Assembly (NCBI GenBank): GCA_003388555.1
Contig: QQVD01000015.1
Span: forward strand, 1 to 64,000
DNA length: 64,000 nt
Direction: 5' to 3'
From: Acidobacteriota bacterium
GTDB lineage: Bacteria > Acidobacteriota > Thermoanaerobaculia > Multivoradales > Multivoraceae
Shown: positions 1-64,000 of the stretch, one piece after another
Position numbering within the stretch: position 1 is the stretch's first letter
Layout of the letters: each line of letters starts with the position of its first letter
Program-made: the position numbers and the translations under genes
The notes under the pieces: generated by a model
The model's input: the letters and a program-made list of their open reading frames with translations, nothing else
Told to the model about the DNA's origin: nothing
Database searches by the model: none

Positions 1-1739
1 GTGGGCGAAGACCACGCCGTCACGTCGCCAGACTCGAATCCGTCGGCGAAGATCTCGTTCACCGAACAGGAGGTCGAGAACTCCTGGACATAGTTGCCCC
101 ACCTCGCGGTGGTGGGCGCACTGGACTCGCTGTACTCACCGAGGTACCACGTGCGCACGCCGTCCGGGTCGGAAGTCATTCCGGTGTAGTCGCCCCACCG
201 CGTACCGAAGGCCTGGTACGCGACCTCGCCGGCCTTGACCGTGGCCTCCGAGCCGACGGTTCCGAGCGGGTCGGTCGACAGGCGACCGGTGGCGAAGACG
301 CCGGGGAAGATGCTCGAGCTCGACTTGGTGTAGCCGATCGACATGTCACCGCAAGCGTTCACCGCGAGGTCGGGGAACTGGCGGTACTCCCCGGTGGAGG
401 CGAACACGCCGGCCTGCACGATGCTGGGCACGGTCGGATCGATCTCGGCCCAACGCACGCAATTGACGGTTCCACCGCCGGGGTTGCAGCTGATGGTGTG
501 GGCCATCCAGACCGAGCCGTTGCGGTACTCGGCGTCCTGCACCCGCCAGTCGTTGCCGTCGAGCGCCACCCCACCCGAGTTCGGGAACGAGAGCGGGAAG
601 CCACCCGTCACACCCGAGGCGGTGTTGAGGTCGACCGTGCCGACGCTGCCCAGGACGTTGGAGGTGAAGGGATCCGTCCATGACCAGACACGGATGCTGG
701 TGCCGTTGAAGTTGAGATCGGACAGGATGTAGTGAACTCCGGTGTTCGGCCAGGTTCCCTGGTTGAAGCCGTGCAGGTTCATCGGCTGCGGAGTGTCGAT
801 CGTGGAACCGCCGGGCAGGACCTGGCTGACGACGGTCATCGTCGTGCCCGCGTAGGCGTCAGCCTTCTCCATGGCGTAGACCTCAGCCTGGATGAAGCCG
901 CCATTGAACATGTTGGCGCCCATCACGAAGGCATCTTCGCCAACTCCGGTGTGGGGGTAGTCGAAGAAGAGGCCGGGTGTGGTGGGGACGCGATAGATGT
1001 TCCAAACACCCGTCGGATCGTCCGTCTGGCTGGCGGCGATGCAGAACGCCGTGCCGTTCGAATCGATGCCCAGGAAGAAGCGATCTGCCGACTCGTCGTA
1101 GAGCACGTTGGGATCGAACAGGTTGGTGCACTGCGGGATGACCGAGAAGAACGTCTCGAACTGGATGGCACCAGTCAGCGAGGAGCCGGTCTTGTCGTAG
1201 ATCTCGAACGCCGTGTTGACCGCCGCGATCACGTGGCCCGGTCCGACAGCCACTTCGGGATCGGGCGGAATCGCGTTCGGGTCGTCGCCGAAGTTGAGGG
1301 ACTCCCACCCGCTGCCGAGGTTCGGAGCCTGGGCGACGGGAGGCGCGAGCTCGCCGAGCACCTGGATGTTCTCGGAAGGCTCCATGCGCAGGGCAGCCTG
1401 ACGTAGCACCTCCTTCTCCTCCTCGGTGATCGGTCCAGGGATCGGGCGCCTGCCACGCCGCTGTTCGAGCGGTGGAGTCTCCGGAGTCACACTCGGAACG
1501 GTGCGCAGATCGACCGTGGCCGGTTGCACCTCCATCCGTCGCGCAAACGGCTCGCCCCCGTGCTCGCCGAGACCTTCGGGCGAGCGGACCCACTGAGGAG
1601 TCGCGCCGTCCGGCGCCTGTCGAGAACTCGAGCTGCAACCGGCAACGGTGAGAAGACAGAGGGCGAAGGCGAGGACGAGCATGGGAAGAGCGAGCGATCG
1701 GCTCACGCAGTTCCCCGAAAGGGAAGGAAGTCTGACCAT
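1..1739 (-). CDS. Secreted lipoprotein with C-terminal DGFESGD tag (3' end cut by window)
   Basis: The minus-strand frame is open from an ATG at 1739 to the left edge, about 579 residues, with the stop outside the window. A GGAG lies six bases upstream of this ATG; an in-frame ATG at 1760 is the alternative start. Residues 15-35 form a hydrophobic segment ending in the lipobox LTVAGC, so Cys35 is probably lipidated and the protein exported. The middle carries PPDPEVAVGPGHVIAAVN, a phrase I associate with uncharacterised secreted bacterial proteins, followed by Gly/Asn/Asp-rich beta-type sequence. The last readable residues are FADGFESGDVTAWSSP, nearly identical to the end of the FG-GAP protein whose stop is at 43971. 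That suggests a shared sorting or anchoring signal (inference). No enzymatic motif was recognised, so the function is unknown. Confidence 0.75.
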   Translation of the reverse strand, partial: MVRLPSLSGNCVSRSLALPMLVLAFALCLLTVAGCSSSSRQAPDGATPQWVRSPEGLGEHGGEPFARRMEVQPATVDLRTVPSVTPETPPLEQRRGRRPIPGPITEEEKEVLRQAALRMEPSENIQVLGELAPPVAQAPNLGSGWESLNFGDDPNAIPPDPEVAVGPGHVIAAVNTAFEIYDKTGSSLTGAIQFETFFSVIPQCTNLFDPNVLYDESADRFFLGIDSNGTAFCIAASQTDDPTGVWNIYRVPTTPGLFFDYPHTGVGEDAFVMGANMFNGGFIQAEVYAMEKADAYAGTTMTVVSQVLPGGSTIDTPQPMNLHGFNQGTWPNTGVHYILSDLNFNGTSIRVWSWTDPFTSNVLGSVGTVDLNTASGVTGGFPLSFPNSGGVALDGNDWRVQDAEYRNGSVWMAHTISCNPGGGTVNCVRWAEIDPTVPSIVQAGVFASTGEYRQFPDLAVNACGDMSIGYTKSSSSIFPGVFATGRLSTDPLGTVGSEATVKAGEVAYQAFGTRWGDYTGMTSDPDGVRTWYLGEYSESSAPTTARWGNYVQEFSTSCSVNEIFADGFESGDVTAWSSP

Positions 1740-1907
1740 AGGGCGCTCCGAGCGGTTCATGGGCACTGTTGGCCCACTTCCTCACCAGGGAGTCCGGCGA
1801 TGAGGCAGGCGAGGGAGAGGTTGAAGGTTGAACCGATCGTAGACGATTTTCGGGGCTGGTCGAAGAAAAGACTTCGCGATGACGGCGAAGCCCTCTCTGC
1901 GACGCCG
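1740..1907. other. Intergenic region between ABC permease and lipoprotein gene
   Basis: This 168-base gap lies between two minus-strand genes: the 3' end of the ABC permease and the 5' end of the lipoprotein gene. It must hold the lipoprotein promoter if that gene is transcribed separately. A somewhat AT-richer patch (gtagacgattttcgg, near 1838-1852) is the only hint of a promoter. No convincing terminator hairpin was found. Confidence 0.3.
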
Positions 1908-3029
1908 CTACTCCCAGCGGAAGAGAGCCGCCCCGATGCCGAGGAAGACCAGCGACATCGCCGCCAGCGCCCCGAGCTGCGGCGCGATGGCGACGAGCCC
2001 GGCGCCGTCTGTCATCACCGCTCTCGCCGCCGTGTTGACGTGGGTCAGCGGCAGCAGCTGGGCCACCCAGTGCACCCAGCGCGGCGCGCTGTCGATCGAG
2101 AACCAGACGCCCGAGAGGCCGATCATCGGGAAGGTGGCGATGTTCAGCATGCCGCTGGCGAGCTCCTCGCTGGCGGTTCGTGCGGCGAGCAGCAGGCCGA
2201 GCGCGATGAGACAGAGGGCGCCGAGGACGAGGATGAGCAGCAGCAGGGCGTGCGAGCCGACCATGACGAAATCGAGGATCCAGTCGCTGCCGACGTAGAC
2301 CACGATCGTCGTCGCCACGATCAGCACCATGCGCGAGGCGACCTGGGCCGAGAGGAACTCGGCGGCGCTCAGTGGCGTCGCTTTGAGCCGCCGCAGGACT
2401 CCGTTCTTGCGGTAGCGCACGATGACGAAGCCGACCCCGAAGAGGGCGCTGAACATCAGGTTCATCGACAGCAGCCCCGGCACCAGCCAGTCGATGTAGC
2501 GGATCTGCCGCCCCTCGACCTCGGCCCGCCGCCAGCCCGGATCGGGGCCGCGGCCCTGCACCGACGGCTCGACTCCCGGGGCCAGCAGCAGCTGCTCGAC
2601 CAGCAGACCCTGCGGCGAAGTGGAGTTGAGCCAGTAGCGCCGCTGCCCTGGATCGACCAGCAGGTCGACGCGGTGCTGGCGCACCCGCAGCAGGGCCGCG
2701 TCGAGGTCGTCGCCGGCCGGGGTGAAGCGGACGTGCGGCAGCTCGAAGAAGCGGGACGTCGGCGCCTCGCCGATCACCGCCACCTCGAACACCGCCTGGC
2801 GGCCCTCGGAGAAGACGATCGCCATGCCGAAGAGGATGAAGAGCGGGAAGAGCAGGTTCCAGCCCAGCGTCGCGCGGTCGCGGTAGAACTCCTTGTTGCG
2901 CGCCACGAAGACGGCGTGGAAGCGCCGCAGTGGGCCGGTGCCGGAAGCGGTGGCAGCTCGCGTCGGCGCCTCCGGCCGGGACGATGCCGGCGCCGGTGCT
3001 CCATCGGCGGGGGAGGGAGCCTCAGCCAC
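1908..3029 (-). CDS. ABC-2 type transporter permease
   Basis: This 373-residue protein is the membrane subunit of an ABC-2 exporter encoded with the ATPase immediately upstream. An Ala/Pro-rich tail of about 35 residues precedes FVARNKEFYRDRATLGWN and a first membrane helix near residues 55-72. A long extracytoplasmic domain follows, then five or six C-terminal helices, including the NLMFSALFGVGFVIVRYRK and LLLILVLGALCLIALGLLL segments. This is the ABC-2/YhgE-like arrangement in which the large loop lies between helices 1 and 2. The start is a GTG that overlaps the ATPase stop by eight bases (GTGGCTGA), so the two are translationally coupled. The gene closes an operon with two acyl-CoA dehydrogenases. 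The substrate is unknown; lipid or drug export is the family norm. Confidence 0.88.
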   Translation of the reverse strand: MAEAPSPADGAPAPASSRPEAPTRAATASGTGPLRRFHAVFVARNKEFYRDRATLGWNLLFPLFILFGMAIVFSEGRQAVFEVAVIGEAPTSRFFELPHVRFTPAGDDLDAALLRVRQHRVDLLVDPGQRRYWLNSTSPQGLLVEQLLLAPGVEPSVQGRGPDPGWRRAEVEGRQIRYIDWLVPGLLSMNLMFSALFGVGFVIVRYRKNGVLRRLKATPLSAAEFLSAQVASRMVLIVATTIVVYVGSDWILDFVMVGSHALLLLILVLGALCLIALGLLLAARTASEELASGMLNIATFPMIGLSGVWFSIDSAPRWVHWVAQLLPLTHVNTAARAVMTDGAGLVAIAPQLGALAAMSLVFLGIGAALFRWE

Positions 3030-3930
3030 GGAGTTGTTCGCCGGTGAGCTCGAGGAAGAGGTCCTCGAGGGTGCGGGACTTGACCTCGAGCTCGTCGAGC
3101 GGCACGCCGAGCTCGATCAGCTCGGCGAGGGTCGCGGGCACGTCGTCGGCCTGGATCATCGCCCGACCGTCGCGTCGGCTGGTCTCGCCGGCGAGGCGCC
3201 GCGGCAGGTCGACGCCCTCGATCGCCTCCGGCGGCAGGCTGATCACCGCGCCCTCGAACTGCTCGCGCAGCAGGCTCTTCGGCTCACCGCGGGCGATGAT
3301 CCGGCCGTGGTCCATGATCGCGATCTCGTCGCACAGCTCGTAGGCCTCTTCCATGTAGTGGGTGGTGAGCACGATCGTCTTGCCGCGTGCCTGCACCGTG
3401 CGCACCAGATGCCAGAAGTTGCGCCGCGCCTGCGGGTCGAGCCCCGTGGTGGGCTCGTCGAGGAACAGGATGGCGGGGTCGTTGACCAGCGCGACGGCGA
3501 GCAGCAGCCGTTGCTTCTGGCCGCCCGAGAGCTTGCGGTGGTCGCGATCGAGGAACTCGCCGAGGGCGCAGAGCTCGACCAGCTCGTCGATCGGGGCAGT
3601 GCGCGGGTAGAAGCTGCCGAACAGCTCGAGGACCTCGCGCACCTTCAGGTAGTCCTGCAGCGCGGTGGCCTGGAACTGGATCCCGGCCTCGTCGCGGAAG
3701 CGGCGGCCCAGGGCCTCGCCGCGGTAGCGCACCTCGCCCGAGGTCGGCTCGTGCACGCCTTCGATCACCTCGACGGTGGTCGTCTTGCCGGCCCCGTTGG
3801 GTCCCAGCAGGCCGAAGCAGATGCCCTCGGCGATCTCGAGCGAGACGCCGTCGACGGCCCGCACCGGCGGCGTACCGGGGTAGACCTTGACCAGCTGGTC
3901 GACGCTCAGGATCGGCTGAGCAGGGGCCAC
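3022..3930 (-). CDS. ABC transporter ATP-binding protein
   Basis: The 302-residue ATPase energises the adjacent ABC-2 permease. Walker A is GPNGAGKTT, the Q-loop lies at FQATALQDY, the signature is LSGGQKQR, Walker B is [12 protein letters not shown] and the H-loop is LTTHYMEEA. The C-terminal region of about 80 residues (ending LEDLFLELTGEQLRG) is the DUF4162-type tail usual in multidrug and lipid exporter ATPases. I place the start at GTG 3930 because homology begins directly after it (VAPAQPILSVDQLVKVYPG). The open frame continues far upstream only as a shadow. The start lies inside the last codons of the upstream acyl-CoA dehydrogenase (25-base overlap), which indicates operon coupling. 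Confidence 0.92.
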   Translation of the reverse strand: MAPAQPILSVDQLVKVYPGTPPVRAVDGVSLEIAEGICFGLLGPNGAGKTTTVEVIEGVHEPTSGEVRYRGEALGRRFRDEAGIQFQATALQDYLKVREVLELFGSFYPRTAPIDELVELCALGEFLDRDHRKLSGGQKQRLLLAVALVNDPAILFLDEPTTGLDPQARRNFWHLVRTVQARGKTIVLTTHYMEEAYELCDEIAIMDHGRIIARGEPKSLLREQFEGAVISLPPEAIEGVDLPRRLAGETSRRDGRAMIQADDVPATLAELIELGVPLDELEVKSRTLEDLFLELTGEQLRG

Positions 3931-4973
3931 AGACCGTCGCTCCCGGCCGCCAGGCCCGCGGCTCCCACCTGCTGCTGCCAGAAGGACTCGTCGCCGAAGT
4001 CGTCGCGCCAGGTCCACAGGCGACGGGTGAAGCGCTGCAGCACGTGCTCGCGGGTGAAGCCGATCGCGGCGTGCAGCTGGTGTGCCGTGCGCGCCACCGG
4101 ACCGGCGAGCTCGCTGGCGCAGGCCTTGGCACTGGCGCACTCGAACGAGGCGTCCCGGGGATCGGTGGCTGCGGCACGCGCCGCGCCGGCGGCCTCCGCC
4201 GCGACGCCGACGAGTGCCACGTGACCGGTCATCTCGGCGACCTGCTGCTGCACCGCCTGGAAGCGCCCGATCGGACGCCCGAACTGCTCGCGCCCCTGCA
4301 CGTGCTCGATGGTCAGGTCGAGGATCCGTTCCATGGCGCCGGCGATCATCATCGCGCGGCTGAGGGCGCACAGCTCGAGGGTGCTCCGCCAGGTTCCCGG
4401 CGGCAGCTCGTGCACCGCCTCGGTCTGGACCGAGGCGCAGTGGCCGACGGGTTCGCCGGCGGCGTTCTGCGCCGGGGTCGGCGAGGTGCGGGAGATCGCC
4501 TCCTGTGCTTCGAGCAGGGTCGCGCCGTCGCTGTCGCCGTCTTCTCCGCGGCCGACCAGCAGCAGGTGGGCGGAGCCGGGCCAGAGGCAGGAGAACGATC
4601 CACTCAGGCTGCCGCCCCGATGCCGGATCGGAGAACGCGGCGCGCCGAGAGCGAGGCAGATCGGCCCCTCGGGAGGCTCGACCCCGGCCCCGTGCAGCAG
4701 GTCGTGGGCGACGAAGGTCTCGGCGAGCGGCAGTGGCAGGGCGTAGGCGCCGGCCATGCGCAGGATGGCCAGCGCGTCGGGCCAGGGGAGATCGGCACCA
4801 CCGCGCTCCGCCGGCAGCAGCGCTGTCGGCAGCCCGTTGTCCTCGATCTCGGCCCACACCTCGGCGGGGAAGCTGCCGGCGTCGACGGACTCCTGCAGCT
4901 CGGGCTCGCCGGCCTGCGCGAAGAGGCGCGAGGAGGTCTCGAGCAGGAGGGTGCGCAGTCGGTCGGAGCTCAT
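3906..4973 (-). CDS. Acyl-CoA dehydrogenase family protein, short (beta-like) subunit
   Basis: This 355-residue acyl-CoA dehydrogenase fold protein begins MSSDRLRTLLLETSSRLFAQ. Recognisable parts are an N-terminal helical domain (ALLPAERGGADLPWPDALAILR), a shortened, divergent middle beta-domain, and a C-terminal helical domain with GREQFGRPIGRFQAVQQQVAEM and AIGFTREHVLQRFTRRLWTWRDDF. The RxLWTWRDDFGDExFW tail is typical of the smaller partner in heteromeric alpha2beta2 dehydrogenases, such as mycobacterial FadE27 or ChsE subunits of steroid side-chain degradation. Only half of such tetramers' sites bind FAD. It lies 46 bases downstream of a second, fuller dehydrogenase, which fits such a pair. 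The substrate could be a steroid, a branched acyl-CoA or another bulky acyl-CoA. Confidence 0.85.
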   Translation of the reverse strand: MSSDRLRTLLLETSSRLFAQAGEPELQESVDAGSFPAEVWAEIEDNGLPTALLPAERGGADLPWPDALAILRMAGAYALPLPLAETFVAHDLLHGAGVEPPEGPICLALGAPRSPIRHRGGSLSGSFSCLWPGSAHLLLVGRGEDGDSDGATLLEAQEAISRTSPTPAQNAAGEPVGHCASVQTEAVHELPPGTWRSTLELCALSRAMMIAGAMERILDLTIEHVQGREQFGRPIGRFQAVQQQVAEMTGHVALVGVAAEAAGAARAAATDPRDASFECASAKACASELAGPVARTAHQLHAAIGFTREHVLQRFTRRLWTWRDDFGDESFWQQQVGAAGLAAGSDGLWPLLSRS

Positions 4974-5019
4974 CGTCTGGTGTCTCGTGGAAGTCGTCGG
5001 GGGAGCGGAGCCGGGGCGG

Positions 5020-6180
5020 TCAACGCAGTCGCAGACCGCGCGCGATGATGCCGCGCAGGATCTCGGTGGTGCCGCCCTGGATGGTGTAGGCGGGGGCGAG
5101 CATGGTGGCGTGGTGCACGACCTCCCAGAAGGCGACGTCGTCGATCTGCTCGTCGAGCGCCACGGCGCGGGCGATCTCCGGCAGCTCCTGTTGCAGGGCG
5201 GTGCCGACGTCCTTGACCAGAGAGGCCTCGACGTTGGGCAGCTCGCCGGCCTGGAGCATGCCCGCCACCGAGATCGATGCCTGGCGCAGCGCCCAGAGCC
5301 TCGACAGCAGCGAGCCGACGAGGCGCCGGGTCGATTCACGGTCGCTCTGCGAAAGCACTCCGACCAGCGCGCGCAGCACGTGGAAGTTGGTGAGGAAGCG
5401 CTCCGGGCCGCTGCGCTCGTAGGCGAGCTCGGAGGTCACCTGGTGCCAGCCGTCACCGGGCTCGCCCAGCAGGCAGTCGTCGGGAACGAAACAGTCGTCG
5501 AACACCACTTCGTTGAACTCGTGCAGGCCGCCGAGGTTGAGGATCGGTCGCACCGTGATGCCGGTGGAGCCCTTGAGGTCGACGATGACCTGGCTGAGCC
5601 CGGCGTGGCGGTTGCCGTCGTCCTTCGCCTCGGTGCGGCAGCAGACGATGCAGTAGTCGGCGAAGTGGGCGTTGGAGGTCCAGATCTTGGTTCCGGAGAG
5701 CGACCAGCCGCCGTCGACCCGGGTGGCGCGGCAGGCGAGCGAAGCGAGATCCGATCCCGAGTCCGGCTCGCTCATGCCGATGCAGAAGCAGCTCTCTCCG
5801 CGCGCGATCGGCGGCACGAAGCGCTCCTTCTGCTCGTCGCTGCCGAAGCGCAGGATCAGCGGCCCGCTCTGGCGGTCGGCGACCCAGTGCGCGGCGGTGG
5901 GCGCCCCGGCGGCGAGCAGCTCCTCGGTGACCACGTAGCGATCGAGCTGGGTGCGCTCGTGTCCCCCGTACTGCTTCGGGAAGGTGAGGCCCAGGAAACC
6001 GGCTTCTCCGAGCTTGCGGCTGAGCTCGGGACAGTGCCCGTTCCAGGACTTGCCGCGGTCCTCCCAGGTGCCGGCGCGGTGCTCGCGCTCGAGCAGGGCG
6101 CGCAGGTCGGCGCGCAGCTCCGCGGTCTCCTCGGGGAGTCGGGCTGGGGCGAAGCGTAGGTGCGACTGCGGAGCTCTCAT
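5020..6180 (-). CDS. Acyl-CoA dehydrogenase, alpha-like subunit
   Basis: This 386-residue flavoprotein has all three acyl-CoA dehydrogenase domains. The N-terminal helices include FPKQYGGHERTQLDRYVVTEEL. The FAD/substrate beta-domain has CFCIGMSEPDSGSDLAS (residues 131-147) and GTKIWTSNAHFADY. The C-terminal helices end AYTIQGGTTEILRGIIARGLRLR. The usual C-terminal catalytic Glu of YEGT-type enzymes is absent (QGGT instead). Glu255 in LAYERSGPER sits where isovaleryl-CoA and FadE26-type enzymes carry their base. I start at ATG 6180; upstream codons are proline/arginine-rich and non-homologous. With the short partner downstream it probably forms an alpha2beta2 dehydrogenase for a bulky acyl-CoA (inference). 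Confidence 0.9.
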   Translation of the reverse strand: MRAPQSHLRFAPARLPEETAELRADLRALLEREHRAGTWEDRGKSWNGHCPELSRKLGEAGFLGLTFPKQYGGHERTQLDRYVVTEELLAAGAPTAAHWVADRQSGPLILRFGSDEQKERFVPPIARGESCFCIGMSEPDSGSDLASLACRATRVDGGWSLSGTKIWTSNAHFADYCIVCCRTEAKDDGNRHAGLSQVIVDLKGSTGITVRPILNLGGLHEFNEVVFDDCFVPDDCLLGEPGDGWHQVTSELAYERSGPERFLTNFHVLRALVGVLSQSDRESTRRLVGSLLSRLWALRQASISVAGMLQAGELPNVEASLVKDVGTALQQELPEIARAVALDEQIDDVAFWEVVHHATMLAPAYTIQGGTTEILRGIIARGLRLR

Positions 6181-6271
6181 CGCGAACGGCAACCTCTCGC
6201 TCCCTCTGCCGGAGCGCTGTCGTGGCAGTCGATCGGGAGTCGGCGGCGGAGCCGGCCGACCTCGGGCCGGT

Positions 6272-7126
6272 TCAGGTGGTCTCCCGGTGGGCAACGCTAC
6301 CGGAGTCGAAGCGTGCGATCACTGCCGGGCAGACCGCCAGCTTCGCGGCGAGCTTCTCGGCCAGGCCCCGCCGCACCACGCCGTCCGCCTCGGCGGCGAC
6401 CACCAGATCGCAGCCGTGCTTCTCCGCCGCGACCTCGGCCTCCTGGTGCCAGCTGCCCTCGCTGCGCACGATCACCGGCCGGTGATCCGGCGATCCGTAA
6501 CGGTCCCAGAAGGCCTCCAGATCGCTGCGCCAGTTCGCCTCGAGCTGCTCGGCGTTCTTGTAGTCCGACTCGAGGCCGCGGGCGCCGTGGAAAGCGGGGA
6601 AGTTGGCGGGCACGTTGAACAGGAGGACGACCTCGCCCCCGGGCTCGGTGAGGCGTGCGGCGAGCTCGAGGCAGCGGATCGACTCGTCGCCGAAGTTGAC
6701 CGGCACCAGGCAGCGCCGCACGGCAGTGTGCTTCGGGGCGTGATCGCGCGACACCACCAGCAGGTCGGTCGGCGGATCGTCGATCAGGTCGTGGGTGGTC
6801 GATCCGAGAAGGCGGTCGAGCAGCTTCTCGCCGCTGCGTCCGACCACGGCGACGAGCTCGGCGGAGACCTCTCCGGCGTGCTCGCGCACGGCGTCGGCGG
6901 CGTTGGCGGCCGGCTTCGAAACCACGCGGCCGTCGAGACCGCCCCGCTGCAGCTGGCCGACGGCTTCGTCGAGCGCGGCCGCCGCTTCACCGCGCGGCTC
7001 GGTGCCGGACTGCGGCACGTGCAGCAGGTCGACGTCGGCTCCGAGACGGCGCGCCAGGCTGGCGACGAGGGGGAGGGCGGCGAGGGTCGGGGGTTTCGCG
7101 TCGGTTGCGAAGACGATCTTGGACAT
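6272..7126 (-). CDS. Tandem universal stress protein (UspA family)
   Basis: This 284-residue protein has two Usp domains in tandem, roughly residues 1-130 and 133-275. The first starts MSKIVFATDAKPPT and carries a Gly-rich nucleotide-binding-like segment, GRSGEKLLDRLLGSTTHDLI. The second (CLVPVNFGDESIRCLELAARL) lacks a clear G-x2-G-x9-G[ST] motif and ends with CPAVIARFDSG. Usp proteins are cytoplasmic, often ATP-binding, and respond to starvation or energy stress. A GGAG sits ten bases before the ATG. It lies between the P450 gene and the acyl-CoA dehydrogenase pair on the same strand, with a 91-base gap to the latter, and may be part of one long transcription unit. Its partner is not evident. 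Confidence 0.88.
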   Translation of the reverse strand: MSKIVFATDAKPPTLAALPLVASLARRLGADVDLLHVPQSGTEPRGEAAAALDEAVGQLQRGGLDGRVVSKPAANAADAVREHAGEVSAELVAVVGRSGEKLLDRLLGSTTHDLIDDPPTDLLVVSRDHAPKHTAVRRCLVPVNFGDESIRCLELAARLTEPGGEVVLLFNVPANFPAFHGARGLESDYKNAEQLEANWRSDLEAFWDRYGSPDHRPVIVRSEGSWHQEAEVAAEKHGCDLVVAAEADGVVRRGLAEKLAAKLAVCPAVIARFDSGSVAHRETT

Positions 7127-7335
7127 TGGAACGAGACTCCAGTCGGTGCGGCCGGCAGTGCGGTCCGCCCGTGCTTTCGGCGCAGCGGCGTGCGCCGATG
7201 CCGATCCATCGCCGGTCCGGGCGAGGACGAACCGATCGGCGCCTGCGCTCCGCCGTGTTCGGAGGGAGAGGCGTCGACAGGCGGCCGACGCCGTGACCGC
7301 ATGTTACCCGGAGGCGACGACCCGGTGCCGCGGGC

Positions 7336-8757
7336 TCAGATCGCGTGCAGCCGCAGCGGCAGGCCGTCGCTGGGCTTGGGGATCGGGATCGGCCGCATCC
7401 GCAGCTGGTATCCGGGCGGCAGCTCGATGCGGAAGCGACGCAGGAACTGCAGCAGGAAGGCCTTCACCTGGAGGTCGGCGAAGTGCATGCCGAGGCAGGT
7501 GTGGGCACCGCCGCCGAAGGCGTACCAGGAGTGCGAGTGGCGTTTGTCCTCGCGGCGCTCTCTGGAGAAGCGCTCGGGATCGAAATCGAAGGGCCGGGTC
7601 CAGAACTCGCCGAGGTAGTGGGTCACCAGGGAGCAGACGTTGATCGCCGAGTTGGCCGGGATCTGCACGCCTCCCAGCTCGCAGTCGCGCACCGCGCGGC
7701 GGCCGATGAACGGCACCGGCGGGAAGAGGCGCAGCGCCTCCTTGAACACCCACGAGGTCTGCTCGAGCGCGTCGCGGTCGCTCCACGAGAGGTAGCGCCC
7801 TTCGACCGCGTCCATCTCGCGGCGCAGCCGCTCCTGCCACTCCGGATACTGAGCCAGCGCCCAGGCCATGCTGGTGAGGGAGCTGGTGGTGGTGTCGTGA
7901 GCCGCCATCAGCAGGAAGATCATGTGATCGACGATCTGCTGGTCGTCGAAGGAGTCGCCATCCTCGGTGGTGGCGTGACAGAACTCGCTGAACATGTCGC
8001 GGCCGTCACCCTCGCGTCGCTCCGGGATGCGCTCGGCGAAGAAACGCTCGAGCAGGCGGCGCCCCTGCATTCCCCGCCGGTAGCTGAGCAGCGGCACCTC
8101 GCGCTTGACGATGGCGATCGAGGCCTGCACCGAGTCGACGAAGGCCTCGTTGATGCGGTCCGCCTCGGCGCCGAGCTCGGTGCCGACGAAGACCGCGGCT
8201 CCCAGATCGAGGGTCAGCTGCTTGATCGCGTCGTAGAAGCGCAGCTCGTCGCGGCCGGACCAGCCGTCGAGACCGCGCTCGATCAGCGGATTCATCATGT
8301 CGACGTAGCCGCGCATGGCGTCGGCGCGGAAGGCGATCTGCATGATCTTGCGGTGCACGCGATGCTCTTCGAAGTCGCGCAACATCAGGCCGCGCGCGAA
8401 CAGCTCGCCGATCGCGTGCTGCCAGCCGAGCCGGCTCGAGAAGTTCTTCTCGGCGTCCATCAGCACCGTGCGCACGGCGTCCGGGTGGCCGACGACGAAG
8501 ACCGGATGACCGAACATGCGCAGCCGGAAGTTCGGGCCGTGCTCTGCAGCCATGCCGTGCACCAGCGCACGCGCGTCGCGCACGAAGTCCAGGGTGTGGC
8601 CGACCACGGGCCTGCCGTCGTCGCCGGGGACGCTGTCGTTGCCGCGCAGCGCCGGGTTGGGCACCGCGGAGAGGCGGTTCGCCTGATCGAGGAACGGCGT
8701 CGAGGCGGCGACGGCGCGGCTTTCGTCGGCCGCGGAGGGATGCTCGGCGATGGTCAT
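7336..8757 (-). CDS. Cytochrome P450
   Basis: This 473-residue soluble P450 has no N-terminal membrane anchor. Conserved elements are the I-helix oxygen-activation motif MAAHDTTTSS (around residue 290), the K-helix ExxR in KEALRLFPP, the PERF segment DPERFSRERRED, and the haem-thiolate loop FGGGAHTCLG with Cys421 as iron ligand. The N-terminal half (GRPVVGHTLDFVRDARAL, FGHPVFVVGHPDAVRTVLMD) recalls CYP51/CYP26/CYP120-like families that act on sterols, retinoids or terpenoids. The substrate cannot be fixed from sequence. The gene heads a minus-strand run leading to an alpha/beta acyl-CoA dehydrogenase pair, which favours oxidation of a steroid-like or long-chain lipid. A 14-bp palindrome lies 70-84 bases upstream of the ATG. 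Redox partners were not found nearby. Confidence 0.93.
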   Translation of the reverse strand: MTIAEHPSAADESRAVAASTPFLDQANRLSAVPNPALRGNDSVPGDDGRPVVGHTLDFVRDARALVHGMAAEHGPNFRLRMFGHPVFVVGHPDAVRTVLMDAEKNFSSRLGWQHAIGELFARGLMLRDFEEHRVHRKIMQIAFRADAMRGYVDMMNPLIERGLDGWSGRDELRFYDAIKQLTLDLGAAVFVGTELGAEADRINEAFVDSVQASIAIVKREVPLLSYRRGMQGRRLLERFFAERIPERREGDGRDMFSEFCHATTEDGDSFDDQQIVDHMIFLLMAAHDTTTSSLTSMAWALAQYPEWQERLRREMDAVEGRYLSWSDRDALEQTSWVFKEALRLFPPVPFIGRRAVRDCELGGVQIPANSAINVCSLVTHYLGEFWTRPFDFDPERFSRERREDKRHSHSWYAFGGGAHTCLGMHFADLQVKAFLLQFLRRFRIELPPGYQLRMRPIPIPKPSDGLPLRLHAI

Positions 8758-8827
8758 GACAGTCTCCCCGGCGGTGGGCGGTGAGCCCCGTGATCGGGCT
8801 CGACGCCCTTCGAGTCTCGCCGATAAC

Positions 8828-8841
8828 TGGCCGATCGGTCA
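8828..8841. promoter_or_regulatory. Imperfect palindrome between P450 and bioY (possible TetR-type operator)
   Basis: The 14-mer TGGCCGATCGGTCA has 7-bp arms matching at six positions around an uninterrupted CCGATCGG core. It sits in the 116-base divergent promoter region between the P450 gene and bioY, next to a short AATTTTG tract that is AT-rich for this genome. Position and symmetry suit a repressor site of the TetR class. No regulator gene lies beside it, so this is inference. Confidence 0.35.
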
Positions 8842-8873
8842 ATTTTGTCGGCACGGCGACCGGAGAACGCGCA

Positions 8874-9539
8874 GTGCAGCGAACAGGCGAGCGGGTGGCG
8901 CCATCGCCCCAGGAGTGGAGGAGCGCCGGCTGGCGCCATGCCGGAAGGTCGGCGCTGATCGTCGGCGGTGGCCTGGTCATCGCGCTCGGCGCCAGAGTGA
9001 CCCTGCCGGCGCCGGTCGGCCCGGTGCCGCTGAGCCTGCAGACCTTGGCGCTATGCCTCGTGGCGGGCTGGCTCGGCAGGGTGGACGGGACCCTCAGCGC
9101 GGCGGGATACCTGGTGCTCGGCGCGCTCGGGGCGCCGGTGTTCGCCGACGGTGCGGCGGGTGCCGGGCACCTCGTGGGACCGACGTCCGGCTACCTCTGG
9201 GGCTTCCTGCCGGCCGCCTGGCTCTGCGGTCGCTCGACAGCCGGTGTCCTGCAGCGAGGGCCGCTGCCGCGTCGCGTCGGCCCGGAGGCGCTCCGGCTGC
9301 TGGCGCGGCTGGTGGCCTTCCTGCTCGCCGCCCATGCGGTCGTCCTGCTCTGCGGCGCGACCGGGCTGGTGATCTCGGCGGGTCTCGAGCCGCGGCAGGC
9401 CTTCAGGGCCGGCGTCGCCCCCTTCCTCTGGGGCGCCGGCCTCAAGTCGGGCGTCGCCGCCCTCTTCCTGCTCGCCCTGCCGGCGCGGCGACCGTTCGAG
9501 TCCGACAGCCGGTCGACGGATCGCGCAGGCCTCCGCTGA
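8874..9539 (+). CDS. bioY: BioY-family biotin transporter S component
   Basis: BioY is the substrate-binding membrane subunit of ECF-type biotin uptake and can sometimes act alone. The signature runs GARVTLPAPVGPVPLSLQTL, then LCLVAGWLGRVDGTLSAAGY, LGALGAPVFADGAAG and LVGPTSGYLWGF, the typical first half of BioY. Two or three C-terminal helices follow, including LLARLVAFLLAAHAVVLLCG and a WGAGLKSGVAALFLL stretch. I choose GTG 8874 (221 residues) because GGAG lies eight bases upstream and it leaves the palindromic site outside the gene. GTG 8781 would add 31 residues with no membrane or family features. No EcfA/EcfT genes are adjacent. It is divergent from the P450 gene. Confidence 0.85.
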   Translation: MQRTGERVAPSPQEWRSAGWRHAGRSALIVGGGLVIALGARVTLPAPVGPVPLSLQTLALCLVAGWLGRVDGTLSAAGYLVLGALGAPVFADGAAGAGHLVGPTSGYLWGFLPAAWLCGRSTAGVLQRGPLPRRVGPEALRLLARLVAFLLAAHAVVLLCGATGLVISAGLEPRQAFRAGVAPFLWGAGLKSGVAALFLLALPARRPFESDSRSTDRAGLR

Positions 9540-9609
9540 CCGCGACGCTGCGATTCGGGCGGCTCCCCAGCGCACGGGAGCCGCTGGAGATCGGCCGGCC
9601 AGAGTCGAT

Positions 9610-9641
9610 GATCCGTCGATCCGTCGATCCGTCGATCCGTA
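9610..9641. repeat. Four tandem 8-bp repeats (GATCCGTC)
   Basis: Four consecutive copies of GATCCGTC, the last ending in A, lie in the gap between bioY and the convergent serine-hydrolase gene, just beyond the latter's stop. The array is too short to be a CRISPR. It looks like replication-slippage microrepeats; no function is inferred. Confidence 0.85.
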
Positions 9642-9646
9642 GAGGG

Positions 9647-10999
9647 TCAGTCGACGATCGCCTGGTAGGTCAGCTGGCGGAAGTCGGAGCCCTGGGTGGT
9701 GCGGTGGGGGAGGATCTGCACCATGAAGATGCCGATCAGCTCCTCCTCGGGGTCGATCCAGAAGCGGGTGCCGGCGGCGCCGCCCCAGTTGTACTCGCCG
9801 TCGGAGCCGAGCTCGCCGATGTCGCCCTGATCCATCGCCACGGCGACGCCGAGGCCGAAGCCGTAGCCGCTGCGACCCATGCCCATCGGCACGTCACCGA
9901 GCGAGTTGCGGCTCATCAGCTCGACCGACTTGGGCGACAGGATGCGGACCCCGTCGAGCTCGCCGCCGTTGAGCAGCATCTGGCAGAAGCGCAGGTAGTC
10001 GCCGGCGGTCGACACGAGTCCGCCGCCGCCGCTCGGCGCGCCCGGCCGCGACAGGAAGCCGCGTGAGGTCATCGCCGGGGCCGGCTCGATCGCCTTCGAA
10101 TCGTTGGCCTGCAGGAACGCCTCTGGACCGTCGGCGGCTCCCACGGGCCGGTAGAGCTGGGCGAAGCGGTCGAGCTTCTCCTCGGGCACCCAGAAGTCGG
10201 TGTCGTCCATACCGAGCGGCGCGAACAGGCGCTGCTTCAGGAACTCGTCGAACGGCATGCCGGAGGTCACCTCGACGAGGCGCCCGAGCACGTCGATGGC
10301 GACGCTGTAGTGCCACCTGGTGCCGGGCTCGAACTGCAGCGGGATCTCGCCGAGCTTGGTGACGAAGTGCTCGAGGTCACGATCGGCGAACAGGATGCCG
10401 GCGTTGCGGTACATCGCGTCGACCGGGGTGTTGCCGAAGATCCCGTAGGTGAAGCCAGCGGTGAAGTTGAGCAGCTGCTTGATGGTCACCGGGCCCTTCG
10501 GCTTGCGGGTGGCGCCCTCCTCGCCCTCGCCGTCGGCAGTCAGGGTCATCACCTCGAGGTCGGCGAGCTGCGGGATGTACTTGCCGATCGGGTCGTTGAG
10601 GAAGAACTTGCCCTCTTCGTAGAGCATCATCACCGCGACGGCGGTGATCGGCTTGGTCATCGAGTAGATGCGGAAGATCGTGTCCTCGGTCATCGGTACG
10701 CCGCTCTCACGGTCGGCCTCGCCCCAGGTCTCGAAGTACGCCACCTCGCCGCGTCGCGCGATGAGGCCCAGCGCGCCCGCCATCTCCTCGCGCTCGAGGT
10801 ACTCCTGCATCCTGGCGTCGATGCGCGCCAGGCGCTCGGACGACAGGCCGACCTCCTCGGGCTCGACCGTGGTCAGTGCCTGAGCGTCGACCGCCGCGGT
10901 GTTGGTGGCCAGAGCGGCGCCGGCCGTGAGGAAGCCGACGAGTGCGGTGGTGGAGAGCAGCAGCGAGGCTGCGCCCCGGAGCTGGATGGATCGGGACAT
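9647..10999 (-). CDS. Secreted serine hydrolase, beta-lactamase class C/esterase VIII family
   Basis: This 450-residue protein has an N-terminal signal sequence (residues 8-32, LLLSTTALVGFLTAGAALA). The class C beta-lactamase/penicillin-binding fold begins near residue 45. The catalytic S-x-x-K is SMTK (Ser113-Lys116) and the tyrosine motif is YSV (Tyr231), as in family VIII esterases and D-aminopeptidase-like hydrolases rather than the YAN of true AmpC enzymes. The C-terminus includes GFGLGVAVAMD, NWGGAAGTRFWIDP and IFMVQILPH, usual in this family. An ATG with GGAG seven bases upstream gives the start. It probably hydrolyses an ester or amide in the periplasm; resistance activity is unlikely. 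It is monocistronic and convergent with bioY. Confidence 0.9.
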   Translation of the reverse strand: MSRSIQLRGAASLLLSTTALVGFLTAGAALATNTAAVDAQALTTVEPEEVGLSSERLARIDARMQEYLEREEMAGALGLIARRGEVAYFETWGEADRESGVPMTEDTIFRIYSMTKPITAVAVMMLYEEGKFFLNDPIGKYIPQLADLEVMTLTADGEGEEGATRKPKGPVTIKQLLNFTAGFTYGIFGNTPVDAMYRNAGILFADRDLEHFVTKLGEIPLQFEPGTRWHYSVAIDVLGRLVEVTSGMPFDEFLKQRLFAPLGMDDTDFWVPEEKLDRFAQLYRPVGAADGPEAFLQANDSKAIEPAPAMTSRGFLSRPGAPSGGGGLVSTAGDYLRFCQMLLNGGELDGVRILSPKSVELMSRNSLGDVPMGMGRSGYGFGLGVAVAMDQGDIGELGSDGEYNWGGAAGTRFWIDPEEELIGIFMVQILPHRTTQGSDFRQLTYQAIVD

Positions 11000-11141
11000 G
11001 TGAGGGCTCCTCGAGGACGGGGGACAGGGGTCGCGCGCTCGGACGCGCAGGCGGAGGCGACAGCAGCTTTGATTGGAACAGGGCGATCCTAGCCGAGCGT
11101 CCGGCCTTTAGACTGCACCGGAACTGACCATCGGAGGCCCC

Positions 11142-14100
11142 GTGACGCTCGAACCGAATCCCCCCGAACGCCGCTCCAGACTCCTGTGGGCCGCCGCCCT
11201 CGCCGTCGCTCTGGCGCCCGCGGCCGGAGCCCTGGCCGAGGACTCACCGTCCCTCACCGCCGACGAGAGCTATGCCGGACTGGCGGTCCGCCACCTCGGG
11301 CCTGCCCTGATGTCCGGCCGCATCGCCGACATCGCCCTGCACCCCGACGATCCGTCGACCTGGTACGTCGCCGTCGGCTCGGGCGGAGTCTGGAAGACGA
11401 CGAACGCCGGCACCACGATCGAGCCGATCTTCGAGGGCCAGGGCTCCTACTCGATCGGCTGCGTGACGGTCGACCCGAACCAGCCGGAGGTGATCTGGGT
11501 GGGAACCGGCGAGAACGTCAGCGGCCGGCACGTGGCCTTCGGCGACGGCGTCTACCGCAGCCTCGACGGCGGCGCCACCTGGCGCAACATGGGTCTGCGC
11601 AGCAGCGAGCACATCTCGAGGATCCTGGTCGATCCGCGCGACTCCGACGTGGTGCTGGTGGCCTCGGAGGGTCCGCTGTGGAGCTCGGGCGGAGAACGCG
11701 GCGTCTTCCGCTCGCTCGATCGTGGCGAGAGCTGGGAGCCGGTGCTCGAGATCTCGCCCGACACCGGCGTCGCCTCGCTGGTGCGCGACCCGTCCGATCC
11801 GGACGTGCTGCTCGCGGCGACGTACCAGCGGCGGCGCACGGTCTGGTCGCTGCTCGCCGGCGGGCCCGAGTCGGGGATCTGGAAGTCGACCGACGGAGGT
11901 GACAGCTGGCGCGAGGTGACGGTCGGTCTGCCGCAGGGGGACATGGGCAAGATCGGCCTGGCGATCGCACCGCAGGATCCGCGCGTCGCCTACGCGACCA
12001 TCGAGGCGGCGCCCGAAGAGGCCGGCTTCTACCGCTCGCTCGACGGCGGCGAGACGTGGGAGCGCCGCAACGGCTACCACAGCGGCGGCACCGGCCCGCA
12101 CTACTACCAGGAGATCTTCGCCTCGCCGCACCGGCTGGGTCGGGTGTACCAGATGGACGTGTTCATCCACGTCACCGAGGACGGCGGCGCGACGTTCCGC
12201 CGCGTCGACGGCGGTCAGGACAAGCACAGCGACAACCACGCTCTGGCCTTCTCGCCCCACGACCCCGACTACCTGCTCGCCGGGACAGACGCCGGTCTCT
12301 ACGAGAGTTTCGACCTCGGCCGCACCTGGAAGTTCGTCACCAACCTGCCCGTGACCCAGATCTACAAGGCGGCGGTGGACGACGACTTCCCGACCTACCA
12401 CATGCTCGGCGGCACCCAGGACAACGGCACCATCTACGGTCCGGCGCGCAGCTTCAACCAGCACGGGGTGCGCGACCAGGATTGGAGCGTTCCGTACGGC
12501 GCCGACGGCTACGACGCGGCGATCGAGCCGGGCAACCCCGACGTGCTCTACGTGTCGTGGCAGCAGGGCCACCCGCTGCGCTTCGACCGACGCACCGGTG
12601 AGCTGGTCGACATCCAGCCGCAGCCGGCGCCGGGAGATCCACCGGAGCGGTTCAACTGGGACGCGCCCATCCGCATCTCGCCGCACGCTCCGCAGCGCCT
12701 CTACTACGGCTCGCAGCGGCTGTGGCGCTCCGACGACCGCGGCGACTCGTGGCAGGCGCTGTCGGGCGATCTGACCCGCGGCGACCTGCGTTACGAGCTG
12801 CCGGTCGACGGTCGTCGGCGCAGCATCGACGCCCTGTGGGGCAACACCGCGATGTCGGTCTACGCCACTCTGACGTCGATCGACGAGTCGCCCCTGGTCG
12901 AGGGCCTGCTCTACGTCGGCAGCGACGACGGGCTGATCCAGGTCAGCGAGGACGGTGGCGCCACGTGGCGCCGGGCCGGCCTCGGCCCGGCGGTGCCCGA
13001 GCGCGCCTTCGTCAACCAGGTGCGCGCGTCGCTGCACGACCCCGACACCGTCTTCGCCGCCCTCGACAACCACAAGGAGGGCGACTACCGGCCCTACCTG
13101 CTGCGCAGCACCGACCGCGGACGCACCTGGACCTCGCTGTCCGCGGACCTCGGAGAGCGGGATCTCGTCTGGGCGCTGGAGCAGGACCACGTCGACCCAG
13201 AGCTGCTCTTCCTCGGCGCCGAGTTCGGGCTCTACTTCAGCCTCGACGGAGGCGGCCACTGGCAGCGCGTCGCCGGCTCGCCACACCTCGCCTTCCGCGA
13301 TCTCGAGATCCAGCGGCGTGAGAACGACCTGGTCGCGGCCTCCTTCGGCCGTGGCTTCTACGTGCTCGACGACTACACGCCACTGCGCGCGATCGATCAG
13401 GCGGCGCTCGATGCGCCGGCGACCCTATTCCCGGTGCGCGACACGCTCTGGTTCGTGCCCGAGCTCGAGCTGCAGAACCGCGACGAGGGATCGAAGGGCA
13501 GCGACTACTGGTCGGCGGAGAACCCGCCGTACGGCGCCTTGCTCACCTACCACCTGTCGTCGCCGCCGCGCGGCGCCTCGGCGCAGCGCCGCGAGCGAGA
13601 GCAGGCCCTCGATCCGCAGGCCGACGTGCCGTTGCCGGATCTGGAGACCCTGCGCGCCGAGCGCAGCGAGCCGGCGGTGCGTCACCTGATCACGGTGCGC
13701 GACGACTCGGGCGAGGTGGTGCGGCGGCTCGAGGTCCCGGGTGAAGCCGGATTCCACCGCGTCGCCTGGGACCTCCGTCTGCCGGACTACGAGCCGGTCC
13801 GCCTGGAGACCCCGGGCGACCTGCCTCCGTGGTACTCGCCGCCGGTCGGCCCGCTGGTGCCGCCGGGACGCTACACGGCGCGACTGTCGCGCGTCTCGCG
13901 TGGCCAGGAGGTGGCGCTGGGCGAGGAGCGGTCGTTCGAGCTGAAGCCGATCTTCGAGCCGGCGGTCGAGCCGGCGGATCCGTCCGAGATCCTCACCTTC
14001 CAGCGGCGCACCGGCGCCCTCTACCAGAAGGCCAGCGGAGCCGCTCTCGAGCTAGCTCGCGCCGGCGAGCGTCTCGATCATCTGGAAGCGGCGATCGTGC

Positions 14101-14447
14101 AGGGACCAGGGGTCGCGCTGGAGCTGCTCGAGTCGGTGCATTCGCTACATGCTGCCGTGGCCAGGTTGGAGATCGACCTCGTCGGCGACGACCTGCTGCG
14201 CTCGCTCCAGGAGCCCAGCCGTCCTTCGATCCTGGGTCGACTCGGTACCGTGATCGGGGGTCACTGGTCGTCACGTCAGGGTCCGACCCGGACCCACCGC
14301 GAGAGCTTCGCCGTGGCCGAGGCTGCGTACGCCGCGATCGAACCGACGATCCGCTCGCTGCTGGAGGACGAGCTGCCGGAGCTCGAGCGGGCCGCCGCCG
14401 AGCAGGGGGCCCGCTGGACGCCCGGCCGCCGGCTGGATGGCCGCTAG
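11142..14447 (+). CDS. Secreted sortilin/BNR-like beta-propeller protein
   Basis: This 1101-residue exported protein has a signal peptide at residues 12-33 (LLWAAALAVALAPAAGALA). The body is a beta-propeller built on Asp-box repeats: at least ten S-x-D-x-G-x-[ST]-[WF] motifs are visible, including SLDGGATWRN, SLDRGESWEP, STDGGDSWRE, SDDRGDSWQA and SLDGGGHWQR. This is the arrangement of bacterial VPS10/sortilin-like glycosyl-hydrolase-type proteins (COG4447-like). A C-terminal region from about residue 860 adds a beta-sandwich-like segment (GEAGFHRVAWDLRLPDYEP) and helices. The start is GTG 11142, preceded by CGGAGG. Such proteins are abundant in Acidobacteriota and Bacteroidota and are presumed to bind or hydrolyse extracellular polymers. 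No catalytic acid was identified. Confidence 0.88.
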   Translation: MTLEPNPPERRSRLLWAAALAVALAPAAGALAEDSPSLTADESYAGLAVRHLGPALMSGRIADIALHPDDPSTWYVAVGSGGVWKTTNAGTTIEPIFEGQGSYSIGCVTVDPNQPEVIWVGTGENVSGRHVAFGDGVYRSLDGGATWRNMGLRSSEHISRILVDPRDSDVVLVASEGPLWSSGGERGVFRSLDRGESWEPVLEISPDTGVASLVRDPSDPDVLLAATYQRRRTVWSLLAGGPESGIWKSTDGGDSWREVTVGLPQGDMGKIGLAIAPQDPRVAYATIEAAPEEAGFYRSLDGGETWERRNGYHSGGTGPHYYQEIFASPHRLGRVYQMDVFIHVTEDGGATFRRVDGGQDKHSDNHALAFSPHDPDYLLAGTDAGLYESFDLGRTWKFVTNLPVTQIYKAAVDDDFPTYHMLGGTQDNGTIYGPARSFNQHGVRDQDWSVPYGADGYDAAIEPGNPDVLYVSWQQGHPLRFDRRTGELVDIQPQPAPGDPPERFNWDAPIRISPHAPQRLYYGSQRLWRSDDRGDSWQALSGDLTRGDLRYELPVDGRRRSIDALWGNTAMSVYATLTSIDESPLVEGLLYVGSDDGLIQVSEDGGATWRRAGLGPAVPERAFVNQVRASLHDPDTVFAALDNHKEGDYRPYLLRSTDRGRTWTSLSADLGERDLVWALEQDHVDPELLFLGAEFGLYFSLDGGGHWQRVAGSPHLAFRDLEIQRRENDLVAASFGRGFYVLDDYTPLRAIDQAALDAPATLFPVRDTLWFVPELELQNRDEGSKGSDYWSAENPPYGALLTYHLSSPPRGASAQRREREQALDPQADVPLPDLETLRAERSEPAVRHLITVRDDSGEVVRRLEVPGEAGFHRVAWDLRLPDYEPVRLETPGDLPPWYSPPVGPLVPPGRYTARLSRVSRGQEVALGEERSFELKPIFEPAVEPADPSEILTFQRRTGALYQKASGAALELARAGERLDHLEAAIVQGPGVALELLESVHSLHAAVARLEIDLVGDDLLRSLQEPSRPSILGRLGTVIGGHWSSRQGPTRTHRESFAVAEAAYAAIEPTIRSLLEDELPELERAAAEQGARWTPGRRLDGR

Positions 14448-14774
14448 CGGGTCTCGCGGCGCGCCGCAGATCCGCCGCCGGCTCTGTGCCGAAGACGACG
14501 AGCGTGCGCGGGGTCGAAGGGCCTGCGCAGGGGTGCTGTAGACTGACCGCGACTTCCGCCCCGGATCGAAGGTCGGTCCTCCGCAGAGTCCTTCTCGTCC
14601 TTCTCGTCCTTCTCGCCGATCCCGGCGATCCCGTCGAAGGCTCCGGAGACCGGCTCAGGTGTCGCCGCCGCCAGTGCGGCGGACGCCGCCGACCGAGAAG
14701 GGGAGGAGACGATTCGCCCCCTCCGGCGCCGCGCTCCGGAGGTCAGGGGCCGAGGAAAAGCGACGACTCGATCC
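14448..14774. other. Intergenic leader upstream of the Mrp operon
   Basis: These 327 bases separate the propeller gene from the antiporter operon, both on the plus strand, and presumably hold a terminator and the operon promoter. The segment ctgtagactgacc (near 14536) could contain a -10-like element. Three 9-bp repeats occur at 14589-14615. No open frame with coding character and no clear riboswitch fold was found. Confidence 0.4.
14589..14615. repeat. Three tandem 9-bp repeats (TCCTTCTCG)
   Basis: Three perfect consecutive copies of TCCTTCTCG lie in the leader of the antiporter operon, about 160 bases before its first gene. The strand is pyrimidine-rich here, unlike its surroundings. It may be simple slippage or may affect leader RNA; nothing more can be said. 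Confidence 0.8.
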
Positions 14775-15269
14775 GTGCGTTCCCAACTCCCGCTCGCGTT
14801 CCTGTTGATCCTCGCCTGGGCGGCGCTCTCAGGGCACTACAGCCTGAAGCCGCTGATCTTCGTCCTGGGAGTGGCATCGATCGCGCTGGTGCTGTCGCTC
14901 TACTCCCGCCTGCTCGCGGCGGTCGGTGTGCCGCCGATCCACCCGCAGCTGCTCGGCATGACGCTGCGCGCACCGCGCTTCCTCTGGACGATGGCCCGGC
15001 TGGTGGTGAAGGCCAACCTCAGGGTGACCCGTCTGCTGCTCGATCCGCGCGTCGACACCGAGCCGCGCATCCTGCGCATGAAGGTGGGCCCGCGCACCGA
15101 TCTGGGGCAGTTCCTCTACGCCAACGCCATCACCCTGACTCCTGGAACCGTGACCCTCGACGTACGGCGTGGTGAGGTGCTGGTGCATGCCCTCGGACCG
15201 ATCTCGGCCGAGTCGGTGGTCTCGGGCGAGCTCGACCGCGCGGTGCGTCGTCTCGAGGGGGCGCTCTGA
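14775..15269 (+). CDS. mrpE: Mrp/Mnh cation antiporter subunit E
   Basis: MrpE is a small membrane subunit of the multi-subunit Na+(or K+)/H+ antiporter. The 164-residue product has two or three N-terminal helices (LPLAFLLILAWAALSGHYS, LKPLIFVLGVASIALVLSLYSRLL). The MnhE hallmarks follow: PRFLWTMARLVVKANLRVTRLLLDP, then FLYANAITLTPGTVTLDVRRGEVLVHAL. The start is GTG 14775. Its stop overlaps the mrpF ATG by one base (TGATG). It is the first of ten genes in this operon. Confidence 0.94.
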   Translation: MRSQLPLAFLLILAWAALSGHYSLKPLIFVLGVASIALVLSLYSRLLAAVGVPPIHPQLLGMTLRAPRFLWTMARLVVKANLRVTRLLLDPRVDTEPRILRMKVGPRTDLGQFLYANAITLTPGTVTLDVRRGEVLVHALGPISAESVVSGELDRAVRRLEGAL

Positions 15270-15565
15270 TGTTCGCGGTGGCGATGGCGGCGGTGGTGAT
15301 CACGCTGCTGCTGGCCCTGATCCGCGTGTGGCGCGGCCCGACCGCTTTCGACCGGCTGCTGGCCGCCAACATGGTGGGCACCAAGACGGTGCTGCTCATC
15401 GCGGTCAGCGGCTTCCTCCTGGGGCGACCGGACTTCCTCGATCTGGCGCTGCTCTACACCCTGGTGAACTTCATCGGCGTCATCGCCGTCTGCCGCTTCG
15501 CCCGCTTCGGTTCCCTCGCAGACGACTCCCGTCGTCTGCCCCTGCGCGACCCCGACCGTTCCTGA
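15269..15565 (+). CDS. mrpF: Mrp/Mnh cation antiporter subunit F
   Basis: The 98-residue MrpF has three membrane helices. The family core is LALIRVWRGPTAFDRLLAAN, then GTKTVLLIAVSGFLLGRPDFLDLAL and LLYTLVNFIGVIAVCRFAR, where RGPxxxDRLLAxN and the internal Asp are conserved. It sits between mrpE and mrpG with a one-base overlap upstream, the usual E-F-G order, and acts within the inner-membrane Mrp complex. The length is normal for the family. Confidence 0.94.
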   Translation: MFAVAMAAVVITLLLALIRVWRGPTAFDRLLAANMVGTKTVLLIAVSGFLLGRPDFLDLALLYTLVNFIGVIAVCRFARFGSLADDSRRLPLRDPDRS

Positions 15566-15584
15566 GCGAGAAGGAGTAGAGAGA

Positions 15585-15956
15585 GTGGGAGCGGGAATCG
15601 ACCTGGTGCTCGACGTGGCCTCGTGGGTCCTCCTGGTCGCCGGCGGCTCGTTCTGCGTCATCGGTGGAATCGGGGTCGTGCGCTTCCCCGACTTCTACAC
15701 CAGGGTGCATGCCGCTGGCGTCACCGACACCCTGGGCGCCGGAGCGATGCTGGCCGGTCTGGCACTGCAGGCCGGCTTCGGCAACGTGGCCGTCAAGCTG
15801 CTGCTGGTCGCCCTCTTCCTCTTCGCCACCAGCCCCATCGCCACACACGCGCTGGTCAAGGCGGCCTACGCACGCGGCGTCGCGCTCGATCTGCCCCTGC
15901 CGAGAGAGGCCGCGGACCCCGACGCGGCTGGCGCCGGCGACGAGGAGGCTTCGTGA
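15585..15956 (+). CDS. mrpG: Mrp/Mnh cation antiporter subunit G
   Basis: The 123-residue MrpG shows the classic VRFPDFYTRVHAAGVTDTLGAG signature between the first and second helices, and LFLFATSPIATHALVKAAYARG in the third. GTG 15585 follows AAGGAG by eight bases. A hydrophilic Asp/Ala/Glu-rich tail ends the protein and overlaps the next start by one base. MrpG is an inner-membrane accessory subunit required for assembly of the antiporter. Confidence 0.94.
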   Translation: MGAGIDLVLDVASWVLLVAGGSFCVIGGIGVVRFPDFYTRVHAAGVTDTLGAGAMLAGLALQAGFGNVAVKLLLVALFLFATSPIATHALVKAAYARGVALDLPLPREAADPDAAGAGDEEAS

Positions 15957-16600
15957 TGGCGGCGGCCGAGGCGACCGCTGCCGCGGCGGCGCCGTTGCCG
16001 GTGCGCGACCTGGCGGTGGTCGAGCTCGGTCCGCTGCCTCTCGAGGTGCTCCTGCTGGCGCTGCTGGGCCTGACCGCCGTGGTGATCCTGCGCACCCGCG
16101 AGCTCTTCCCGGCGGCATTGCTGACCGGGGTCTTCAGCCTGATCAACGCCGGCCTGTTCACGTTGATGGACGGCGTCGACGTGGCGTTCACCGAGGCGGC
16201 CGTCGGGGCCGGCATCTCGACCGTGCTGTTCCTCGGCGCGCTGTCGATGATGGACCGCAGCGAAAGGCAGAGACCGCCGCGATGGAGAGCCCTGCTCGCC
16301 GTCGTGTTGACCGGGGCGGCCCTGATCTATGGCACCTTCGACATGCCCTCGTACGGCGATCCCCAGGCGCCGGTGCACCGGCACATCGCGCCGCAGTACC
16401 TGGCGGGCGCCGAGGCGGTGCACATCCCGAACGTCGTCACCGTGGTGCTCGCCAGCTACCGCGGCTACGACACCCTCGGCGAGACCGTGGTGGTGCTCAC
16501 CGCCGGAGTGGGCGTGGTGATCCTGCTCGGGGGGCGCCGCCGCAGGCGCTCGGCCGGGGTGGGGTCGACGATCGAGGCGGGAGGCCGCGATGGCGGATGA
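15956..16600 (+). CDS. DUF4040/MbhD-MbhE-like antiporter subunit (MrpA C-terminal equivalent)
   Basis: This 214-residue membrane protein matches the C-terminal extension of MrpA, which in archaeal Mbh-type complexes is split off as MbhD and MbhE. The MbhD/DUF4040 part is LLALLGLTAVVILRTRELFP, then LTGVFSLINAGLFTLMDGVDVAFTEAAVGAGISTVLFLGAL, with conserved D and E in DVAFTEAAVG. The MbhE-like part is IPNVVTVVLASYRGYDTLGETVVVLTAGVGVVILL. The start is ATG 15956, overlapping the mrpG stop; the frame remains open farther upstream only by chance. Its separate existence means there is no full-length MrpA here. One of the downstream NuoL-like proteins must supply that half. Confidence 0.88.
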   Translation: MAAAEATAAAAAPLPVRDLAVVELGPLPLEVLLLALLGLTAVVILRTRELFPAALLTGVFSLINAGLFTLMDGVDVAFTEAAVGAGISTVLFLGALSMMDRSERQRPPRWRALLAVVLTGAALIYGTFDMPSYGDPQAPVHRHIAPQYLAGAEAVHIPNVVTVVLASYRGYDTLGETVVVLTAGVGVVILLGGRRRRRSAGVGSTIEAGGRDGG

Positions 16601-17081
16601 GAGGGGACCGGTCGTCGACGACGAGCCGCCGATGCGGATGCGCGAGCAGATCGTTCTGCAGGTCGGCGGACGTCTGCTGACGCCCTTCATCCTGTTGTTC
16701 GCGCTCTACGTGCAGTTCCACGGGGACTTCGGTCCCGGAGGCGGCTTCCAGGCCGGCGTGCTCTTCGCCGCGGCCCTGGTGCTCTTCGGTCTGCTGTTCG
16801 GAGTCGATCGGGTGCAGCAGGTGATCCCGGTGTCGGTCAGCGAGGTGATGATCGCGGTCGGGGTGCTGCTCTACGCGGGCGTCGGTGTGACCACGTTGCT
16901 GCTCGGCTCGGCCTTCCTCGACTACGACGCCCTGAGCGCCGAGCACGGCCAGCACTGGGGCATTCTGCTGGTCGAGGCGGGTGTCGGGATCGCGGTCGCG
17001 GCGACGATGACCCGCCTCTACTACGCCTTCGGATCGCTGCATCCCGACAGCGAGCCGGCGGCAGGGGAGCACGGCGAGTGA
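16590..17081 (+). CDS. mrpB: Mrp/Mnh cation antiporter subunit B
   Basis: The 163-residue MrpB begins with a short acidic cytoplasmic tail, then LQVGGRLLTPFILLFALYVQFHGDFGPGGGFQAGVLFAAALVLFGLLFG. The HGDFGPGGGFQAG motif is the MnhB signature. Two further helices and LLVEAGVGIAVAATMTRLYYAF complete the family pattern. It overlaps the preceding gene by 11 bases and the following mrpC by four (GTGA). It is an integral subunit of the antiporter. Confidence 0.94.
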   Translation: MADERGPVVDDEPPMRMREQIVLQVGGRLLTPFILLFALYVQFHGDFGPGGGFQAGVLFAAALVLFGLLFGVDRVQQVIPVSVSEVMIAVGVLLYAGVGVTTLLLGSAFLDYDALSAEHGQHWGILLVEAGVGIAVAATMTRLYYAFGSLHPDSEPAAGEHGE

Positions 17082-17569
17082 GCCTTCTCGAGGCGTTGCT
17101 GGTCCAGCGCGGCCTGTGGGTGTACTGGGCGATCATCACGCTGATGATGATCGGCCTCTACGGGGTCATCGCGCGCGACCATCTGGTCAAGAAGGTGATG
17201 GGCCTGAACGTCTTCCAGTCCTCGGCGATCCTGCTCTACGTGGCGATCGGCAAGGTCCGTGGCGGTACCGCGGCGATCCTGCTGGAAGGCGAGGAGAACG
17301 TGCTCTACAGCAATCCGCTGCCGCACGTGCTCATGCTGACCGCGATCGTCGTCGGCATCGCCACCACGGCTCTCGCTCTGGCGCTCACGGTGCGCATCCA
17401 GGAGGCCTACGGCACCCTCGAGGAGGACGAGCTGGCGCGGCTCAGGGTGCGTGAGGACGAGGAGGAGGCGGCGCTCGACCCCCATCCCTTCGATCCGCCC
17501 GGCGAGCCCGAGGACGTCGAGTATCCCGAGGTGAAGGTCGGCGGCGGCGCCGGGGGAGCGGGGGTCTAG
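17078..17569 (+). CDS. mrpC: Mrp/Mnh cation antiporter subunit C (NuoK-like)
   Basis: MrpC is homologous to NuoK of complex I. Three helices are visible, with KKVMGLNVFQSSAILLYVAIG in the second and NPLPHVLMLTAIVVGIATTALALALTVRIQEAYGTLEEDEL in the third, the latter a strong MrpC/NuoK signature. The 163-residue length exceeds the family norm of about 115 because of an acidic Pro/Gly-rich C-terminal tail of about 45 residues. The start GTG 17078 overlaps the mrpB stop. Confidence 0.94.
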   Translation: MSLLEALLVQRGLWVYWAIITLMMIGLYGVIARDHLVKKVMGLNVFQSSAILLYVAIGKVRGGTAAILLEGEENVLYSNPLPHVLMLTAIVVGIATTALALALTVRIQEAYGTLEEDELARLRVREDEEEAALDPHPFDPPGEPEDVEYPEVKVGGGAGGAGV

Positions 17570-19123
17570 ATGGCGGCCGAATCGGTGGGCCAGGGTCTAC
17601 AGCAGGTGGCCCTGAGCACCGCCTTCGACGTGCATTTCCCGGCGCTGGAGGTGGTCCTTCCGCTGGTCGCGGCGCCCCTGTGCTTCCTCTTCCGCTCGCG
17701 AGCGTTCGCCCGCATCCTGTCGGCCGCGGTCGCCTGGCTGACCTTCGGCGTCGCCCTGGTGCTGCTGCAGAAGGTTCTCGCCGAGGGCACCGTGCGCTAC
17801 CCGTTGGGCGGTTGGGCGGCGCCGTACGGAATCGAGTACCGGGTGACCGTCGCGGGCGCCTGGGTGATCCTCGTCGTCTCGCTGGTCGCGGCGCTGACGC
17901 TGCTGTTCGATTCACGCGGATCGGCCTCGCGCCTGGCGCCCGAGCGCCGCTACCTCTACTACTCGGCGTTCCTGCTCTGCCTCGCCGGACTGCTCGGCAT
18001 GGCGATCACCGGCGACCTGTTCAACATCTTCGTCTTCCTAGAGATCTCGTCGCTGTCGTCCTATGCGCTGATCGCTCTCGGCCGCGACCGGCGGGCGCTG
18101 ATGGCCTCGTACTCGTACCTGATCATGGGGACCATCGGCGGCGGCTTCTTCATGATCGGGGTCGGCCTGCTCTACCAGATGACGGGCACCCTGAACGTCG
18201 AGGACATGGCCCAGCGTCTGCCGGCGGTGCTCGACACGCGCACCGTGCTGGTCGGTTTCGCCTTCCTGCTGGTCGGGCTGTCGATCAAGCTGGCGGTCTT
18301 CCCGCTCCACCAGTGGCTGCCGAACGCCTACACCTTCGCGCCGCCGCGCGTCTCCGCGTTCCTCGCCGGCACCGCAACCAAGGTCTCCTACTACGTGATG
18401 GCCGAGGTGGTCTTCGTGCTCTTCGGGGCGCACTTCGTGTTCACCGAGATCGGTCTCGGAGCGGTGCTGATGCCCCTGTCGGTGGCGGCGATGTTCGTCG
18501 GCTCGTTGGCGGCGATCTATCAGGCCGATCTGCGCCGGCTGCTGGCGTACTCGAGCATCGGACAGCTCGGCTACATGACGCTCGGGCTCAGCCTCGCCAA
18601 CGTCGAAGGGCTGACCTCGGGTCTGGTGCACGTGTTCAACCACGGGGTGACCAAGAGCGGCCTCTTCCTCGTCGTCGCCTGTGTCGGCTACCGCACCGGG
18701 CGCACCACGGTGCGCAGTATGGCCGGCCTTGGCACCAGGATGCCGGCGACATCGCTCGCCTTCGTCATCGGCGGCATGAGCCTGATCGGGGTGCCGGGGA
18801 CCGCGGGCTTCGTCAGCAAGTGGGAGCTCATCCGGGGGGCTCTGGCCGCCGAGCGCCTGTGGCTCGCGGCGGTGGTGCTGGTGAGCTCGTTGCTCGCGGT
18901 GGTCTACGTCTGGCGGGTGGTCGAGATGATCTACTTCGGTCGCCCCGAGGGTCTCGAGTCGCTCGGCCGTGACGGCGAGCCGGTGCGCGAGGCGCCGTTC
19001 TCCATGCTGCTGCCGACCCTGATCCTGGTGGCGGCCACGGTGGTCTTCGGCCTCTGGTCCGACCCCACCCTGTCGGTGGCGCGCAGCGCCGCGGTCGAGC
19101 TGCTCGGAGGCGCCGGCGGATGA
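17570..19123 (+). CDS. mrpD: Proton-conducting antiporter subunit D (MrpD/NuoN-like), first copy
   Basis: This 517-residue membrane protein has about 14 helices of the proton-conducting NuoL/M/N (PF00361) family. Key regions are the helix-5 glutamate in LFNIFVFLEISSLSSYALIAL, the helix-7/8 lysine region SIKLAVFPLHQWLPNAYTFA, then VSAFLAGTATKVSYYVMAE, LLAYSSIGQLGYMTLGLS and MSLIGVPGTAGFVSKWELI. It is probably the canonical MrpD. It begins directly after the mrpC stop and overlaps the next antiporter gene by four bases (ATGA). It pumps or exchanges protons for Na+/K+ across the inner membrane together with its neighbours. Confidence 0.93.
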   Translation: MAAESVGQGLQQVALSTAFDVHFPALEVVLPLVAAPLCFLFRSRAFARILSAAVAWLTFGVALVLLQKVLAEGTVRYPLGGWAAPYGIEYRVTVAGAWVILVVSLVAALTLLFDSRGSASRLAPERRYLYYSAFLLCLAGLLGMAITGDLFNIFVFLEISSLSSYALIALGRDRRALMASYSYLIMGTIGGGFFMIGVGLLYQMTGTLNVEDMAQRLPAVLDTRTVLVGFAFLLVGLSIKLAVFPLHQWLPNAYTFAPPRVSAFLAGTATKVSYYVMAEVVFVLFGAHFVFTEIGLGAVLMPLSVAAMFVGSLAAIYQADLRRLLAYSSIGQLGYMTLGLSLANVEGLTSGLVHVFNHGVTKSGLFLVVACVGYRTGRTTVRSMAGLGTRMPATSLAFVIGGMSLIGVPGTAGFVSKWELIRGALAAERLWLAAVVLVSSLLAVVYVWRVVEMIYFGRPEGLESLGRDGEPVREAPFSMLLPTLILVAATVVFGLWSDPTLSVARSAAVELLGGAGG

Positions 19124-20652
19124 GCGCCGTGGGCACACTGCTGGCGGAGCTCTTCGCCGAGCCCGGGTCGGGGTGGATCGCGGCAGGGTTGCTGCTGCCG
19201 GTCGGGGCCGCCCTGCTCGTCGCTCTGCTCGGCTGGGTGGCGCGCTCAGCGAACCTGCGCGACGGCGCCACGGTCGTGGTGGGGGTCGCGAGCGCGGCGA
19301 CGGTGCTGCGGCTGTGGGGGCCGGTTTCGAGCGGCGAGCGTCCACGCTGGCTGCTCTGGAGCTTCGCGCCGGGCGGCCACCTGGAGTTCGTGGTGGAACC
19401 GCTGGGGCTGGTCTTCGCCACCGTCGCCAGCGTGCTCTGGGTGGTGACCTCGGTCTACGCCTTCGGCTACATGCGTGGTCACCACGAGGAGCACCAGACC
19501 CGGTTCTTCTGCTGCTTCGCCATCGCGATCGGCGCCGCCATCGGTGTCGCCTTCGCCGGCAACCTGCTGACCCTGTTCCTCTTCTACGAGCTGCTCACCT
19601 TCTCGACCTTCCCCCTCGTCACCCACCACCAGACGACGGCGGCGCGTCGCGCCGGGCGGGTGTACTTCGGCATCCTGCTGTCGACCTCGGTGGGCCTGTT
19701 CCTGCTCGCCATCGTGTGGACCTGGTGGCTCACCGGCACCACCGACTTCCGGCCCGGCGGCATCCTCGCCGGCACGTCGCCGGGAGTGCTGGTGGCGTTG
19801 CTCCTGCTCTACGGCTACGGCATCGGCAAGGCGGCGTTGATGCCGGCCCACCTGTGGCTGCCCGCGGCGATGGTGGCGCCGACACCGGTGAGCGCGCTGC
19901 TGCACGCGGTGGCGGTGGTGAAGGCGGGAGTGTTCTCGGTGCTCAAGGTGGTGACGATGATCTTCGGCGTCGACACGCTGCGCGGTGCGATGGACCGCGT
20001 GGCGTGGGGCGACGTGCTGATCTGGATCGGCTGCTTCACGGTGCTCTCGGCGTCGATCGTGGCGCTGCGCCAGGACAACCTGAAGCGACGGCTCGCGTAC
20101 TCGACGATCGGTCAGCTGGCGTACATCGTGCTCGGCGCGGCGGTGGCGTCGCAGATCGCGGCGCAGGGCGCGGCACTGCACATCGTCACCCACGCGGTGG
20201 GGAAGATCACGCTCTTCTTCTGCGCCGGCGCCATCTACGTCGGCGCTCACAAGACCGAGATCTCGACCATGCGCGGCATCGGCTGGCGCATGCCGTTCAC
20301 CATGGGGGCGTTCTTCGTCGGCTCGCTGAGCATCATCGGCCTGCCACCGCTGGCCGGCGCGTGGAGCAAGTGGGGGTTGATCCTCGGCGCCTCGCAGGCC
20401 GGTGAGTGGCTGGTCGTCGCGACCCTGGCGGCGAGCTCGCTGCTCAGCGTCGGCTACCTGTTGCCGGTGGTGCTGCAGGCCTTCGCGCCGCGGCAGGGTG
20501 GAGCGGCCGGGGGCGAGGATGCCGGAGTCCAGGAGGCGCCGCTGCTCTGCGTCGTGCCGCTGTGTCTCACCGCCCTGCTCTGTGTCGTGCTCTTCTTCTG
20601 GCCGACCCCCTTCACCGACCTGCTCAGCGGATTCGCGGGAGGCCCGCCTTGA
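19120..20652 (+). CDS. Proton-conducting antiporter subunit (NuoL/MrpA-N or MrpD-like), second copy
   Basis: This 510-residue NuoL/M/N-family protein differs from its upstream neighbour. The N-terminal SVYAFGYMRGHHEEHQTRFFCCFAIAIGAAIGVAFAGNLLTL is more NuoL/MrpA-like. The conserved helix-5 glutamate is in LFLFYELLTFSTFPLVTHHQ, and the lysines are in GIGKAALMPAHLWLPAAMVA and VVKAGVFSVLKVV. A later block reads RLAYSTIGQLAYIVLG. It may replace the N-terminal half of MrpA, since the C-terminal half is encoded separately at 15956. The stop TGA overlaps the TTG start of the next small gene. Confidence 0.92.
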   Translation: MSAVGTLLAELFAEPGSGWIAAGLLLPVGAALLVALLGWVARSANLRDGATVVVGVASAATVLRLWGPVSSGERPRWLLWSFAPGGHLEFVVEPLGLVFATVASVLWVVTSVYAFGYMRGHHEEHQTRFFCCFAIAIGAAIGVAFAGNLLTLFLFYELLTFSTFPLVTHHQTTAARRAGRVYFGILLSTSVGLFLLAIVWTWWLTGTTDFRPGGILAGTSPGVLVALLLLYGYGIGKAALMPAHLWLPAAMVAPTPVSALLHAVAVVKAGVFSVLKVVTMIFGVDTLRGAMDRVAWGDVLIWIGCFTVLSASIVALRQDNLKRRLAYSTIGQLAYIVLGAAVASQIAAQGAALHIVTHAVGKITLFFCAGAIYVGAHKTEISTMRGIGWRMPFTMGAFFVGSLSIIGLPPLAGAWSKWGLILGASQAGEWLVVATLAASSLLSVGYLLPVVLQAFAPRQGGAAGGEDAGVQEAPLLCVVPLCLTALLCVVLFFWPTPFTDLLSGFAGGPP

Positions 20653-21029
20653 GTGCCGACGCCAGCTCGAAGAACGGCGACCGTCGCCACCTCTGGGACG
20701 ATCCCAAGAACGTCCAGATCCTGATCTGGGTCTTCTGGGCCTGCTGCGCGATCGTCTTCGCTCTCGACTTCGCCTTCCACCGCCATCCGTCGTTCGAGGG
20801 TGAGACCCTGCCGATCGAGGAGATGGTCGGCTTCTACTCGATCTACGGTTTCGTCGCCTGCGTGCTGCTGGTGCTCGTCGCCAAGCAGATGCGCAAGGTC
20901 CTGATGCGCTCGGAGGACTACTACGGCGAGGTGCTCGGAGCGACCGCCGGCGAGCCGGACGGCGGCGCTCGGGACGAGGGCAGGGCGCCGGACGGCGAGA
21001 GCAGGGAAGGGCGCGATGGCGGCGACTGA
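20649..21029 (+). CDS. Small two-helix membrane protein of the Mrp-type operon
   Basis: This 126-residue protein starts at TTG 20649, overlapping the previous stop (TTGA). A hydrophilic N-terminus (RRHLWDDPKNVQ) leads into ILIWVFWACCAIVFALDFAF, then HRHPSFEGETLPIEEMVGF, then a second helix, YSIYGFVACVLLVLVAKQMR, and KVLMRSEDYYGEVLG. The C-terminus is disordered and charged. I recall similar DP-x-NV ... LDFxxHRH ... FYxxYGFVxCVxLVLxAKxxRKxLMRxEDYY proteins of unknown function near other Mrp-like clusters, but I know no assigned role. Being sandwiched with overlaps between two antiporter subunits, it is probably a structural or regulatory subunit of this complex (inference). Confidence 0.85.
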   Translation: MSADASSKNGDRRHLWDDPKNVQILIWVFWACCAIVFALDFAFHRHPSFEGETLPIEEMVGFYSIYGFVACVLLVLVAKQMRKVLMRSEDYYGEVLGATAGEPDGGARDEGRAPDGESREGRDGGD

Positions 21030-22785
21030 GACTCACGCGCAGTACGTCATGGGTGAGACGGTGCGGCTCCTCGATGGGCCGCTGCAGGCGCTGCTGCACC
21101 CGGCGCTGCCGCTGCTGGTGGCGGGAGTGGTCGCCGCGTTGGCGCCGCCTCGGCTGCGCAAGGCGCTGCTGGTCCTGGCGCCACTCTGGGGGGCGTGGAA
21201 CCTGCTCGGGTTCACGAGCGGAGATCTGGTTTCGGCCGAGCTGGCGGGGTTCGAGCTGATCCTGCTGCGGGTCGACAAGCTGGCCTTCCTCTTCGCACTC
21301 CTCTTCCACCTCGCGGCACTGCTGGCCGGCATCTACGCCCTGCACAGCGACGACCGGATGCAGCAGGTGGCCGGACTGCTGTATGCCGGCAGCGCGGTCG
21401 GCGCCGTGTTCGCGGGCGATCTCCTGGTGCTCTTCTTCTTCTGGGAGCTGCTGGCAATCACCTCGGTCTTCCTGATCTGGGCGCGACGCGAGACCGCCTC
21501 GACCCGCTCCGGCCTGCGCTATCTGCTGGTGCACATCGCCTCGGGCGTGCTGCTGCTGATCGGCGCCGCGCTGCACTGGATCGAGTTCGGCACCCTGGTC
21601 TTCGAGCGCATGGATCTGGGCAGCGCGGCGAGCTGGGTGCTGCTGCTCGCCATCGGCATCAAGTGCTGCTTCCCGCTGCTGCACACCTGGCTGGTCGACG
21701 CCTACCCCGCGGCGACCGAGCTGGGGACCGTCTACCTCGCTTCGTTCACCACCAAGACCGCGGTCTATGCGCTGGCTAGGGGCTACGAGGGCTGCGAGCC
21801 CCTGATCTGGATCGGCATGGCGATGGCGATGTTCCCGATCTTCTACGCGGTGATCGAGAACGATTTGCGGCGGGTGCTCGGCTACTCGATGATCAACCAG
21901 ATCGGCTTCATGGTCTGCGGTGTCGGGCTGGGCGCCGGCCTCGGGGTCAACGGCGCGGTGGCGCACGCCTTCAACGACGTGATCTTCAAGGGCCTGCTGT
22001 TCATGTCGATGGGAGCGGTGCTGCTGCGCACCGGCCGCATCAACGGCAGTGAGCTGGGAGGTCTCTACAAGACCATGCCCCAGACGGCAGGCCTGTGCAT
22101 GGTGGGCGCCGCTTCGATCTCGGCCTTCCCGCTGTTCAGCGGCTTCGTCAGCAAGTCGATGGTGATGACCGAGGCGGCGCACGAGGGGTACGTCGTGGTC
22201 TGGCTGGCGCTGCTCTTCGCGTCGGCGGGCGTCTTCCACCACGCCGGCATCAAGATCCCCTTCTTCGCCTTCTTCGCCCACGACTCGGGGTTGCGACCGA
22301 AGGAGGCGCCGCTGAACATGCGCGTCGCCATGGGCATCGCGGCGCTGCTGTGCATCGCCATCGGCTGCTTCCCCAACGCGCTGTACGCTCTGCTGCCCTA
22401 CGCCACCGACTACCACCCCTACGACACCACCCACGTGGTGCAGCAGCTGCAGCTGCTCTTCTTCTCGGCCCTGGCCTTCGTCACCCTGATGCTCACCGGC
22501 ATCTATCCGCCGGAGCTGCGCTCGACCAATCTCGACGTCGACTGGTTCGCCCGCCGTGCCGCGCCCCGCACCCTCAGAGTACTCGCCGCGGTCGGCGGCG
22601 CGATCTGGTACGGCGTGCTCGCCGGATTGGCGGACGTGCTGAAGGTGGTTCGTTCGGTGGTGCGCTGGCTGCACAGCCCCGCCGGACGTCTCGGCGAGCC
22701 GTGGCCCACCGGCACGACGGTGTTCTGGGCCGCGACCCTGCTGGGTCTGCTGCTGCTCTTCAGCTACCTGGGCTCGGCGCTGTAG
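21016..22785 (+). CDS. Proton-conducting antiporter subunit D (MrpD/NuoL-like), third copy
   Basis: This is the third large NuoL/M/N-family subunit, 589 residues. Recognisable pieces are the helix-5 glutamate in [60 protein letters not shown] with the conserved lysines, [40 protein letters not shown], and a C-terminal extension of two extra helices ending [15 protein letters not shown]. It overlaps the small gene upstream by 14 bases and runs 26 bases into the 3' end of the convergent sensor-kinase gene. It ends the operon. It is probably a further proton channel module of a complex-I-like antiporter. Confidence 0.92.
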
Positions 22786-25489
22786 CGACGGCTGCCGCGT
22801 CGCGGCACGCCGTGACCGCAGCGGACGCGCCGACCGCCCGCGCGATCTCGGCGTAGAGGTGGTCGGGCTGGATCGGCTTGGCGAGATAGCCGTCCATTCC
22901 GGCGGCGAGGCAGCGCTCGCGGTCGCCCTTGAGGGCGTTAGCGGTCAGGGCCAGGATGGGCAGGCGCCCGCCGGATGCCGGATCCCGACCTGCCTTCTCG
23001 CTCTCCATCTGACGGATGCGGCGGGTCGCCTCGAGGCCGCCGAGCTCGGGCATCTGCATGTCCATCAGCACCAGGTCCCACTGCCGCGACGTGGCCTCGA
23101 GCACGGCGTCGACTCCGTTGCCGACGAGCGTGACGGAGTGTCCGGCTCGTTCGAGCAGCGCCATGGCCAGGCGCTGGTTCACCGCATTGTCCTCGGCGAC
23201 GAGGACCTGCAGCGGCCGATCCGTGGCTGCGCCGTCGCAGTGCGCGCGCTCTGGTGGACACGCTCGCATCGACGTCCTCCTGGCAACGCTCGCGACCTCC
23301 GCGTCTTCGCGCCCGGTTCCGGCCAGCAGGGCCAGCACGCAGCGCCTCAGGTCGTCGGCAGTGGCCGGCTTCGTCAGGTAGGAGCCGATTCCGAGCTCGC
23401 GGCAGCGGAGTCCGTCACCGCGTCGCGTGGCCGAAGTGAAGAGCATGATGGGCGGAAGCGCCCCGCCGTGGCGGCGGCGCAGCTCGGAGGCGACCTCGAA
23501 GCCGTCCATGCCCGGCATCTGGTAGTCGAGCACGATGACGTCGTAGGGGAGCCCTGCGGCCGCGGCGGTCTCCTGCTCGCAGGCCGCCAGAGCCGCTGCG
23601 CCGCTGCCGACGCTGCGCACCCGGGCACCCAGCGCGCTGAGGTGACGGGCCACGATCCTGCGGTTGGTGGCGTTGTCGTCGACCACCAGGACACGCACCC
23701 CGGCCAACGCGTCGGCGGTCTCTTCTTCGTGACCGTGCGGATTTCGAGTCGTGCCCATCGTCAGGGTGAAGTGGAACCTGGTGCCGACCCCGACCTGGCT
23801 CTCACACCAGATCTCGCCGCCCATCAGGTGGACGAGCTCACGGCTGATCGCCAGTCCGAGACCGGTTCCGCCGTACTTGCGAGTGGTGCTCTCGTCGGCC
23901 TGCTGGAAGGCCTCGAAGATCCTGCTGCGCTGCTCCGGCGCGATGCCGATGCCGGTGTCGAACACCTCGAAGGCCAGCCTGGTGGGCTCGTCGCTGCCGC
24001 CGTCCGCCTGCCCCAGGCACCGCACCCGTAGGCCGACCTCGCCGCTGCTGGTGAACTTGATGCCGTTGCCGACCAGATTGACGACGATCTGACGCAACCG
24101 CCCGGGATCGCCGAGCACCCACTCCGGGACGTCCTCCGCGACGTCGAAGATCAGCTCGATCTCCTTCTCGGCGGCACGGAAGGCGAGCACCTTCAGCGCA
24201 TCGCCGACGCACCCGCGCAGGGCGAAGGCGGTCTCCTCGAGCTCGAGATGGCCGGCCTCGATCTTCGAGAAGTCGAGGATGTCGTTGAGGATGGTGAGCA
24301 GCGCGTTCGCCGAGCTCTGCACGATCTGGAGCTGCTCGCGCTGCTGTTCGTCGAGCTCGGTCGCCAGGGTGAGCTCGGTCATGCCGACGATGCCGTTCAT
24401 CGGAGTGCGGATCTCGTGGCTCATGTTGGCGAGGAACTGCGACTTGGCGTCGGCGTTGGCCTCGGCGTCGGCGCGGGCGCGCTCCAGATCCTTGTTCTTG
24501 CGCCGCAGCTGCGAGGTGCGTTGGCGCACGATCCGATCGAGCCGCTCGCGTTCCTCCTGCACCTGCAGCGCCGCGAGCAGGCGCTCGTTGGAGACCGCAT
24601 GCAGCACCAGACCGAGGCAGAGAACGAGCATGGCGTAGGTCTGCAGCACCAGGAACGAGCTCGCCGACAGGCCTTCCGTGGTCTCGAGGGCGACGACCTG
24701 GACGGCGACGATGAGCACCGTCATGAGGGTGACGGCGAGCGTGGTGTTGCGCTGCAGGGCGAGGAAGACGCAGGGCGGCAGGGTGAGCAGCAGTGGCGCC
24801 ACCTGGAGCACGAAGAGCACGTCCTCGGCGCCCGAGAACAGGACCAGCAGCACCAGCACCGCGCCGGTGAAGGCGACGATCCAGGCCTTGTTGCTCTGGG
24901 CGAGATCGTGGCGCCGATGTCGCCACGCCAGCAGCGCCGGCGCCGCGACGACGGCGCCGGCGAAGTCGGAGGAGAGCCAGCGCAGGGCCACGTCGGCCAG
25001 CACGTCGGCGCGGAGCGATAGCGACCAGGCCGTGGCGGTGGCGCCGATCGCGGTGGCGATCAGCGACAGCAGGCCGCAGGCGATCAGGAAGACCACCGTG
25101 CTGTGCAGGTCGCGGAAGGGATGACGGCTGCGCGCCCAGCGGCGGTAGAACGCGGCCGCTGCCACGGCGGCGAGGGCGTTGCCGAAGCTGCCGACGAAGA
25201 AGTGCGGCGCGACGCCCATCTCCATCGCCGAGAAGATCAGGCACACCGCCCAGATCGGCAGCAGGGAGAACGCTCCCAGGTGCAGCGCCATCGTCAAGGT
25301 GACGCCTGCCGCTGGCCACAGCGCCACGACATCGTTCGAGGCGAAGGCGCTGACGTAGGTCAGTTGGAGCACCGCGTAGAGCAGCGCGCTGTAGGCCAGG
25401 GTCTGCACCGGCCGCGAAGAGAAGAGCCCACGCAGCCACGCCGCTTCGAGTGGGCGGACGGCGAGGGGACGCAGGTCGAAGACGGTCAT
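22760..25489 (-). CDS. MASE1 hybrid sensor histidine kinase with two receiver domains
   Basis: This protein of about 909 residues is a membrane sensor with internal phosphorelay. Residues 25-300 form eight or so helices of a MASE1-type sensor ([25 protein letters not shown]). A coiled coil with [22 protein letters not shown] follows. The HisKA domain has [16 protein letters not shown] (His358). The HATPase domain has [23 protein letters not shown] and [11 protein letters not shown]. Receiver 1 has [14 protein letters not shown] and receiver 2 has [14 protein letters not shown], followed by [13 protein letters not shown] 25489 is used; an in-frame GTG at 25498 is the alternative. The gene converges on, and overlaps, the last antiporter gene. 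Its stimulus and downstream partner are unknown, and no HPt domain is seen. Confidence 0.93.
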
Positions 25490-25787
25490 CGTAAGCACCG
25501 CCGCGCTCGGTTTCGGTTCGGCGACCGCGGGCAGGGTGTCTGGTGCATGCGGGGTACCCGGCTCCGGAGAGAGATTGTGTGTGGTGGTTGGCTTGCCCAG
25601 GTGGTGATCCGGGAGACGGCGCCTCCGCGACTGGTACTGTCCGCTGAGGCCCGGCGGCTCGATCGGTGCTCAGTGTGCCGCCGCGGCCCATGGCGCGCTG
25701 TCGGCGTGTCGCCCTTCGAGGGGTTGGGAAATCCGCCGTGAGCCTGTCGGACGATTCCCGACAGGAACCGATCGAGGAGGTGGGGGG

Positions 25788-26687
25788 TTGGTCGAGGTTC
25801 CCGAACAGCCGATCGAGCTCGAGACCGCCGACGGCGAACATCTCGTCGGCACCCTTTTCGGCCGCCTCGGCGGCGACGGCGGCGAAGTGCCGGATGTTGG
25901 AGTCGGGCCGGTCGTGCTGCTGCCCGCTCTCGGCACGCCGGCGCGGGTCTACGCGGAGGCCGCGGCCGAGCTGGCGGGGTGCGGCATCCCCGCCGTCACC
26001 ATCGACCTGCGCGGTACCGGCCGCAGCAAGCCGCCGCCGGCCCGTGGGCGCGACTGGGGCTTCGACGCCCATCTCCGCGGCGACCTGCCGGCGCTCCAGG
26101 CCTGGCTCGAGCACTGCGGCGCGACGTCGCCCGTGTGGGCCGGGCACAGCTACGGCGGGCACCTGGCCGCGGCCCATCTGGCGCAGCGGCCGCAGTCGGG
26201 CCGTGCCCTGCTGCTGCTGGCGACCAGCGACATCGGTTTCCGCCACTGGGGTACCGGCGCGGCGCCGATCCTGGCGGTCACCCAGTTCTTCGCCCTGGTC
26301 AGCGTGCTCTGCGGCTACTTCCCGGGCAGGCGCCTCGGCTTCGGGCGACCAGCCGCCCGGCAGGTCATCCTCGACTGGGCGCGCTGGGCACGCAGCGGCC
26401 GCTTCCGCGGCAGCGACGGCGCCGATTTCCAACCCTCGCTCGCCGCGCTGCGCAAGCCGGTGCTATCGATCTCGTTCGCCGACGACCGGCGGATGGCGCG
26501 GAGGTCGGCGGTGGACGCCTTCGCCGCCCGGCTCGAGGGCTGCGAGGTCGAGCGTTGGCACCTGGAACCGAGCGAGATCGGCCGCGAGCGCGTCGGGCAC
26601 TTCGGCTTCCTCTCCGCGGCGCGACCGCTGTGGGAACGGGTCGCCGACTGGCTGCGGGCACACGCGGCGCCCGCCGAGCGCGGCTGA
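25788..26687 (+). CDS. Alpha/beta hydrolase
   Basis: This 299-residue cytoplasmic serine hydrolase has PVVLLPALGTPARVYAEAA (oxyanion-hole side), TIDLRGTGRS, and the nucleophile elbow WAGHSYGGHLAA with Ser121. A probable His is in RVGHFGFLSAARPLWERVADWL near the C-terminus. The latter resembles the alpha/beta hydrolase group whose C-terminus reads GHFGFFR...LW..v..wl (COG4757-like). The only suitable in-frame start is TTG 25788, six to twelve bases after GAGGAGG. It is convergent with the DUF2911 gene ten bases away. The substrate is unknown. Confidence 0.85.
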   Translation: MVEVPEQPIELETADGEHLVGTLFGRLGGDGGEVPDVGVGPVVLLPALGTPARVYAEAAAELAGCGIPAVTIDLRGTGRSKPPPARGRDWGFDAHLRGDLPALQAWLEHCGATSPVWAGHSYGGHLAAAHLAQRPQSGRALLLLATSDIGFRHWGTGAAPILAVTQFFALVSVLCGYFPGRRLGFGRPAARQVILDWARWARSGRFRGSDGADFQPSLAALRKPVLSISFADDRRMARRSAVDAFAARLEGCEVERWHLEPSEIGRERVGHFGFLSAARPLWERVADWLRAHAAPAERG

Positions 26688-26697
26688 GGCGCTGCCC

Positions 26698-27387
26698 TCA
26701 GGGGGCGAGCGCGAAGCCGGCCGACCACTGGTGCGGCCCCCAGGCGATCACCAGACGGTGTCCGCCGCCGCCGAGGGTGGTTCCGGCGTCGGGAGCCAAC
26801 AGCGACGTCGACATCATGCCGGACGGCGCCTGCCGGCGGGAGTACTCGATCGGCGTGCGGGCGACGTCGGCGGCTCGGTCACGCATCGTTCCCCAGACAT
26901 CGGGCTCGCGATTGAACACCAGCTGCCAGGCGCCGGCGGCGTCGCGCTCGAGCCAGAGGCTGTAGAGACCGGCGTGTCCGGCCACGATGTTCCCGGCGGG
27001 CACGGCAGCGCCTTCGAAGGCGAGGTCCACCTCGGTGCGCAGCTTGATCGCGCCGCCCACCTGGAACTCGAGGGTCCCGGGACGATCGCCGGCGATCAGC
27101 GCCTCGGCGGCCTTCCAGTCGGGCCCGACGCCGGGAATCCGCGGCACGTGCACGACGACCTCGCCGTGTGCCGTCGGCAGGCTCGCGGTGGTGCGCATCA
27201 TCTGGCGCATCTGCTCGAAGCCCGCCGTCAGGCCGGACTCGTCGAGCACCAGGCTGCCGTCGTCGCGCTGCTCCTTGACGACGCGATCGCGCGCCCGCTC
27301 CTCGGCGGTCGAGCTGCCGCTGCTCTGAGCGGTGGCGCCGGAGATCGCCGCCATCAGCACCGAAAGTGCCAACAGCCTACGGCGCAT
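26698..27387 (-). CDS. Secreted DUF2911-family protein
   Basis: This 229-residue exported protein has a signal peptide at residues 1-20 (RRRLLALSVLMAAISGATA). It matches the DUF2911 pattern: a beta-rich core with VPAGNIVAGHAGLYSLWLE, GAWQLVFNREPDVWGTMRD and GHRLVIAWGPHQWSAGFAL. DUF2911 proteins are widespread in Bacteroidota and Acidobacteriota and have no established function. The gene starts inside the last codons of the cytochrome c-monooxygenase-like gene (11-base overlap), so the two are almost certainly co-expressed. Confidence 0.82.
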   Translation of the reverse strand: MRRRLLALSVLMAAISGATAQSSGSSTAEERARDRVVKEQRDDGSLVLDESGLTAGFEQMRQMMRTTASLPTAHGEVVVHVPRIPGVGPDWKAAEALIAGDRPGTLEFQVGGAIKLRTEVDLAFEGAAVPAGNIVAGHAGLYSLWLERDAAGAWQLVFNREPDVWGTMRDRAADVARTPIEYSRRQAPSGMMSTSLLAPDAGTTLGGGGHRLVIAWGPHQWSAGFALAP

Positions 27388-28726
27388 CGGAGGGCTCCGG
27401 TTCGATGCCGTAGACCATCTGCAGCTCGCTCACCGGCCTGGACAGCGAGTAGTTGACGAAGCCGAGCATCATCTCGTCGGTCGTCGCGGTGCCGTTGATC
27501 GTGGCGTCTGCAGAGTCGAAGCCGCGCTCGGCGGCGCGCTGCGGCGAGTTCTCGTACCACATCGTCACCTCGACGCGGGTGCCGGCGGGAATCCTCTTCG
27601 GCTGCTTGTACTGGTACGTGGTCTGCCACTCCTGGTCGTACTCCGGCACGTCGAGCAGCAGCTCGCGGCTGCCGTCGGGGTATACCGCCTCGTAGCGCGC
27701 GGCCACGGCGCGCAGATGGGCGTGTGGCCAGAGCGCCAGCAGGTCGGTCTCGACCGGGAAGACCTGCGCCGAACCGACCTTCCAGCGCTCCACCCCGGGT
27801 GGGATCTCGAAGGTGATGTTGCCGATCGGCGCGTAGAGGATCTCGCGCAGCTGCGCCGCCTCGGAAGGGTCGGCGAAGTGGAAGCCGATCTCGGACTGGT
27901 CCCAGAACCCGGAGCCTTCGCCGGGTTCCTTGTTGTAGTGCATCGAGAAGCCGATCTTCGCCTCGGCGGGCATGCGCATGGCGTAGCCGTCGGGGAACAT
28001 CTGGCTCTCGGCGCCGAGCGCGATGCAGCCGAGCGAGTTGCCGCCGAACTTGCCGAGGGCCTGCACCTGTGCGCCCTTCTCGTTGGCGCTGGCGCACATG
28101 TGGTGCACGTTGACGCCACCGACGCGGAACTCGACGCCGCGCACCCACACCTCCTCCGGCAACTGCTCGGCGGTGAGCTGGGTGGTGAAGTTGATGTTGA
28201 TGTCGGCGATCTCGTCGGCGACGAAGTAGCGCGGCATCGGCACCACCAGGTCGGGCGTGCCCAGCGACCAGCCGCCCGATCCCTCCTCGACGAACTGCTT
28301 CGGTGCCGGCGCCTGCTCCGGATCGCCGGCGAGGGCGCCGCCGCGGGCCCAGTCGACGAAGGTGGCGATCTGCTCGTCGCTCAGCACCCGCTCGTGGTGG
28401 AACTGACCGCGCGTCGCCTCGGTGGCGAACCACGGCGGCATGTCACGGGCCTGCACCGCTTTGGCGATCGACCGCGCCCAGGGCCGGGCGTCTTCGTAGG
28501 TCATCAGCTGCATCGGCGCGATCATGCCGCCGATGTTCTCGCCGGCCGGGCGATGGCAGGTCTGGCAGTTCTCCTGCAGCAGCGGCAGCACGTCGGCGTA
28601 GAAGGTGGGCGTCGCGTCGGTCGCTCCCGCCAGGGCCGCCGAGGCGAGCAGCGCGATGGCAGTCGCGAGGAGCGTGCGGCTGGCGGCGAGGTGGAACGAT
28701 CGGCGGAGCAGGGTCGCTGTGCTCAT
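27377..28726 (-). CDS. Cytochrome c fused to PHM-like type II copper monooxygenase domain
   Basis: This 449-residue exported protein has a signal peptide (residues 12-37), then a c-type cytochrome domain with haem motif CQTCH (Cys54, Cys57, His58) and probable axial Met in the MIAPMQLM region. The remainder matches copper type II ascorbate-dependent monooxygenases of the PHM/DBM fold. The six metal ligands expected in PHM can all be assigned: His208-His209 (NVHHMCA) and His263 (SMHYN) for one copper; His335/His337 (WPHAHL) and Met419 (DEMMLGF) for the other. The cytochrome could replace ascorbate as electron donor (inference). A GGAG precedes the ATG. It overlaps the DUF2911 gene downstream and lies 33 bases after the amidoligase operon. 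The substrate is unknown. Confidence 0.85.
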   Translation of the reverse strand: MSTATLLRRSFHLAASRTLLATAIALLASAALAGATDATPTFYADVLPLLQENCQTCHRPAGENIGGMIAPMQLMTYEDARPWARSIAKAVQARDMPPWFATEATRGQFHHERVLSDEQIATFVDWARGGALAGDPEQAPAPKQFVEEGSGGWSLGTPDLVVPMPRYFVADEIADININFTTQLTAEQLPEEVWVRGVEFRVGGVNVHHMCASANEKGAQVQALGKFGGNSLGCIALGAESQMFPDGYAMRMPAEAKIGFSMHYNKEPGEGSGFWDQSEIGFHFADPSEAAQLREILYAPIGNITFEIPPGVERWKVGSAQVFPVETDLLALWPHAHLRAVAARYEAVYPDGSRELLLDVPEYDQEWQTTYQYKQPKRIPAGTRVEVTMWYENSPQRAAERGFDSADATINGTATTDEMMLGFVNYSLSRPVSELQMVYGIEPEPSDAP

Positions 28727-28759
28727 CGGCTGTCCTCCATGGCGGTGCCTCCGGAGATG

Positions 28760-29518
28760 TTACGACACCGCCCGTGCCGCCTCGGCGACGAGCCGCGGCA
28801 CGCTGCGCGCGATCGCCCGCCAACGACTACCGCCGGCACGCACGAAGCGCTGGTTGAGCTCCAGCTCGATGCCGAGGTAGCGAGGGCCGAGCCGCTGGCG
28901 CAGGCTCGTGGTCAGCCCGTCGTCGACGCCGCGGTACGGCTCGTTCTGATCGACCCGCAGCGGGCGGCGCAGCAGCTCGACCTCCTCGAGGCGGCGGCCG
29001 ATCTCGTCGGCGAGCGCCTGCTCGGCGGCGCGCTCCGGATCGAAGAGCACCGCGAACTCGTTGCGGCGTCGGTGTCCGCGGAACACCGGCGTGAAGGTGT
29101 GCCACGACAGGTGCACGACGCGGTCCTGGCGCTCGAGCAGGCGCTCGACGCGCCCGGTGAGTGCGCTCCGGTGTGGACGGTAAACGCGTTCGATCAGGAG
29201 CTGGCGCTCGCGCGGCGGCAGCGACCGGGCCAGCTTCGAGAAGACCTCCGGGTTGTCGAGCGACCTGTTGAGGTCGATCAGCAGCCGGGAGGTGCGGCAG
29301 ACGAAGGGCCGCACGCCGAGGACCTCGGCGCATCGCTGCGCCAGCTCGAGAGATCCCGGATCCCAGCCACGGTGGCTCTCGAGCAGGCGCTCGCGGCCGG
29401 CGAAGGTCGCCGCCCAGCGTGCAGGGATGCGGTTGCCGGCGTGCTCGGCGCTGACCACGATCTCGGCACGGTCGGACCTCCCGGCAGGGCGCCGCGCCCC
29501 GCCGGGGGTCGGCGCCAT
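28760..29518 (-). CDS. N-formylglutamate amidohydrolase-like zinc hydrolase
   Basis: This 252-residue protein is of the N-formylglutamate amidohydrolase superfamily (COG3931-like). Metal and active-site segments are VSAEHAGNRIP (Glu25-His26), SHRGWDPGSLELA (His49, Asp53), LLIDLNRSLDNP, YRPHRSAL and LSWHTFTPVF (metal His). These enzymes are zinc amidohydrolases cleaving N-acyl or peptide-like amides. I start at ATG 29518 because upstream codons are unrelated. It is the last of four co-directional genes with gaps of about 44 bases: C39-like peptidase, RLAN ATP-grasp, GCS2, and this. That set is a known amidoligase neighbourhood, so it probably trims or recycles the ligated product rather than acting in histidine degradation. 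Confidence 0.88.
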   Translation of the reverse strand: MAPTPGGARRPAGRSDRAEIVVSAEHAGNRIPARWAATFAGRERLLESHRGWDPGSLELAQRCAEVLGVRPFVCRTSRLLIDLNRSLDNPEVFSKLARSLPPRERQLLIERVYRPHRSALTGRVERLLERQDRVVHLSWHTFTPVFRGHRRRNEFAVLFDPERAAEQALADEIGRRLEEVELLRRPLRVDQNEPYRGVDDGLTTSLRQRLGPRYLGIELELNQRFVRAGGSRWRAIARSVPRLVAEAARAVS

Positions 29519-29562
29519 GGTGGAGGCCTGTCGCCGCCGCGGCGAGGAAGCGGGCACGTGCC

Positions 29563-30840
29563 TCAGACCAGGAGGCGGTCGTCCTGGGTGCAGCGGGCCA
29601 GCTCGCTCCACACCTCGTGCAGTCGCGAGCGGGACGGCGCGGCGCCGGTGCGTTCGAGGATGCGCGAGGAGAGCGTGCCGCGGCTGGTCAGGACGTCCAG
29701 GGGCGCCTCGAAGGTGCGCGCGTCGATCAGGTTCTCGTCGAGTCCGATGGCGACGAGATGGCGCCACAGCTCGCCCGCCGGCACCGGGTTGCGGAGGCCG
29801 AAGTGGCGCAGGTAGTCGGGTGCCTCGACCGCCGTTCGCTCGCCTTCGCGGATGCTACGGAGCAGCAGCTCGGCGAGGGGCTCGGTGGCGGCCTGCTTCT
29901 GGGCCGCGAACGGGGTCCAACGCTCGGCGACCAGCAGCTCCAGAGCCGCGACGGTGGCCGCCGCGATCGCCAGGTCGGCGAGCGGGCACTCCTGGGAGTC
30001 GATCACCCGGATCTCGATGCTGCCTCTGCCGAAGCGGGCGATGGCGCCGCGTGAGTTCAGGAACTCGTCGCGCAGAACGCCGTCCGGATCGTGTGGAGCG
30101 ATCGCTTCGAACAGAGGCTGGAAGATCTGCTCGTCGTACGAGGCCTCGTCGAATACCGGCTCCGGCACGATGGCCGCTGCCACCTGGGGCACCCGCTTCG
30201 AGTTGTGGCGGTAGACCTCCATGCGGTAGTCGAGCATGCCGGTGGGGCGGCCGTCGGCGATCGGTGAGCTGGCGGCCAGCGCGGGCAGCAGCGGCAGCAC
30301 CAGACGGATCGCCGCGTGCAGCCGGCCGAACTCCTCGTCGCCCCGGAACGGCAGGTTCAGGTGCATGCTCTGCAGGTTCGACCAGCCGTGTCCCTGGCAC
30401 GAGAAGATGCGGTCGTAGGCCTCGTAGACGGCGCTGTACTCGTGCGGCCAGAGCACCGTCTCGCGATGCGGGTCCATCCACGGATGCATCGCTCCCGGCA
30501 GCAGCCGCGCCTGCATCGCGCCGGCCAGCTCGTTGGCCCGTCGCACGCTGTCTCGCCACTGGCGGTGCAGAGCCGGCAGGCGCTTGACCGGATCGGCGAG
30601 GGGCGCGGTGGTCTTCAGCTCGAGGACGTGCAGCACCAGCTCGTTCGACCACGAGACGTCGCCCAGCTCCACCTCGCTGACCAGCTCGCCGGCGGCCGCC
30701 TCGAGCAGCCGGTCGACCTGCGGCCTGACCTCGAGCGACTCGCCGTCGACCAGCATGTACTCGACCTCGACCCCGACGGCGTCGAAGAGGCCGAGTGAAG
30801 GCCTCTCGGCTTCGGGACTCGGATTCGGCTCGTCGCTCAT
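29563..30840 (-). CDS. GCS2-family carboxylate-amine ligase
   Basis: This 425-residue protein is of the glutamate-cysteine ligase 2 (YbdK/COG2170) family, a glutamine-synthetase-fold ATP-dependent ligase joining a carboxylate to an amine. It has GVEVEYMLVDGESLEV at the N-terminus (metal-binding glutamates), NELVLHVLELKTTAPL, LPGAMHPWMDP, the His-rich QSMHLNLPF motif, DYRMEVYRHNSKRVPQV, and the C-terminal SIEIRVIDSQECPLADLAIA. ATG 30840 overlaps the stop of the upstream ATP-grasp gene (TGATG), so translation is coupled. With a second ligase directly upstream, it probably makes a gamma-glutamyl-type or other amide-linked compound. The substrate is not deducible. Confidence 0.92.
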   Translation of the reverse strand: MSDEPNPSPEAERPSLGLFDAVGVEVEYMLVDGESLEVRPQVDRLLEAAAGELVSEVELGDVSWSNELVLHVLELKTTAPLADPVKRLPALHRQWRDSVRRANELAGAMQARLLPGAMHPWMDPHRETVLWPHEYSAVYEAYDRIFSCQGHGWSNLQSMHLNLPFRGDEEFGRLHAAIRLVLPLLPALAASSPIADGRPTGMLDYRMEVYRHNSKRVPQVAAAIVPEPVFDEASYDEQIFQPLFEAIAPHDPDGVLRDEFLNSRGAIARFGRGSIEIRVIDSQECPLADLAIAAATVAALELLVAERWTPFAAQKQAATEPLAELLLRSIREGERTAVEAPDYLRHFGLRNPVPAGELWRHLVAIGLDENLIDARTFEAPLDVLTSRGTLSSRILERTGAAPSRSRLHEVWSELARCTQDDRLLV

Positions 30841-32411
30841 CACCCGTTCTCCGGTCGACTGGCCTGGCCGGCGGCACGGGCCCCGTTTCCCCTGGCCGGC
30901 GCCTCGGCGCCGGCGCGTTGAGGGCCTGCCGAGACGGCGCCGCCGATCCGCCGCTCCAGCCTCTCGACGAAGTACTCCAGCAGGCGGCGGTAGAGGCCGT
31001 CGCCGAGCACGCCGTCCTCCGACCCGCCGTCGAGGTTGGGGTTGTCATTGACCTCGATCACCAGCGGGGTGCCGTCGACCTGCTTGATGTCGACCCCGTA
31101 GAGGCCGTCGCCGATCAGGTTGGCGGCGTCGAGCGCGGTCCTCACGACCTCGGACGGCGCCTCGTCGACCGGGATCGTGTCGACCGAGCCGTAGCTCGGC
31201 CGCGCTTTGCCGTACTGCGCGATCTGCCAGTGACCTCTGGCCATGTGGTAGCGGCACACGTAGAGCGGCTTGCGGTCGAGGATGCCGACGCGCCAGTCGA
31301 AGTCGGTCGGGCGGTAGGCCTGTGCGATCACCAGGTCCGACGCCTCGAGGAACCGCTCGGCGCCGGCGCGCAGAGCCTCCTCGTCGTCGAACCGCTTGAC
31401 GCCGAGCGAGAAGGCGCTGTCGGGCAGCTTGAGGATGCAGGGCAGGCCGAGCACCTCCTTGATCGTCTCGACGTTGTCACGGTGCACGATGAGGGTCGGC
31501 GGACAGGGGATCTTGTGACGGCGCAGCAGCTCGGCGAGGAAGACCTTGTTGGTGCAGCGGATGATCGACTGCGGATCGTCGACCACCACCATGCCCTCGG
31601 AGGCGGCGTAGCGGGAGAAGCGGTAGGTGTAGTGGTTGACCCCGGTGGTGACGCGGATGAACAGCGCGTCGAACGAGGTCAGGCGGGAGAAGTCGTCGAC
31701 CTCGATCAGCTCGGTCTCGAGATCCATCGCGTCGGCGACCCGGCGCAGTCGCCGCAGCGCCTGTTCGTCGGACGGCTTCTCCTGTTCCTTCGGCTCGACC
31801 AGGATCGCCAGGCTGAAGCGCGGAGCCGGCCGGGGTCGGGGAGCGCGCTGGCGCTTGGTGAGATGGTCGCGGGCCGCCTCGACGACGAAGCCGCGGTGGT
31901 GCTCGGGCACCTCGTGGGCGCCGATCAGGCGCAGCCCGGTGAGCTCCCAGTTGTCCTCGATGCGGCGGAAGGTCGTGCGCAGGAAGGGAGCCGGGAACAG
32001 GTTGTGGATCTGGCGTGCCAGGCGGTCGTAGGTCTTGGCGACGTTGCGCCCGAAGTAGATGCTGAGCTCGAAACGCTCCGAGGCGAGGCGCTTCAGGCTG
32101 GTCTGGATCAGGCGGTCGAGGTCGTCCGGCACGGCGCGCACCAGAGCCCGGTTCTTGAGGTCCTGGATCGTCTGGATGCTCGGTTGTGGATGGTGACCTC
32201 GCGCTGCGGCCAGCAGGGAGACGTAGTAGCCCTGGCTCTGGTAGCGGTAGGAGCGGCAGAGGTTGAGCACCCGGAGGCGGCGCGCCGCGGCGAAGCGCGG
32301 CTCGGTCAGGTAGGCCTGCGCGGTGACGACCTCGACCTCAGAGGAGCGGGCGACGTCGTGGATGCTGGTCGGCCAGCTGTCGGGAGAGTCGAAGACGAGG
32401 AGGGTCTTCAT
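30840..32411 (-). CDS. RimK-like ATP-grasp ligase with RLAN N-terminal domain
   Basis: This 523-residue ligase has an N-terminal RimK-like ATP-grasp-associated (RLAN) domain over residues 1-190, including VFDSPDSWPTSIHDVARSSEV, CRSYRYQSQGYYVSLLAAARGH and TFRRIEDNWELTGLRLIGAHE. A RimK-type ATP-grasp domain follows at about 205-490: VDDPQSIIRCTNKVFLAELLRRHKIPCPPTL, PCILKLPDSAFSLGVKRF, and GLYGVDIKQVDGTPLVIEVNDNPNL with the Mg-ATP Asp, Glu and Asn. RimK relatives add amino acids to carboxylates. The disordered C-terminus is Ala/Arg-rich. It lies 43 bases after the C39-like peptidase and is coupled to GCS2. It probably catalyses one of two successive amide bond formations (inference). Confidence 0.92.
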   Translation of the reverse strand: MKTLLVFDSPDSWPTSIHDVARSSEVEVVTAQAYLTEPRFAAARRLRVLNLCRSYRYQSQGYYVSLLAAARGHHPQPSIQTIQDLKNRALVRAVPDDLDRLIQTSLKRLASERFELSIYFGRNVAKTYDRLARQIHNLFPAPFLRTTFRRIEDNWELTGLRLIGAHEVPEHHRGFVVEAARDHLTKRQRAPRPRPAPRFSLAILVEPKEQEKPSDEQALRRLRRVADAMDLETELIEVDDFSRLTSFDALFIRVTTGVNHYTYRFSRYAASEGMVVVDDPQSIIRCTNKVFLAELLRRHKIPCPPTLIVHRDNVETIKEVLGLPCILKLPDSAFSLGVKRFDDEEALRAGAERFLEASDLVIAQAYRPTDFDWRVGILDRKPLYVCRYHMARGHWQIAQYGKARPSYGSVDTIPVDEAPSEVVRTALDAANLIGDGLYGVDIKQVDGTPLVIEVNDNPNLDGGSEDGVLGDGLYRRLLEYFVERLERRIGGAVSAGPQRAGAEAPARGNGARAAGQASRPENG

Positions 32412-32454
32412 CTGAGCAGATCGATGATGGTGGCGAGAGGTTCTGGCGAGCCTG

Positions 32455-33168
32455 TCAGGCGGTGCCCGTCGGAGGCTCGAGCACGATCAGGTTGGCGTCG
32501 AAGGTGAGCACGCCCAGGTAGAGGGCGGCGAGGAAACGATACTCCGCCACCTCGTAGATGAGGGCGCCGAAGGGATTGGGGGCGTAGGGGTCGGCGAGGG
32601 TGACCGTCTGCCTCTCGGGCGAGCGTGCGAGCAGCACGACGAAGTGGCCGGAGCTCTCGCCGAGGACGTCGTCGGGAGTGGTGTCCTCGAGCTCACGGGG
32701 GATCCGGTACAGGTAGGTGGCACACAACCCGACCAGAACAGGTCGGCTCCCCTCGAGCAGGCTATCGATCAGGGCGCCGTCGAGCTCGTCCTGACGCACG
32801 GTGCCTCCCGCCTCCAGGTAGTTGCGGTAGGCGGCGCTGGCGACCTGCACGCGAGGGCGCGGCTTGACCGCCTGCTGAGCCTCCAGCTTGGCGATCAGGG
32901 CGTCGCGGTCGAGGTGCGCCCAGGTGGGGTCGAAGAGTTGGATGTTGTAGGTGTACAGAGTCGCCGAGAAACCGCGGCCCAGGGCGTGGGTGGCGAGCAG
33001 CACCCCGAGGGTGCCGCCGCTGTCGAGGGGGCGGACCTCGCGGATGAGCTGCTCGAGCTCGATCTGGAGGCCGTAGTGCCGGTAGACCGCGTGCAGCGAA
33101 GTCGGTCCGCAGGTCACCTCGTCAGGCTGGGCGAGGATCTCGAAGGATCCGGTCGACGGGGGATTCAC
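32455..33168 (-). CDS. C39-like cysteine peptidase of the amidoligase operon
   Basis: This 237-residue soluble papain-fold protein is of the C39-like group. The probable catalytic triad is Cys20 ([16 protein letters not shown]), His175 (SSGHFVVLL) and Asp193 ([10 protein letters not shown]). No signal peptide, membrane helix or ABC domain is present, so it is not a bacteriocin-exporter type C39. The start is GTG 33168 without an obvious ribosome site; no better start precedes the Cys motif. It heads the operon with the RLAN ATP-grasp and GCS2 ligases. It could be a protease, an amidase or a transglutaminase-like acyl transferase acting on the ligase product. Confidence 0.86.
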
Positions 33169-33370
33169 CGGCGTGGTGGGCGGGTTGGCTCGGGCGCGCG
33201 CTGCCGAGACGATACGCCGAAAGCGTCGGTCGCGCCATCGTCCCCGCAGCGACCGCCTGTCGGCACGTGGGGACGTGACACACTACGCCGGAAGCCCGAC
33301 CTGGCACCTGACCACCGCAGGTCTCCACTCGCTGGTGGTCGCCCGATCGTCGACGACTCCGGGAGGTCCG

Positions 33371-35383
33371 ATGGAAGAGCACGAGGCCCGCTACGGCATG
33401 CACGGTCGAGCACTGATCGTCGACCTCGGAGACGGCGGCAGCCGGGTCGAGGAGATCCCGGCCGACGTCTACCGGCGCTTCCTCGGCGGCTACGGTCTCG
33501 GCGCCTGGCTGATGATGAAGCACTTCCCCGAGGGCGCCGACGCCCTCGCGCCCGAGGCCTGCTTCGCGGTCTGCTCGGGGCTGCTCACCGGGGTCCGCAC
33601 TCCGTTCTCGGGCCGGATCCAGATCTGCGGCAAGTCGCCGCTCACCGGCACCTGGGCCGACTCCAACTCCGGTGGCAGCGTCGCGATCCACCTGCGCAAT
33701 CAGGGCTTCGACGCACTCGTCGTGCGCGGTCGCGCCAGTCAGCCCAGCCTGCTGGTCATCCGCGACGGTGCGGTGACGATCGAGCCGGCGGGCGACCTGT
33801 GGGGGCAGGAGATCCCCGAGACCTTCGACGAGATGCAGCGCCGCTACGGCACCAAGCGCTCGGTGGGGGTCTCGGCGATCGGGCCGGCCGGCGAGGGCCA
33901 GGCGCGCATCGCCTCGGTGATGAACGACCGCTACCACGCCTTCGGCCGCCAGGGCTTCGGCGCCATCTACGGCAGCAAGAACCTCAAGGCGATCGTCATC
34001 GCCGCGGGCGACGATCCGATCCGGATCCACGACGAGACCGCCTTCCGCGCCCTCTGCGACCGGGTGAACCGCGAGTACAAGAGCGACATCGGGCCGTTGA
34101 TGCGCTTCCTGGTCTGGTTCGCCAAGCCGAAGCGCTACCTCGGCTTCGTCTACCAGGCGTTCGCCAAGCTGGGCATGAAGATCGAATCGCCGCAACCGGC
34201 GATGCGGCAGCTGTGGGCCGACCGGGGCACGACGGCCGCCGTCGCGCTGTCGGTCGAGAACGGCGATGCGCCGATCAAGAACTGGACCGGGGTCGGCCCG
34301 CGCGACTTCCCGCTGTCGAAGAAGGGCTACAAGCTCGACGGCGCCGAGGTCGACAAGATCCTGACCAAGAAGCTGAGCTGCGGCGACTGCCCGGCGCCGT
34401 GCAAGGGCATCGTGGGGATCAAGAAGCGCGGCCTCTCCGACGTGCGCCGACCCGACTACGAGACCATCGTCGGCTTCGGCGCCAACATCCTCAACGACGA
34501 CCTCGAGCTGGTCACCGCCTGTCACGACGCCTGCAACCGCTACGGAATGGACGCGCTGAGCAGCAGCGCCACCCTGGCCTGGGTGTGCGAGCTGATGGAG
34601 CGTGGGGTGATCACCGCCGCCGACCTCGACGGCGTCGACATGCGCTGGGGCAACGGCGAGGCGGCGCTGGAGCTGACCATCAAGATGGGAACCGGCGAGG
34701 GTTGCGGCGCCTGGCTGCGGCACGGGTCGGCGCTCGCGGCGCAGCACGTAGGGCGCGGCTCGGACGAGTATGCGGTGCACGTGCACGGCCAGGAGCCGGC
34801 GTACCACGACACCCGCTTCACCTCGCTGATGGGCGTGACCTACGTCGCCGACCCCACTCCGGGACGACACACCGCCGGCTCCGCCTCCTGGCAGGAGACC
34901 TTCGGCGTCGGTTTCCCGCTCTCCGAGGCCGCTCCGAAGTCCGAGACCAAGGTGTCGTGGAAGGGCACCAAGGGCAAGGGCGTCGCCCAGGCCCACTACA
35001 GCAACGCCCACCAGGTGCTCAACGGCCTCGGCCTGTGCATGTTCACCGGGCTCACCGGCGGCCTGCCGTGGCTCGACATGGTCAACGCGCTGACCGGCTG
35101 GAAGATGACCGAGACCGAGCTGCTCGAGTGCGGCGAGCGGATCCAGAACCTGCGCAACGCCTTCAACGTGCGCGAGGGCATCACGCCGGCCGACTTCACC
35201 CCGCATCCGCGCATGCTCGGCCAGGGCGACGGCCACCTCGACGCGGGGCCGCTGAAGGGCGTCACGGTGCCGCTCGACGAGCTGAAGAACGACTACTACG
35301 CCGCCATGCACTGGGATCCGCGTACCGGGAGGCTCGCCGCCGAGCGTGCCGAGTACCTCGGCATCGGCGACCTGGTGAGCTGA
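33371..35383 (+). CDS. Aldehyde:ferredoxin oxidoreductase family tungsten enzyme
   Basis: This 670-residue cytoplasmic tungsten-bis-pterin oxidoreductase (AOR family) would oxidise an aldehyde, or reduce an acid, with ferredoxin. The N-terminal domain has [41 protein letters not shown] and [16 protein letters not shown]. The [4Fe-4S] cysteines are C337-x2-C340-x3-C344 (CGDCPAPC) and C556 (GLGLCMF). The pterin-binding acidic motif [13 protein letters not shown] (388-398) is present. ATG 33371 is preceded by GGGAGGT. The enzyme is common in anaerobes and unusual beside aerobic P450 and acyl-CoA dehydrogenase genes. A MoaD/ThiS gene two genes downstream would serve cofactor synthesis. Which AOR subfamily it belongs to is not settled. 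Confidence 0.94.
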
Positions 35384-35385
35384 GG

Positions 35386-36759
35386 GTGGCGCCGCCAGCG
35401 CCGAGGGCCATCCTCGGAGGCCTCCTCGTGACGCTGGTGCTGGCCGGCTGTCGGGTCGAGCCGGAGGAGGCGCCGGCGGCGGGCTCCGGGAGCGCGGCGG
35501 GGCTCGACGGACTGACCCGGAGCGCGGCGGAGACGACGGTGCGGCAGGTGGTGGGCGACGTCGACCCGCGCACCGCCGAGGTGCAGCCGACCGCGGCCCT
35601 GCCGCGCCAGCAGCTGCGCGCGATGGCGTACACCGCCGGCACCTTCGATCCCGACGCCGAGCTCGAGGGCGTGCTGCTGCACGACCACGAGCGCGCCTGG
35701 CCCGGTCTCAACTTCTTCACCTCCCGCGACCTGCCGGCGGCCTTCCTGATGGACATGGACGGCCGCATGGTGCACCGCTGGAGACGGCGCGGTGGCGGCT
35801 GGCAGCACGCCGAGCTGCTGCCCGACGGGCAGGTCATCGTGCTGGTGCGCGACCAGGCGATCTTCCAGGTCGACGCGGCGTCCGAGATCGTCTGGCACAC
35901 GCCTCTGCGGGCGCACCACGACCACTCACGCTCGTCCGACGGTCGCATCTTCGTGCTCACCAACCGACTCGAGGAGATTCCCGAGATCCATCCGCGTCAC
36001 AAGATCCTCGCCGACTACGTCACGGTGCTGTCGGCTCAGGGAGAGGTGCTCGAGGAGATCGGGTTGATCCCGCTGCTGCGTCGCTCGCCGATCGCCGCTC
36101 TTCTGCCCTACGTGGCCGATCTCGACCTGACCCGGGAGGGCGAGGCGCCGGAGGACGTCGAGATCGACTACCTGCACGCCAACCACATCGAGATCTTCGA
36201 CGGCTCGGTCCCCGGAGAGCTCTACCGCTCGGGTCTGGCGCTGCTGTCGCTGCGGCAGATCAACACCATCGCCATCGTCGACCTCGAGACCGCCGAGGTG
36301 CTCTGGTTCTGGGGCCCGTTCAACCTGGTCCGGCAGCACCATCCGACGCTGCTGCCCGATGGCAACCTGCTGGTCTTCAACAACCGGCTGAAGACCTCCC
36401 AGATCGTCGAGGTCGATCCGCGCACCTTCGACGTCGAGTGGACCTACGAGGACGGGGAGTTCTTCTCGCTCCTGCGCGGCAGCAACCAGCGTCTGTCCAA
36501 CGGCAACACGCTGATCACCGAGTCGGACACCGGCTACGTGTTCGAGGTCACCGCCGAGGGAGACGAGGTCTGGCGCTTCGCCAATCTGCAGGTGGACGAC
36601 AAGGGCGTGCGGAGCGCCATCTGGCGCATGGTGCGCTTCGCGCCCGAGGAGCTGCCGTTCGTGACCGGGCCCGACGCCGGCTCGCGGACGCCGGTCGAGG
36701 CGGACCAGGGTCAGGGAGGAGAGCCTCGCGATGAGCTGGCTGGATCGACTTCGCGGTGA
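35386..36759 (+). CDS. Arylsulfotransferase (ASST)-like secreted lipoprotein
   Basis: This 457-residue exported protein has a lipobox, LVTLVLAGC (Cys22), after a short signal sequence. The mature part matches arylsulfotransferase/PQQ-like six-bladed propellers: [75 protein letters not shown], and [24 protein letters not shown]. The His-rich clusters could host the active site; PAPS-independent ASSTs use a catalytic His. The start is GTG 35386, two bases after the AOR stop. The last 29 bases overlap the MoaD-like gene, so this is the middle of a tight three-gene operon. The role in tungstoenzyme biology is unclear. Confidence 0.85.
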
Positions 36760-37045
36760 ACGTCGCCCCACGATCCGCGTCCGCGTGCTGCTGCGCGGGC
36801 GGATCGGCGAGGGCTGGCACGACGTCGACCGCACCTTCCGGCTCCGCGAGGGCACGACGCTCGCCGGCCTGCTCGACGCGGCGGAGAAGAAGGGCGTGCC
36901 GCTGCGCGCCGCGATCGCGGACTCGCCCCACCTGCGCGAGACGCTGATGCTCAACGGCGAGCGCTGCGCAGTCGACGACAACCGCGATCGCGTACTCGAG
37001 GACGGGGACGAGGTGTACCTGCTGGCACCGGTCGCCGGTGGCTGA
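36731..37045 (+). CDS. MoaD/ThiS-family sulfur carrier protein
   Basis: This 104-residue beta-grasp protein begins with a basic stretch of about 15 residues, then [73 protein letters not shown]. The C-terminal Gly-Gly is the thiocarboxylate site of MoaD/ThiS proteins. AOR-family genes are often accompanied by such MoaD homologues, presumably for tungstopterin synthesis. It overlaps the ASST-like gene by 29 bases and has GGAGGAG ten bases upstream of its ATG. It is longer than MoaD (about 80 residues) at the N-terminus. Confidence 0.9.
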
Positions 37046-37113
37046 CGTGCTGACCACGACGGCTGAAGAGGCCCACGAAACGAATTGGCGGCGACCGCCG
37101 TAGGCTCTCGGCA

Positions 37114-38466
37114 ATGAACGACCAGACTGCGCCCGACCGCGTCGCCGCCGAGGCCACGACCGAGACCGCCCAACCCCTCGCCGGCCGTCCGACCCGCGAG
37201 GCCGAGAGGATCGCGTCACTCGACGTGCTGCGCGGTTTCGCCCTGCTCGGCATCCTGCTGCTCAACATCCTCGGCTTCGGCCTGCTCTTCGCCTCGTACT
37301 CGAACGCCGGGTTCGACGTGTCGAGCGACGCCTCGGCCGATCTGGTGGTCTGGGCCGGCGTCGAGCTGTTCGCCGAGGGGGCGATGCGCTGCCTGTTCTC
37401 GATCCTGTTCGGCGCTGGCGTCGTGCTGTTCGCCAGCGGAGCGCGTCGCAGGGGTGCCTGGCTGCACTACAGGCGCACCTTCTGGCTGCTGGTGTTCGGT
37501 CTCGTCGACGCCTATCTGCTGCTGTGGAGCGGCGACATCCTGGTGACCTACGCCCTCGCCGGGGCGGTGCTCTACTGGCTGCGCAACCTGCGGGCGCGCT
37601 GGTTGCTGGCGCTCACCGGCCTGCTGCTGGCGGGTCTGGTGGGCTTCTACGCCCTCGTCGGCGTCGGCCTGGGCCAGGCACGCGAGGCCGCGCTGACGGT
37701 GTCGGAGGCGGCCGATCCCGACCAGCTGCCGCCGGGCACGCTCGCCGCGGCGCAGGCCTGGAACGACCTGGAGGCCGATTTCCAGCCCTCGCCGGAGGCG
37801 GTCGAGGAGGAGCTCGCGGCGCGCCGCGGAGGCTACCTGTCGGCCTTCTCCTGGAACCTGGACAAGACCAACGAGATGCTTGGTTTCGTGATGCCGATGT
37901 TCCTGTTCTGGGACGCCCTGGTGATGATGCTTCTGGGCATGGCGCTGTTCAAGCTCGGCGTGCTGCAGGGCGAACGCTCGCGCGCCTTCTATGTGCGTCT
38001 CGCCGCCGTCGGCTTCGCGCTCGGCCTGGCGATCAACGGCTACGAGGTCTTCCGGGTGGTGCGCAGCGACTTCGACTTCTTCCGGGTGTTCGCCCAGATA
38101 CAGCCGACCTACCAACTCGGGAGGCTCGGCGTGGCGCTCGGCTGGCTGGGTGTGGTGGTGCTGTTCGCGACCGGCGGCGGATGGCAGCGGCTGCGGCGGA
38201 TGCTCGCCAGCGTCGGCCGCACGGCCCTGACGAACTACCTATTGCAGTCGGCGATCGCCCTGTTCCTGTTCACCGGAGTCGGACTCGGTCTGGTCGGCCG
38301 CATGAGCCGCGCCGAGCTCTACCCGGTGGTGGTGGTGATCTGGGTCTTCCAGCTGCTGGTCAGCGACTGGTGGATGCGCCGCTACCGCTTCGGTCCGCTC
38401 GAGTGGCTGTGGCGCTGGCTCACCTACGGCCGGCGGCCGCCGCTGCGGCGAGAGGCCTTGCAATAG
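37114..38466 (+). CDS. DUF418 (YeiB-type) membrane protein
   Basis: This 450-residue inner-membrane protein has about ten helices. The N-terminal DUF418-associated signature is ASLDVLRGFALLGILLLNI, followed by LFAEGAMRCLFSILFGAGVVLF and YRRTFWLLVFGLVDAYLLLWSGDIL. The C-terminal DUF418 domain has LASVGRTALTNYLLQSAIALFLF, WVFQLLVSDWWMRRYRFGPLEWLWRWLTYG. The function is unknown; the family resembles acyltransferase-3-like membrane proteins. It starts at ATG 37114 after a 68-base gap from the MoaD-like gene, and may be a separate unit. Confidence 0.92.
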   Translation: MNDQTAPDRVAAEATTETAQPLAGRPTREAERIASLDVLRGFALLGILLLNILGFGLLFASYSNAGFDVSSDASADLVVWAGVELFAEGAMRCLFSILFGAGVVLFASGARRRGAWLHYRRTFWLLVFGLVDAYLLLWSGDILVTYALAGAVLYWLRNLRARWLLALTGLLLAGLVGFYALVGVGLGQAREAALTVSEAADPDQLPPGTLAAAQAWNDLEADFQPSPEAVEEELAARRGGYLSAFSWNLDKTNEMLGFVMPMFLFWDALVMMLLGMALFKLGVLQGERSRAFYVRLAAVGFALGLAINGYEVFRVVRSDFDFFRVFAQIQPTYQLGRLGVALGWLGVVVLFATGGGWQRLRRMLASVGRTALTNYLLQSAIALFLFTGVGLGLVGRMSRAELYPVVVVIWVFQLLVSDWWMRRYRFGPLEWLWRWLTYGRRPPLRREALQ

Positions 38467-38492
38467 GATCCGCGCGGGAGGTCTCAGACGGC

Positions 38493-38759
38493 ATGGAAAT
38501 CAAGAACAAGACCAGGAAGCCGCTGGTCGTACCGCTCCCGGGCGGCAAGAAGCTGCACCTCGGCCCGCTGGCCACCGGTCAGATCTCGCCGCACGCGAAG
38601 GACCACCCGCCGCTGGTCAAGCTCGTCGATGCCGGTCAGGTGGAGATCGGGCAGGGCCACGATGCGCATGCCGCCGAGGGGCGTGCCAAGGGCGGCGAGA
38701 TCGAGGGGCCGCAGGTGCGCGCGCCGCAGAAGAACCTGCGCCGCAGCGGCGAGCGCTGA
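38493..38759 (+). CDS. Small conserved-looking protein of unknown function
   Basis: This 88-residue soluble protein starts at ATG 38493 with GGGAGG about 14 bases upstream. The N-terminal half, MEIKNKTRKPLVVPLPGG then KKLHLGPLATGQISPHAK and DHPPLVKLVDAGQVEI, looks like a compact beta-rich fold. The C-terminal 25 residues are charged and probably disordered. The PLPGGKKLHLGP phrase looks constrained, so I consider it genuine, but I cannot assign a family. It lies between the DUF418 gene and the four-PAS kinase on the same strand. Confidence 0.7.
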   Translation: MEIKNKTRKPLVVPLPGGKKLHLGPLATGQISPHAKDHPPLVKLVDAGQVEIGQGHDAHAAEGRAKGGEIEGPQVRAPQKNLRRSGER

Positions 38760-38903
38760 GCGCGCCCGAGGCTCGGTCCGCCCCCCCGAGGAGCGGGGGC
38801 GGGCTATCATCGTCCCGTTGGACTCCGGCTGGGCGATGGCTGCGAGGAGGGGAGCTGTCGCCGGGATGCGGGGGGTCCGCACTTCCCGAGAGTGTGACCG
38901 GAG
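38760..38903. other. Gap before the two-component pair
   Basis: This 144-base gap contains a ggctatcatcgtcccgttggac stretch that is locally AT-richer and could hold a promoter. The sequence ccggaggtgatcg spans the GTG start at 38904 and closely matches an anti-16S Shine-Dalgarno. That raises the possibility that translation really begins at ATG 38961. Confidence 0.3.
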
Positions 38904-41027
38904 GTGATCGCGGACGGAGTTGCCGAGCCCGCGCTCACCTGCGTCGTGAGGCCTGTGCCGATGCCGACGAGTCAGCGCGCCACCCTGGCGGTCGACCAGG
39001 AAGGCAGGATCCTCAGCGTCAACGCCGCGGCGACTTCGCTGCTCGGCTACCGGCAGGAGGAGCTGATCGGCGAGTCGGTGGAACGCCTGGTTCCCGAACG
39101 CCATCGACAGAAGCACGCGCGCCTGCGTGCCGGCTTCTTCGAGTTCCCGGCCCAGCGCCTGATGGGCGCCGGTCTCGACGTCTTCGTGCGGCGCAAGGAC
39201 GGCGAGGAGATCCGGGTCGAGATCAGTCTCGAGCCGCTCGAGGGAGCGACTGCGCGCCGGGTCCTCGTCAGCCTGGTCGAGGCGCGAGGTCGTGAGCGTT
39301 CGCAGGAGCGCTTCAGGCAGGCGGTCGAAGCTTCGCCCAGCGCGATGTTGATGGTCGGTGGCGACGGCGCGATCACCATGGTGAACCGCCAGGCAGAGGA
39401 GCTGTTCGGCTACGACCGGATGGAGCTGCTCGGTCGACCGGTGGAGTTGCTGATGCCGGAGCGGCTGGCCGACGGACACACCCGGCTCCGTGACGCGTTC
39501 TTCGCCAATCCGGTGGCGCGGCCGATCGGTACCGGCCGCGACCTGGTGGCGCAGCGTGCCGACGGTCGGGTCTTCCCGGTCGAGATCGGCCTCGAACCGA
39601 TCGACCTCGGGGTGGAGACCCAGGTGCTGGTTTCGGTCGTCGAGATCACCGAGCGCAAGCGTTCCGAGGATCTCTTCAGGCTCGCGGTCGACGCCTCCCC
39701 GAGCGCGATGCTGCTGGTCGACGAGTCCGGAGCGATGACGATGGTGAATCGCCGGGCCGAGCTCCTCTTCGGTTACCAAAGGAGCGAGCTCCTCACCCGA
39801 CCGGTGGAGATGCTGGTGCCGGAGCGATTCCGAGCCGCGCATCCGGAGCTGCGGCAGGGGTTCCTCGACCAACCCAGCTCGCGTCCGATGGGAGTCGGTC
39901 GCAATCTCTTCGGACTGCGCAGCGACGGGACCGAGGTGCCGGTGGAGATCGGTCTGAATCCGATCACCACCTCGGACAGCCAGCTGACCCTGGTCTCGAT
40001 CATCGACATCACCGAGCGCAAGCGCTCCGAGGAGCGCTTCGAGCTCGCCGTCGAAGCCTCGCCGAGCGCGATGCTGCTGGTCGACGAGTCCGGAGCGATC
40101 AACCTGGTCAACCGTCAGGCGGAGGAGCTGTTCGGCTACGACCGAGGCGAGCTGCTCGGCGAGCCGGTGGAGATGCTGGTGCCGGAGCGGTTCCGCCACT
40201 CACACCCCGGTCTCAGGGAGGGGTTCCACCGCAGTCCGAGCTCGCGTCCGATGGGTGCGGGCCGCGACCTCTACGGACTGCGCCGCGACGGTCGCGAGGT
40301 ACCTGTGGAGATCGGCCTGACCCCGATCGCCACCGCGGCAGGGCCGCTCGTCCTGGCCTCGATCATCGACATCACCGAACGTCGGGAGGCCGAGGCGCGC
40401 CTGAAACGCTCGCTCGAGGAGAAGGAGGTGCTGCTGCAGGAGGTGCACCACCGGGTCAAGAACAACCTCGCCGCGATCGGCAGCATCTTCTACCTCCAGT
40501 CGACCGTGACCCGGGACGACGAGACACTGCGCATCCTCCAGGACTGTCGCGACAGGGTGCGTTCGATGGCCCTGGTGCACGAGCGCCTCTACCGGTCCGA
40601 GGATCTGGCCCGGGTCGACTTCGCCGACTACACCCGCGAGTTGGTGCGGGAGCTGGTGTCCAGCCACCGCCCGGTCTCCGAGCGCGTCGCGCTACGTCTC
40701 GACCTCGACGAGGTGGTGCTGGAGATCGACCGCGCCATCCCGGCCGGATTGGTGCTGACCGAGCTGGTCTCGAATGCCTTCAGACACGCCTTCCCGAACG
40801 ACCGGAGCGGATCGCTCCAGGTGGCTCTCCGCAGGGTCGGGGAGCACGGTTTCACGCTGGAGGTCGCCGACGACGGTGTGGGGCTGTCGGAAGACTCCGG
40901 CGATTCGCGAGGTTCTCTCGGCCTGAGGCTGGCGCATTCCCTCGCGACCCAGCTCGAAGGCCGCTTCGAGCTGAGAAGGGGTGCGTCCGGTGTCGAGGCC
41001 AGCCTGATCGTGGAGGAGCCAGAGTGA
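38904..41027 (+). CDS. Four-PAS sensor histidine kinase (HisKA_2 type)
   Basis: This kinase has up to 707 residues and is cytoplasmic, with no membrane helices. Four PAS domains lie at roughly residues 24-130, 138-260, 266-385 and 390-505. The last three open with the near-repeat SPSAML[ML]V-x2-[DS]G-[AE]-x-[TN]-[ML]VNR and share VPVEIGLxPI and VSIIDITERK blocks. The HisKA_2 phosphoacceptor is QEVHHRVKNNLAAIGSIFYLQS (His515/His516). The HATPase has LTELVSNAFRHAFP and VADDGVGLSED. The start is GTG 38904; ATG 38961 is an alternative. Its TGA overlaps the next gene's GTG (GTGA), so it is coupled to a receiver-containing hybrid kinase. The PAS input ligand is unknown; no haem or flavin Cys motif was seen. 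Confidence 0.92.
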   Translation: MIADGVAEPALTCVVRPVPMPTSQRATLAVDQEGRILSVNAAATSLLGYRQEELIGESVERLVPERHRQKHARLRAGFFEFPAQRLMGAGLDVFVRRKDGEEIRVEISLEPLEGATARRVLVSLVEARGRERSQERFRQAVEASPSAMLMVGGDGAITMVNRQAEELFGYDRMELLGRPVELLMPERLADGHTRLRDAFFANPVARPIGTGRDLVAQRADGRVFPVEIGLEPIDLGVETQVLVSVVEITERKRSEDLFRLAVDASPSAMLLVDESGAMTMVNRRAELLFGYQRSELLTRPVEMLVPERFRAAHPELRQGFLDQPSSRPMGVGRNLFGLRSDGTEVPVEIGLNPITTSDSQLTLVSIIDITERKRSEERFELAVEASPSAMLLVDESGAINLVNRQAEELFGYDRGELLGEPVEMLVPERFRHSHPGLREGFHRSPSSRPMGAGRDLYGLRRDGREVPVEIGLTPIATAAGPLVLASIIDITERREAEARLKRSLEEKEVLLQEVHHRVKNNLAAIGSIFYLQSTVTRDDETLRILQDCRDRVRSMALVHERLYRSEDLARVDFADYTRELVRELVSSHRPVSERVALRLDLDEVVLEIDRAIPAGLVLTELVSNAFRHAFPNDRSGSLQVALRRVGEHGFTLEVADDGVGLSEDSGDSRGSLGLRLAHSLATQLEGRFELRRGASGVEASLIVEEPE

Positions 41028-42985
41028 TCGCAACGGCGGAGTCGATCAAAGGCCTACGTGCCCTGGTGGTCGAGGACGAGATCCTCATCGCCGAGGAGCT
41101 GCGCGAGCGGCTCGCGAAGCTGGGGCTGGGCGAGATCGAGGTGGTGCACAGCGGTGAGCGGGCGGTCGAAGCCGCGCGCAGGCAGGGCCCACACATGATC
41201 CTGATGGACATCCGTCTCCGCGGCGAGATGGACGGCATCGAGGCGGCGCGAACGATCCGCCAGTTCCTCGACAGCCCGGTCGTCTACCTCACCGCTCACT
41301 CGGATCCCCAGACGGTCGCGCGCGCCAAAGACACCAGCCCCTTCGGGTACATCCTCAAGCCGTTCGACGAGCGGGAGCTCGCAGTGACCCTCGAGCTGTC
41401 GTGGCACCGTCACCAGCTCGAACGGGAGCTGGCGGCCAGCGAGAGGCGTTACGCCGCCACCCTCGCCAGCATCGGCGACGGCGTCCTCGCGACCGACTCC
41501 GCAGGCCGCATCGAGCTGATGAACAGGGTCGCGGAGGGCCTCACCGGCTGGAGCCAGGACGAAGCGATGGGCCGCCCCGTCGGCGAGGTCGTGCGGATGG
41601 CGCTGGAGGGCTCGGGCGAGCCGGTGGAACAGCCGATCTCGAGGGCGCTGCGCGAGCGCGTCACGGTGCACCTCGAGGCCCCGACGTTGCTGCTCTCGCG
41701 CAGTGGCCAACCGCTACCGATCGACGACTCGGCGGCGCCGATCGTCACCGACGAGGGTGAGCTCCTGGGAGCCGTGCTGGCGATGCGCGACGTCAGTCGC
41801 CGCCGGCTCACCGAGGACGCCCTCGAGCAGGCCGAGATGCAGCTGCGCCAGGCTCAGAAGATGGAGGCGGTCGGGCGCCTGGCCGGCGGCGTGGCGCACG
41901 ACTTCAACAACCTGCTCTTCGTGATCAACGGCGTCACCGAGCTGCTGCTCGCCGAAGACGGCCTCGAAGGGGGGATCCGGAGCTCACTCGAGGAAGTGCG
42001 CCAGGCAGGAGTGCGCGCCGCCTCGCTGACCCGTCAGCTCCTCGCATTCAGCCGACGCCAGGTCGTGCAGCCGGCGGCGGTGCACCCTGGCGAGCTGGTT
42101 CAGGAGATGTCGCGCCTTCTGCAGCGACTCCTCGCCGAGGACGTCCGGTTCGTCACTCGCTGCGACGCCGATCTGAGGTCGGTCTGGGTCGATCCGGGTC
42201 AGCTCGAGCAGGTGGTGATGAACCTGGTGGTCAACGCCAGGGACGCGATGGCGGGTGGTGGCGAGCTCGCCGTCGAGTGCTCGAACCACGAACTGGGAGA
42301 GGCGGCAGCGCTGGCGCGTGGCGACAGCGCCCGGCCCGGTCGCTACGTCCGGCTTCGCGTCACCGACACCGGGAAGGGGATGACGCCGGAGGCGATGGAA
42401 CGGGCCTTCGAGCCGTTCTTCACCACCAAGGCGGAGGGAGAGGGCACCGGGCTGGGACTCTCCACGGTCTACGGAATCGTGCAGCAGGCGGGTGGCTTCG
42501 TCGATCTGCAGAGCGAGCTGGGCGTCGGCACCGCCGTCGACGTCTACCTGCCTGCCGTCGCCTTGCAGGAGGGCACGGTGCACGACCGGCTGCCGGTATC
42601 GGACAGTCCCGGCGGCAGCGAGACGATCCTGCTGGTCGAGGACGCGGCTTCGGTGCGCTCTATGGTCGCTCACGCGCTGCGGCGTCACGGCTACACCGTG
42701 GTCGAGGCGGCCGACGGCGCCGAGGCCCTTGCTCTGTTCGACGGCGCACCGGGCGTCGAGCCCGATCTGCTGCTGACCGATGTCGTCATGCCCGAGATGA
42801 GCGGCAGCGAGCTCGCTGCGAGAGTGCTCGAGCGGCGACCTGCGACGCGGGTGCTCTACCTCTCCGGTCACACCGAAGATGCCGTCGTTCTGCGCGGCGT
42901 CGATCGCGGCGAGGTCGTGCTGCTGCAGAAGCCGCTGACGCTCTCCCGCCTGGTGCAACAGGTGCGGCAGGTCCTCGACACCTGA
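41024..42985 (+). CDS. Hybrid REC-PAS-histidine kinase-REC protein
   Basis: This 653-residue soluble signalling protein has an N-terminal receiver (ALVVEDEILIAEEL, phospho-Asp62 in ILMDIRLRG, KPF at the end). A PAS domain follows (TLASIGDGVLATDSAGRIELMN). The HisKA has His292 in GGVAHDFNNLLFVINGVTELL, and the HATPase has VVMNLVVNARDAM, DTGKGMT and GTGLGLSTVYGIVQQAGG. A C-terminal receiver has Asp586 in LLLTDVVMPEMSG. The start is GTG 41024, overlapping the stop of the four-PAS kinase. The N-terminal receiver could take phosphate from that HisKA_2 kinase, making a branched relay (inference). No DNA-binding output is present. Confidence 0.93.
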   Translation: MIATAESIKGLRALVVEDEILIAEELRERLAKLGLGEIEVVHSGERAVEAARRQGPHMILMDIRLRGEMDGIEAARTIRQFLDSPVVYLTAHSDPQTVARAKDTSPFGYILKPFDERELAVTLELSWHRHQLERELAASERRYAATLASIGDGVLATDSAGRIELMNRVAEGLTGWSQDEAMGRPVGEVVRMALEGSGEPVEQPISRALRERVTVHLEAPTLLLSRSGQPLPIDDSAAPIVTDEGELLGAVLAMRDVSRRRLTEDALEQAEMQLRQAQKMEAVGRLAGGVAHDFNNLLFVINGVTELLLAEDGLEGGIRSSLEEVRQAGVRAASLTRQLLAFSRRQVVQPAAVHPGELVQEMSRLLQRLLAEDVRFVTRCDADLRSVWVDPGQLEQVVMNLVVNARDAMAGGGELAVECSNHELGEAAALARGDSARPGRYVRLRVTDTGKGMTPEAMERAFEPFFTTKAEGEGTGLGLSTVYGIVQQAGGFVDLQSELGVGTAVDVYLPAVALQEGTVHDRLPVSDSPGGSETILLVEDAASVRSMVAHALRRHGYTVVEAADGAEALALFDGAPGVEPDLLLTDVVMPEMSGSELAARVLERRPATRVLYLSGHTEDAVVLRGVDRGEVVLLQKPLTLSRLVQQVRQVLDT

Positions 42986-43033
42986 TCCCCGGGCGCGAGC
43001 CCTTACGGGTCCAGGGGAAGTTGGCTGAGGAAC

Positions 43034-43837
43034 TCAGGGGCAGGTCGCGAACGCCTGCGTGTCGAGCACAGGTGCTGCCGGTTGCCCCAGGGTGTTGTCG
43101 TAGCGCTTCTCCTGGCCCGTCCCGGTGTCGGTCACCGTGACCTCGAATTCCACGTTGGTGGTGGCGGCGAAGAAGACCCAGTACCGTTCGTTGAAGCCGC
43201 ACCCGTCGAGCACCTTGAACAACATCTCGGTGTTGTCGGGCTCGAAGAAGTAGAAGATGCCCGAGTCGTCGGACTGCAGCGGCACGGCCTGGGCGTCTCC
43301 CCGGTTGTCGGCGAAGTCGCGCCAGGTCGCCTCGACCTTGAAGCGTCCGTTCTGCAGGCAGTGCGCCGTGGGCCCCGGCTCACAGTCGGAGGGCAGCAGC
43401 AGATCCTCCAGGAACACGGGGAAGCACTGCTGCGACGGCGGCGCCGTCTCGTCCATGCAGTAGAGGTCGGCGAAGAACTGGCCGGTCACCACGTTGACGT
43501 TGAAGCGATCGAGAGTGGTGCGCTGATCCGGCACGCAGGTGAAGTTCGAGGGTCCTCCGATCGCCTGGTTGCCGACGATCGGGGTCTTCAGGTTGCCGGG
43601 TGTGTCGTTGAACGAGACCACCCGCCCGGCGCCGTGACAGGGCTCTGGGATGCGGATCCGCACGTCGGCGATCTCGCTCCGGATGTCGTCGAAAGTCACC
43701 TGGACGCCGTCGCTGGTCAGCAAGTCCAGGGGGCCGTCCTGCGCCGCGGCCGTGCTCGCGGAGATGATAGAGAGCGCTCCGACCAGGAGCAACGTCCCGA
43801 GGACCTTCTGTCGACAAGGGAGTTCATGTGGCCTCAT
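43034..43837 (-). CDS. Secreted protein with CLxNGRF-WRDF C-terminal domain
   Basis: This 267-residue exported protein has a signal peptide at residues 10-32 (KVLGTLLLVGALSIISASTAAA). An N-terminal region with conserved-looking Cys and VSFNDTPGNLKTPIVGN precedes a domain I recognise as recurring in secreted proteins of Acidobacteriota-like genomes: HCLQNGRFKVEATWRDFADNRGDAQAVPL, SGIFYFFEPDNTEMLFKVLDGCGFNERYWVFFAATTNVEFEVTVTDT. Its role is unknown; substrate binding or surface attachment is plausible. Seven or more cysteines may form disulfides. GGAG precedes the ATG by five bases. The FG-GAP protein gene lies upstream on the same strand. Confidence 0.8.
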   Translation of the reverse strand: MRPHELPCRQKVLGTLLLVGALSIISASTAAAQDGPLDLLTSDGVQVTFDDIRSEIADVRIRIPEPCHGAGRVVSFNDTPGNLKTPIVGNQAIGGPSNFTCVPDQRTTLDRFNVNVVTGQFFADLYCMDETAPPSQQCFPVFLEDLLLPSDCEPGPTAHCLQNGRFKVEATWRDFADNRGDAQAVPLQSDDSGIFYFFEPDNTEMLFKVLDGCGFNERYWVFFAATTNVEFEVTVTDTGTGQEKRYDNTLGQPAAPVLDTQAFATCP

Positions 43838-43970
43838 GTGGCTCCTCTCTGGGACCGCGGTCCTGCTGTGTGGATGGTTCTCTTCGATGTTAGTGCATGG
43901 CGCCGGGTGCGGCGCTGCGTCGGCGCGCGGAGCTCGTTACCGGCTCCCTTTGGGTGGTGCGGCAAGCGGC

Positions 43971-46640
43971 TCAGGGCGTGGACGTGCTCCACGCCGAGAC
44001 GTCGCCGCTCTCAAAACCGTCGCGAAACGTCGCGCAGACCTCGGAGGGCAGCCGGATCAGTGCCTGGTAGGTGAACGGGTCCGCATCGAACTCGAGGATG
44101 GTGCGCAGCACGATGCCGCCGGCGTCGCTCACCTCCGGCGCACCGCCGACCTCGCCGTCGATCGACACCACGGTGGCGTCGGCGAGCCCGTCCTGGTCGG
44201 TGTCGAGACGGTCGCCGGCCGCCAGCAGCCGCACTCCGGTGAGCGACTCCAGCCCTCGATCGCCGAACGGCGAACGGTGGCTGGCGACCTGTTCGGTGAA
44301 GACCGTGCCCGTGAAGTCGGAGCACAGCAGGGCTGCGATCTGCCCGAAGCCCGGTTGCTCGCCCCAGATGCTGATCACTTCACCGGTGCCCGCGACCGAG
44401 ACGTTCTGGGGAGACCGTCCCTCGAGCGGCAGGTTGCCGACCGAGCCGAAGTGGTAGAGGGCGATGTTCTCGGACAGGCTCCCCACCGCGCCGCCGCTGA
44501 GGTCGCCGTCGACGGCGAGCCAACCGCGTCCGGCGTCGTCGATGCCGCCTTCGAAGAAGTGGATGTTGCCGATCGAGCCGCGGTCCGGGGGCTCGACGAC
44601 GAGCTCGCCGTCCACCACGACCCCTTCGCCGCCAGCAAGCTCGACGATGGCAAGCCAGTGGGCGGCGTCGGCCGAGACCGCGAACTGTGTTATGTCCAAC
44701 ACCGTCGATCCGTCGACCGTGTCGCCCTCGCCGAGCAGCCGCGTGGTCGTGCCGTTGGCGGCGTCGTGCCGCAGCAACGTCTTCTCGAGCGGCGCCAGCA
44801 GCTCGGTGAGGAAGAAGAGCTGCTCGCTGCCACGCAGCATCATCTGGTCGTCGGTGGAGAAGTCGAACAAACCGCCGCCCGGCGCCGGCGTTCCGTCCTC
44901 GAAGATCACGCCGCGACTGGAGAGCAGCAGCTCGCCCTGGTCGAAGTCGATCCAGGCGACGTTGCCCGAGGAGTCGATCCCGACCTCGGATCCCATCGTC
45001 GGGCTCGCGGCGACGACCTGCTCCGTGGTCGCGACCAGCTCGTCCACCCCTTCGGTGCGCAGCCGGAAGGCTGCCTGCCCCGCGGGGTTGTGGCTCGGCC
45101 GGTCGGCCACGAGCACGTTCGGCTGACCGAGATAGGGCTGCCCGCTGACGGTGATCAGCTCCGCCTGCTTCAGGTACGACAGGCTGGGCACTACGTGCAC
45201 GATGCCGACGTCTCCTCCGTCCGAGACCCCGCGGCCTTCGTCGTCCTCGTTCGGTGCGGCGATCGCCAGCTCGGGCGATCCGTCACCGTCCCAGTCGCCG
45301 ACCTCGATGGTCTCGCCGAACCAGTCGGAGCCTTCTGGCTGGTCTCCGAGGTCGTCCTGATCGAGGTCCAGCACGAATTCGAGGTTGGCGTCGCCCCGGA
45401 AGACGAAAGCGCGCCCGCCGAGCCCGGATCGCCTCGCACCGACGACGAGGTCGTCGCGCAGACCTCCGTAGAGACGCCCTGTCGCCACCTCGCGCCCGAA
45501 GTCGTCGTCGTCCGCGGTGACGCCGGCGTCCTCGATTGTCACGAACTGTGCCTCGTGCGTCAGCGGTCCGAAGGCCGTCGTCGGGATGACGACGACGAGG
45601 CCGGAGTGTTCTGACGAGGGTCCCACCGGATAGTCGGGGACGCCGATCACCAGGTCGTCCCCACCGAGGTCGAAGAAGTCGCCGACTGCCAGCGCGGCGC
45701 CGAACTCTGCTCCCGATTCCGCGGCGAGGCCGACCGAGGTGGGATAAAGACGCTGACCGGAGAAGGGCAGCCCGCCGCGACCGTTCGAGGTCAGAACCCA
45801 GACGTTGCCGACCGAGGAGCCGAGATCCGCGTTGCGCGGCGAGCCGACGATCAGGTCGTCGCCCGTCTGGCCGTCGATCTGGCCGGCCGCCAGCACCTCG
45901 GCGAAGCGATCTCCCCCGCCGACGGGAGTCGACATCATGAAGTCGCGTGCTTCGAGCTCGTCGCTCCAGGAACCGCCGCCTAGCGGCCCGTAGCGGACCA
46001 CCAAGGCTCCGAGATTGAAGATGCCGTCGAGGTCCTCCTCCGGCGAACCGACCGCCAGGTCGCAGAGGCCGTCGCCGTCGAAGTCGCCCGTCGCCAGCGA
46101 GGTTCCGAAGCCGTCGCCCGCCTCCGGAGTGGAGTCGGGTGCGTCGACCTGGCTCCACAGGGTCAGCAGGGTCGGCAGAGGCTGTGTCGACCACTGGTAG
46201 ATGAAAACCGCGCCGGCGGCTGGAACCGTGCCGTTGAAGCTCACGTCGGCGTCGGAGACTCCGACGATGACCTCCTCGCCGGGCACGCTGGGATCGATGT
46301 CGCAGCCGGCGACGACCGGCTCGTCGTCGAACGCCGCTTCCTGGGGCAGCGCCTGCAGCCCGGAGTCGGTGGAGAGGTACACCCGGACCTTGTAAGTACC
46401 GTGGTCGCGGTAGACCGTCGCCAGATCGTCCCGCCCGTCGCCGTCGATGTCCACCCAGGTCATGCTGCGGCCGAAGAAGGCGCTGTCGTCGGGGAAGGTG
46501 ATCGGCGAGGGCAGCGTCTGGGTCTGGCCGAGGAGCGGCTGAGCCACCGAGGGCGTAGCGGCGGCGAGAAGCGTCAGCAGGACGATGGAGGCGATCGCGA
46601 TCAGGGTGCCCGTGCGAGGGAGGCGCAGCGGCTGGGTCAT
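43971..46640 (-). CDS. Secreted FG-GAP repeat protein with C-terminal DGFESGD tag
   Basis: This 889-residue exported protein has a signal peptide over residues 10-33 (LIAIASIVLLTLLAAATPSVA). The N-terminal 500 residues form an integrin-alpha-like FG-GAP propeller. Calcium-loop repeats include DIDGDGRDDLATVY, DFDGDGLCDLAVGSPEED, LGGDDLVIGVPDY and DWDGDGSPELAIAAPNED. The C-terminal 350 residues contain further beta-rich sequence. The protein ends in FRDGFESGDVSAWSTSTP (43974-44027), matching the lipoprotein at the left edge of the window. The ATG is preceded by AAGGAG. It is probably an extracellular adhesion or scaffold protein; no enzyme motif was identified. Confidence 0.88.
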   Translation of the reverse strand: MTQPLRLPRTGTLIAIASIVLLTLLAAATPSVAQPLLGQTQTLPSPITFPDDSAFFGRSMTWVDIDGDGRDDLATVYRDHGTYKVRVYLSTDSGLQALPQEAAFDDEPVVAGCDIDPSVPGEEVIVGVSDADVSFNGTVPAAGAVFIYQWSTQPLPTLLTLWSQVDAPDSTPEAGDGFGTSLATGDFDGDGLCDLAVGSPEEDLDGIFNLGALVVRYGPLGGGSWSDELEARDFMMSTPVGGGDRFAEVLAAGQIDGQTGDDLIVGSPRNADLGSSVGNVWVLTSNGRGGLPFSGQRLYPTSVGLAAESGAEFGAALAVGDFFDLGGDDLVIGVPDYPVGPSSEHSGLVVVIPTTAFGPLTHEAQFVTIEDAGVTADDDDFGREVATGRLYGGLRDDLVVGARRSGLGGRAFVFRGDANLEFVLDLDQDDLGDQPEGSDWFGETIEVGDWDGDGSPELAIAAPNEDDEGRGVSDGGDVGIVHVVPSLSYLKQAELITVSGQPYLGQPNVLVADRPSHNPAGQAAFRLRTEGVDELVATTEQVVAASPTMGSEVGIDSSGNVAWIDFDQGELLLSSRGVIFEDGTPAPGGGLFDFSTDDQMMLRGSEQLFFLTELLAPLEKTLLRHDAANGTTTRLLGEGDTVDGSTVLDITQFAVSADAAHWLAIVELAGGEGVVVDGELVVEPPDRGSIGNIHFFEGGIDDAGRGWLAVDGDLSGGAVGSLSENIALYHFGSVGNLPLEGRSPQNVSVAGTGEVISIWGEQPGFGQIAALLCSDFTGTVFTEQVASHRSPFGDRGLESLTGVRLLAAGDRLDTDQDGLADATVVSIDGEVGGAPEVSDAGGIVLRTILEFDADPFTYQALIRLPSEVCATFRDGFESGDVSAWSTSTP

Positions 46641-46784
46641 GGAGTTCTCCTTCGACCAGCACAGACGCGCTGTTCCGGCGGCCGCCGTAACCTGGCTGGC
46701 CGGCGGGTGCGCGGGACTTCCCTAGAATCCCGGATCTCGAGACGGTGACGCCGCGCGTCCTCGTCTTGCCAACCCCTCGAAAGC

Positions 46785-48131
46785 ATGAAGATCCTCGTCG
46801 CCACGTCGTCGCTCGACGGATTCCGCTCCTCGGCCGGGATCTGCAACGCGAACCTGCTGCGGGCGTTCGGTATCGCCGGGCACGAGGTGACCGTGTTCTC
46901 GCCGCTGTGCCGGCCGGTGCTGCCGGAGGGAGCGAGCTGTCTCGAGTACCCGGCGATCCCGTCGTCACCGGCGCTGCGTCTGGTGCGGTACCTCGAGCAG
47001 TCGCTGCGCGCGGCGTCGGCAGGTGGACCGCGGCGGGCGCTGTTCGACAAGCTCGAGGCGCTGCTCAACTACGCCACGGGTCGCAACTTCCAGTTCGCCG
47101 GTCTCGAGCTGGCCTGGCGCCAGGCCCTGGGCTGGCTGCTCGAGCGGGGTTCGACGGACCACGACCTGCTCTTCTTCTGCTCCGGCGGCGGGGACTTCAC
47201 CGCCGCCCTGGCGATGACGCGCCTGGCGCGACGTCGCGGTGCCGTGCCGTTCGTGACCTACTACCACGATCCCTACCCGATGAGCCTGTACCCGCCGCCC
47301 TACACCGCCCGCACCCTGCGCATCTCCGGGCTCCAGGAGCGCGGGCACCGCCGGATCCTCGCCGCCAGCACCGCCCTCTCCTTCCCGAGCGAGCGGCTGC
47401 GGGACTGGGTGACCGAGGGCGATCCGGCTCTGGTGGCGAAGAGCGCGGTGCTGCCGCATCCGGCGATCGGGCCGGGAGTGCCACTGCCCGAGCTCGACCA
47501 GATCGACGCCGCGCTCGAGCCGCTGGCGCTTCAGAGGATGGGCGCCGATCGCTTCAGTGTGCTGCATGCCGGCACGCTGCTCTCCAAGCGCGACCCGAGC
47601 GCCCTGCTCGAGGCGTGGGAGGGTTTCGCGGCGGCGTCGCCCGAGCGGCGCGATCTGGCCACCCTGGTGCACGTCGGCCCGGTGCATCCGGAGCGGCGGG
47701 ACGCGCGTTGGCGGCGCAGCCAGGAGGATCCGACCGTGGCGCTGATCGATCGCCGCATCGGCTACGTCGACGCCCTGGCGCTCGCGCGGGCGGCGACGGT
47801 CAGCGTCGTGCTGGAGGCTGCGTCGGTGTCGAGCCCCTTCTTCCCCGGCAAGCTCGCCGATCTCATCTGGCTCGACAAACCGGTCGTCGGTCTCAGCCCG
47901 GGGGAGTCCGTCGTCGTCGACCTGCTCGGAGCGGACCATCCGCTGTGCGCCGAGCCGGGCGACGTCGAAGGGATCCGCGCGGTCCTCGAGACGGCGTGGC
48001 AGGCGTGGCGTGAAGGCACGTTGACGGAGCTGCGTCCTCCCGCCGGGGCGCACCGGGCGACCTCGCCGGAGCGCCACGGCGAAGCCCTCGACCTGCTGCG
48101 CCGCCGGGTGGGGACCGAGGTCGCCGGGTGA
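46785..48131 (+). CDS. Glycosyltransferase, GT-B (family 4-like)
   Basis: This 448-residue protein has a GT-B layout. The N-terminal Rossmann domain begins MKILVATSSLDGFRSSAGIC, with NLLRAFGIAGHEVTVFSPL. The middle has FVTYYHDPYPMSLYPPP. The C-terminal nucleotide-sugar domain has FSVLHAGTLLSKRDPSALLEAWEGF, DRRIGYVDALALARAATVSVVLEA, SPFFPGKLADLIWLDKPVVGL and SPGESVVVDLLG. It overlaps the WecB-type epimerase by four bases. The two may build an exopolysaccharide or cell-surface glycan containing ManNAc-derived sugars (inference). No other polysaccharide genes lie nearby. The donor and acceptor are unknown. Confidence 0.8.
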   Translation: MKILVATSSLDGFRSSAGICNANLLRAFGIAGHEVTVFSPLCRPVLPEGASCLEYPAIPSSPALRLVRYLEQSLRAASAGGPRRALFDKLEALLNYATGRNFQFAGLELAWRQALGWLLERGSTDHDLLFFCSGGGDFTAALAMTRLARRRGAVPFVTYYHDPYPMSLYPPPYTARTLRISGLQERGHRRILAASTALSFPSERLRDWVTEGDPALVAKSAVLPHPAIGPGVPLPELDQIDAALEPLALQRMGADRFSVLHAGTLLSKRDPSALLEAWEGFAAASPERRDLATLVHVGPVHPERRDARWRRSQEDPTVALIDRRIGYVDALALARAATVSVVLEAASVSSPFFPGKLADLIWLDKPVVGLSPGESVVVDLLGADHPLCAEPGDVEGIRAVLETAWQAWREGTLTELRPPAGAHRATSPERHGEALDLLRRRVGTEVAG

Positions 48132-49309
48132 AGCGGGTCGAGGATCGGCGGGCGACCGGTGCGCAGCGAGGCCGCGTGCTGGTGGTGGTCGGCACCCGGC
48201 CGGAGGCGATCAAGCTGGCGCCGGTGGTGCGTGAGCTGCGTCAGAGGGGAACGGCGGCCGGAATCGGCACCACCGTGCTGGTGACCGGCCAGCACCCGGA
48301 GATGGCGCGCGACTCGCTGGCCGATTTCGGCATCGAGCCCGACGTCGATCTCGGCCCGCCGAGCGGCTCGCTGAGCCTGTCGGCGATGACGTCGCACGTG
48401 ATGGCCGGCCTGGAGGGCTGGATCGGGGACGCCGACCGGCCGCCGATCGCCCACGTCGTAGTGCAGGGCGACACCACCTCGGTGCTTGCCGCTGCGCTCT
48501 GGGCCTTCTACCGTCGACTGCCCATCTCGCACGTCGAAGCGGGACTGCGCACGCCGAGCCTCGAGGAGCCGTTCCCCGAGGAGGGCAACCGACGCCTGGT
48601 GTCGCAGATCGCCACGCTGCACTTCGCGCCGACGGGTGGAGCGGTGGAGAACCTGCGCCGCAGCGGCGTCGAAGCGGGCATCGAGCTGACCGGCAACACC
48701 GTCGTCGACGCACTGCTGTGGATGGCCCGCACGGCGCGGCCGCCGCAGATCCCCGGGCTCGACTGGAGCCGGCGACGGGTGCTGCTCGCCACGGTGCACC
48801 GGCGCGAGAGTCGTGGCGAGCGGCTGCAGGCGATCCTCGACGGCCTGATCGCCCTGGTCGAGGAGCACGACGACGTCGCCGTCGTGCTCCCGGTCCATCC
48901 CCATCCGGAGATCGCCGGGCCGGTGCGGCGAAGGCTCGAAGGCCGCGAGCGCGTGCACCTGACGGCGCCGCTCGCCTACCGCGACTTCGTCGGCGCTCTG
49001 AAGAGCTGTCATCTCGTGCTCACCGACTCCGGCGGCGTGCAGGAGGAGGCGCCGAGTCTCGACCGGCCGGTGCTGGTGCTGCGCGAGCGCACCGAGCGCC
49101 CCGAGGCGGTGGCATCCGGAGCCGCCCGCGTCGTCGGGGCCCAGCGGCAGGCGATCGTGCACCATGCGCGCGAGCTGCTGCGCGACGAAGCGGCGTATGC
49201 GCGCATGGCGCAGGCGGCGAACCCGTTCGGCGACGGTCACGCGGCGGAGCGGATCGCGCGCCGGATCCTCGAGCACGTGTTGGAGGCGTCGACGCCGGGC
49301 CCGGCGTGA
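48128..49309 (+). CDS. wecB: UDP-N-acetylglucosamine 2-epimerase (non-hydrolysing)
   Basis: The 393-residue epimerase interconverts UDP-GlcNAc and UDP-ManNAc in the cytoplasm. The full WecB motif set is visible: VVGTRPEAIKLAPVVREL, VTGQHPEM, VVQGDTTSVLAAALWAFYR, ISHVEAGLRTPSLEEPFPEEGNRRLVSQIA, ELTGNTVVDAL, LLATVHRRES, VLPVHPHPEI, and LTDSGGVQEEAPSLDRPVLVLRERTERPE. The start GTG 48128 overlaps the glycosyltransferase stop (GTGA). A WecC dehydrogenase is not present nearby, so the ManNAc branch is incomplete in this window. Confidence 0.95.
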   Translation: MKRVEDRRATGAQRGRVLVVVGTRPEAIKLAPVVRELRQRGTAAGIGTTVLVTGQHPEMARDSLADFGIEPDVDLGPPSGSLSLSAMTSHVMAGLEGWIGDADRPPIAHVVVQGDTTSVLAAALWAFYRRLPISHVEAGLRTPSLEEPFPEEGNRRLVSQIATLHFAPTGGAVENLRRSGVEAGIELTGNTVVDALLWMARTARPPQIPGLDWSRRRVLLATVHRRESRGERLQAILDGLIALVEEHDDVAVVLPVHPHPEIAGPVRRRLEGRERVHLTAPLAYRDFVGALKSCHLVLTDSGGVQEEAPSLDRPVLVLRERTERPEAVASGAARVVGAQRQAIVHHARELLRDEAAYARMAQAANPFGDGHAAERIARRILEHVLEASTPGPA

Positions 49310-49385
49310 CTCCCGGCGTAGCTCGCGCGACCGCTCAGAAGCGGTGGTGCAGGGACGACTGCAGGTCGACCGGCGAGTCGTCGGC

Positions 49386-49874
49386 TCAGTCGCTCCGGCC
49401 GCCATCCGGCAGCTCGCCGACGAGCCACGCTTCAGCCTCCTCGGTGGAGCGGAAGGCGCGGTGCACCACTCCGGACTGCTCGCGGAAGATCTCGAACATG
49501 CGCAGCAGGCCGAAGGTCAGGTCCGTCTTGCCCACCACCGCCACCCACAGGGGCGGGCTGTTGCACAGCTTCGCTTCCTCGGCGATCTGCAGCAGCTCCG
49601 AGGTGGTGAGGTCGAGGCCGTGCTCGGTGAAGTCCCACAACCGGTGGGTGCTCTCGGGCACGCCGCTCATCGTCTGGATGGCGGCGATCATCACGCCGAG
49701 ATCCGGCCGGGCCGGGAACTCGATCCAGTGGATCCCTCCGCGTCTCGTGATCGAGAAGGTCGACCGAGCCTCGCGGACGACCGGGCGCGCCGGCGCTGCT
49801 GCGACCTCCTGGACGCGGTGCGTCCCGGCAGCGGCGGGAGCTGCTGGCTTCTGGCTGTCGTCTTCTTTGCGCAC
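49386..49874 (-). CDS. Small STAS/SpoIIAA-like protein of unknown function
   Basis: This 162-residue soluble protein has a disordered N-terminus of about 38 residues rich in Ala, Pro and Arg. A compact domain follows: STFSITRRGGIHWIEFPARPDLGVMIAAIQTM, HRLWDFTEHGLDLTTSELLQIAEEA, LWVAVVGKTDLTFGLLRMFEIFREQ, HRAFRSTEEAEAWLVGE. The strand-helix alternation and the C-terminal F-x-[ST]-x-EEAxAWL pattern resemble SpoIIAA/STAS-like small proteins (DUF3478 or similar). A GTG start at 49874 is assumed. It converges with wecB and diverges from the DoxX-like gene. It is probably regulatory, but no function can be assigned. Confidence 0.72.
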   Translation of the reverse strand: MRKEDDSQKPAAPAAAGTHRVQEVAAAPARPVVREARSTFSITRRGGIHWIEFPARPDLGVMIAAIQTMSGVPESTHRLWDFTEHGLDLTTSELLQIAEEAKLCNSPPLWVAVVGKTDLTFGLLRMFEIFREQSGVVHRAFRSTEEAEAWLVGELPDGGRSD

Positions 49875-50074
49875 CGGTGATTCTCCACGACGCGGTTGCG
49901 GCCCGCCGCGGCTCCTGCAAGTCCCAGGCCCAGCCGGCCAACGCGGTGGCGGTGGCCGGAGAGCGGCCGCAGCGTACCCGATCCACAGCGGCGCGGCTCA
50001 CGTCGGTAGAAAGGACCGCTCAGCCCTCGTCGCCTCGCGGTAATCGCTTCCGGTCGGCGGCGTCTTCCCCGACG

Positions 50075-50797
50075 ATGTCTCGACGACCCACCACAGCTCC
50101 TGCCCGGTCCCAGCCGATCGAACAGGTGGCGCCGACGTCCTTCGACGGCGCGGTCTGCAGGCTGTTCGTGCGTCTGCGGCGGATCCCCTTCTTCTGGCGG
50201 CTGACGCTGCTGACCAGGATCCTGATGGTCGCCGCCTTCCTGCCGACCGGCATGGTGAAGCTGCTCGGGCGCCGTTTCACCCTGTTGCCGGTGGACAACC
50301 CGGTGGGGGCCTTCTTCGAGGCCATGTACCAGACCGGCGTCTACTGGCAGTTCCTCGGCCTCTCACAGGTCGCCGCCGCGCTGCTCCTGGCGCTGCCGGC
50401 CACGGCGCACCTCGGCGCGCTGCTGACGCTGGCGATCACCGTCAACATCTTCCTGATCACGGTCGGAGTCGGCTTCACCGGCACTCCGATGGTGACCGGC
50501 CCGATGCTGCTGGCGGCGGTCTACCTCTGCGCCTGGGACCTGCACCGCTTCCGCTCGCTGTGGACCGTCCGGTCGTGGCCGGCGGAGCTCACCGTGCCGC
50601 AGCCTCGCCTCGATCCGGTCGAGCGGGTCGGCTTCACGGTGTTCGCCTTCTGCGTGCTCGCCTTCTTCGGCACCACCCGCTTCGCTGCCGCCTGGCTGCC
50701 GCCGGGCGCGCTGGTGGTCGTTGGCGCGGCGGCGGGCCTGCTGGCGTTGGGGCGTTTCGGCTGGATCGCGCGGCGCGGGCATCCGGGCGCGGCCTGA
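50075..50797 (+). CDS. DoxX-like membrane protein
   Basis: This 240-residue inner-membrane protein has four to six helices: LTLLTRILMVAAFLPTGMVKLLG, GAFFEAMYQTGVYWQFLGLSQVAAALLLALPATAHLGALLTLAITVNIFLITV, MVTGPMLLAAVYLCAWDLHRFRSL, and two more C-terminally. The helix pattern and the PTGMVKLLG/QVAAALLLA segments recall the DoxX/SURF4-like family. I start at ATG 50075; the open frame extends upstream to 49877 but that part is low-complexity and non-hydrophobic. The function is unknown. Confidence 0.78.
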   Translation: MSRRPTTAPARSQPIEQVAPTSFDGAVCRLFVRLRRIPFFWRLTLLTRILMVAAFLPTGMVKLLGRRFTLLPVDNPVGAFFEAMYQTGVYWQFLGLSQVAAALLLALPATAHLGALLTLAITVNIFLITVGVGFTGTPMVTGPMLLAAVYLCAWDLHRFRSLWTVRSWPAELTVPQPRLDPVERVGFTVFAFCVLAFFGTTRFAAAWLPPGALVVVGAAAGLLALGRFGWIARRGHPGAA

Positions 50798-51141
50798 ACG
50801 CCCGGATCCGTCCCCTGAACGGTGCGCGGACCTTGGCGAAGCCGGGCGCGGTCGGCCCGACGGTTGGTAGGTCGCGGTCGATCCCGATCCAGATCCCGAT
50901 CCCCGGTACGGGGACCGCAAGGCTCGACCCCTCGGCGATGCCTCTTGCCATCGGTGCGGCGCGTCCCTCCTCGTGGTGGTTCTGGCACCGGACCGCGGTG
51001 CCGGCCGGGTCGGCGCCGGATCCGGAGGCCTCGAAGTCCTTCTTTCGCGATCTCTGGAGTCGACGGTGGCTGCGCTGGCGGCGCGGCGGTTGCCACGGCG
51101 CGTGCGCGGCCGCGGGGTGGGTCGCGTCGGCCCCGACTCCC
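50798..51141. other. Non-coding gap between convergent doxX-like and purU genes
   Basis: This 344-base region is flanked by two gene 3' ends, so no promoter is required. It holds an 11-bp direct repeat (GATCCCGATCC at 50880 and 50892) and a perfect 5-bp stem, CCCCG-GTA-CGGGG (50901-50913), that could help terminate either transcript, though no T-run follows. Frames open across it have no family features and look like high-GC shadows. Confidence 0.4.
50880..50913. repeat. 11-bp direct repeat followed by a short hairpin
   Basis: GATCCCGATCC occurs twice with one base between copies (50880-50890 and 50892-50902). The second copy runs into CCCCG-GTA-CGGGG, a perfect 5-bp stem with a 3-base loop. 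Being between convergent 3' ends, it may contribute to bidirectional termination; the missing U-tract makes this weak. Confidence 0.45.
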
Positions 51142-51993
<852 letters not shown>

Positions 51994-52158
51994 GGCGGCA
52001 GATGCTAGCGGTCCCGTGGCAGCTGGCCCGACGCGCCCCCTGCCCCTGCTCGAGCCTCACGTCGCTTGATCGGAGCGCAGTCGACTTGGTGAGGTGGCGA
52101 GCTCGCGCCCGGGTCGATGCGGCCCGGGACGGGTAAGCTGCCCCGGAGGAGGCCTGGA

Positions 52159-53100
52159 ATGGCGGATCTGCAGACGAAGAAGGCGGCCGGATCGGAGCGC
52201 TCGACCTGGCCCGGCGTGCTCCGCAACGTCGCCATCGCCCTGCTGGTCGCTGCGGCAGTCGCCTGGGCGCTCGCCCAGGGCAGCGTCGCCGCGGGCGACG
52301 CCGGTGTACAGGCCTACCTGCCGGTGGTCTGGCTCTGCGCCCTGCTCGCCTTCGTAGTGCAGTGGGTGGCCTTCGTGCCCGCCTTCGCGGCGAAGACCGA
52401 GCACTACTACGACCTCACCTGCAGTCTCACCTACCTGCTGGTCAGCCTGTCGGCGGCGCTGCTGGTGGGCGCCTGGGATCCGCGGTCGCTGATCGTGTTG
52501 GCGATGATCTGGCTGTGGGCCGGGCGGCTCGGCACCTTCCTCTTCCGCCGCGTGCGCCGCGCCGGCGGCGACAGCCGCTTCGACCGCATGAAGCTCGATG
52601 CGGCGCTCTTCTTCCAGGCCTGGTCGCTGCAGGGATTGTGGGTCTTCCTGACCCTGGCGGCGGCGCTGGCGGCGCTCACCGCGCCAGGCGACCGGCGGCC
52701 CGATCTCGGTGTGCTCGACCTCGTCGGCATCGCGGTCTGGGCGTTCGGCTGGGGCTTCGAGGTGGTGGCCGACCGCCAGAAGAGCGCCTTCCGCTCCGAT
52801 CCGGAGAATCGAGGCAATTTCATCAGCACCGGCCTGTGGGCGTGGTCGCGCCACCCCAACTACTTCGGCGAGATCGTGCTCTGGACCGGCGTCGCCCTCG
52901 TCGCCACGCCAACGCTCGACGGCTGGCGCTGGGCGGCGTGGATCTCGCCCGCCTTCGTCGCCTTCCTGCTGACCAGGGTCAGCGGCGTGCCGATGCTCGA
53001 GCGCAGCGCCGACCGCAGGTGGGGCGGGCAGCGCGAGTACGAGCTCTACAAGCAGCAGACCCCGGTGCTGGTGCCGCGTCCGCCCCGCCGGAGCCGGTGA
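52159..53100 (+). CDS. DUF1295 / steroid 5-alpha-reductase-like membrane protein
   Basis: This 313-residue membrane protein of the DUF1295 family (COG3752) is related to 3-oxo-5-alpha-steroid 4-dehydrogenases and isoprenylcysteine methyltransferases. Seven or so helices are visible. The C-terminal signature is FRSDPENRGNFISTGLWAWSRHPNYFGEIVLWTGVALVA, followed by SGVPMLERSADRRWGGQREYELYKQQTPVLVP. ATG 52159 follows GGAGGA by eight bases; an upstream in-frame ATG at 52117 lacks a ribosome site. The substrate is not known. Its similarity to steroid reductases is notable given P450 and acyl-CoA dehydrogenase genes elsewhere in the window, but they are 45 kb apart. Confidence 0.9.
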   Translation: MADLQTKKAAGSERSTWPGVLRNVAIALLVAAAVAWALAQGSVAAGDAGVQAYLPVVWLCALLAFVVQWVAFVPAFAAKTEHYYDLTCSLTYLLVSLSAALLVGAWDPRSLIVLAMIWLWAGRLGTFLFRRVRRAGGDSRFDRMKLDAALFFQAWSLQGLWVFLTLAAALAALTAPGDRRPDLGVLDLVGIAVWAFGWGFEVVADRQKSAFRSDPENRGNFISTGLWAWSRHPNYFGEIVLWTGVALVATPTLDGWRWAAWISPAFVAFLLTRVSGVPMLERSADRRWGGQREYELYKQQTPVLVPRPPRRSR

Positions 53101-53122
53101 GCCGCGACGCCGGGCTCCGGCC

Positions 53123-54037
53123 TCAGCGCACCGCGGCGAGCGCCAGGTAGGAGAAGTCCGGCATCACCAGGCCGTCGCGTCGGCCCGCCAGGTAGCGGCG
53201 CTGCGCCTCGCGGGTGTCGAGGATCTCGTCGACCTCGAGGCCCGCCTGGCGGATCAGCTCGGTCGCCTCGCGGCGGTCGAAGAACGACAGCATCTGCTCG
53301 CCGACTCCGGCGACCGAGAGGCGCAGCGAGCGCAGCAGCAGGCGGTCGGCACGCCGCGGCAGGCTGCGACTCCAGAAGTCGAAGGCGATCTGGCTGCCGG
53401 CCGGCTGTGCGGCGACCACCCGCAGGGTGTCGAGGATCGCCTTGCGGGTCAGGTAGTAGGTGCAGCCGAGCCACGAGAAGAAGGTAGGACGCGAGGCGTC
53501 GTGGTGGCTGTCGGCGAGGGCCTCGCGCAGGGTCTGGCGCTCGAAGTCGATCGGCACCAGCTCTGCGTGCGGCGGCCAGTCGATACCGAGCACGGTGAGC
53601 CGCTGCCGCTTCGCAGACTGGGTCTCCGGATGGTCGAGCTCGAAGACCTTGAGCCGTTCCTCGAGGTGGCGCGACCTCAGGGCATAGGTGTCGAGCCCGG
53701 CGGCGAGGATGACGTACTGGGCCACCGGAGCCTCGTCGCGCTCCATCGCTTCGCCCAGGCGATCCTCGGCGTAGCGGCTGCGCACCACCACCTGGGCGCG
53801 CAGGCGGCGGGTGCCGGTGGGGAAGCGTCCGGCCCACGGAGCGGCGGCGGCGGCGCTCTTGGCGAGCCGCCGCCGGGCCCTCGCCCACGGCTCGACCGCG
53901 GCCTGCGCCCAGCCGGCGCCGAGCAGGTCGGCGGCGTAGCCGTCGTCGAGCACGACCGGCTCGTCGTCGAGCAGCAAATGCGCGGCGCGCAGGGCGGCGG
54001 TGCCCTCCGCGGTACGACTGCGCTGGCTCGGTCTCAT
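53123..54037 (-). CDS. SAM-dependent methyltransferase, COG3315 (leucine carboxyl methyltransferase-like)
   Basis: This 304-residue protein is of the LCMT/PPM family common in actinobacteria and other environmental bacteria, usually O-methyltransferases of unknown substrate. Motifs are an N-terminal helical part (RSRTAEGTAALRAAHLLL, LDDGYAADLLG), YVILAAGLDTYALRS as SAM motif I, KVFELDHPETQSAKRQRL as motif II, and FFSWLGCTYYLTRKAILDTLR followed by FDFWS. ATG 54037 is the sensible start; upstream frame sequence is Arg-rich and unrelated. It is divergent from the acyl-CoA dehydrogenase at 54150 with a 112-base shared promoter region. Confidence 0.88.
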   Translation of the reverse strand: MRPSQRSRTAEGTAALRAAHLLLDDEPVVLDDGYAADLLGAGWAQAAVEPWARARRRLAKSAAAAAPWAGRFPTGTRRLRAQVVVRSRYAEDRLGEAMERDEAPVAQYVILAAGLDTYALRSRHLEERLKVFELDHPETQSAKRQRLTVLGIDWPPHAELVPIDFERQTLREALADSHHDASRPTFFSWLGCTYYLTRKAILDTLRVVAAQPAGSQIAFDFWSRSLPRRADRLLLRSLRLSVAGVGEQMLSFFDRREATELIRQAGLEVDEILDTREAQRRYLAGRRDGLVMPDFSYLALAAVR

Positions 54038-54149
54038 CGGCCGAGCATACGCCGCGTTCGTCGTCTGGCTCGTGGGCCGGTGGGCCGAAGGCGTTACGGT
54101 ACGGGTCCTCCGCCTCCGACCGTCTGCTGCCAACGACCAGGAGACCCCC

Positions 54150-55397
54150 GTGCAGTACCTCGATCCCCGTCTGTTCGACCTCACGATGTCCGAGGAGGCG
54201 CGGCCCCTGATGGACGCCGTGCTGAGTCACATCCGCGAGAACGTGGAGCCGATCACCGAGGAGTTTTTCGCCCTCGACAGTGAGAAGGAGGACCGCTGGT
54301 CCTGGCACCCGCGCCAGCTCGAGCTGCTCGAGGGCGCCAAGCAGAAGGCCAAGGAGTCGGGTCTGTGGAACTTCTTCCTGCCCGAGTCGGAGATCGGCCG
54401 CGGCCTCACCAATCTCGACTACGCCTACATCGCCGTCGAGCTGGGGAAACACGCGCTGGCGTCCGAGTCGCTGAACTGCAGCGCCCCGGACACCGGCAAC
54501 ATGGAGGTGCTCGAGCGCGTCGGCACCCCGGAGCAGAAGGAGCGCTGGCTGAAGCCGCTGCTCGACGGCGAGATCCGCTCGGCGTACGCGATGACCGAGC
54601 CGGACGTCGCCTCTTCGGACGCCAAGAACATCCGCACCAGCGCCGTGCTCGACGGCGACGAGTGGGTGATCAACGGCGAGAAGTACTACATCTCCGGCGC
54701 CGGCGATCCCCGCTGCAAGATCATGATCGTCATGGTGCGCACCAGCCCCGACGCGCACCCGAGCCGTCAGCAGTCGCAGATCCTGGTGCCGATGGACACG
54801 CCGGGCGTGAAGGTGCTCGGCCCGATGCACGTCTTCGGCGAGGACCACGCGCCACGCGGACACATGCACCTGCGCTTCGACGACGTGAGGGTGCCGAGGG
54901 AGAACGTGCTGCTCGGCGAGGGCCGCGGCTTCGAGATCTCCCAGGTGCGGCTCGGCCCTGGTCGCATCCACCACTGCATGCGCTCGATCGGCAAGGCGGA
55001 GAAGGCTCTCGAGCTGATGGTGCGGCGGGGTGCCAGCCGCGAGGCGTTCGGCAAGCCGCTGATCAAGCTGGGCAAGAACCTCGAGCTGGTCTCGCGGGCG
55101 CGGATCGAGATCAACGCGATGCGTCTGGCGGTGCTGCAGGCCGCCAAGGCGATGGACGTGCTCGGCAACCAGGAGGCGAGGGTCTTCGTCAGCGCGGTGA
55201 AGGCGATGGTGCCGGAGAAGGTCTGCCGGATCATCGACGACGCGATCCAGATCCACGGCGCCACGGGCGTCTCCCAGTGGACGCCGCTGGCCCAGCTCTA
55301 CACCGACATGCGCCATCTGCGTTTCGCCGACGGCCCCGACGAGGTGCACCACATGGTGGTCGGTCGCGCCGAGGTGCAGAGCTACGGTCTCTGGTGA
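54150..55397 (+). CDS. Acyl-CoA dehydrogenase (ACAD10/11-like)
   Basis: This 415-residue flavoprotein has the complete acyl-CoA dehydrogenase layout. The N-terminal part is KAKESGLWNFFLPESEIGRGLTNLDYAYI, the substrate/FAD domain SAYAMTEPDVASSDAKNIRT and VINGEKYYISGAGDPRCKIMI, and the C-terminal domain LGPGRIHHCMRSIGKAEKALELMVRRGASREAFGKPL. The IQIHGATGVSQWTPLAQLYTDMRHLRFADGPDEVHHMVVGR tail matches ACAD10/ACAD11-type enzymes, active on long or hydroxylated acyl-CoAs. The start is GTG 54150 with AGGAG five bases upstream; longer frames upstream are non-homologous. Unlike the pair at 3906-6180 it appears to be a self-sufficient homomer. Confidence 0.93.
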   Translation: MQYLDPRLFDLTMSEEARPLMDAVLSHIRENVEPITEEFFALDSEKEDRWSWHPRQLELLEGAKQKAKESGLWNFFLPESEIGRGLTNLDYAYIAVELGKHALASESLNCSAPDTGNMEVLERVGTPEQKERWLKPLLDGEIRSAYAMTEPDVASSDAKNIRTSAVLDGDEWVINGEKYYISGAGDPRCKIMIVMVRTSPDAHPSRQQSQILVPMDTPGVKVLGPMHVFGEDHAPRGHMHLRFDDVRVPRENVLLGEGRGFEISQVRLGPGRIHHCMRSIGKAEKALELMVRRGASREAFGKPLIKLGKNLELVSRARIEINAMRLAVLQAAKAMDVLGNQEARVFVSAVKAMVPEKVCRIIDDAIQIHGATGVSQWTPLAQLYTDMRHLRFADGPDEVHHMVVGRAEVQSYGLW

Positions 55398-55483
55398 GGG
55401 GCGGATCAGCGCCGCCAGGTCGCGCCGGCTAGAATGCCGCGGCTTCGAAGCCGACCGTCGATCTCCCGGGGAACGCCCTGAGC

Positions 55484-56490
<1,007 letters not shown>

Positions 56491-56494
<4 letters not shown>

Positions 56495-57267
56495 GCGTGG
56501 GGCGTTTCAACCACAACGGCGTGTGGGCGATCTACCAGTTCGAGATCGCCCGTGCCCTGCGCACGCTCGGCCAGAGCCTGGTGGCGCCGGTGATCAGCAC
56601 CTCGCTCTACTTCATCGTCTTCGGTTCGGCGATCGGCTCGCGCATGCGCGAGGTCGAGGGTGTCTCCTACGGTGCCTTCATCGTGCCGGGACTGATCATG
56701 CTGTCGCTGTTCACCGAGAGCCTGTCGAACGCCTCGTTCGGCATCTACTTCCCCAAGTTCACCGGCACGATCTACGAGCTGCTCTCGGCTCCGGTGTCGT
56801 TCCTCGAGGTGGTGCTGGCCTACGTCGGCGCCGCGGCGACGAAGTCGATCGTGCTCGGCCTGGTGATCCTCGCCACCGCCAACCTGTTCGTCGACGTGCA
56901 GATCCTTCATCCTGTGTGGATGATCCTGTTCCTGGTGCTGACCGCGGTGACCTTCAGCCTGTTCGGCTTCATCATCGGCGTCTGGGCCGACGGCTTCGAG
57001 CAGCTGCAGATCGTGCCGACCCTGATTGTCACGCCGCTCACGTTCCTCGGCGGCGCCTTTTACTCGATCAGCATGCTGCCCACGGCGTGGCAGAAGATCA
57101 CCCTGTTCAACCCGATGGTGTACCTGATCAGCGGCTTCCGCTGGAGCTTCTACGGCCAGGCCGACGTCAGCGTCGGCGTCAGTCTGGCCGCCACCTTCGG
57201 CTTCTTCGCCCTCTGCCTGGTGGTGGTGGGCTGGATCTTCAAGACCGGGTACCGGTTGAAGAGCTGA
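56491..57267 (+). CDS. ABC-2 type transporter permease (YadH-like)
   Basis: This 258-residue membrane subunit has six helices and no large loop, in the YadH/NodJ style. Segments are [95 protein letters not shown]-like [19 protein letters not shown], and [23 protein letters not shown]. The GTG start at 56491 overlaps the ATPase stop (GTGA). Together the two genes form a complete half-transporter pair. No substrate clue is found next to them. Confidence 0.92.
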
Positions 57268-57736
57268 AGGTCTTTGTCGCGGTGCCGTCGCGCCATGGCC
57301 GTCGCCGCCCCCAGCGCACGGCGCGAGAAGATCGGTCGGGTCGGGTCGAACATCGCATCGTCCTCCTGAGGTTGCGACACGCGCCTGCCGCCGCCTGCCG
57401 TGCTCGGGAGAGGGAACGACGTCGGCCCGACGATCCCCTCACTCGCCGACGAAGAACTCGTCGATCCGCTGCCGTGTCTGCACCGCCGCCTCGGTGTCGC
57501 CGAGCGCCTCCTACGCGTCGCGGCCAGGGCGCGCAGGTCGGTCGCCGGCCGGGCATCGACGGCGGATGCTGCCCGAGCCGCGCCTGCGCCCCACGGGACC
57601 TGCCGAGGAATCTCCTCTTCGGAGTGCTGGATCGGGTGCGACGTGTGGTGCGGCGCCCCGGACTCGATTTCGCCGGCAGCCGCTGCACCGGGCATCCGGT
57701 AGATTGGCCGCAACCGAGATCCACGGAGGTGCCGCG
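57268..57736. other. 469-base gene-poor gap with possible decayed coding remnant
   Basis: No intact gene is evident in this gap. On the minus strand a short stretch (57439-57513) reads EALGDTEAAVQTRQRIDEFFVGE before a TGA, and is closed upstream by an in-frame TAG. This looks like the C-terminal end of a tetratricopeptide-type protein whose body is missing, but it is too short to be sure. The last 20 bases carry CGGAGGT, the ribosome site of the esterase gene. Confidence 0.35.
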
Positions 57737-58777
57737 ATGCCTGCCGAGACCCCGCCTGGGAGCGCGACGTGCTCCGCCCGCTCGTGCCTGCTCCTGCTCC
57801 TCGCTCTCAGCGACCCGCTACTGGGGCAGAAGCTGGTCGAGGGATCGATCGTCTCCGAGCTGGTGCCAGGGCCGGTGGAGTACTACGCGCTGCTGCCGCC
57901 CGGGTACGTCACCGAGCAGGGTGCCGAGCACGGCGCCGAGCCGCTGCCGCTGGTGCTCAACCTGCACGGTGGCGGCGGCTCGCGCGAGGTGCTGAAGCGC
58001 CAGCAGCCGATCTTCGAGCGTCTGTGGGCGAGCGGCGAGCTGCCACCGCTGGTGATCGTCACCCCGAGCGTGACGCCGCGCTGCTTCTACATGGACTTCG
58101 AGGACGGCTCGGAGCGCTGGGAGTCGTTTCTGGTCGGGCCGTTCCTCGAGCACCTCCGGGGGCGCTTCGCGGTGCGAAGCGACCGCCGCGGCACGCTGGT
58201 CACCGGCATCTCGATGGGCGGCATGGGGTCGCTGCGGCTCGCCTTCAAGCACCCGCAGCTGTTCGGGGCGGTGGCGGCGATGGAGCCGGGGATCGAACCG
58301 ATCGACGACTGGAGCGACATGCGACCCAAGCACCGGTTCTGGCGCGCCGACGAGCTGATGCAGTCGGCTTACGGCGCGCCCGTCGACCGCGAGTACTGGA
58401 ACGCCAACAACCCGGCGACGATCGCCCAGCGCAGGGCGGCCGAGCTGCGCGACGCGGGGCTGCGCATCTTCCTCGAGGCGGGTGACGAGGACCTCTTCTG
58501 GCTCTACGAGGGCGCCGAGTTCCTCCACCAGGTGCTCTGGCGGGAGAGGATCCGCCACGAGTACCACCTCTACCTCGGCGCCGAGCACGTCGGTCGCACA
58601 CTCGGACCCCGCACCGAGGTGGCCTACCGCTTCCTCGCCGCCGGACTCTCCGACCCCGAGCCCGATCCGGCGGTGGCGGCGGCGCGGCGGCGGATCGACC
58701 CGTTGAAGCGCCGGCTCGACGAGGCCGACCACTACGGCGTCGACGCCGAGCTGGTGGGGAGCTCGCCGCCGCCGTGA
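57737..58777 (+). CDS. Secreted esterase D-like alpha/beta hydrolase
   Basis: This 346-residue exported serine hydrolase has a signal sequence (residues 10-30, ARSCLLLLLALSDPLLG). The esterase/feruloyl-esterase-like fold shows VEYYALLPPGYV, PLVLNLHGGGGSREVL (oxyanion hole), PPLVIVTPSV and the nucleophile elbow VTGISMGGMGSLRLAF with Ser159. Probable acid and base are in EAGDEDLFWLYEGAEFL and LGAEHVGRTLGPR. ATG 57737 follows GGAGGT by six bases. The stop overlaps the GTG of the SLOG gene downstream. It probably cleaves an ester-linked substituent in the periplasm. Confidence 0.88.
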   Translation: MPAETPPGSATCSARSCLLLLLALSDPLLGQKLVEGSIVSELVPGPVEYYALLPPGYVTEQGAEHGAEPLPLVLNLHGGGGSREVLKRQQPIFERLWASGELPPLVIVTPSVTPRCFYMDFEDGSERWESFLVGPFLEHLRGRFAVRSDRRGTLVTGISMGGMGSLRLAFKHPQLFGAVAAMEPGIEPIDDWSDMRPKHRFWRADELMQSAYGAPVDREYWNANNPATIAQRRAAELRDAGLRIFLEAGDEDLFWLYEGAEFLHQVLWRERIRHEYHLYLGAEHVGRTLGPRTEVAYRFLAAGLSDPEPDPAVAAARRRIDPLKRRLDEADHYGVDAELVGSSPPP

Positions 58778-59307
58778 TCGCGGAGCCCGGCCGGCGCCAG
58801 CTGCAGAGGATCGTCTCGGGCGGCCAGACCGGCGTCGACCGGGCAGCGCTGCGCGCCGCCCTCGACCACGGCCTCGAGGTCGGCGGCTGGTGTCCTCCGG
58901 ACCGTGGCGCCGGGGACGGTCCGATCCCCGAAGACCTGCCTCTGCTGGCGACACCGCGCGAGCGCAGCCGCCTCGCTCCCGACGTGCCGCGCTCGCTGCG
59001 CACCGAGTGGAACGTGCGCGACAGCGACGCGACGCTGATCCTGCGTCCGCTCGGCTCGGGCGAGGTGGCGGTCGATCCGGGCACCGCCTTCGCGGCGGTG
59101 GCCGCCGCCTTCTACGGCCGCCCCACCCTCGTCGTCGACCCTCTGGGCGACCAGCGTGCTCGCTCGGTGGAGCGGGTGGTTTGCTGGGTGCGGGCGCTCG
59201 AGGTCGCGGTGCTCGGCATCGGAGGCCCCAGCGAAGGCACCGCGCCGGGGATCGGCGAGGCGACCTACACGCTCGTCGCCGAGGTGCTGCGACGGCTCGA
59301 GAGCTGA
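58774..59307 (+). CDS. SLOG-family 'putative molybdenum carrier' protein
   Basis: This 177-residue Rossmann-like protein has the glycine-rich signature IVSGGQTGVDRAALRAALDHG and LEVGGWCPPDRGAGDGPIPE, then EWNVRDSDATLILRPLGSG and DPGTAFAAVAAAFYGRPTLVV. This is the putative molybdenum carrier subgroup of the SLOG/DprA-YpsA superfamily, thought to bind nucleotides or nucleotide-derived ligands; the molybdenum role is unproven. The start GTG 58774 overlaps the esterase stop by four bases. It converges with the helix-hairpin-helix gene. Confidence 0.9.
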   Translation: MIAEPGRRQLQRIVSGGQTGVDRAALRAALDHGLEVGGWCPPDRGAGDGPIPEDLPLLATPRERSRLAPDVPRSLRTEWNVRDSDATLILRPLGSGEVAVDPGTAFAAVAAAFYGRPTLVVDPLGDQRARSVERVVCWVRALEVAVLGIGGPSEGTAPGIGEATYTLVAEVLRRLES

Positions 59308-59320
59308 GGCGTCGTCCAGC

Positions 59321-60262
59321 TCAGGAGCCGGCGCCCTCGTAGTGCCGCCGGCACTCGACTTCGCGCCCGCGCACCACCCGCCTGCCGACCAGCGAGCCAC
59401 TGGTCTCGGTGACCACGGTGACCTGGCCTTCGCGGTGGTCGTGGTCGTAGTAGTAGAGGATCACCCAGTCGTGGGTGCGACGCAGCTCGTGGGCGCGGGC
59501 GGTGTTCGAGAACAGCGCGGTGAAGTCCCAGGGTCCGCGGCGGTAATGGCCGACCGGCAACCAGGCGCGCTGCTGTGGGTTGAAGCGGCGCGGCGCGATC
59601 TTGTGCAGCCGGCCGGCGGCGACGTCGCGGGCGTAGGCGGCGTCGACGTCGAGCAGGATGGCGACGTCGGGATGGGCGGTCTGCTCGGGCGGCGCCAGCG
59701 TCGCCTGCCGCGGCGCCGAGGTGCGGCCGAGGATCTCCGCCAGGGAGGCGCGGATCGCGGCGCAGCGCCGCTTGCCGACGCCCTCGACCAGCTCGAGACG
59801 GCCGTCGTGGGCCGCCATCTCGAGGCCCTCGAGGGTGTCGATGTGCAGCCCGTCGTGCAGGCGCTCGGCGAGCACCGGACCGATGCCGGGCACCCGCTGC
59901 AGCACGTCTTCGGGGTCGTGGCTGCCGCGCAGGCGCTCGAGCAGGCTCCAGCGCCCGGTGCGCAGCATCTCCTCGATCGCCGCGGCGATACCGGTGCCGA
60001 TCGACGGCAGGTCGACCAGCGCCTCGACGCCGCCGCGGCGCCGGATCTCGGCCAGCGAGAGACGCAGCGATTCGATGGTGTCGGCGGCGTCGCGGTAGGC
60101 CTCGACGCGGCAGGGATTGGCGTCCTGGTCGCGCAGCAGCCGCGCCGCGGCGCGCAGGCGCTCGGCGATGTCGCGGTTGGAGAGCTGCTCTCCGACGGCG
60201 CCGCGCCGCCTGCGTGAACGCCGTGGACGTCGGGAGTCGTTCCAGGGAGGAGGTGCCTTCAT
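59321..60262 (-). CDS. Helix-hairpin-helix (PolX N-terminal-like) protein with unknown C-terminal domain
   Basis: This 313-residue protein has residues 27-185 matching the N-terminal HHH domains of family X DNA polymerases: NRDIAERLRAAARLLRDQDANPCRVEAYRDAADTIESL, ALVDLPSIGTGIAAAIEEMLRTGR, VLQRVPGIGPVLAERLHDGLHIDTLEGLEMAA, and LVEGVGKRRCAAIRASL. The polymerase and PHP domains are absent. Residues 205-313 form a separate domain (DVAILLDVDAAYARDVAAGRLHKIAPRRFNP, FTALFSNTARAHELRRTHDWVILYYYD, VTETSGSLVGRRVVRGREVEC) of unknown function that looks beta-rich. It is probably a DNA-structure-binding or repair accessory protein. The Arg-rich first 25 residues may be beyond the true start. Confidence 0.85.
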   Translation of the reverse strand: MKAPPPWNDSRRPRRSRRRRGAVGEQLSNRDIAERLRAAARLLRDQDANPCRVEAYRDAADTIESLRLSLAEIRRRGGVEALVDLPSIGTGIAAAIEEMLRTGRWSLLERLRGSHDPEDVLQRVPGIGPVLAERLHDGLHIDTLEGLEMAAHDGRLELVEGVGKRRCAAIRASLAEILGRTSAPRQATLAPPEQTAHPDVAILLDVDAAYARDVAAGRLHKIAPRRFNPQQRAWLPVGHYRRGPWDFTALFSNTARAHELRRTHDWVILYYYDHDHREGQVTVVTETSGSLVGRRVVRGREVECRRHYEGAGS

Positions 60263-60372
60263 GTCGCGCCGGCATGGAGGATATCTCCATCGCTACCGGC
60301 GCATCCGGTGGGTGCTACATGATCGAACCTCCCGTCCGATCCGAGGACGGTCCTCGAAAGGAGTCATGGCCC

Positions 60373-60963
60373 ATGCAGAAGATCCAGACCCAGGGGGTGC
60401 ACCACATCACCCTGATCGGCGCCGACCGCCAGACCTCGATCGACTTCTGGGAGGGCGTGCTCGGCATGCCGTTCGTGTTCGAGCAGCCCAACCTCGACGA
60501 TCCCTCCGAGTCGCACCTCTACTTCGATCCCGGCGACGGCACCCTGATCACCATCTTCGCCAGCGAGGACAGGCGACCCGACCGCAGCCCGGTGCCCGAG
60601 GCGATCGGATCGCTGCACCATCTCGCCTTCAACGTCTCGCTGGCGACCTACGAGCGGGCGATGCGCAATCTCGACGACCGCGGCGTGCAGCACTCGGGCC
60701 GCGTCGACCGCGGCTTCATGTGGTCGTGCTACTTCCGCGATCCTCTCGGGCTGCGGCTCGAGCTCGCCTGCTACAAGTTCGAGCTGCCGCCGGGCGTGCT
60801 GCCGAGCCGGATGATGTTCGAGGCGCACCAGATCCGCGTCGCCGCCGGCGACGATCACATCGACGAGCGTCACCTCGCGCTGGCGCTGGAGAAGGTGGTG
60901 CGCGAGGACGCTCCGTCGCTGTCCGAGGACCGGGCTGCGAAGAACCCCTACAAGAGGACCTGA
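60373..60963 (+). CDS. VOC-superfamily (glyoxalase/dioxygenase-like) protein
   Basis: This 196-residue protein is of the vicinal oxygen chelate fold. Metal-ligand regions are GVHHITLIGADRQTSIDFWEGVLGM (His), ESHLYFDPGDGTLITIF, SLHHLAFNVSLATYERAMRNLDDRGV (His) and SCYFRDPLGLRLELACYKFE (Glu). The paired beta-alpha-beta-beta-beta units and ring-cleaving-dioxygenase-like spacing fit a metal-dependent dioxygenase, isomerase or lyase. The N-terminal domain is complete, the second is followed by a 50-residue tail. ATG 60373 is used with GGAG 10-13 bases upstream. It is divergent from the HHH gene. The substrate is unknown. Confidence 0.88.
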   Translation: MQKIQTQGVHHITLIGADRQTSIDFWEGVLGMPFVFEQPNLDDPSESHLYFDPGDGTLITIFASEDRRPDRSPVPEAIGSLHHLAFNVSLATYERAMRNLDDRGVQHSGRVDRGFMWSCYFRDPLGLRLELACYKFELPPGVLPSRMMFEAHQIRVAAGDDHIDERHLALALEKVVREDAPSLSEDRAAKNPYKRT

Positions 60964-61043
60964 GCTCGCCGGCTGCGCGCCGCCAGCTGGTATTCTCGAA
61001 CCCCACCACCGAAGTCCGAGTGAGTCCGAGGGAGGGAGCCGAG

Positions 61044-62156
61044 ATGCGTCTTCGCCACCCGATTCTGCGCTGCGCGATCGCCTGTGCGGTCGGCACGATC
61101 TTTCTTTCGACGGCACAGCCGGCGGCGGCGTCGACCGTCGTCGCGGACGACGCCATCCCACGCACCGAGTCGGGCCGGCCGGATCTCACCGGCACCTACG
61201 ATGCGGCGACCCTGACGCCGCTGGTGCGGCCGCGTGAGTTCGGCGACAAGCTCTTCCTGACCCCCGAGGAGGCGGAGCGCATCGCCGCCGAAGAGCGCGC
61301 CTACCTCGCCGAGCGCAACAAGGCCAGCGACGGTGACCGCGAGGCGCCGCCGGAGGGAGGCGACGGCTCCACCGGCGCCGCCGGCAACGTCGGCGGCTAC
61401 AACGCCTTCTGGGTCGACCGCGGCAGCGGAGCGTTCTCGGTCGACGGCAAGTTCCGCACCTCGATCCTGGTCGATCCTCCCGACGGCCAGATGCCCGAGA
61501 TGACTCCGCAGGCCCGTCGAGCGCGTGCCGAGCGCTACGCCGCCTACCGGCGCGGCAACGACGGCGTCGCCTACTGGGTCGAGGAGGGCGGTCCCGACGC
61601 CCCGGGTCCCTACGACGACATGGAGCAGCGCCCGCACGCCGAGCGCTGCCTGCTCGGGTTCATCGGCGCCACCCCCACCTTCCCCGGCCTCTACAACAAC
61701 TTCAAGCGCATCGTGCAGACCGAGGACCACGTGATGATCCTGGTCGAGATGAACCACGATGCGCGGGTGGTGCGGATGAACTCAGAGCACGCGCCGCCGG
61801 AGATCCGCACCTGGCTGGGCGACTCGATCGGCTGGTGGGAGGGCGACACGCTGGTCGTCGACAGCACCAACTTCCTACCCGGCACGCAGGGCCGCGGCGG
61901 CTCCGAGAACCTGCACGTCGTCGAGCGCTTCACCCTGCAGCCCGGTGGCGACCTGCTCTACCGCTTCACGGTCGAGGATCCCACGGTGTGGACCGAGCCG
62001 TGGACCGGTGAGTACCTGTGGCGCGCCAGCGACGAGAAGGTCTTCGAGTACGCCTGCCACGAGGGCAACTACGCGCTCGGCAACATCATGCGCGGCGCGC
62101 GCCTGATGGAGGCCGACGCGGCGGCGGAGTACGCCGCCGGCGACAGCGACGACTGA
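61044..62156 (+). CDS. Secreted conserved protein of unknown function
   Basis: This 370-residue exported protein has a signal peptide at residues 6-29 (ILRCAIACAVGTIFLSTAQPAAA). The body starts IPRTESGRPDLTGTYDAATLTPLVRPREFGDKLFLTPEEAERI, a phrase I associate with a large family of secreted Acidobacteriota/Gemmatimonadota proteins. Further blocks are PHAERCLLGFIGATPTFPGLYNNFKRIVQTEDHVMILVEMNHDARVV, TWLGDSIGWWEGDTLVVDSTNF, and a C-terminal FEYACHEGNYALGNIMRGAR. Function unknown; a beta-barrel-like binding fold is plausible. ATG 61044 follows GGGAGGGAG. Convergent with the MamK-like actin gene 16 bases away. Confidence 0.85.
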   Translation: MRLRHPILRCAIACAVGTIFLSTAQPAAASTVVADDAIPRTESGRPDLTGTYDAATLTPLVRPREFGDKLFLTPEEAERIAAEERAYLAERNKASDGDREAPPEGGDGSTGAAGNVGGYNAFWVDRGSGAFSVDGKFRTSILVDPPDGQMPEMTPQARRARAERYAAYRRGNDGVAYWVEEGGPDAPGPYDDMEQRPHAERCLLGFIGATPTFPGLYNNFKRIVQTEDHVMILVEMNHDARVVRMNSEHAPPEIRTWLGDSIGWWEGDTLVVDSTNFLPGTQGRGGSENLHVVERFTLQPGGDLLYRFTVEDPTVWTEPWTGEYLWRASDEKVFEYACHEGNYALGNIMRGARLMEADAAAEYAAGDSDD

Positions 62157-62172
62157 GCCGCGCCGGCGGGCC

Positions 62173-63381
62173 TCAGCTCTCGTCGGCGCCGATCGGGCCG
62201 CTGGTGGCCGGGGCGCCGGCGGCCGCCGAGGACCGCGAGCCGACGCCGCCCGACGCCGCTGAGAGCGGCGAGCTGGCGGGTCGCTTGGCGTTCTCGTTCG
62301 AGCCGCCGCCCTGGCTGCTGCTGCCCTGGAGGCTCTGCGACGCCGGCACGCCGAGCTTCTCCCAGTCGGAGTCGGGCGCGTCCATGGCGATGCTGAGGCC
62401 GCCGTCCGAGCCGACGAAGACCGGGTCCTGGATGACCCGTACCCGGCCGCCGCCGATCTCCTCGAGCGCCTCCTCGAGCGCCGGACCGAGGCCGCGGATG
62501 AGGCCGGTGCCGCCGGTGAGCACGATGTTGTTGCGCACCCGCTCCTGGTACTCGGGATCGACCCGCGAGATCAGGTCGATCATCGTCTCGGTGAGCGGCG
62601 GCACGATGCTCTCGCACGCCACCTTGAGCTCACGGGTGATGTCGATCTCGGTCGGCTTGCCGCGCACCGGCACGGTGACCTTCACCGGCGTCTGCGCCGA
62701 GCCGACGAAGGAGTGGTCCTCCTTCCAGCCGCGCACCATGTGGGTCGAGAAGGCGGCCTCGGGGAAGCGCTCGCGCACCGCGCTGTACAGCAGGGCGTCG
62801 ATCGAGTCGCCGGCCGCGGTCAGGGTGCGCTGGTCGTCCTCGGTGGGGTAGCGGCCGTTCATGACGCAGAAGTCGGCGGTGCCGGCGCCGATGTCGATGA
62901 TCATCGCGTGCAGCAGCGCCTCGAGGCCGTAGGCGACGGCGAACGGCTCGGAGACGATCATCAGGCTGCCGACCAGCCCGTCCATCGCTTTGCGCAGGTT
63001 CTTCTTGCTCGAGCGCAGCGCCTCTGCCGGCACGCCGACGACGGCCCGCACCTGAGCGAAGTCGATCTCGCCGTCGCCCTCCATGCCGTCGATCGCCAGC
63101 TGCACCAGGTGGCGTAGCAGCTCGCGCACCGCCATCTCGGCCTTCTCCGAGCCCTCCTTGATCAGGCCACGCTCGAGCGGCCGGTGCAGGTCGAGCATCG
63201 GGCGGTTCTGCAGCGCCTCGGTGCCGATCAGCACGTCGCGCTTGAGCACCTTGCGGGCGACCATGTCGAGCGGCCAGCCGACGTAGCTCTCGACGACGTA
63301 GCGCTGGCCGGCCGAGCTCGAGATCGCGCTGCGGGAGGTTCCCAGGTCGATGCCGACCTGGAGCTTGTTGGAGTTGGCCAT
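62173..63381 (-). CDS. MamK-like bacterial actin (MreB/Hsp70 superfamily)
   Basis: This 402-residue actin-fold ATPase resembles the magnetosome filament protein MamK more than MreB or ParM, by recalled family patterns. The phosphate-1 loop is VGIDLGTSRSAISSSAGQRYVVESYVGWPLDMVA, then LIGTEALQNRPMLDLHRPLERGLIKEGSEKAEMAVRELLRH. The second phosphate loop is MIIDIGAGTADFCVM, the HSFVG insertion KEDHSFVGSAQTPVKV, and EYQERVRNNIVLTGGTGLIRGLGPALEE is the adenosine-binding GG motif. The C-terminal 60 residues are Ser/Gly/Ala-rich and disordered. No mamAB genes are nearby. It probably forms cytoplasmic filaments that position an unknown structure. MamK-like proteins exist in non-magnetotactic bacteria, so magnetosomes are not implied. 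Confidence 0.88.
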   Translation of the reverse strand: MANSNKLQVGIDLGTSRSAISSSAGQRYVVESYVGWPLDMVARKVLKRDVLIGTEALQNRPMLDLHRPLERGLIKEGSEKAEMAVRELLRHLVQLAIDGMEGDGEIDFAQVRAVVGVPAEALRSSKKNLRKAMDGLVGSLMIVSEPFAVAYGLEALLHAMIIDIGAGTADFCVMNGRYPTEDDQRTLTAAGDSIDALLYSAVRERFPEAAFSTHMVRGWKEDHSFVGSAQTPVKVTVPVRGKPTEIDITRELKVACESIVPPLTETMIDLISRVDPEYQERVRNNIVLTGGTGLIRGLGPALEEALEEIGGGRVRVIQDPVFVGSDGGLSIAMDAPDSDWEKLGVPASQSLQGSSSQGGGSNENAKRPASSPLSAASGGVGSRSSAAAGAPATSGPIGADES

Positions 63382-63425
63382 GGGTTCTCTCCGGGAGCGC
63401 GGTTGCCGCCCTCCCCGGTTCCGTT

Positions 63426-64000
63426 CTACGGGCCTCCCGAGCTCGCCGGGGGACTGGGATTGAGCGAAGCAGCATAGCGGAGCACCCCGTCGTGCAGGGC
63501 CTCGGCGATGCGCTGGCGGTAGGTCGAATCGGCGAGCAGGCGGGCCTCCTCCTCGTCGGAGAGGCTCGACACCTCGGCCAGCACGGCGGGCATCTCGGTG
63601 CCGATCAGCACCACGAACGGCGCCGTCTTGACGCCGCGATCGCGCAGCTTTGGCGACAGCTCGCGCAGGCTCGAGTGCATCGCCCGCTGCACCGCCTGCG
63701 CCAGATTGCGCGACTCGTCGCGCCGCAGGTCGACGTAGAGGCCGTCGAGCAGATTGCGGAAGTCCTTCAGTGTGTAGCCGGAATCACGGTTCTCGGCCGC
63801 CGTCAGCTCGACGATGCGTGGGTCGTCGGAGGTCCCCAGATAGAACGTCTCGACGCCGCCACCGGCGCGGCCGAGCCAGTTGACGTGGATCGAGAGGAAC
63901 AGGTCGCCACCGCCGCGGTTGGCGAAGGCCACCCGCTCGTAGAGGTCGACGTCGACGTCCTCGCGCCGGGTCATCAGCACGTCGAAGCCGTCGAGCAGCA
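63426..64000 (-). CDS. N-acetylmuramoyl-L-alanine amidase (5' end cut by window)
   Basis: This is the C-terminal part (at least 190 residues) of an amidase_3 (AmiC/CwlD-type) zinc amidase; the frame stays open to the right edge. Visible elements are GFDVLMTRREDVDVDLYERVAFANR, LFLSIHVNW with the zinc/catalytic His, VETFYLG, LAQAVQRAMHSSL, and VKTAPFVVLIGTEMPAVLAEVSSLSDEEEARLLADSTYRQRIAEALHDGVLRY with the catalytic Glu. It cleaves the stem peptide from peptidoglycan in the periplasm. The signal and upstream domains lie outside the window. The MamK-like gene follows after 44 bases on the same strand, so the two may be co-transcribed. Confidence 0.9.
   Translation of the reverse strand, partial: LLDGFDVLMTRREDVDVDLYERVAFANRGGGDLFLSIHVNWLGRAGGGVETFYLGTSDDPRIVELTAAENRDSGYTLKDFRNLLDGLYVDLRRDESRNLAQAVQRAMHSSLRELSPKLRDRGVKTAPFVVLIGTEMPAVLAEVSSLSDEEEARLLADSTYRQRIAEALHDGVLRYAASLNPSPPASSGGP

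Follow-up and report, generated by a model that had tools for sequence, protein, structure and literature searches.

Amide ligases linked to hydrolases often signal a metabolite or a modification under regulated turnover. Among the closest described systems is the RimK/RimB pair of RpsF polyglutamylation which, as described in PMC11957791, joins an ATP-grasp ligase to a peptidase able to reverse or adjust the ligase's action, as the operon analysed here may also do. RimB, however, is an aspartic peptidase, whereas the operon has two ligases and two hydrolases. The methylofuran polyglutamate ligases MyfA and MyfB are likewise ATP-grasp enzymes that make amide chains on a small molecule, according to PMC8141765. 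GCL, GshB and PCS offer another parallel, the operon having one member each of the GCS2 family, the ATP-grasp fold and the papain fold, but its GCS2 falls below all GCL cut-offs and the operon gathers its genes, including an FGase, in one operon.

Operons of ATP-grasp, COOH-NH2-ligase and GNAT genes are credited by later papers to Iyer et al. 2009, and the likeness of those amidoligase neighbourhoods to the present operon is judged here through the descriptions given in the citing papers. Together with the fact that RLAN is already a named Pfam family, this makes the novelty attributed to the locus in a sequence-only reading too strong; the four-gene set is a further member of a type to which comparative genomics had drawn attention before. 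Pairs of RLAN with a GNAT-DUF3335 fusion (PF11814) are like the operon in the key residues of RLAN and in having a C39-like peptidase as a partner. They differ in carrying a GNAT where the operon type has GCS2 and often FGase, the C39 of the operon being a separate gene. To our knowledge no product is known for the four-gene set, and a search of openly licensed papers found none on the set or its product.

Gene order and protein families of the operon

The window (the whole stretch of 64,000 nucleotides that was analysed) contains a four-gene operon in the order C39, RLAN ATP-grasp, GCS2 and FGase (Table 1). The earlier description of four adjacent and co-directional genes is borne out: all ORFs lie on the minus strand, they are tightly packed, and the Pfam families agree. 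From the coordinates, the gap between C39 and RLAN is 43 nt, and the G+C content is 70.1% both in the operon and in the window. Partial overlaps had also been proposed. The one between RLAN and GCS2 is real, since the start of GCS2 shares bases with the stop of RLAN (GTGATG). In contrast, the large GCS2/FGase overlap is probably an artefact of choosing the longest ORF, because in-frame start candidates of FGase (GTG 29557 or ATG 29518) lie directly past the GCS2 stop, the Pfam match starts only at residue 102 of the longest-ORF version, and in relatives the FGase homology starts close to where GCS2 ends, with a median of -13 nt and 44 of 47 pairs no more than 60 nt away. The FGase start is hence likely to be 29557 or 29518 rather than 29767.

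Table 1. Features of the operon, in positions of the window; the last row gives residues of the RLAN protein
Feature	Position	Strand	Length	Basis or remark
C39-like papain-fold cysteine peptidase or amidase	32455..33168	-	237 aa	Pfam, model, residue conservation
RLAN + RimK/LysX-like ATP-grasp ligase	30840..32411	-	523 aa	Pfam, fold search, residue conservation
GCS2-family carboxylate-amine ligase	29563..30843	-	426 aa	Pfam, residue conservation
FGase (PF05013, N-formylglutamate amidohydrolase-like) hydrolase	28760..29557	-		Pfam, residue conservation; start likely
RLAN protein layout	RLAN domain about 31-178; pre-ATP-grasp + ATP-grasp about 199-489	-		RimK/LysX-like

The RLAN protein is a member of the RLAN ATP-grasp family, with a PF14401 domain (165.5 bits for a cut-off of 25; residues 31-178) placed N-terminal to a RimK domain (PF08443; 30.0 bits, residues 288-464). 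Its fold-search rows span residues 196-489, and for this ATP-grasp half the best fold matches are LysX (Z 28.0), ArgX (Z 27.8) and RimK (Z 27.2); glutathione synthetase 1gsa gave a Z of 22.2 over 268 residues at 2.8 A. NCBIfam does not identify it as RimK, the scores being 55.4 vs 143.4 bits for TIGR00768 and 37.3 vs 331 for NF007764. A derivation of the RLAN domain as a decayed second ATP-grasp copy was considered and rejected: the order of helices and strands is similar, but the best probability in profile comparison was 8%. In the RLAN alignment, A4, which contains the window and all 88 surveyed loci (the best 80 of at least 589, plus 8), residues K289, K328, R374, D441, E453 and N455 are invariant in 89 of 89 rows.

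The GCS2 protein belongs to its family with 97.0 bits for PF04107 (cut-off 21), and its profile finds YbdK 1r8g and the plant enzyme 9ufc, weakly. By NCBIfam it is not a glutamate-cysteine ligase (best 61.8 vs 332 bits; YbdK subfamily 59.5 vs 176.4). The corresponding alignment, A5, holds the window and 72 of the 77 GCS2 loci, the short L049, L066, L068, L074 and L083 being left out; in these rows, from the best 80 of at least 589 plus 8 and the window, E26 and E28 are found in 72 of 73 (one gap) and E75, R207 and E277 in all 73. Inactive ligase sites, which had been considered as a weakness of the reading, are not what residue conservation indicates for RLAN (89/89) or for GCS2 (E75 and E277, 73/73). 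FGase scores 91.1 bits for PF05013 (cut-off 28.9), which places it in that family, and its profile matches 2odf (Atu2144) at 2.2e-38. Residues E24, H25 and H139 are conserved in 43 of 43 rows of A6, formed by the window and 42 of the 50 FGase loci (best 80 of at least 589, plus 8) once L024, L078, L085 and five low-scoring or cut sequences were left out.

The C39 protein lies barely above the Pfam cut-offs of 22 and 24, with 24.6 bits for PF03412 and 24.5 for PF13529. Its model (pLDDT 94.9) matches the ComA/PCAT1 peptidases at a Z of about 16, as seen for the ComA peptidase 3k8u (Z 16.3, 135 residues, 1.9 A), and a tie with these C39 peptidases was seen for the primitive phytochelatin synthase 2bu3, at Z 15.7 over 163 residues and 2.6 A. 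Pfam gave no match to phytochelatin synthase (C83) at 0.001. The predicted triad is C20-H175-D193, plus Q14. In alignment A3, built from the window and 71 of the 73 loci with C39 (best 80 of at least 589, plus 8; the split-frame L041 and the cut L085 were left out), C20 is kept in 71 of 72 rows (one gap) and H175 and D193 in all 72. The protein thus has the papain-like fold and the Cys-His-Asp triad of a C39 peptidase. The ABC exporter fusion typical of bacteriocin or quorum leader peptidases is absent, C39 being a stand-alone protein of 237 aa without a transporter.

Recurrence of the set and its exceptions

To ask how widely the four genes occur together, 88 RLAN loci were surveyed, the best 80 of at least 589 plus 8 more; because 80 of them are the best matches, the sample is biased towards the type of the window. 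A contig end lies close by in 11 of the 88 loci, which are marked '?'. Beside RLAN, GCS2 was found in 77 of these 88 loci, C39 in 73 and FGase in 50, the FGase count including a partial match at a contig end (L081, 33 bits) and a weak one (L072, 171 bits). All four genes are together in 48 of the 88, so that the sets co-occur widely, contrary to the possibility that they would rarely do so elsewhere. In the same loci (best 80 of at least 589, plus 8) the partner genes above 100 bits are co-directional in 199 of 199 cases, and this recurrence excludes a chance arrangement. The median gaps between neighbours, taken up to where the homologous domain begins, are +2, -13 and -13 nt.

The set occurs in loci of at least 15 named phyla, cultured strains included. 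Thiobacillus thioparus DSM 505 (L025) and Pontibacter flavimaris (L051) carry all four genes; in Blastopirellula marina DSM 3645 (L020), the 10 kb examined contained no window-type FGase. On an RLAN tree obtained by a quick method there are 25 phylum changes, for a minimum of 14 and a shuffled mean of 47.1; the distribution among phyla thus appears clustered yet scattered on this tree, and horizontal transfer is possible. Between the four families, distance matrices show correlations of r 0.52 to 0.69, a level reached by 0 of 1000 permutations; this is only consistent with joint inheritance, as the correlation does not control for species relatedness.

Among 60 relatives, RLAN is present in 6, including the own genome. 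The same 6 carry the GCS2 type (>500 bits), 23 other genomes giving weak matches only, of at most 34.6 bits. C39 (>280 bits) is found in 5 of the 6, with a 21.9-bit match in one further genome, and FGase in 3 of the 6 and in none of the remaining relatives among the 60. Across 297 genomes of the phylum, RLAN occurs in 4, and GCS2 and C39 in 3 each, all within those 4, the GCS2 and C39 searches having scored part of the first-look candidates (in the own genome, 6 of 12 for GCS2 and 9 of 25 for C39). In the fourth RLAN genome of the phylum, a GNAT-C39 (DUF3335) fusion adjoins RLAN. Physical linkage is not required: in Nitrosospira multiformis Nl18, RLAN has no partner within 10 kb, and C39, GCS2 and FGase are clustered elsewhere in the genome.

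RLAN stands without the other three in 8 of the 88 loci (best 80 of at least 589, plus 8). Of these eight genomes, the Nitrosospira has the three elsewhere and another, G074, has a GNAT-DUF3335, while genome-wide searches of the other six found neither window-type GCS2 nor window-type C39; one of the six, G345, gave two weak DUF3335 matches (25.9 and 25.1 bits). These genomes suggest that RLAN may have a separate job of its own. In the same sample (best 80 of at least 589, plus 8), C39 is absent beside RLAN-GCS2 in 7 loci, and searches of six of the genomes concerned yielded one full copy elsewhere, one 53-residue fragment and nothing in four. FGase is absent despite room in 20 GCS2-bearing loci. 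One of the places lacking the usual FGase (L039) holds a divergent gene of the family and another (L094) a cyclophilin-like gene; no consistent replacement gene was found in the FGase-less loci. Window-type FGase is restricted to loci with GCS2 (50 of 50 FGase loci; best 80 of at least 589, plus 8), although, as the divergent gene of L039 indicates, FGases of other types may be missed in GCS2-less loci.

On Azospirillum and Tistrella plasmids and in G074, RLAN adjoins a fusion of a GNAT with a C39-like peptidase of the DUF3335 type. DUF3335 is a profile relative of the C39 of the window (92.8%, E 3.9e-7) and was found in 0 of 7 tested genomes with C39-RLAN-GCS2. At 28 RLAN positions picked because they are conserved in A4, the residues are the same as in the window in L116 and L118, outside that alignment, and in L016, inside it. 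For two plasmid RLANs (L117 and L119), no gene of the three partner types was found within 6 kb, and no DUF3335 was found in the record of L119.

No fifth consistently conserved gene was found in the flanks of 89 loci (best 80 of at least 589, plus 8 and the window), hence no C1-coenzyme cluster is seen here, unlike for MyfA/MyfB. The largest extra families occur in 15 and 9 of these 89 loci and, judged by one representative each, encode a histidine kinase and an ABC ATPase; their distance and strand vary. No conserved exporter adjoins the set: ABC ATPases are found in 9 loci only, and in the 8 of these other than the window they lie more than 1 kb away from RLAN. Likewise, no conserved small carrier protein of the LysW kind was found within 1.5 kb and, among locally encoded peptides, the ORFs of 20-150 aa in that range form no family that is present in more than 4 of 70 loci. 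The largest such families (4 of 70) come mostly from four Pontibacter relatives, or lie upstream or downstream depending on the locus, and resemble shadow ORFs. Gamma-glutamyl-polyamine metabolism, a known pathway that could have accounted for the locus, was not matched: apart from the four, the largest families of the flanks are generic signalling and ABC ATPase proteins, and none of the four proteins is assigned to an enzyme of that pathway by NCBIfam.

Proposed chemistry and competing explanations

Family assignments and conserved residues support the view that one operon unites two distinct families of ATP-dependent amide ligases with two families of amide hydrolases. The sequence-only reading had gone further and described a closed make-and-break set. 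The two ligase and two hydrolase families and their conserved active-site residues uphold the make-and-break part, but the set is not an obligate closed one, since FGase is missing in many loci, C39 in some, and RLAN is sometimes alone. We tentatively propose a cytosolic two-step make-and-break amide pathway in two nested pairs, of which we infer, rather than observe, the chemistry, substrates, step order, product and purpose. RLAN would activate a carboxylate as an acyl phosphate and couple it to an amine, so that a short peptide-like compound results, and the C39-like papain-fold enzyme would cleave or transfer the bond so made. GCS2 would place a gamma-glutamyl cap, or a similar acyl one, on the free amine of the product, and the FGase-like hydrolase would strip this cap. 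A cytosolic site is suggested by the lack of a signal peptide by eye.

The fold matches of the ATP-grasp half also invite a reading as protein tagging, which we consider unlikely, in which RLAN would extend the C-terminus or a side chain of a protein with amino acids, in the way that RimK modifies RpsF, GCS2 would modify them, and C39 and FGase would trim. Indeed LysX, ArgX and RimK, the closest folds, are by their entry titles solved with or known for the protein acceptors LysW and RpsF, and RimK/RimB is described as a characterised make-and-break pair (PMC11957791). In Pseudomonas RimK, PMC10092738 gives S7, R8, S14, R64, S68, R189 and N262 as poly-Glu contacts and R211 as shaping the site. 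R64, R189 and N262 correspond to R253, R374 and N455 of RLAN, invariant in 89 rows (best 80 of at least 589, plus 8 and the window). However, S68 corresponds to a variable position, G257 in the window, R211 to Q396 (Q in 87 of 89 rows from the same sample of the best 80 of at least 589, plus 8 and the window), and H215 and R216 to a variable stretch beside a gap; the HMM alignment with RLAN does not cover S7, R8 and S14. The RimK pocket is thus only partly kept in a protein that scores below the RimK cut-offs, and the lack of a LysW-like small carrier protein conserved within 1.5 kb also argues against tagging.

A cycle like that of glutathione and phytochelatin, in which GCS2 would first make a gamma-glutamyl dipeptide, RLAN extend it in the manner of glutathione synthetase and C39 act on the tripeptide like phytochelatin synthase, would agree with GCS2 being the family named for glutamate-cysteine ligases, with its weak matches to YbdK 1r8g and 9ufc, with the fit of 1gsa to the ATP-grasp half (Z 22.2) and with the tie of 2bu3 and 3k8u for the C39 model. 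We nevertheless hold it to be quite improbable: GCS2 stays far under the cut-offs of all glutamate-cysteine ligase models (at best 61.8 bits for a required 332), LysX and RimK match the ATP-grasp half better than 1gsa, and a GNAT replacing GCS2 is easier to reconcile with capping than with an initial step. As for a RiPP or graspetide-like pathway, C39 has the fold of leader peptidases, the role it would have there, and graspetides are described as products of ATP-grasp enzymes (PMC8939145). Yet no short-ORF family is found in more than 4 of 70 loci within 1.5 kb, no exporter is conserved nearby, and C39 is not fused to one, so that this reading is disfavoured and has very little probability in our view. 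A small metabolite is a more likely product than a RiPP.

The finding of window-type FGase only with GCS2, together with the replacement of GCS2 by a GNAT beside the same RLAN, gives the proposed make-and-break pathway a concrete and testable reaction order. A possible, though on balance doubtful, form of it is a widespread and hitherto unrecognised cytosolic capped-peptide metabolite with a shared core made by RLAN and lineage-specific caps, glutamyl-type from GCS2 or acyl from the GNAT; FGase would serve as a dedicated decapping enzyme and the papain-fold enzyme would cleave the core. If true, this capped-peptide system would be a turnover cycle comparable to that of glutathione and phytochelatin, present in at least 15 named phyla.

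Recurrence and composition of the operon

The sequence-only reading had placed the four enzymes in one operon, and this arrangement stands (see table). The GCS2 start overlaps the RLAN stop in the window sequence. The large overlap proposed between GCS2 and FGase was probably a product of choosing the longest ORF; most likely the FGase starts at 29557 or 29518, directly behind GCS2.

Coordinates of the operon, of its neighbours in the window and of GNAT-DUF3335 genes at other RLAN loci
Feature	Coordinates	Strand or direction	Remarks
C39-like peptidase	32455-33168	-	1st in transcription order; Pfam barely above cut-offs
RLAN + RimK-like ATP-grasp protein	30840-32411	-	2nd in transcription order; Pfam
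GCS2-family ligase	29563-30843	-	3rd in transcription order; Pfam
FGase-family hydrolase	end 28760, likely start 29557 or 29518	-	4th in transcription order; Pfam
Two genes, 449 + 229 aa	26698-28726	co-directional	directly downstream of FGase; no Pfam match at 1e-5
Aldehyde ferredoxin oxidoreductase	33368-35383	divergent from operon	AFOR_N + AFOR_C
Arylsulfotransferase-like protein	about 35386-36759		after aldehyde ferredoxin oxidoreductase
Small ThiS-like protein	36731-37045		after arylsulfotransferase-like protein
571-aa ORF	38487-40199	-	no Pfam match at 1e-5
Proton-antiporter / NADH:quinone oxidoreductase-type membrane subunits	17570-22785		PF00361 in two ORFs
GNAT fused to DUF3335 C39-like peptidase	L016:7715-8848		adjoining RLAN
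GNAT fused to DUF3335 C39-like peptidase	L116:4724-5932		adjoining RLAN
GNAT fused to DUF3335 C39-like peptidase	L118:4653-5921		adjoining RLAN

An RLAN alignment was run against species genomes, and the best 80 of 589 confirmed loci, together with 8 from further genomes, were tallied for gene content with cleaned profiles. Because only the best 80 were retained, the sample leans towards the operon's own RLAN type; many of the genomes are metagenome bins. Among these 88 loci, the best 80 of 589 included, the complete set was present in 48, and C39-RLAN-GCS2 in 15 others, plus 7 whose contig stops before an FGase could be seen. RLAN-GCS2 only was found in 5, RLAN-GCS2-FGase without C39 in 2, C39-RLAN only in 1 (plus 2 near a contig end) and RLAN without the other three genes in 8 (6, plus 2 near a contig end), giving totals of 77 for GCS2, 73 for C39 and 50 for FGase. 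All 199 partner genes scoring above 100 bits run in the same direction as RLAN. A phylum was named for 77 of the 89 RLAN rows (the same loci plus the window), 15 phyla altogether, each with at least one C39-RLAN-GCS2 locus. The operon, which is of a kind that comparative genomics had already noted, is real and recurrent, and its active sites are conserved, as described below.

Clustering of flanking ORFs yielded no fifth gene family in more than 15 of these 89 loci, and no short-ORF family near RLAN in more than 4 of 70. The two largest flanking families, with one representative each being a histidine kinase and an ABC ATPase at varying distances, look generic; the aldehyde ferredoxin oxidoreductase, arylsulfotransferase-like and ThiS-like families are not among the larger flanking clusters of other loci. 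By eye, the 449-aa gene downstream of FGase carries a cytochrome c-like CxxCH motif.

Co-occurrence and incomplete sets

Counting its own genome, RLAN occurs in 6 of 60 relatives and operon-type GCS2 in exactly those 6, with hits elsewhere of at most 34.6 bits; under a random draw of 6 this match would have a chance of 2e-8, although the genomes are not independent. Of the 6, 5 contain C39, which otherwise gave a hit of 21.9 bits in one non-RLAN genome, and 3 contain FGase. Across the phylum RLAN is present in 4 of 297 genomes. GCS2 and C39 are present in 3 of 297 each, all inside those 4; these two counts were made at E 1e-20 and cover only some of the first-look candidates. The fourth RLAN genome, G074, has neither GCS2 nor C39 at E 0.001.

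In the 88 loci, again including the best 80 of 589, operon-type FGase always accompanies GCS2 (50/50), and FGase is missing despite available room in 20 GCS2-bearing loci. Six of the 8 genomes with RLAN alone, several being incomplete bins, have no operon-type GCS2 or C39 genome-wide. Six RLAN-GCS2 genomes without C39 beside were searched for it: four lacked it, one carried a fragment, and one had the full gene at another position. The RLAN-alone loci and the gaps in C39 and FGase argue against a tidy four-gene system. In Nitrosospira multiformis Nl18, none of the partners lies within 10 kb of RLAN; C39, GCS2 and FGase are grouped at another site. Downstream of GCS2, where the usual FGase would be, one locus carries a divergent FGase-family gene (L039:12707-13504) and another a cyclophilin-like gene (L094:13064-13600).

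Active sites and the RLAN substrate

Judged by their residues, all four enzymes appear to be alive. Cys20 of C39 is kept in 71 of 72 rows (one gap) and His175 and Asp193 in 72/72; Glu75, Arg207 and Glu277 of GCS2 in 73/73; and Glu24, His25 and His139 of FGase in 43/43. RLAN Lys289, Lys328, Arg374, Asp441, Glu453 and Asn455, which we take from the ATP-grasp fold to bind ATP and metal, are present in 89/89. The predicted models are confident (pLDDT 94.9 for C39, 90.0 for RLAN). The structures nearest the ATP-grasp half are LysX (Z 28.0), ArgX (Z 27.8) and RimK (Z 27.2), against Z 22.2 for glutathione synthetase. The C39 model is nearest exporter peptidase domains (PCAT1 Z 16.6, ComA Z 16.3), and primitive phytochelatin synthase is on a par with these (Z 15.7, over more aligned residues). 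RLAN residues 1-190 have a predicted helix/strand order like that of the pre-ATP-grasp half; a common origin of the two was unsupported by profile comparison.

PMC10092738 gives S7, R8, S14, R64, S68, R189 and N262 as poly-glutamate contacts of Pseudomonas RimK, with R211, H215 and R216 shaping the site. In a profile alignment R64, R189 and N262 correspond to RLAN R253, R374 and N455, invariant in 89/89 rows; S68 aligns with a variable position, and S7, R8 and S14 lie beyond the alignment's ends. R211 corresponds to Q396 (Q in 87/89 rows), and H215 and R216 to variable positions adjoining a gap. The operon RLAN hence keeps three contact equivalents but differs at S68 and R211. Operon scores were far under the cut-offs of the NCBIfam RimK, GCL and YbdK models. 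Together with the partly kept site, this suggests that the RLAN substrate may well be other than poly-glutamate, and the kept arginines make a carboxylate-rich acceptor possible.

A second RLAN context and a proposed order of reactions

On two plasmids (Azospirillum, Tistrella) and in G074, RLAN adjoins a fusion of a GNAT with a DUF3335 C39-like peptidase; this is another setting in which the same ATP-grasp protein occurs. By profile comparison DUF3335 is related to the operon C39 (probability 92.8%); it was absent from all 7 tested genomes with the C39-RLAN-GCS2 set. At 28 RLAN positions picked for conservation, the three GNAT-DUF3335 loci are identical to the window, as is the solo RLAN of a Pseudomonas aeruginosa plasmid (L117); an Aeromonas protein (L119) differs. 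Glutamate/aspartate transporter genes and a gamma-glutamyltransferase lie near the solo RLAN on its plasmid record. From the GNAT-DUF3335 contexts and the identical positions, the RLAN step seems constant and the second amide-forming partner variable.

In other ATP-grasp operons, according to PMC4431377 from the amidoligase group, a second ligase may act on the product of the first, or a GNAT may cap it. By analogy, RLAN would form one amide bond and C39 would cleave that bond, while GCS2 would add a cap that FGase would take off. The model of the operon's chemistry is now sharper and testable.
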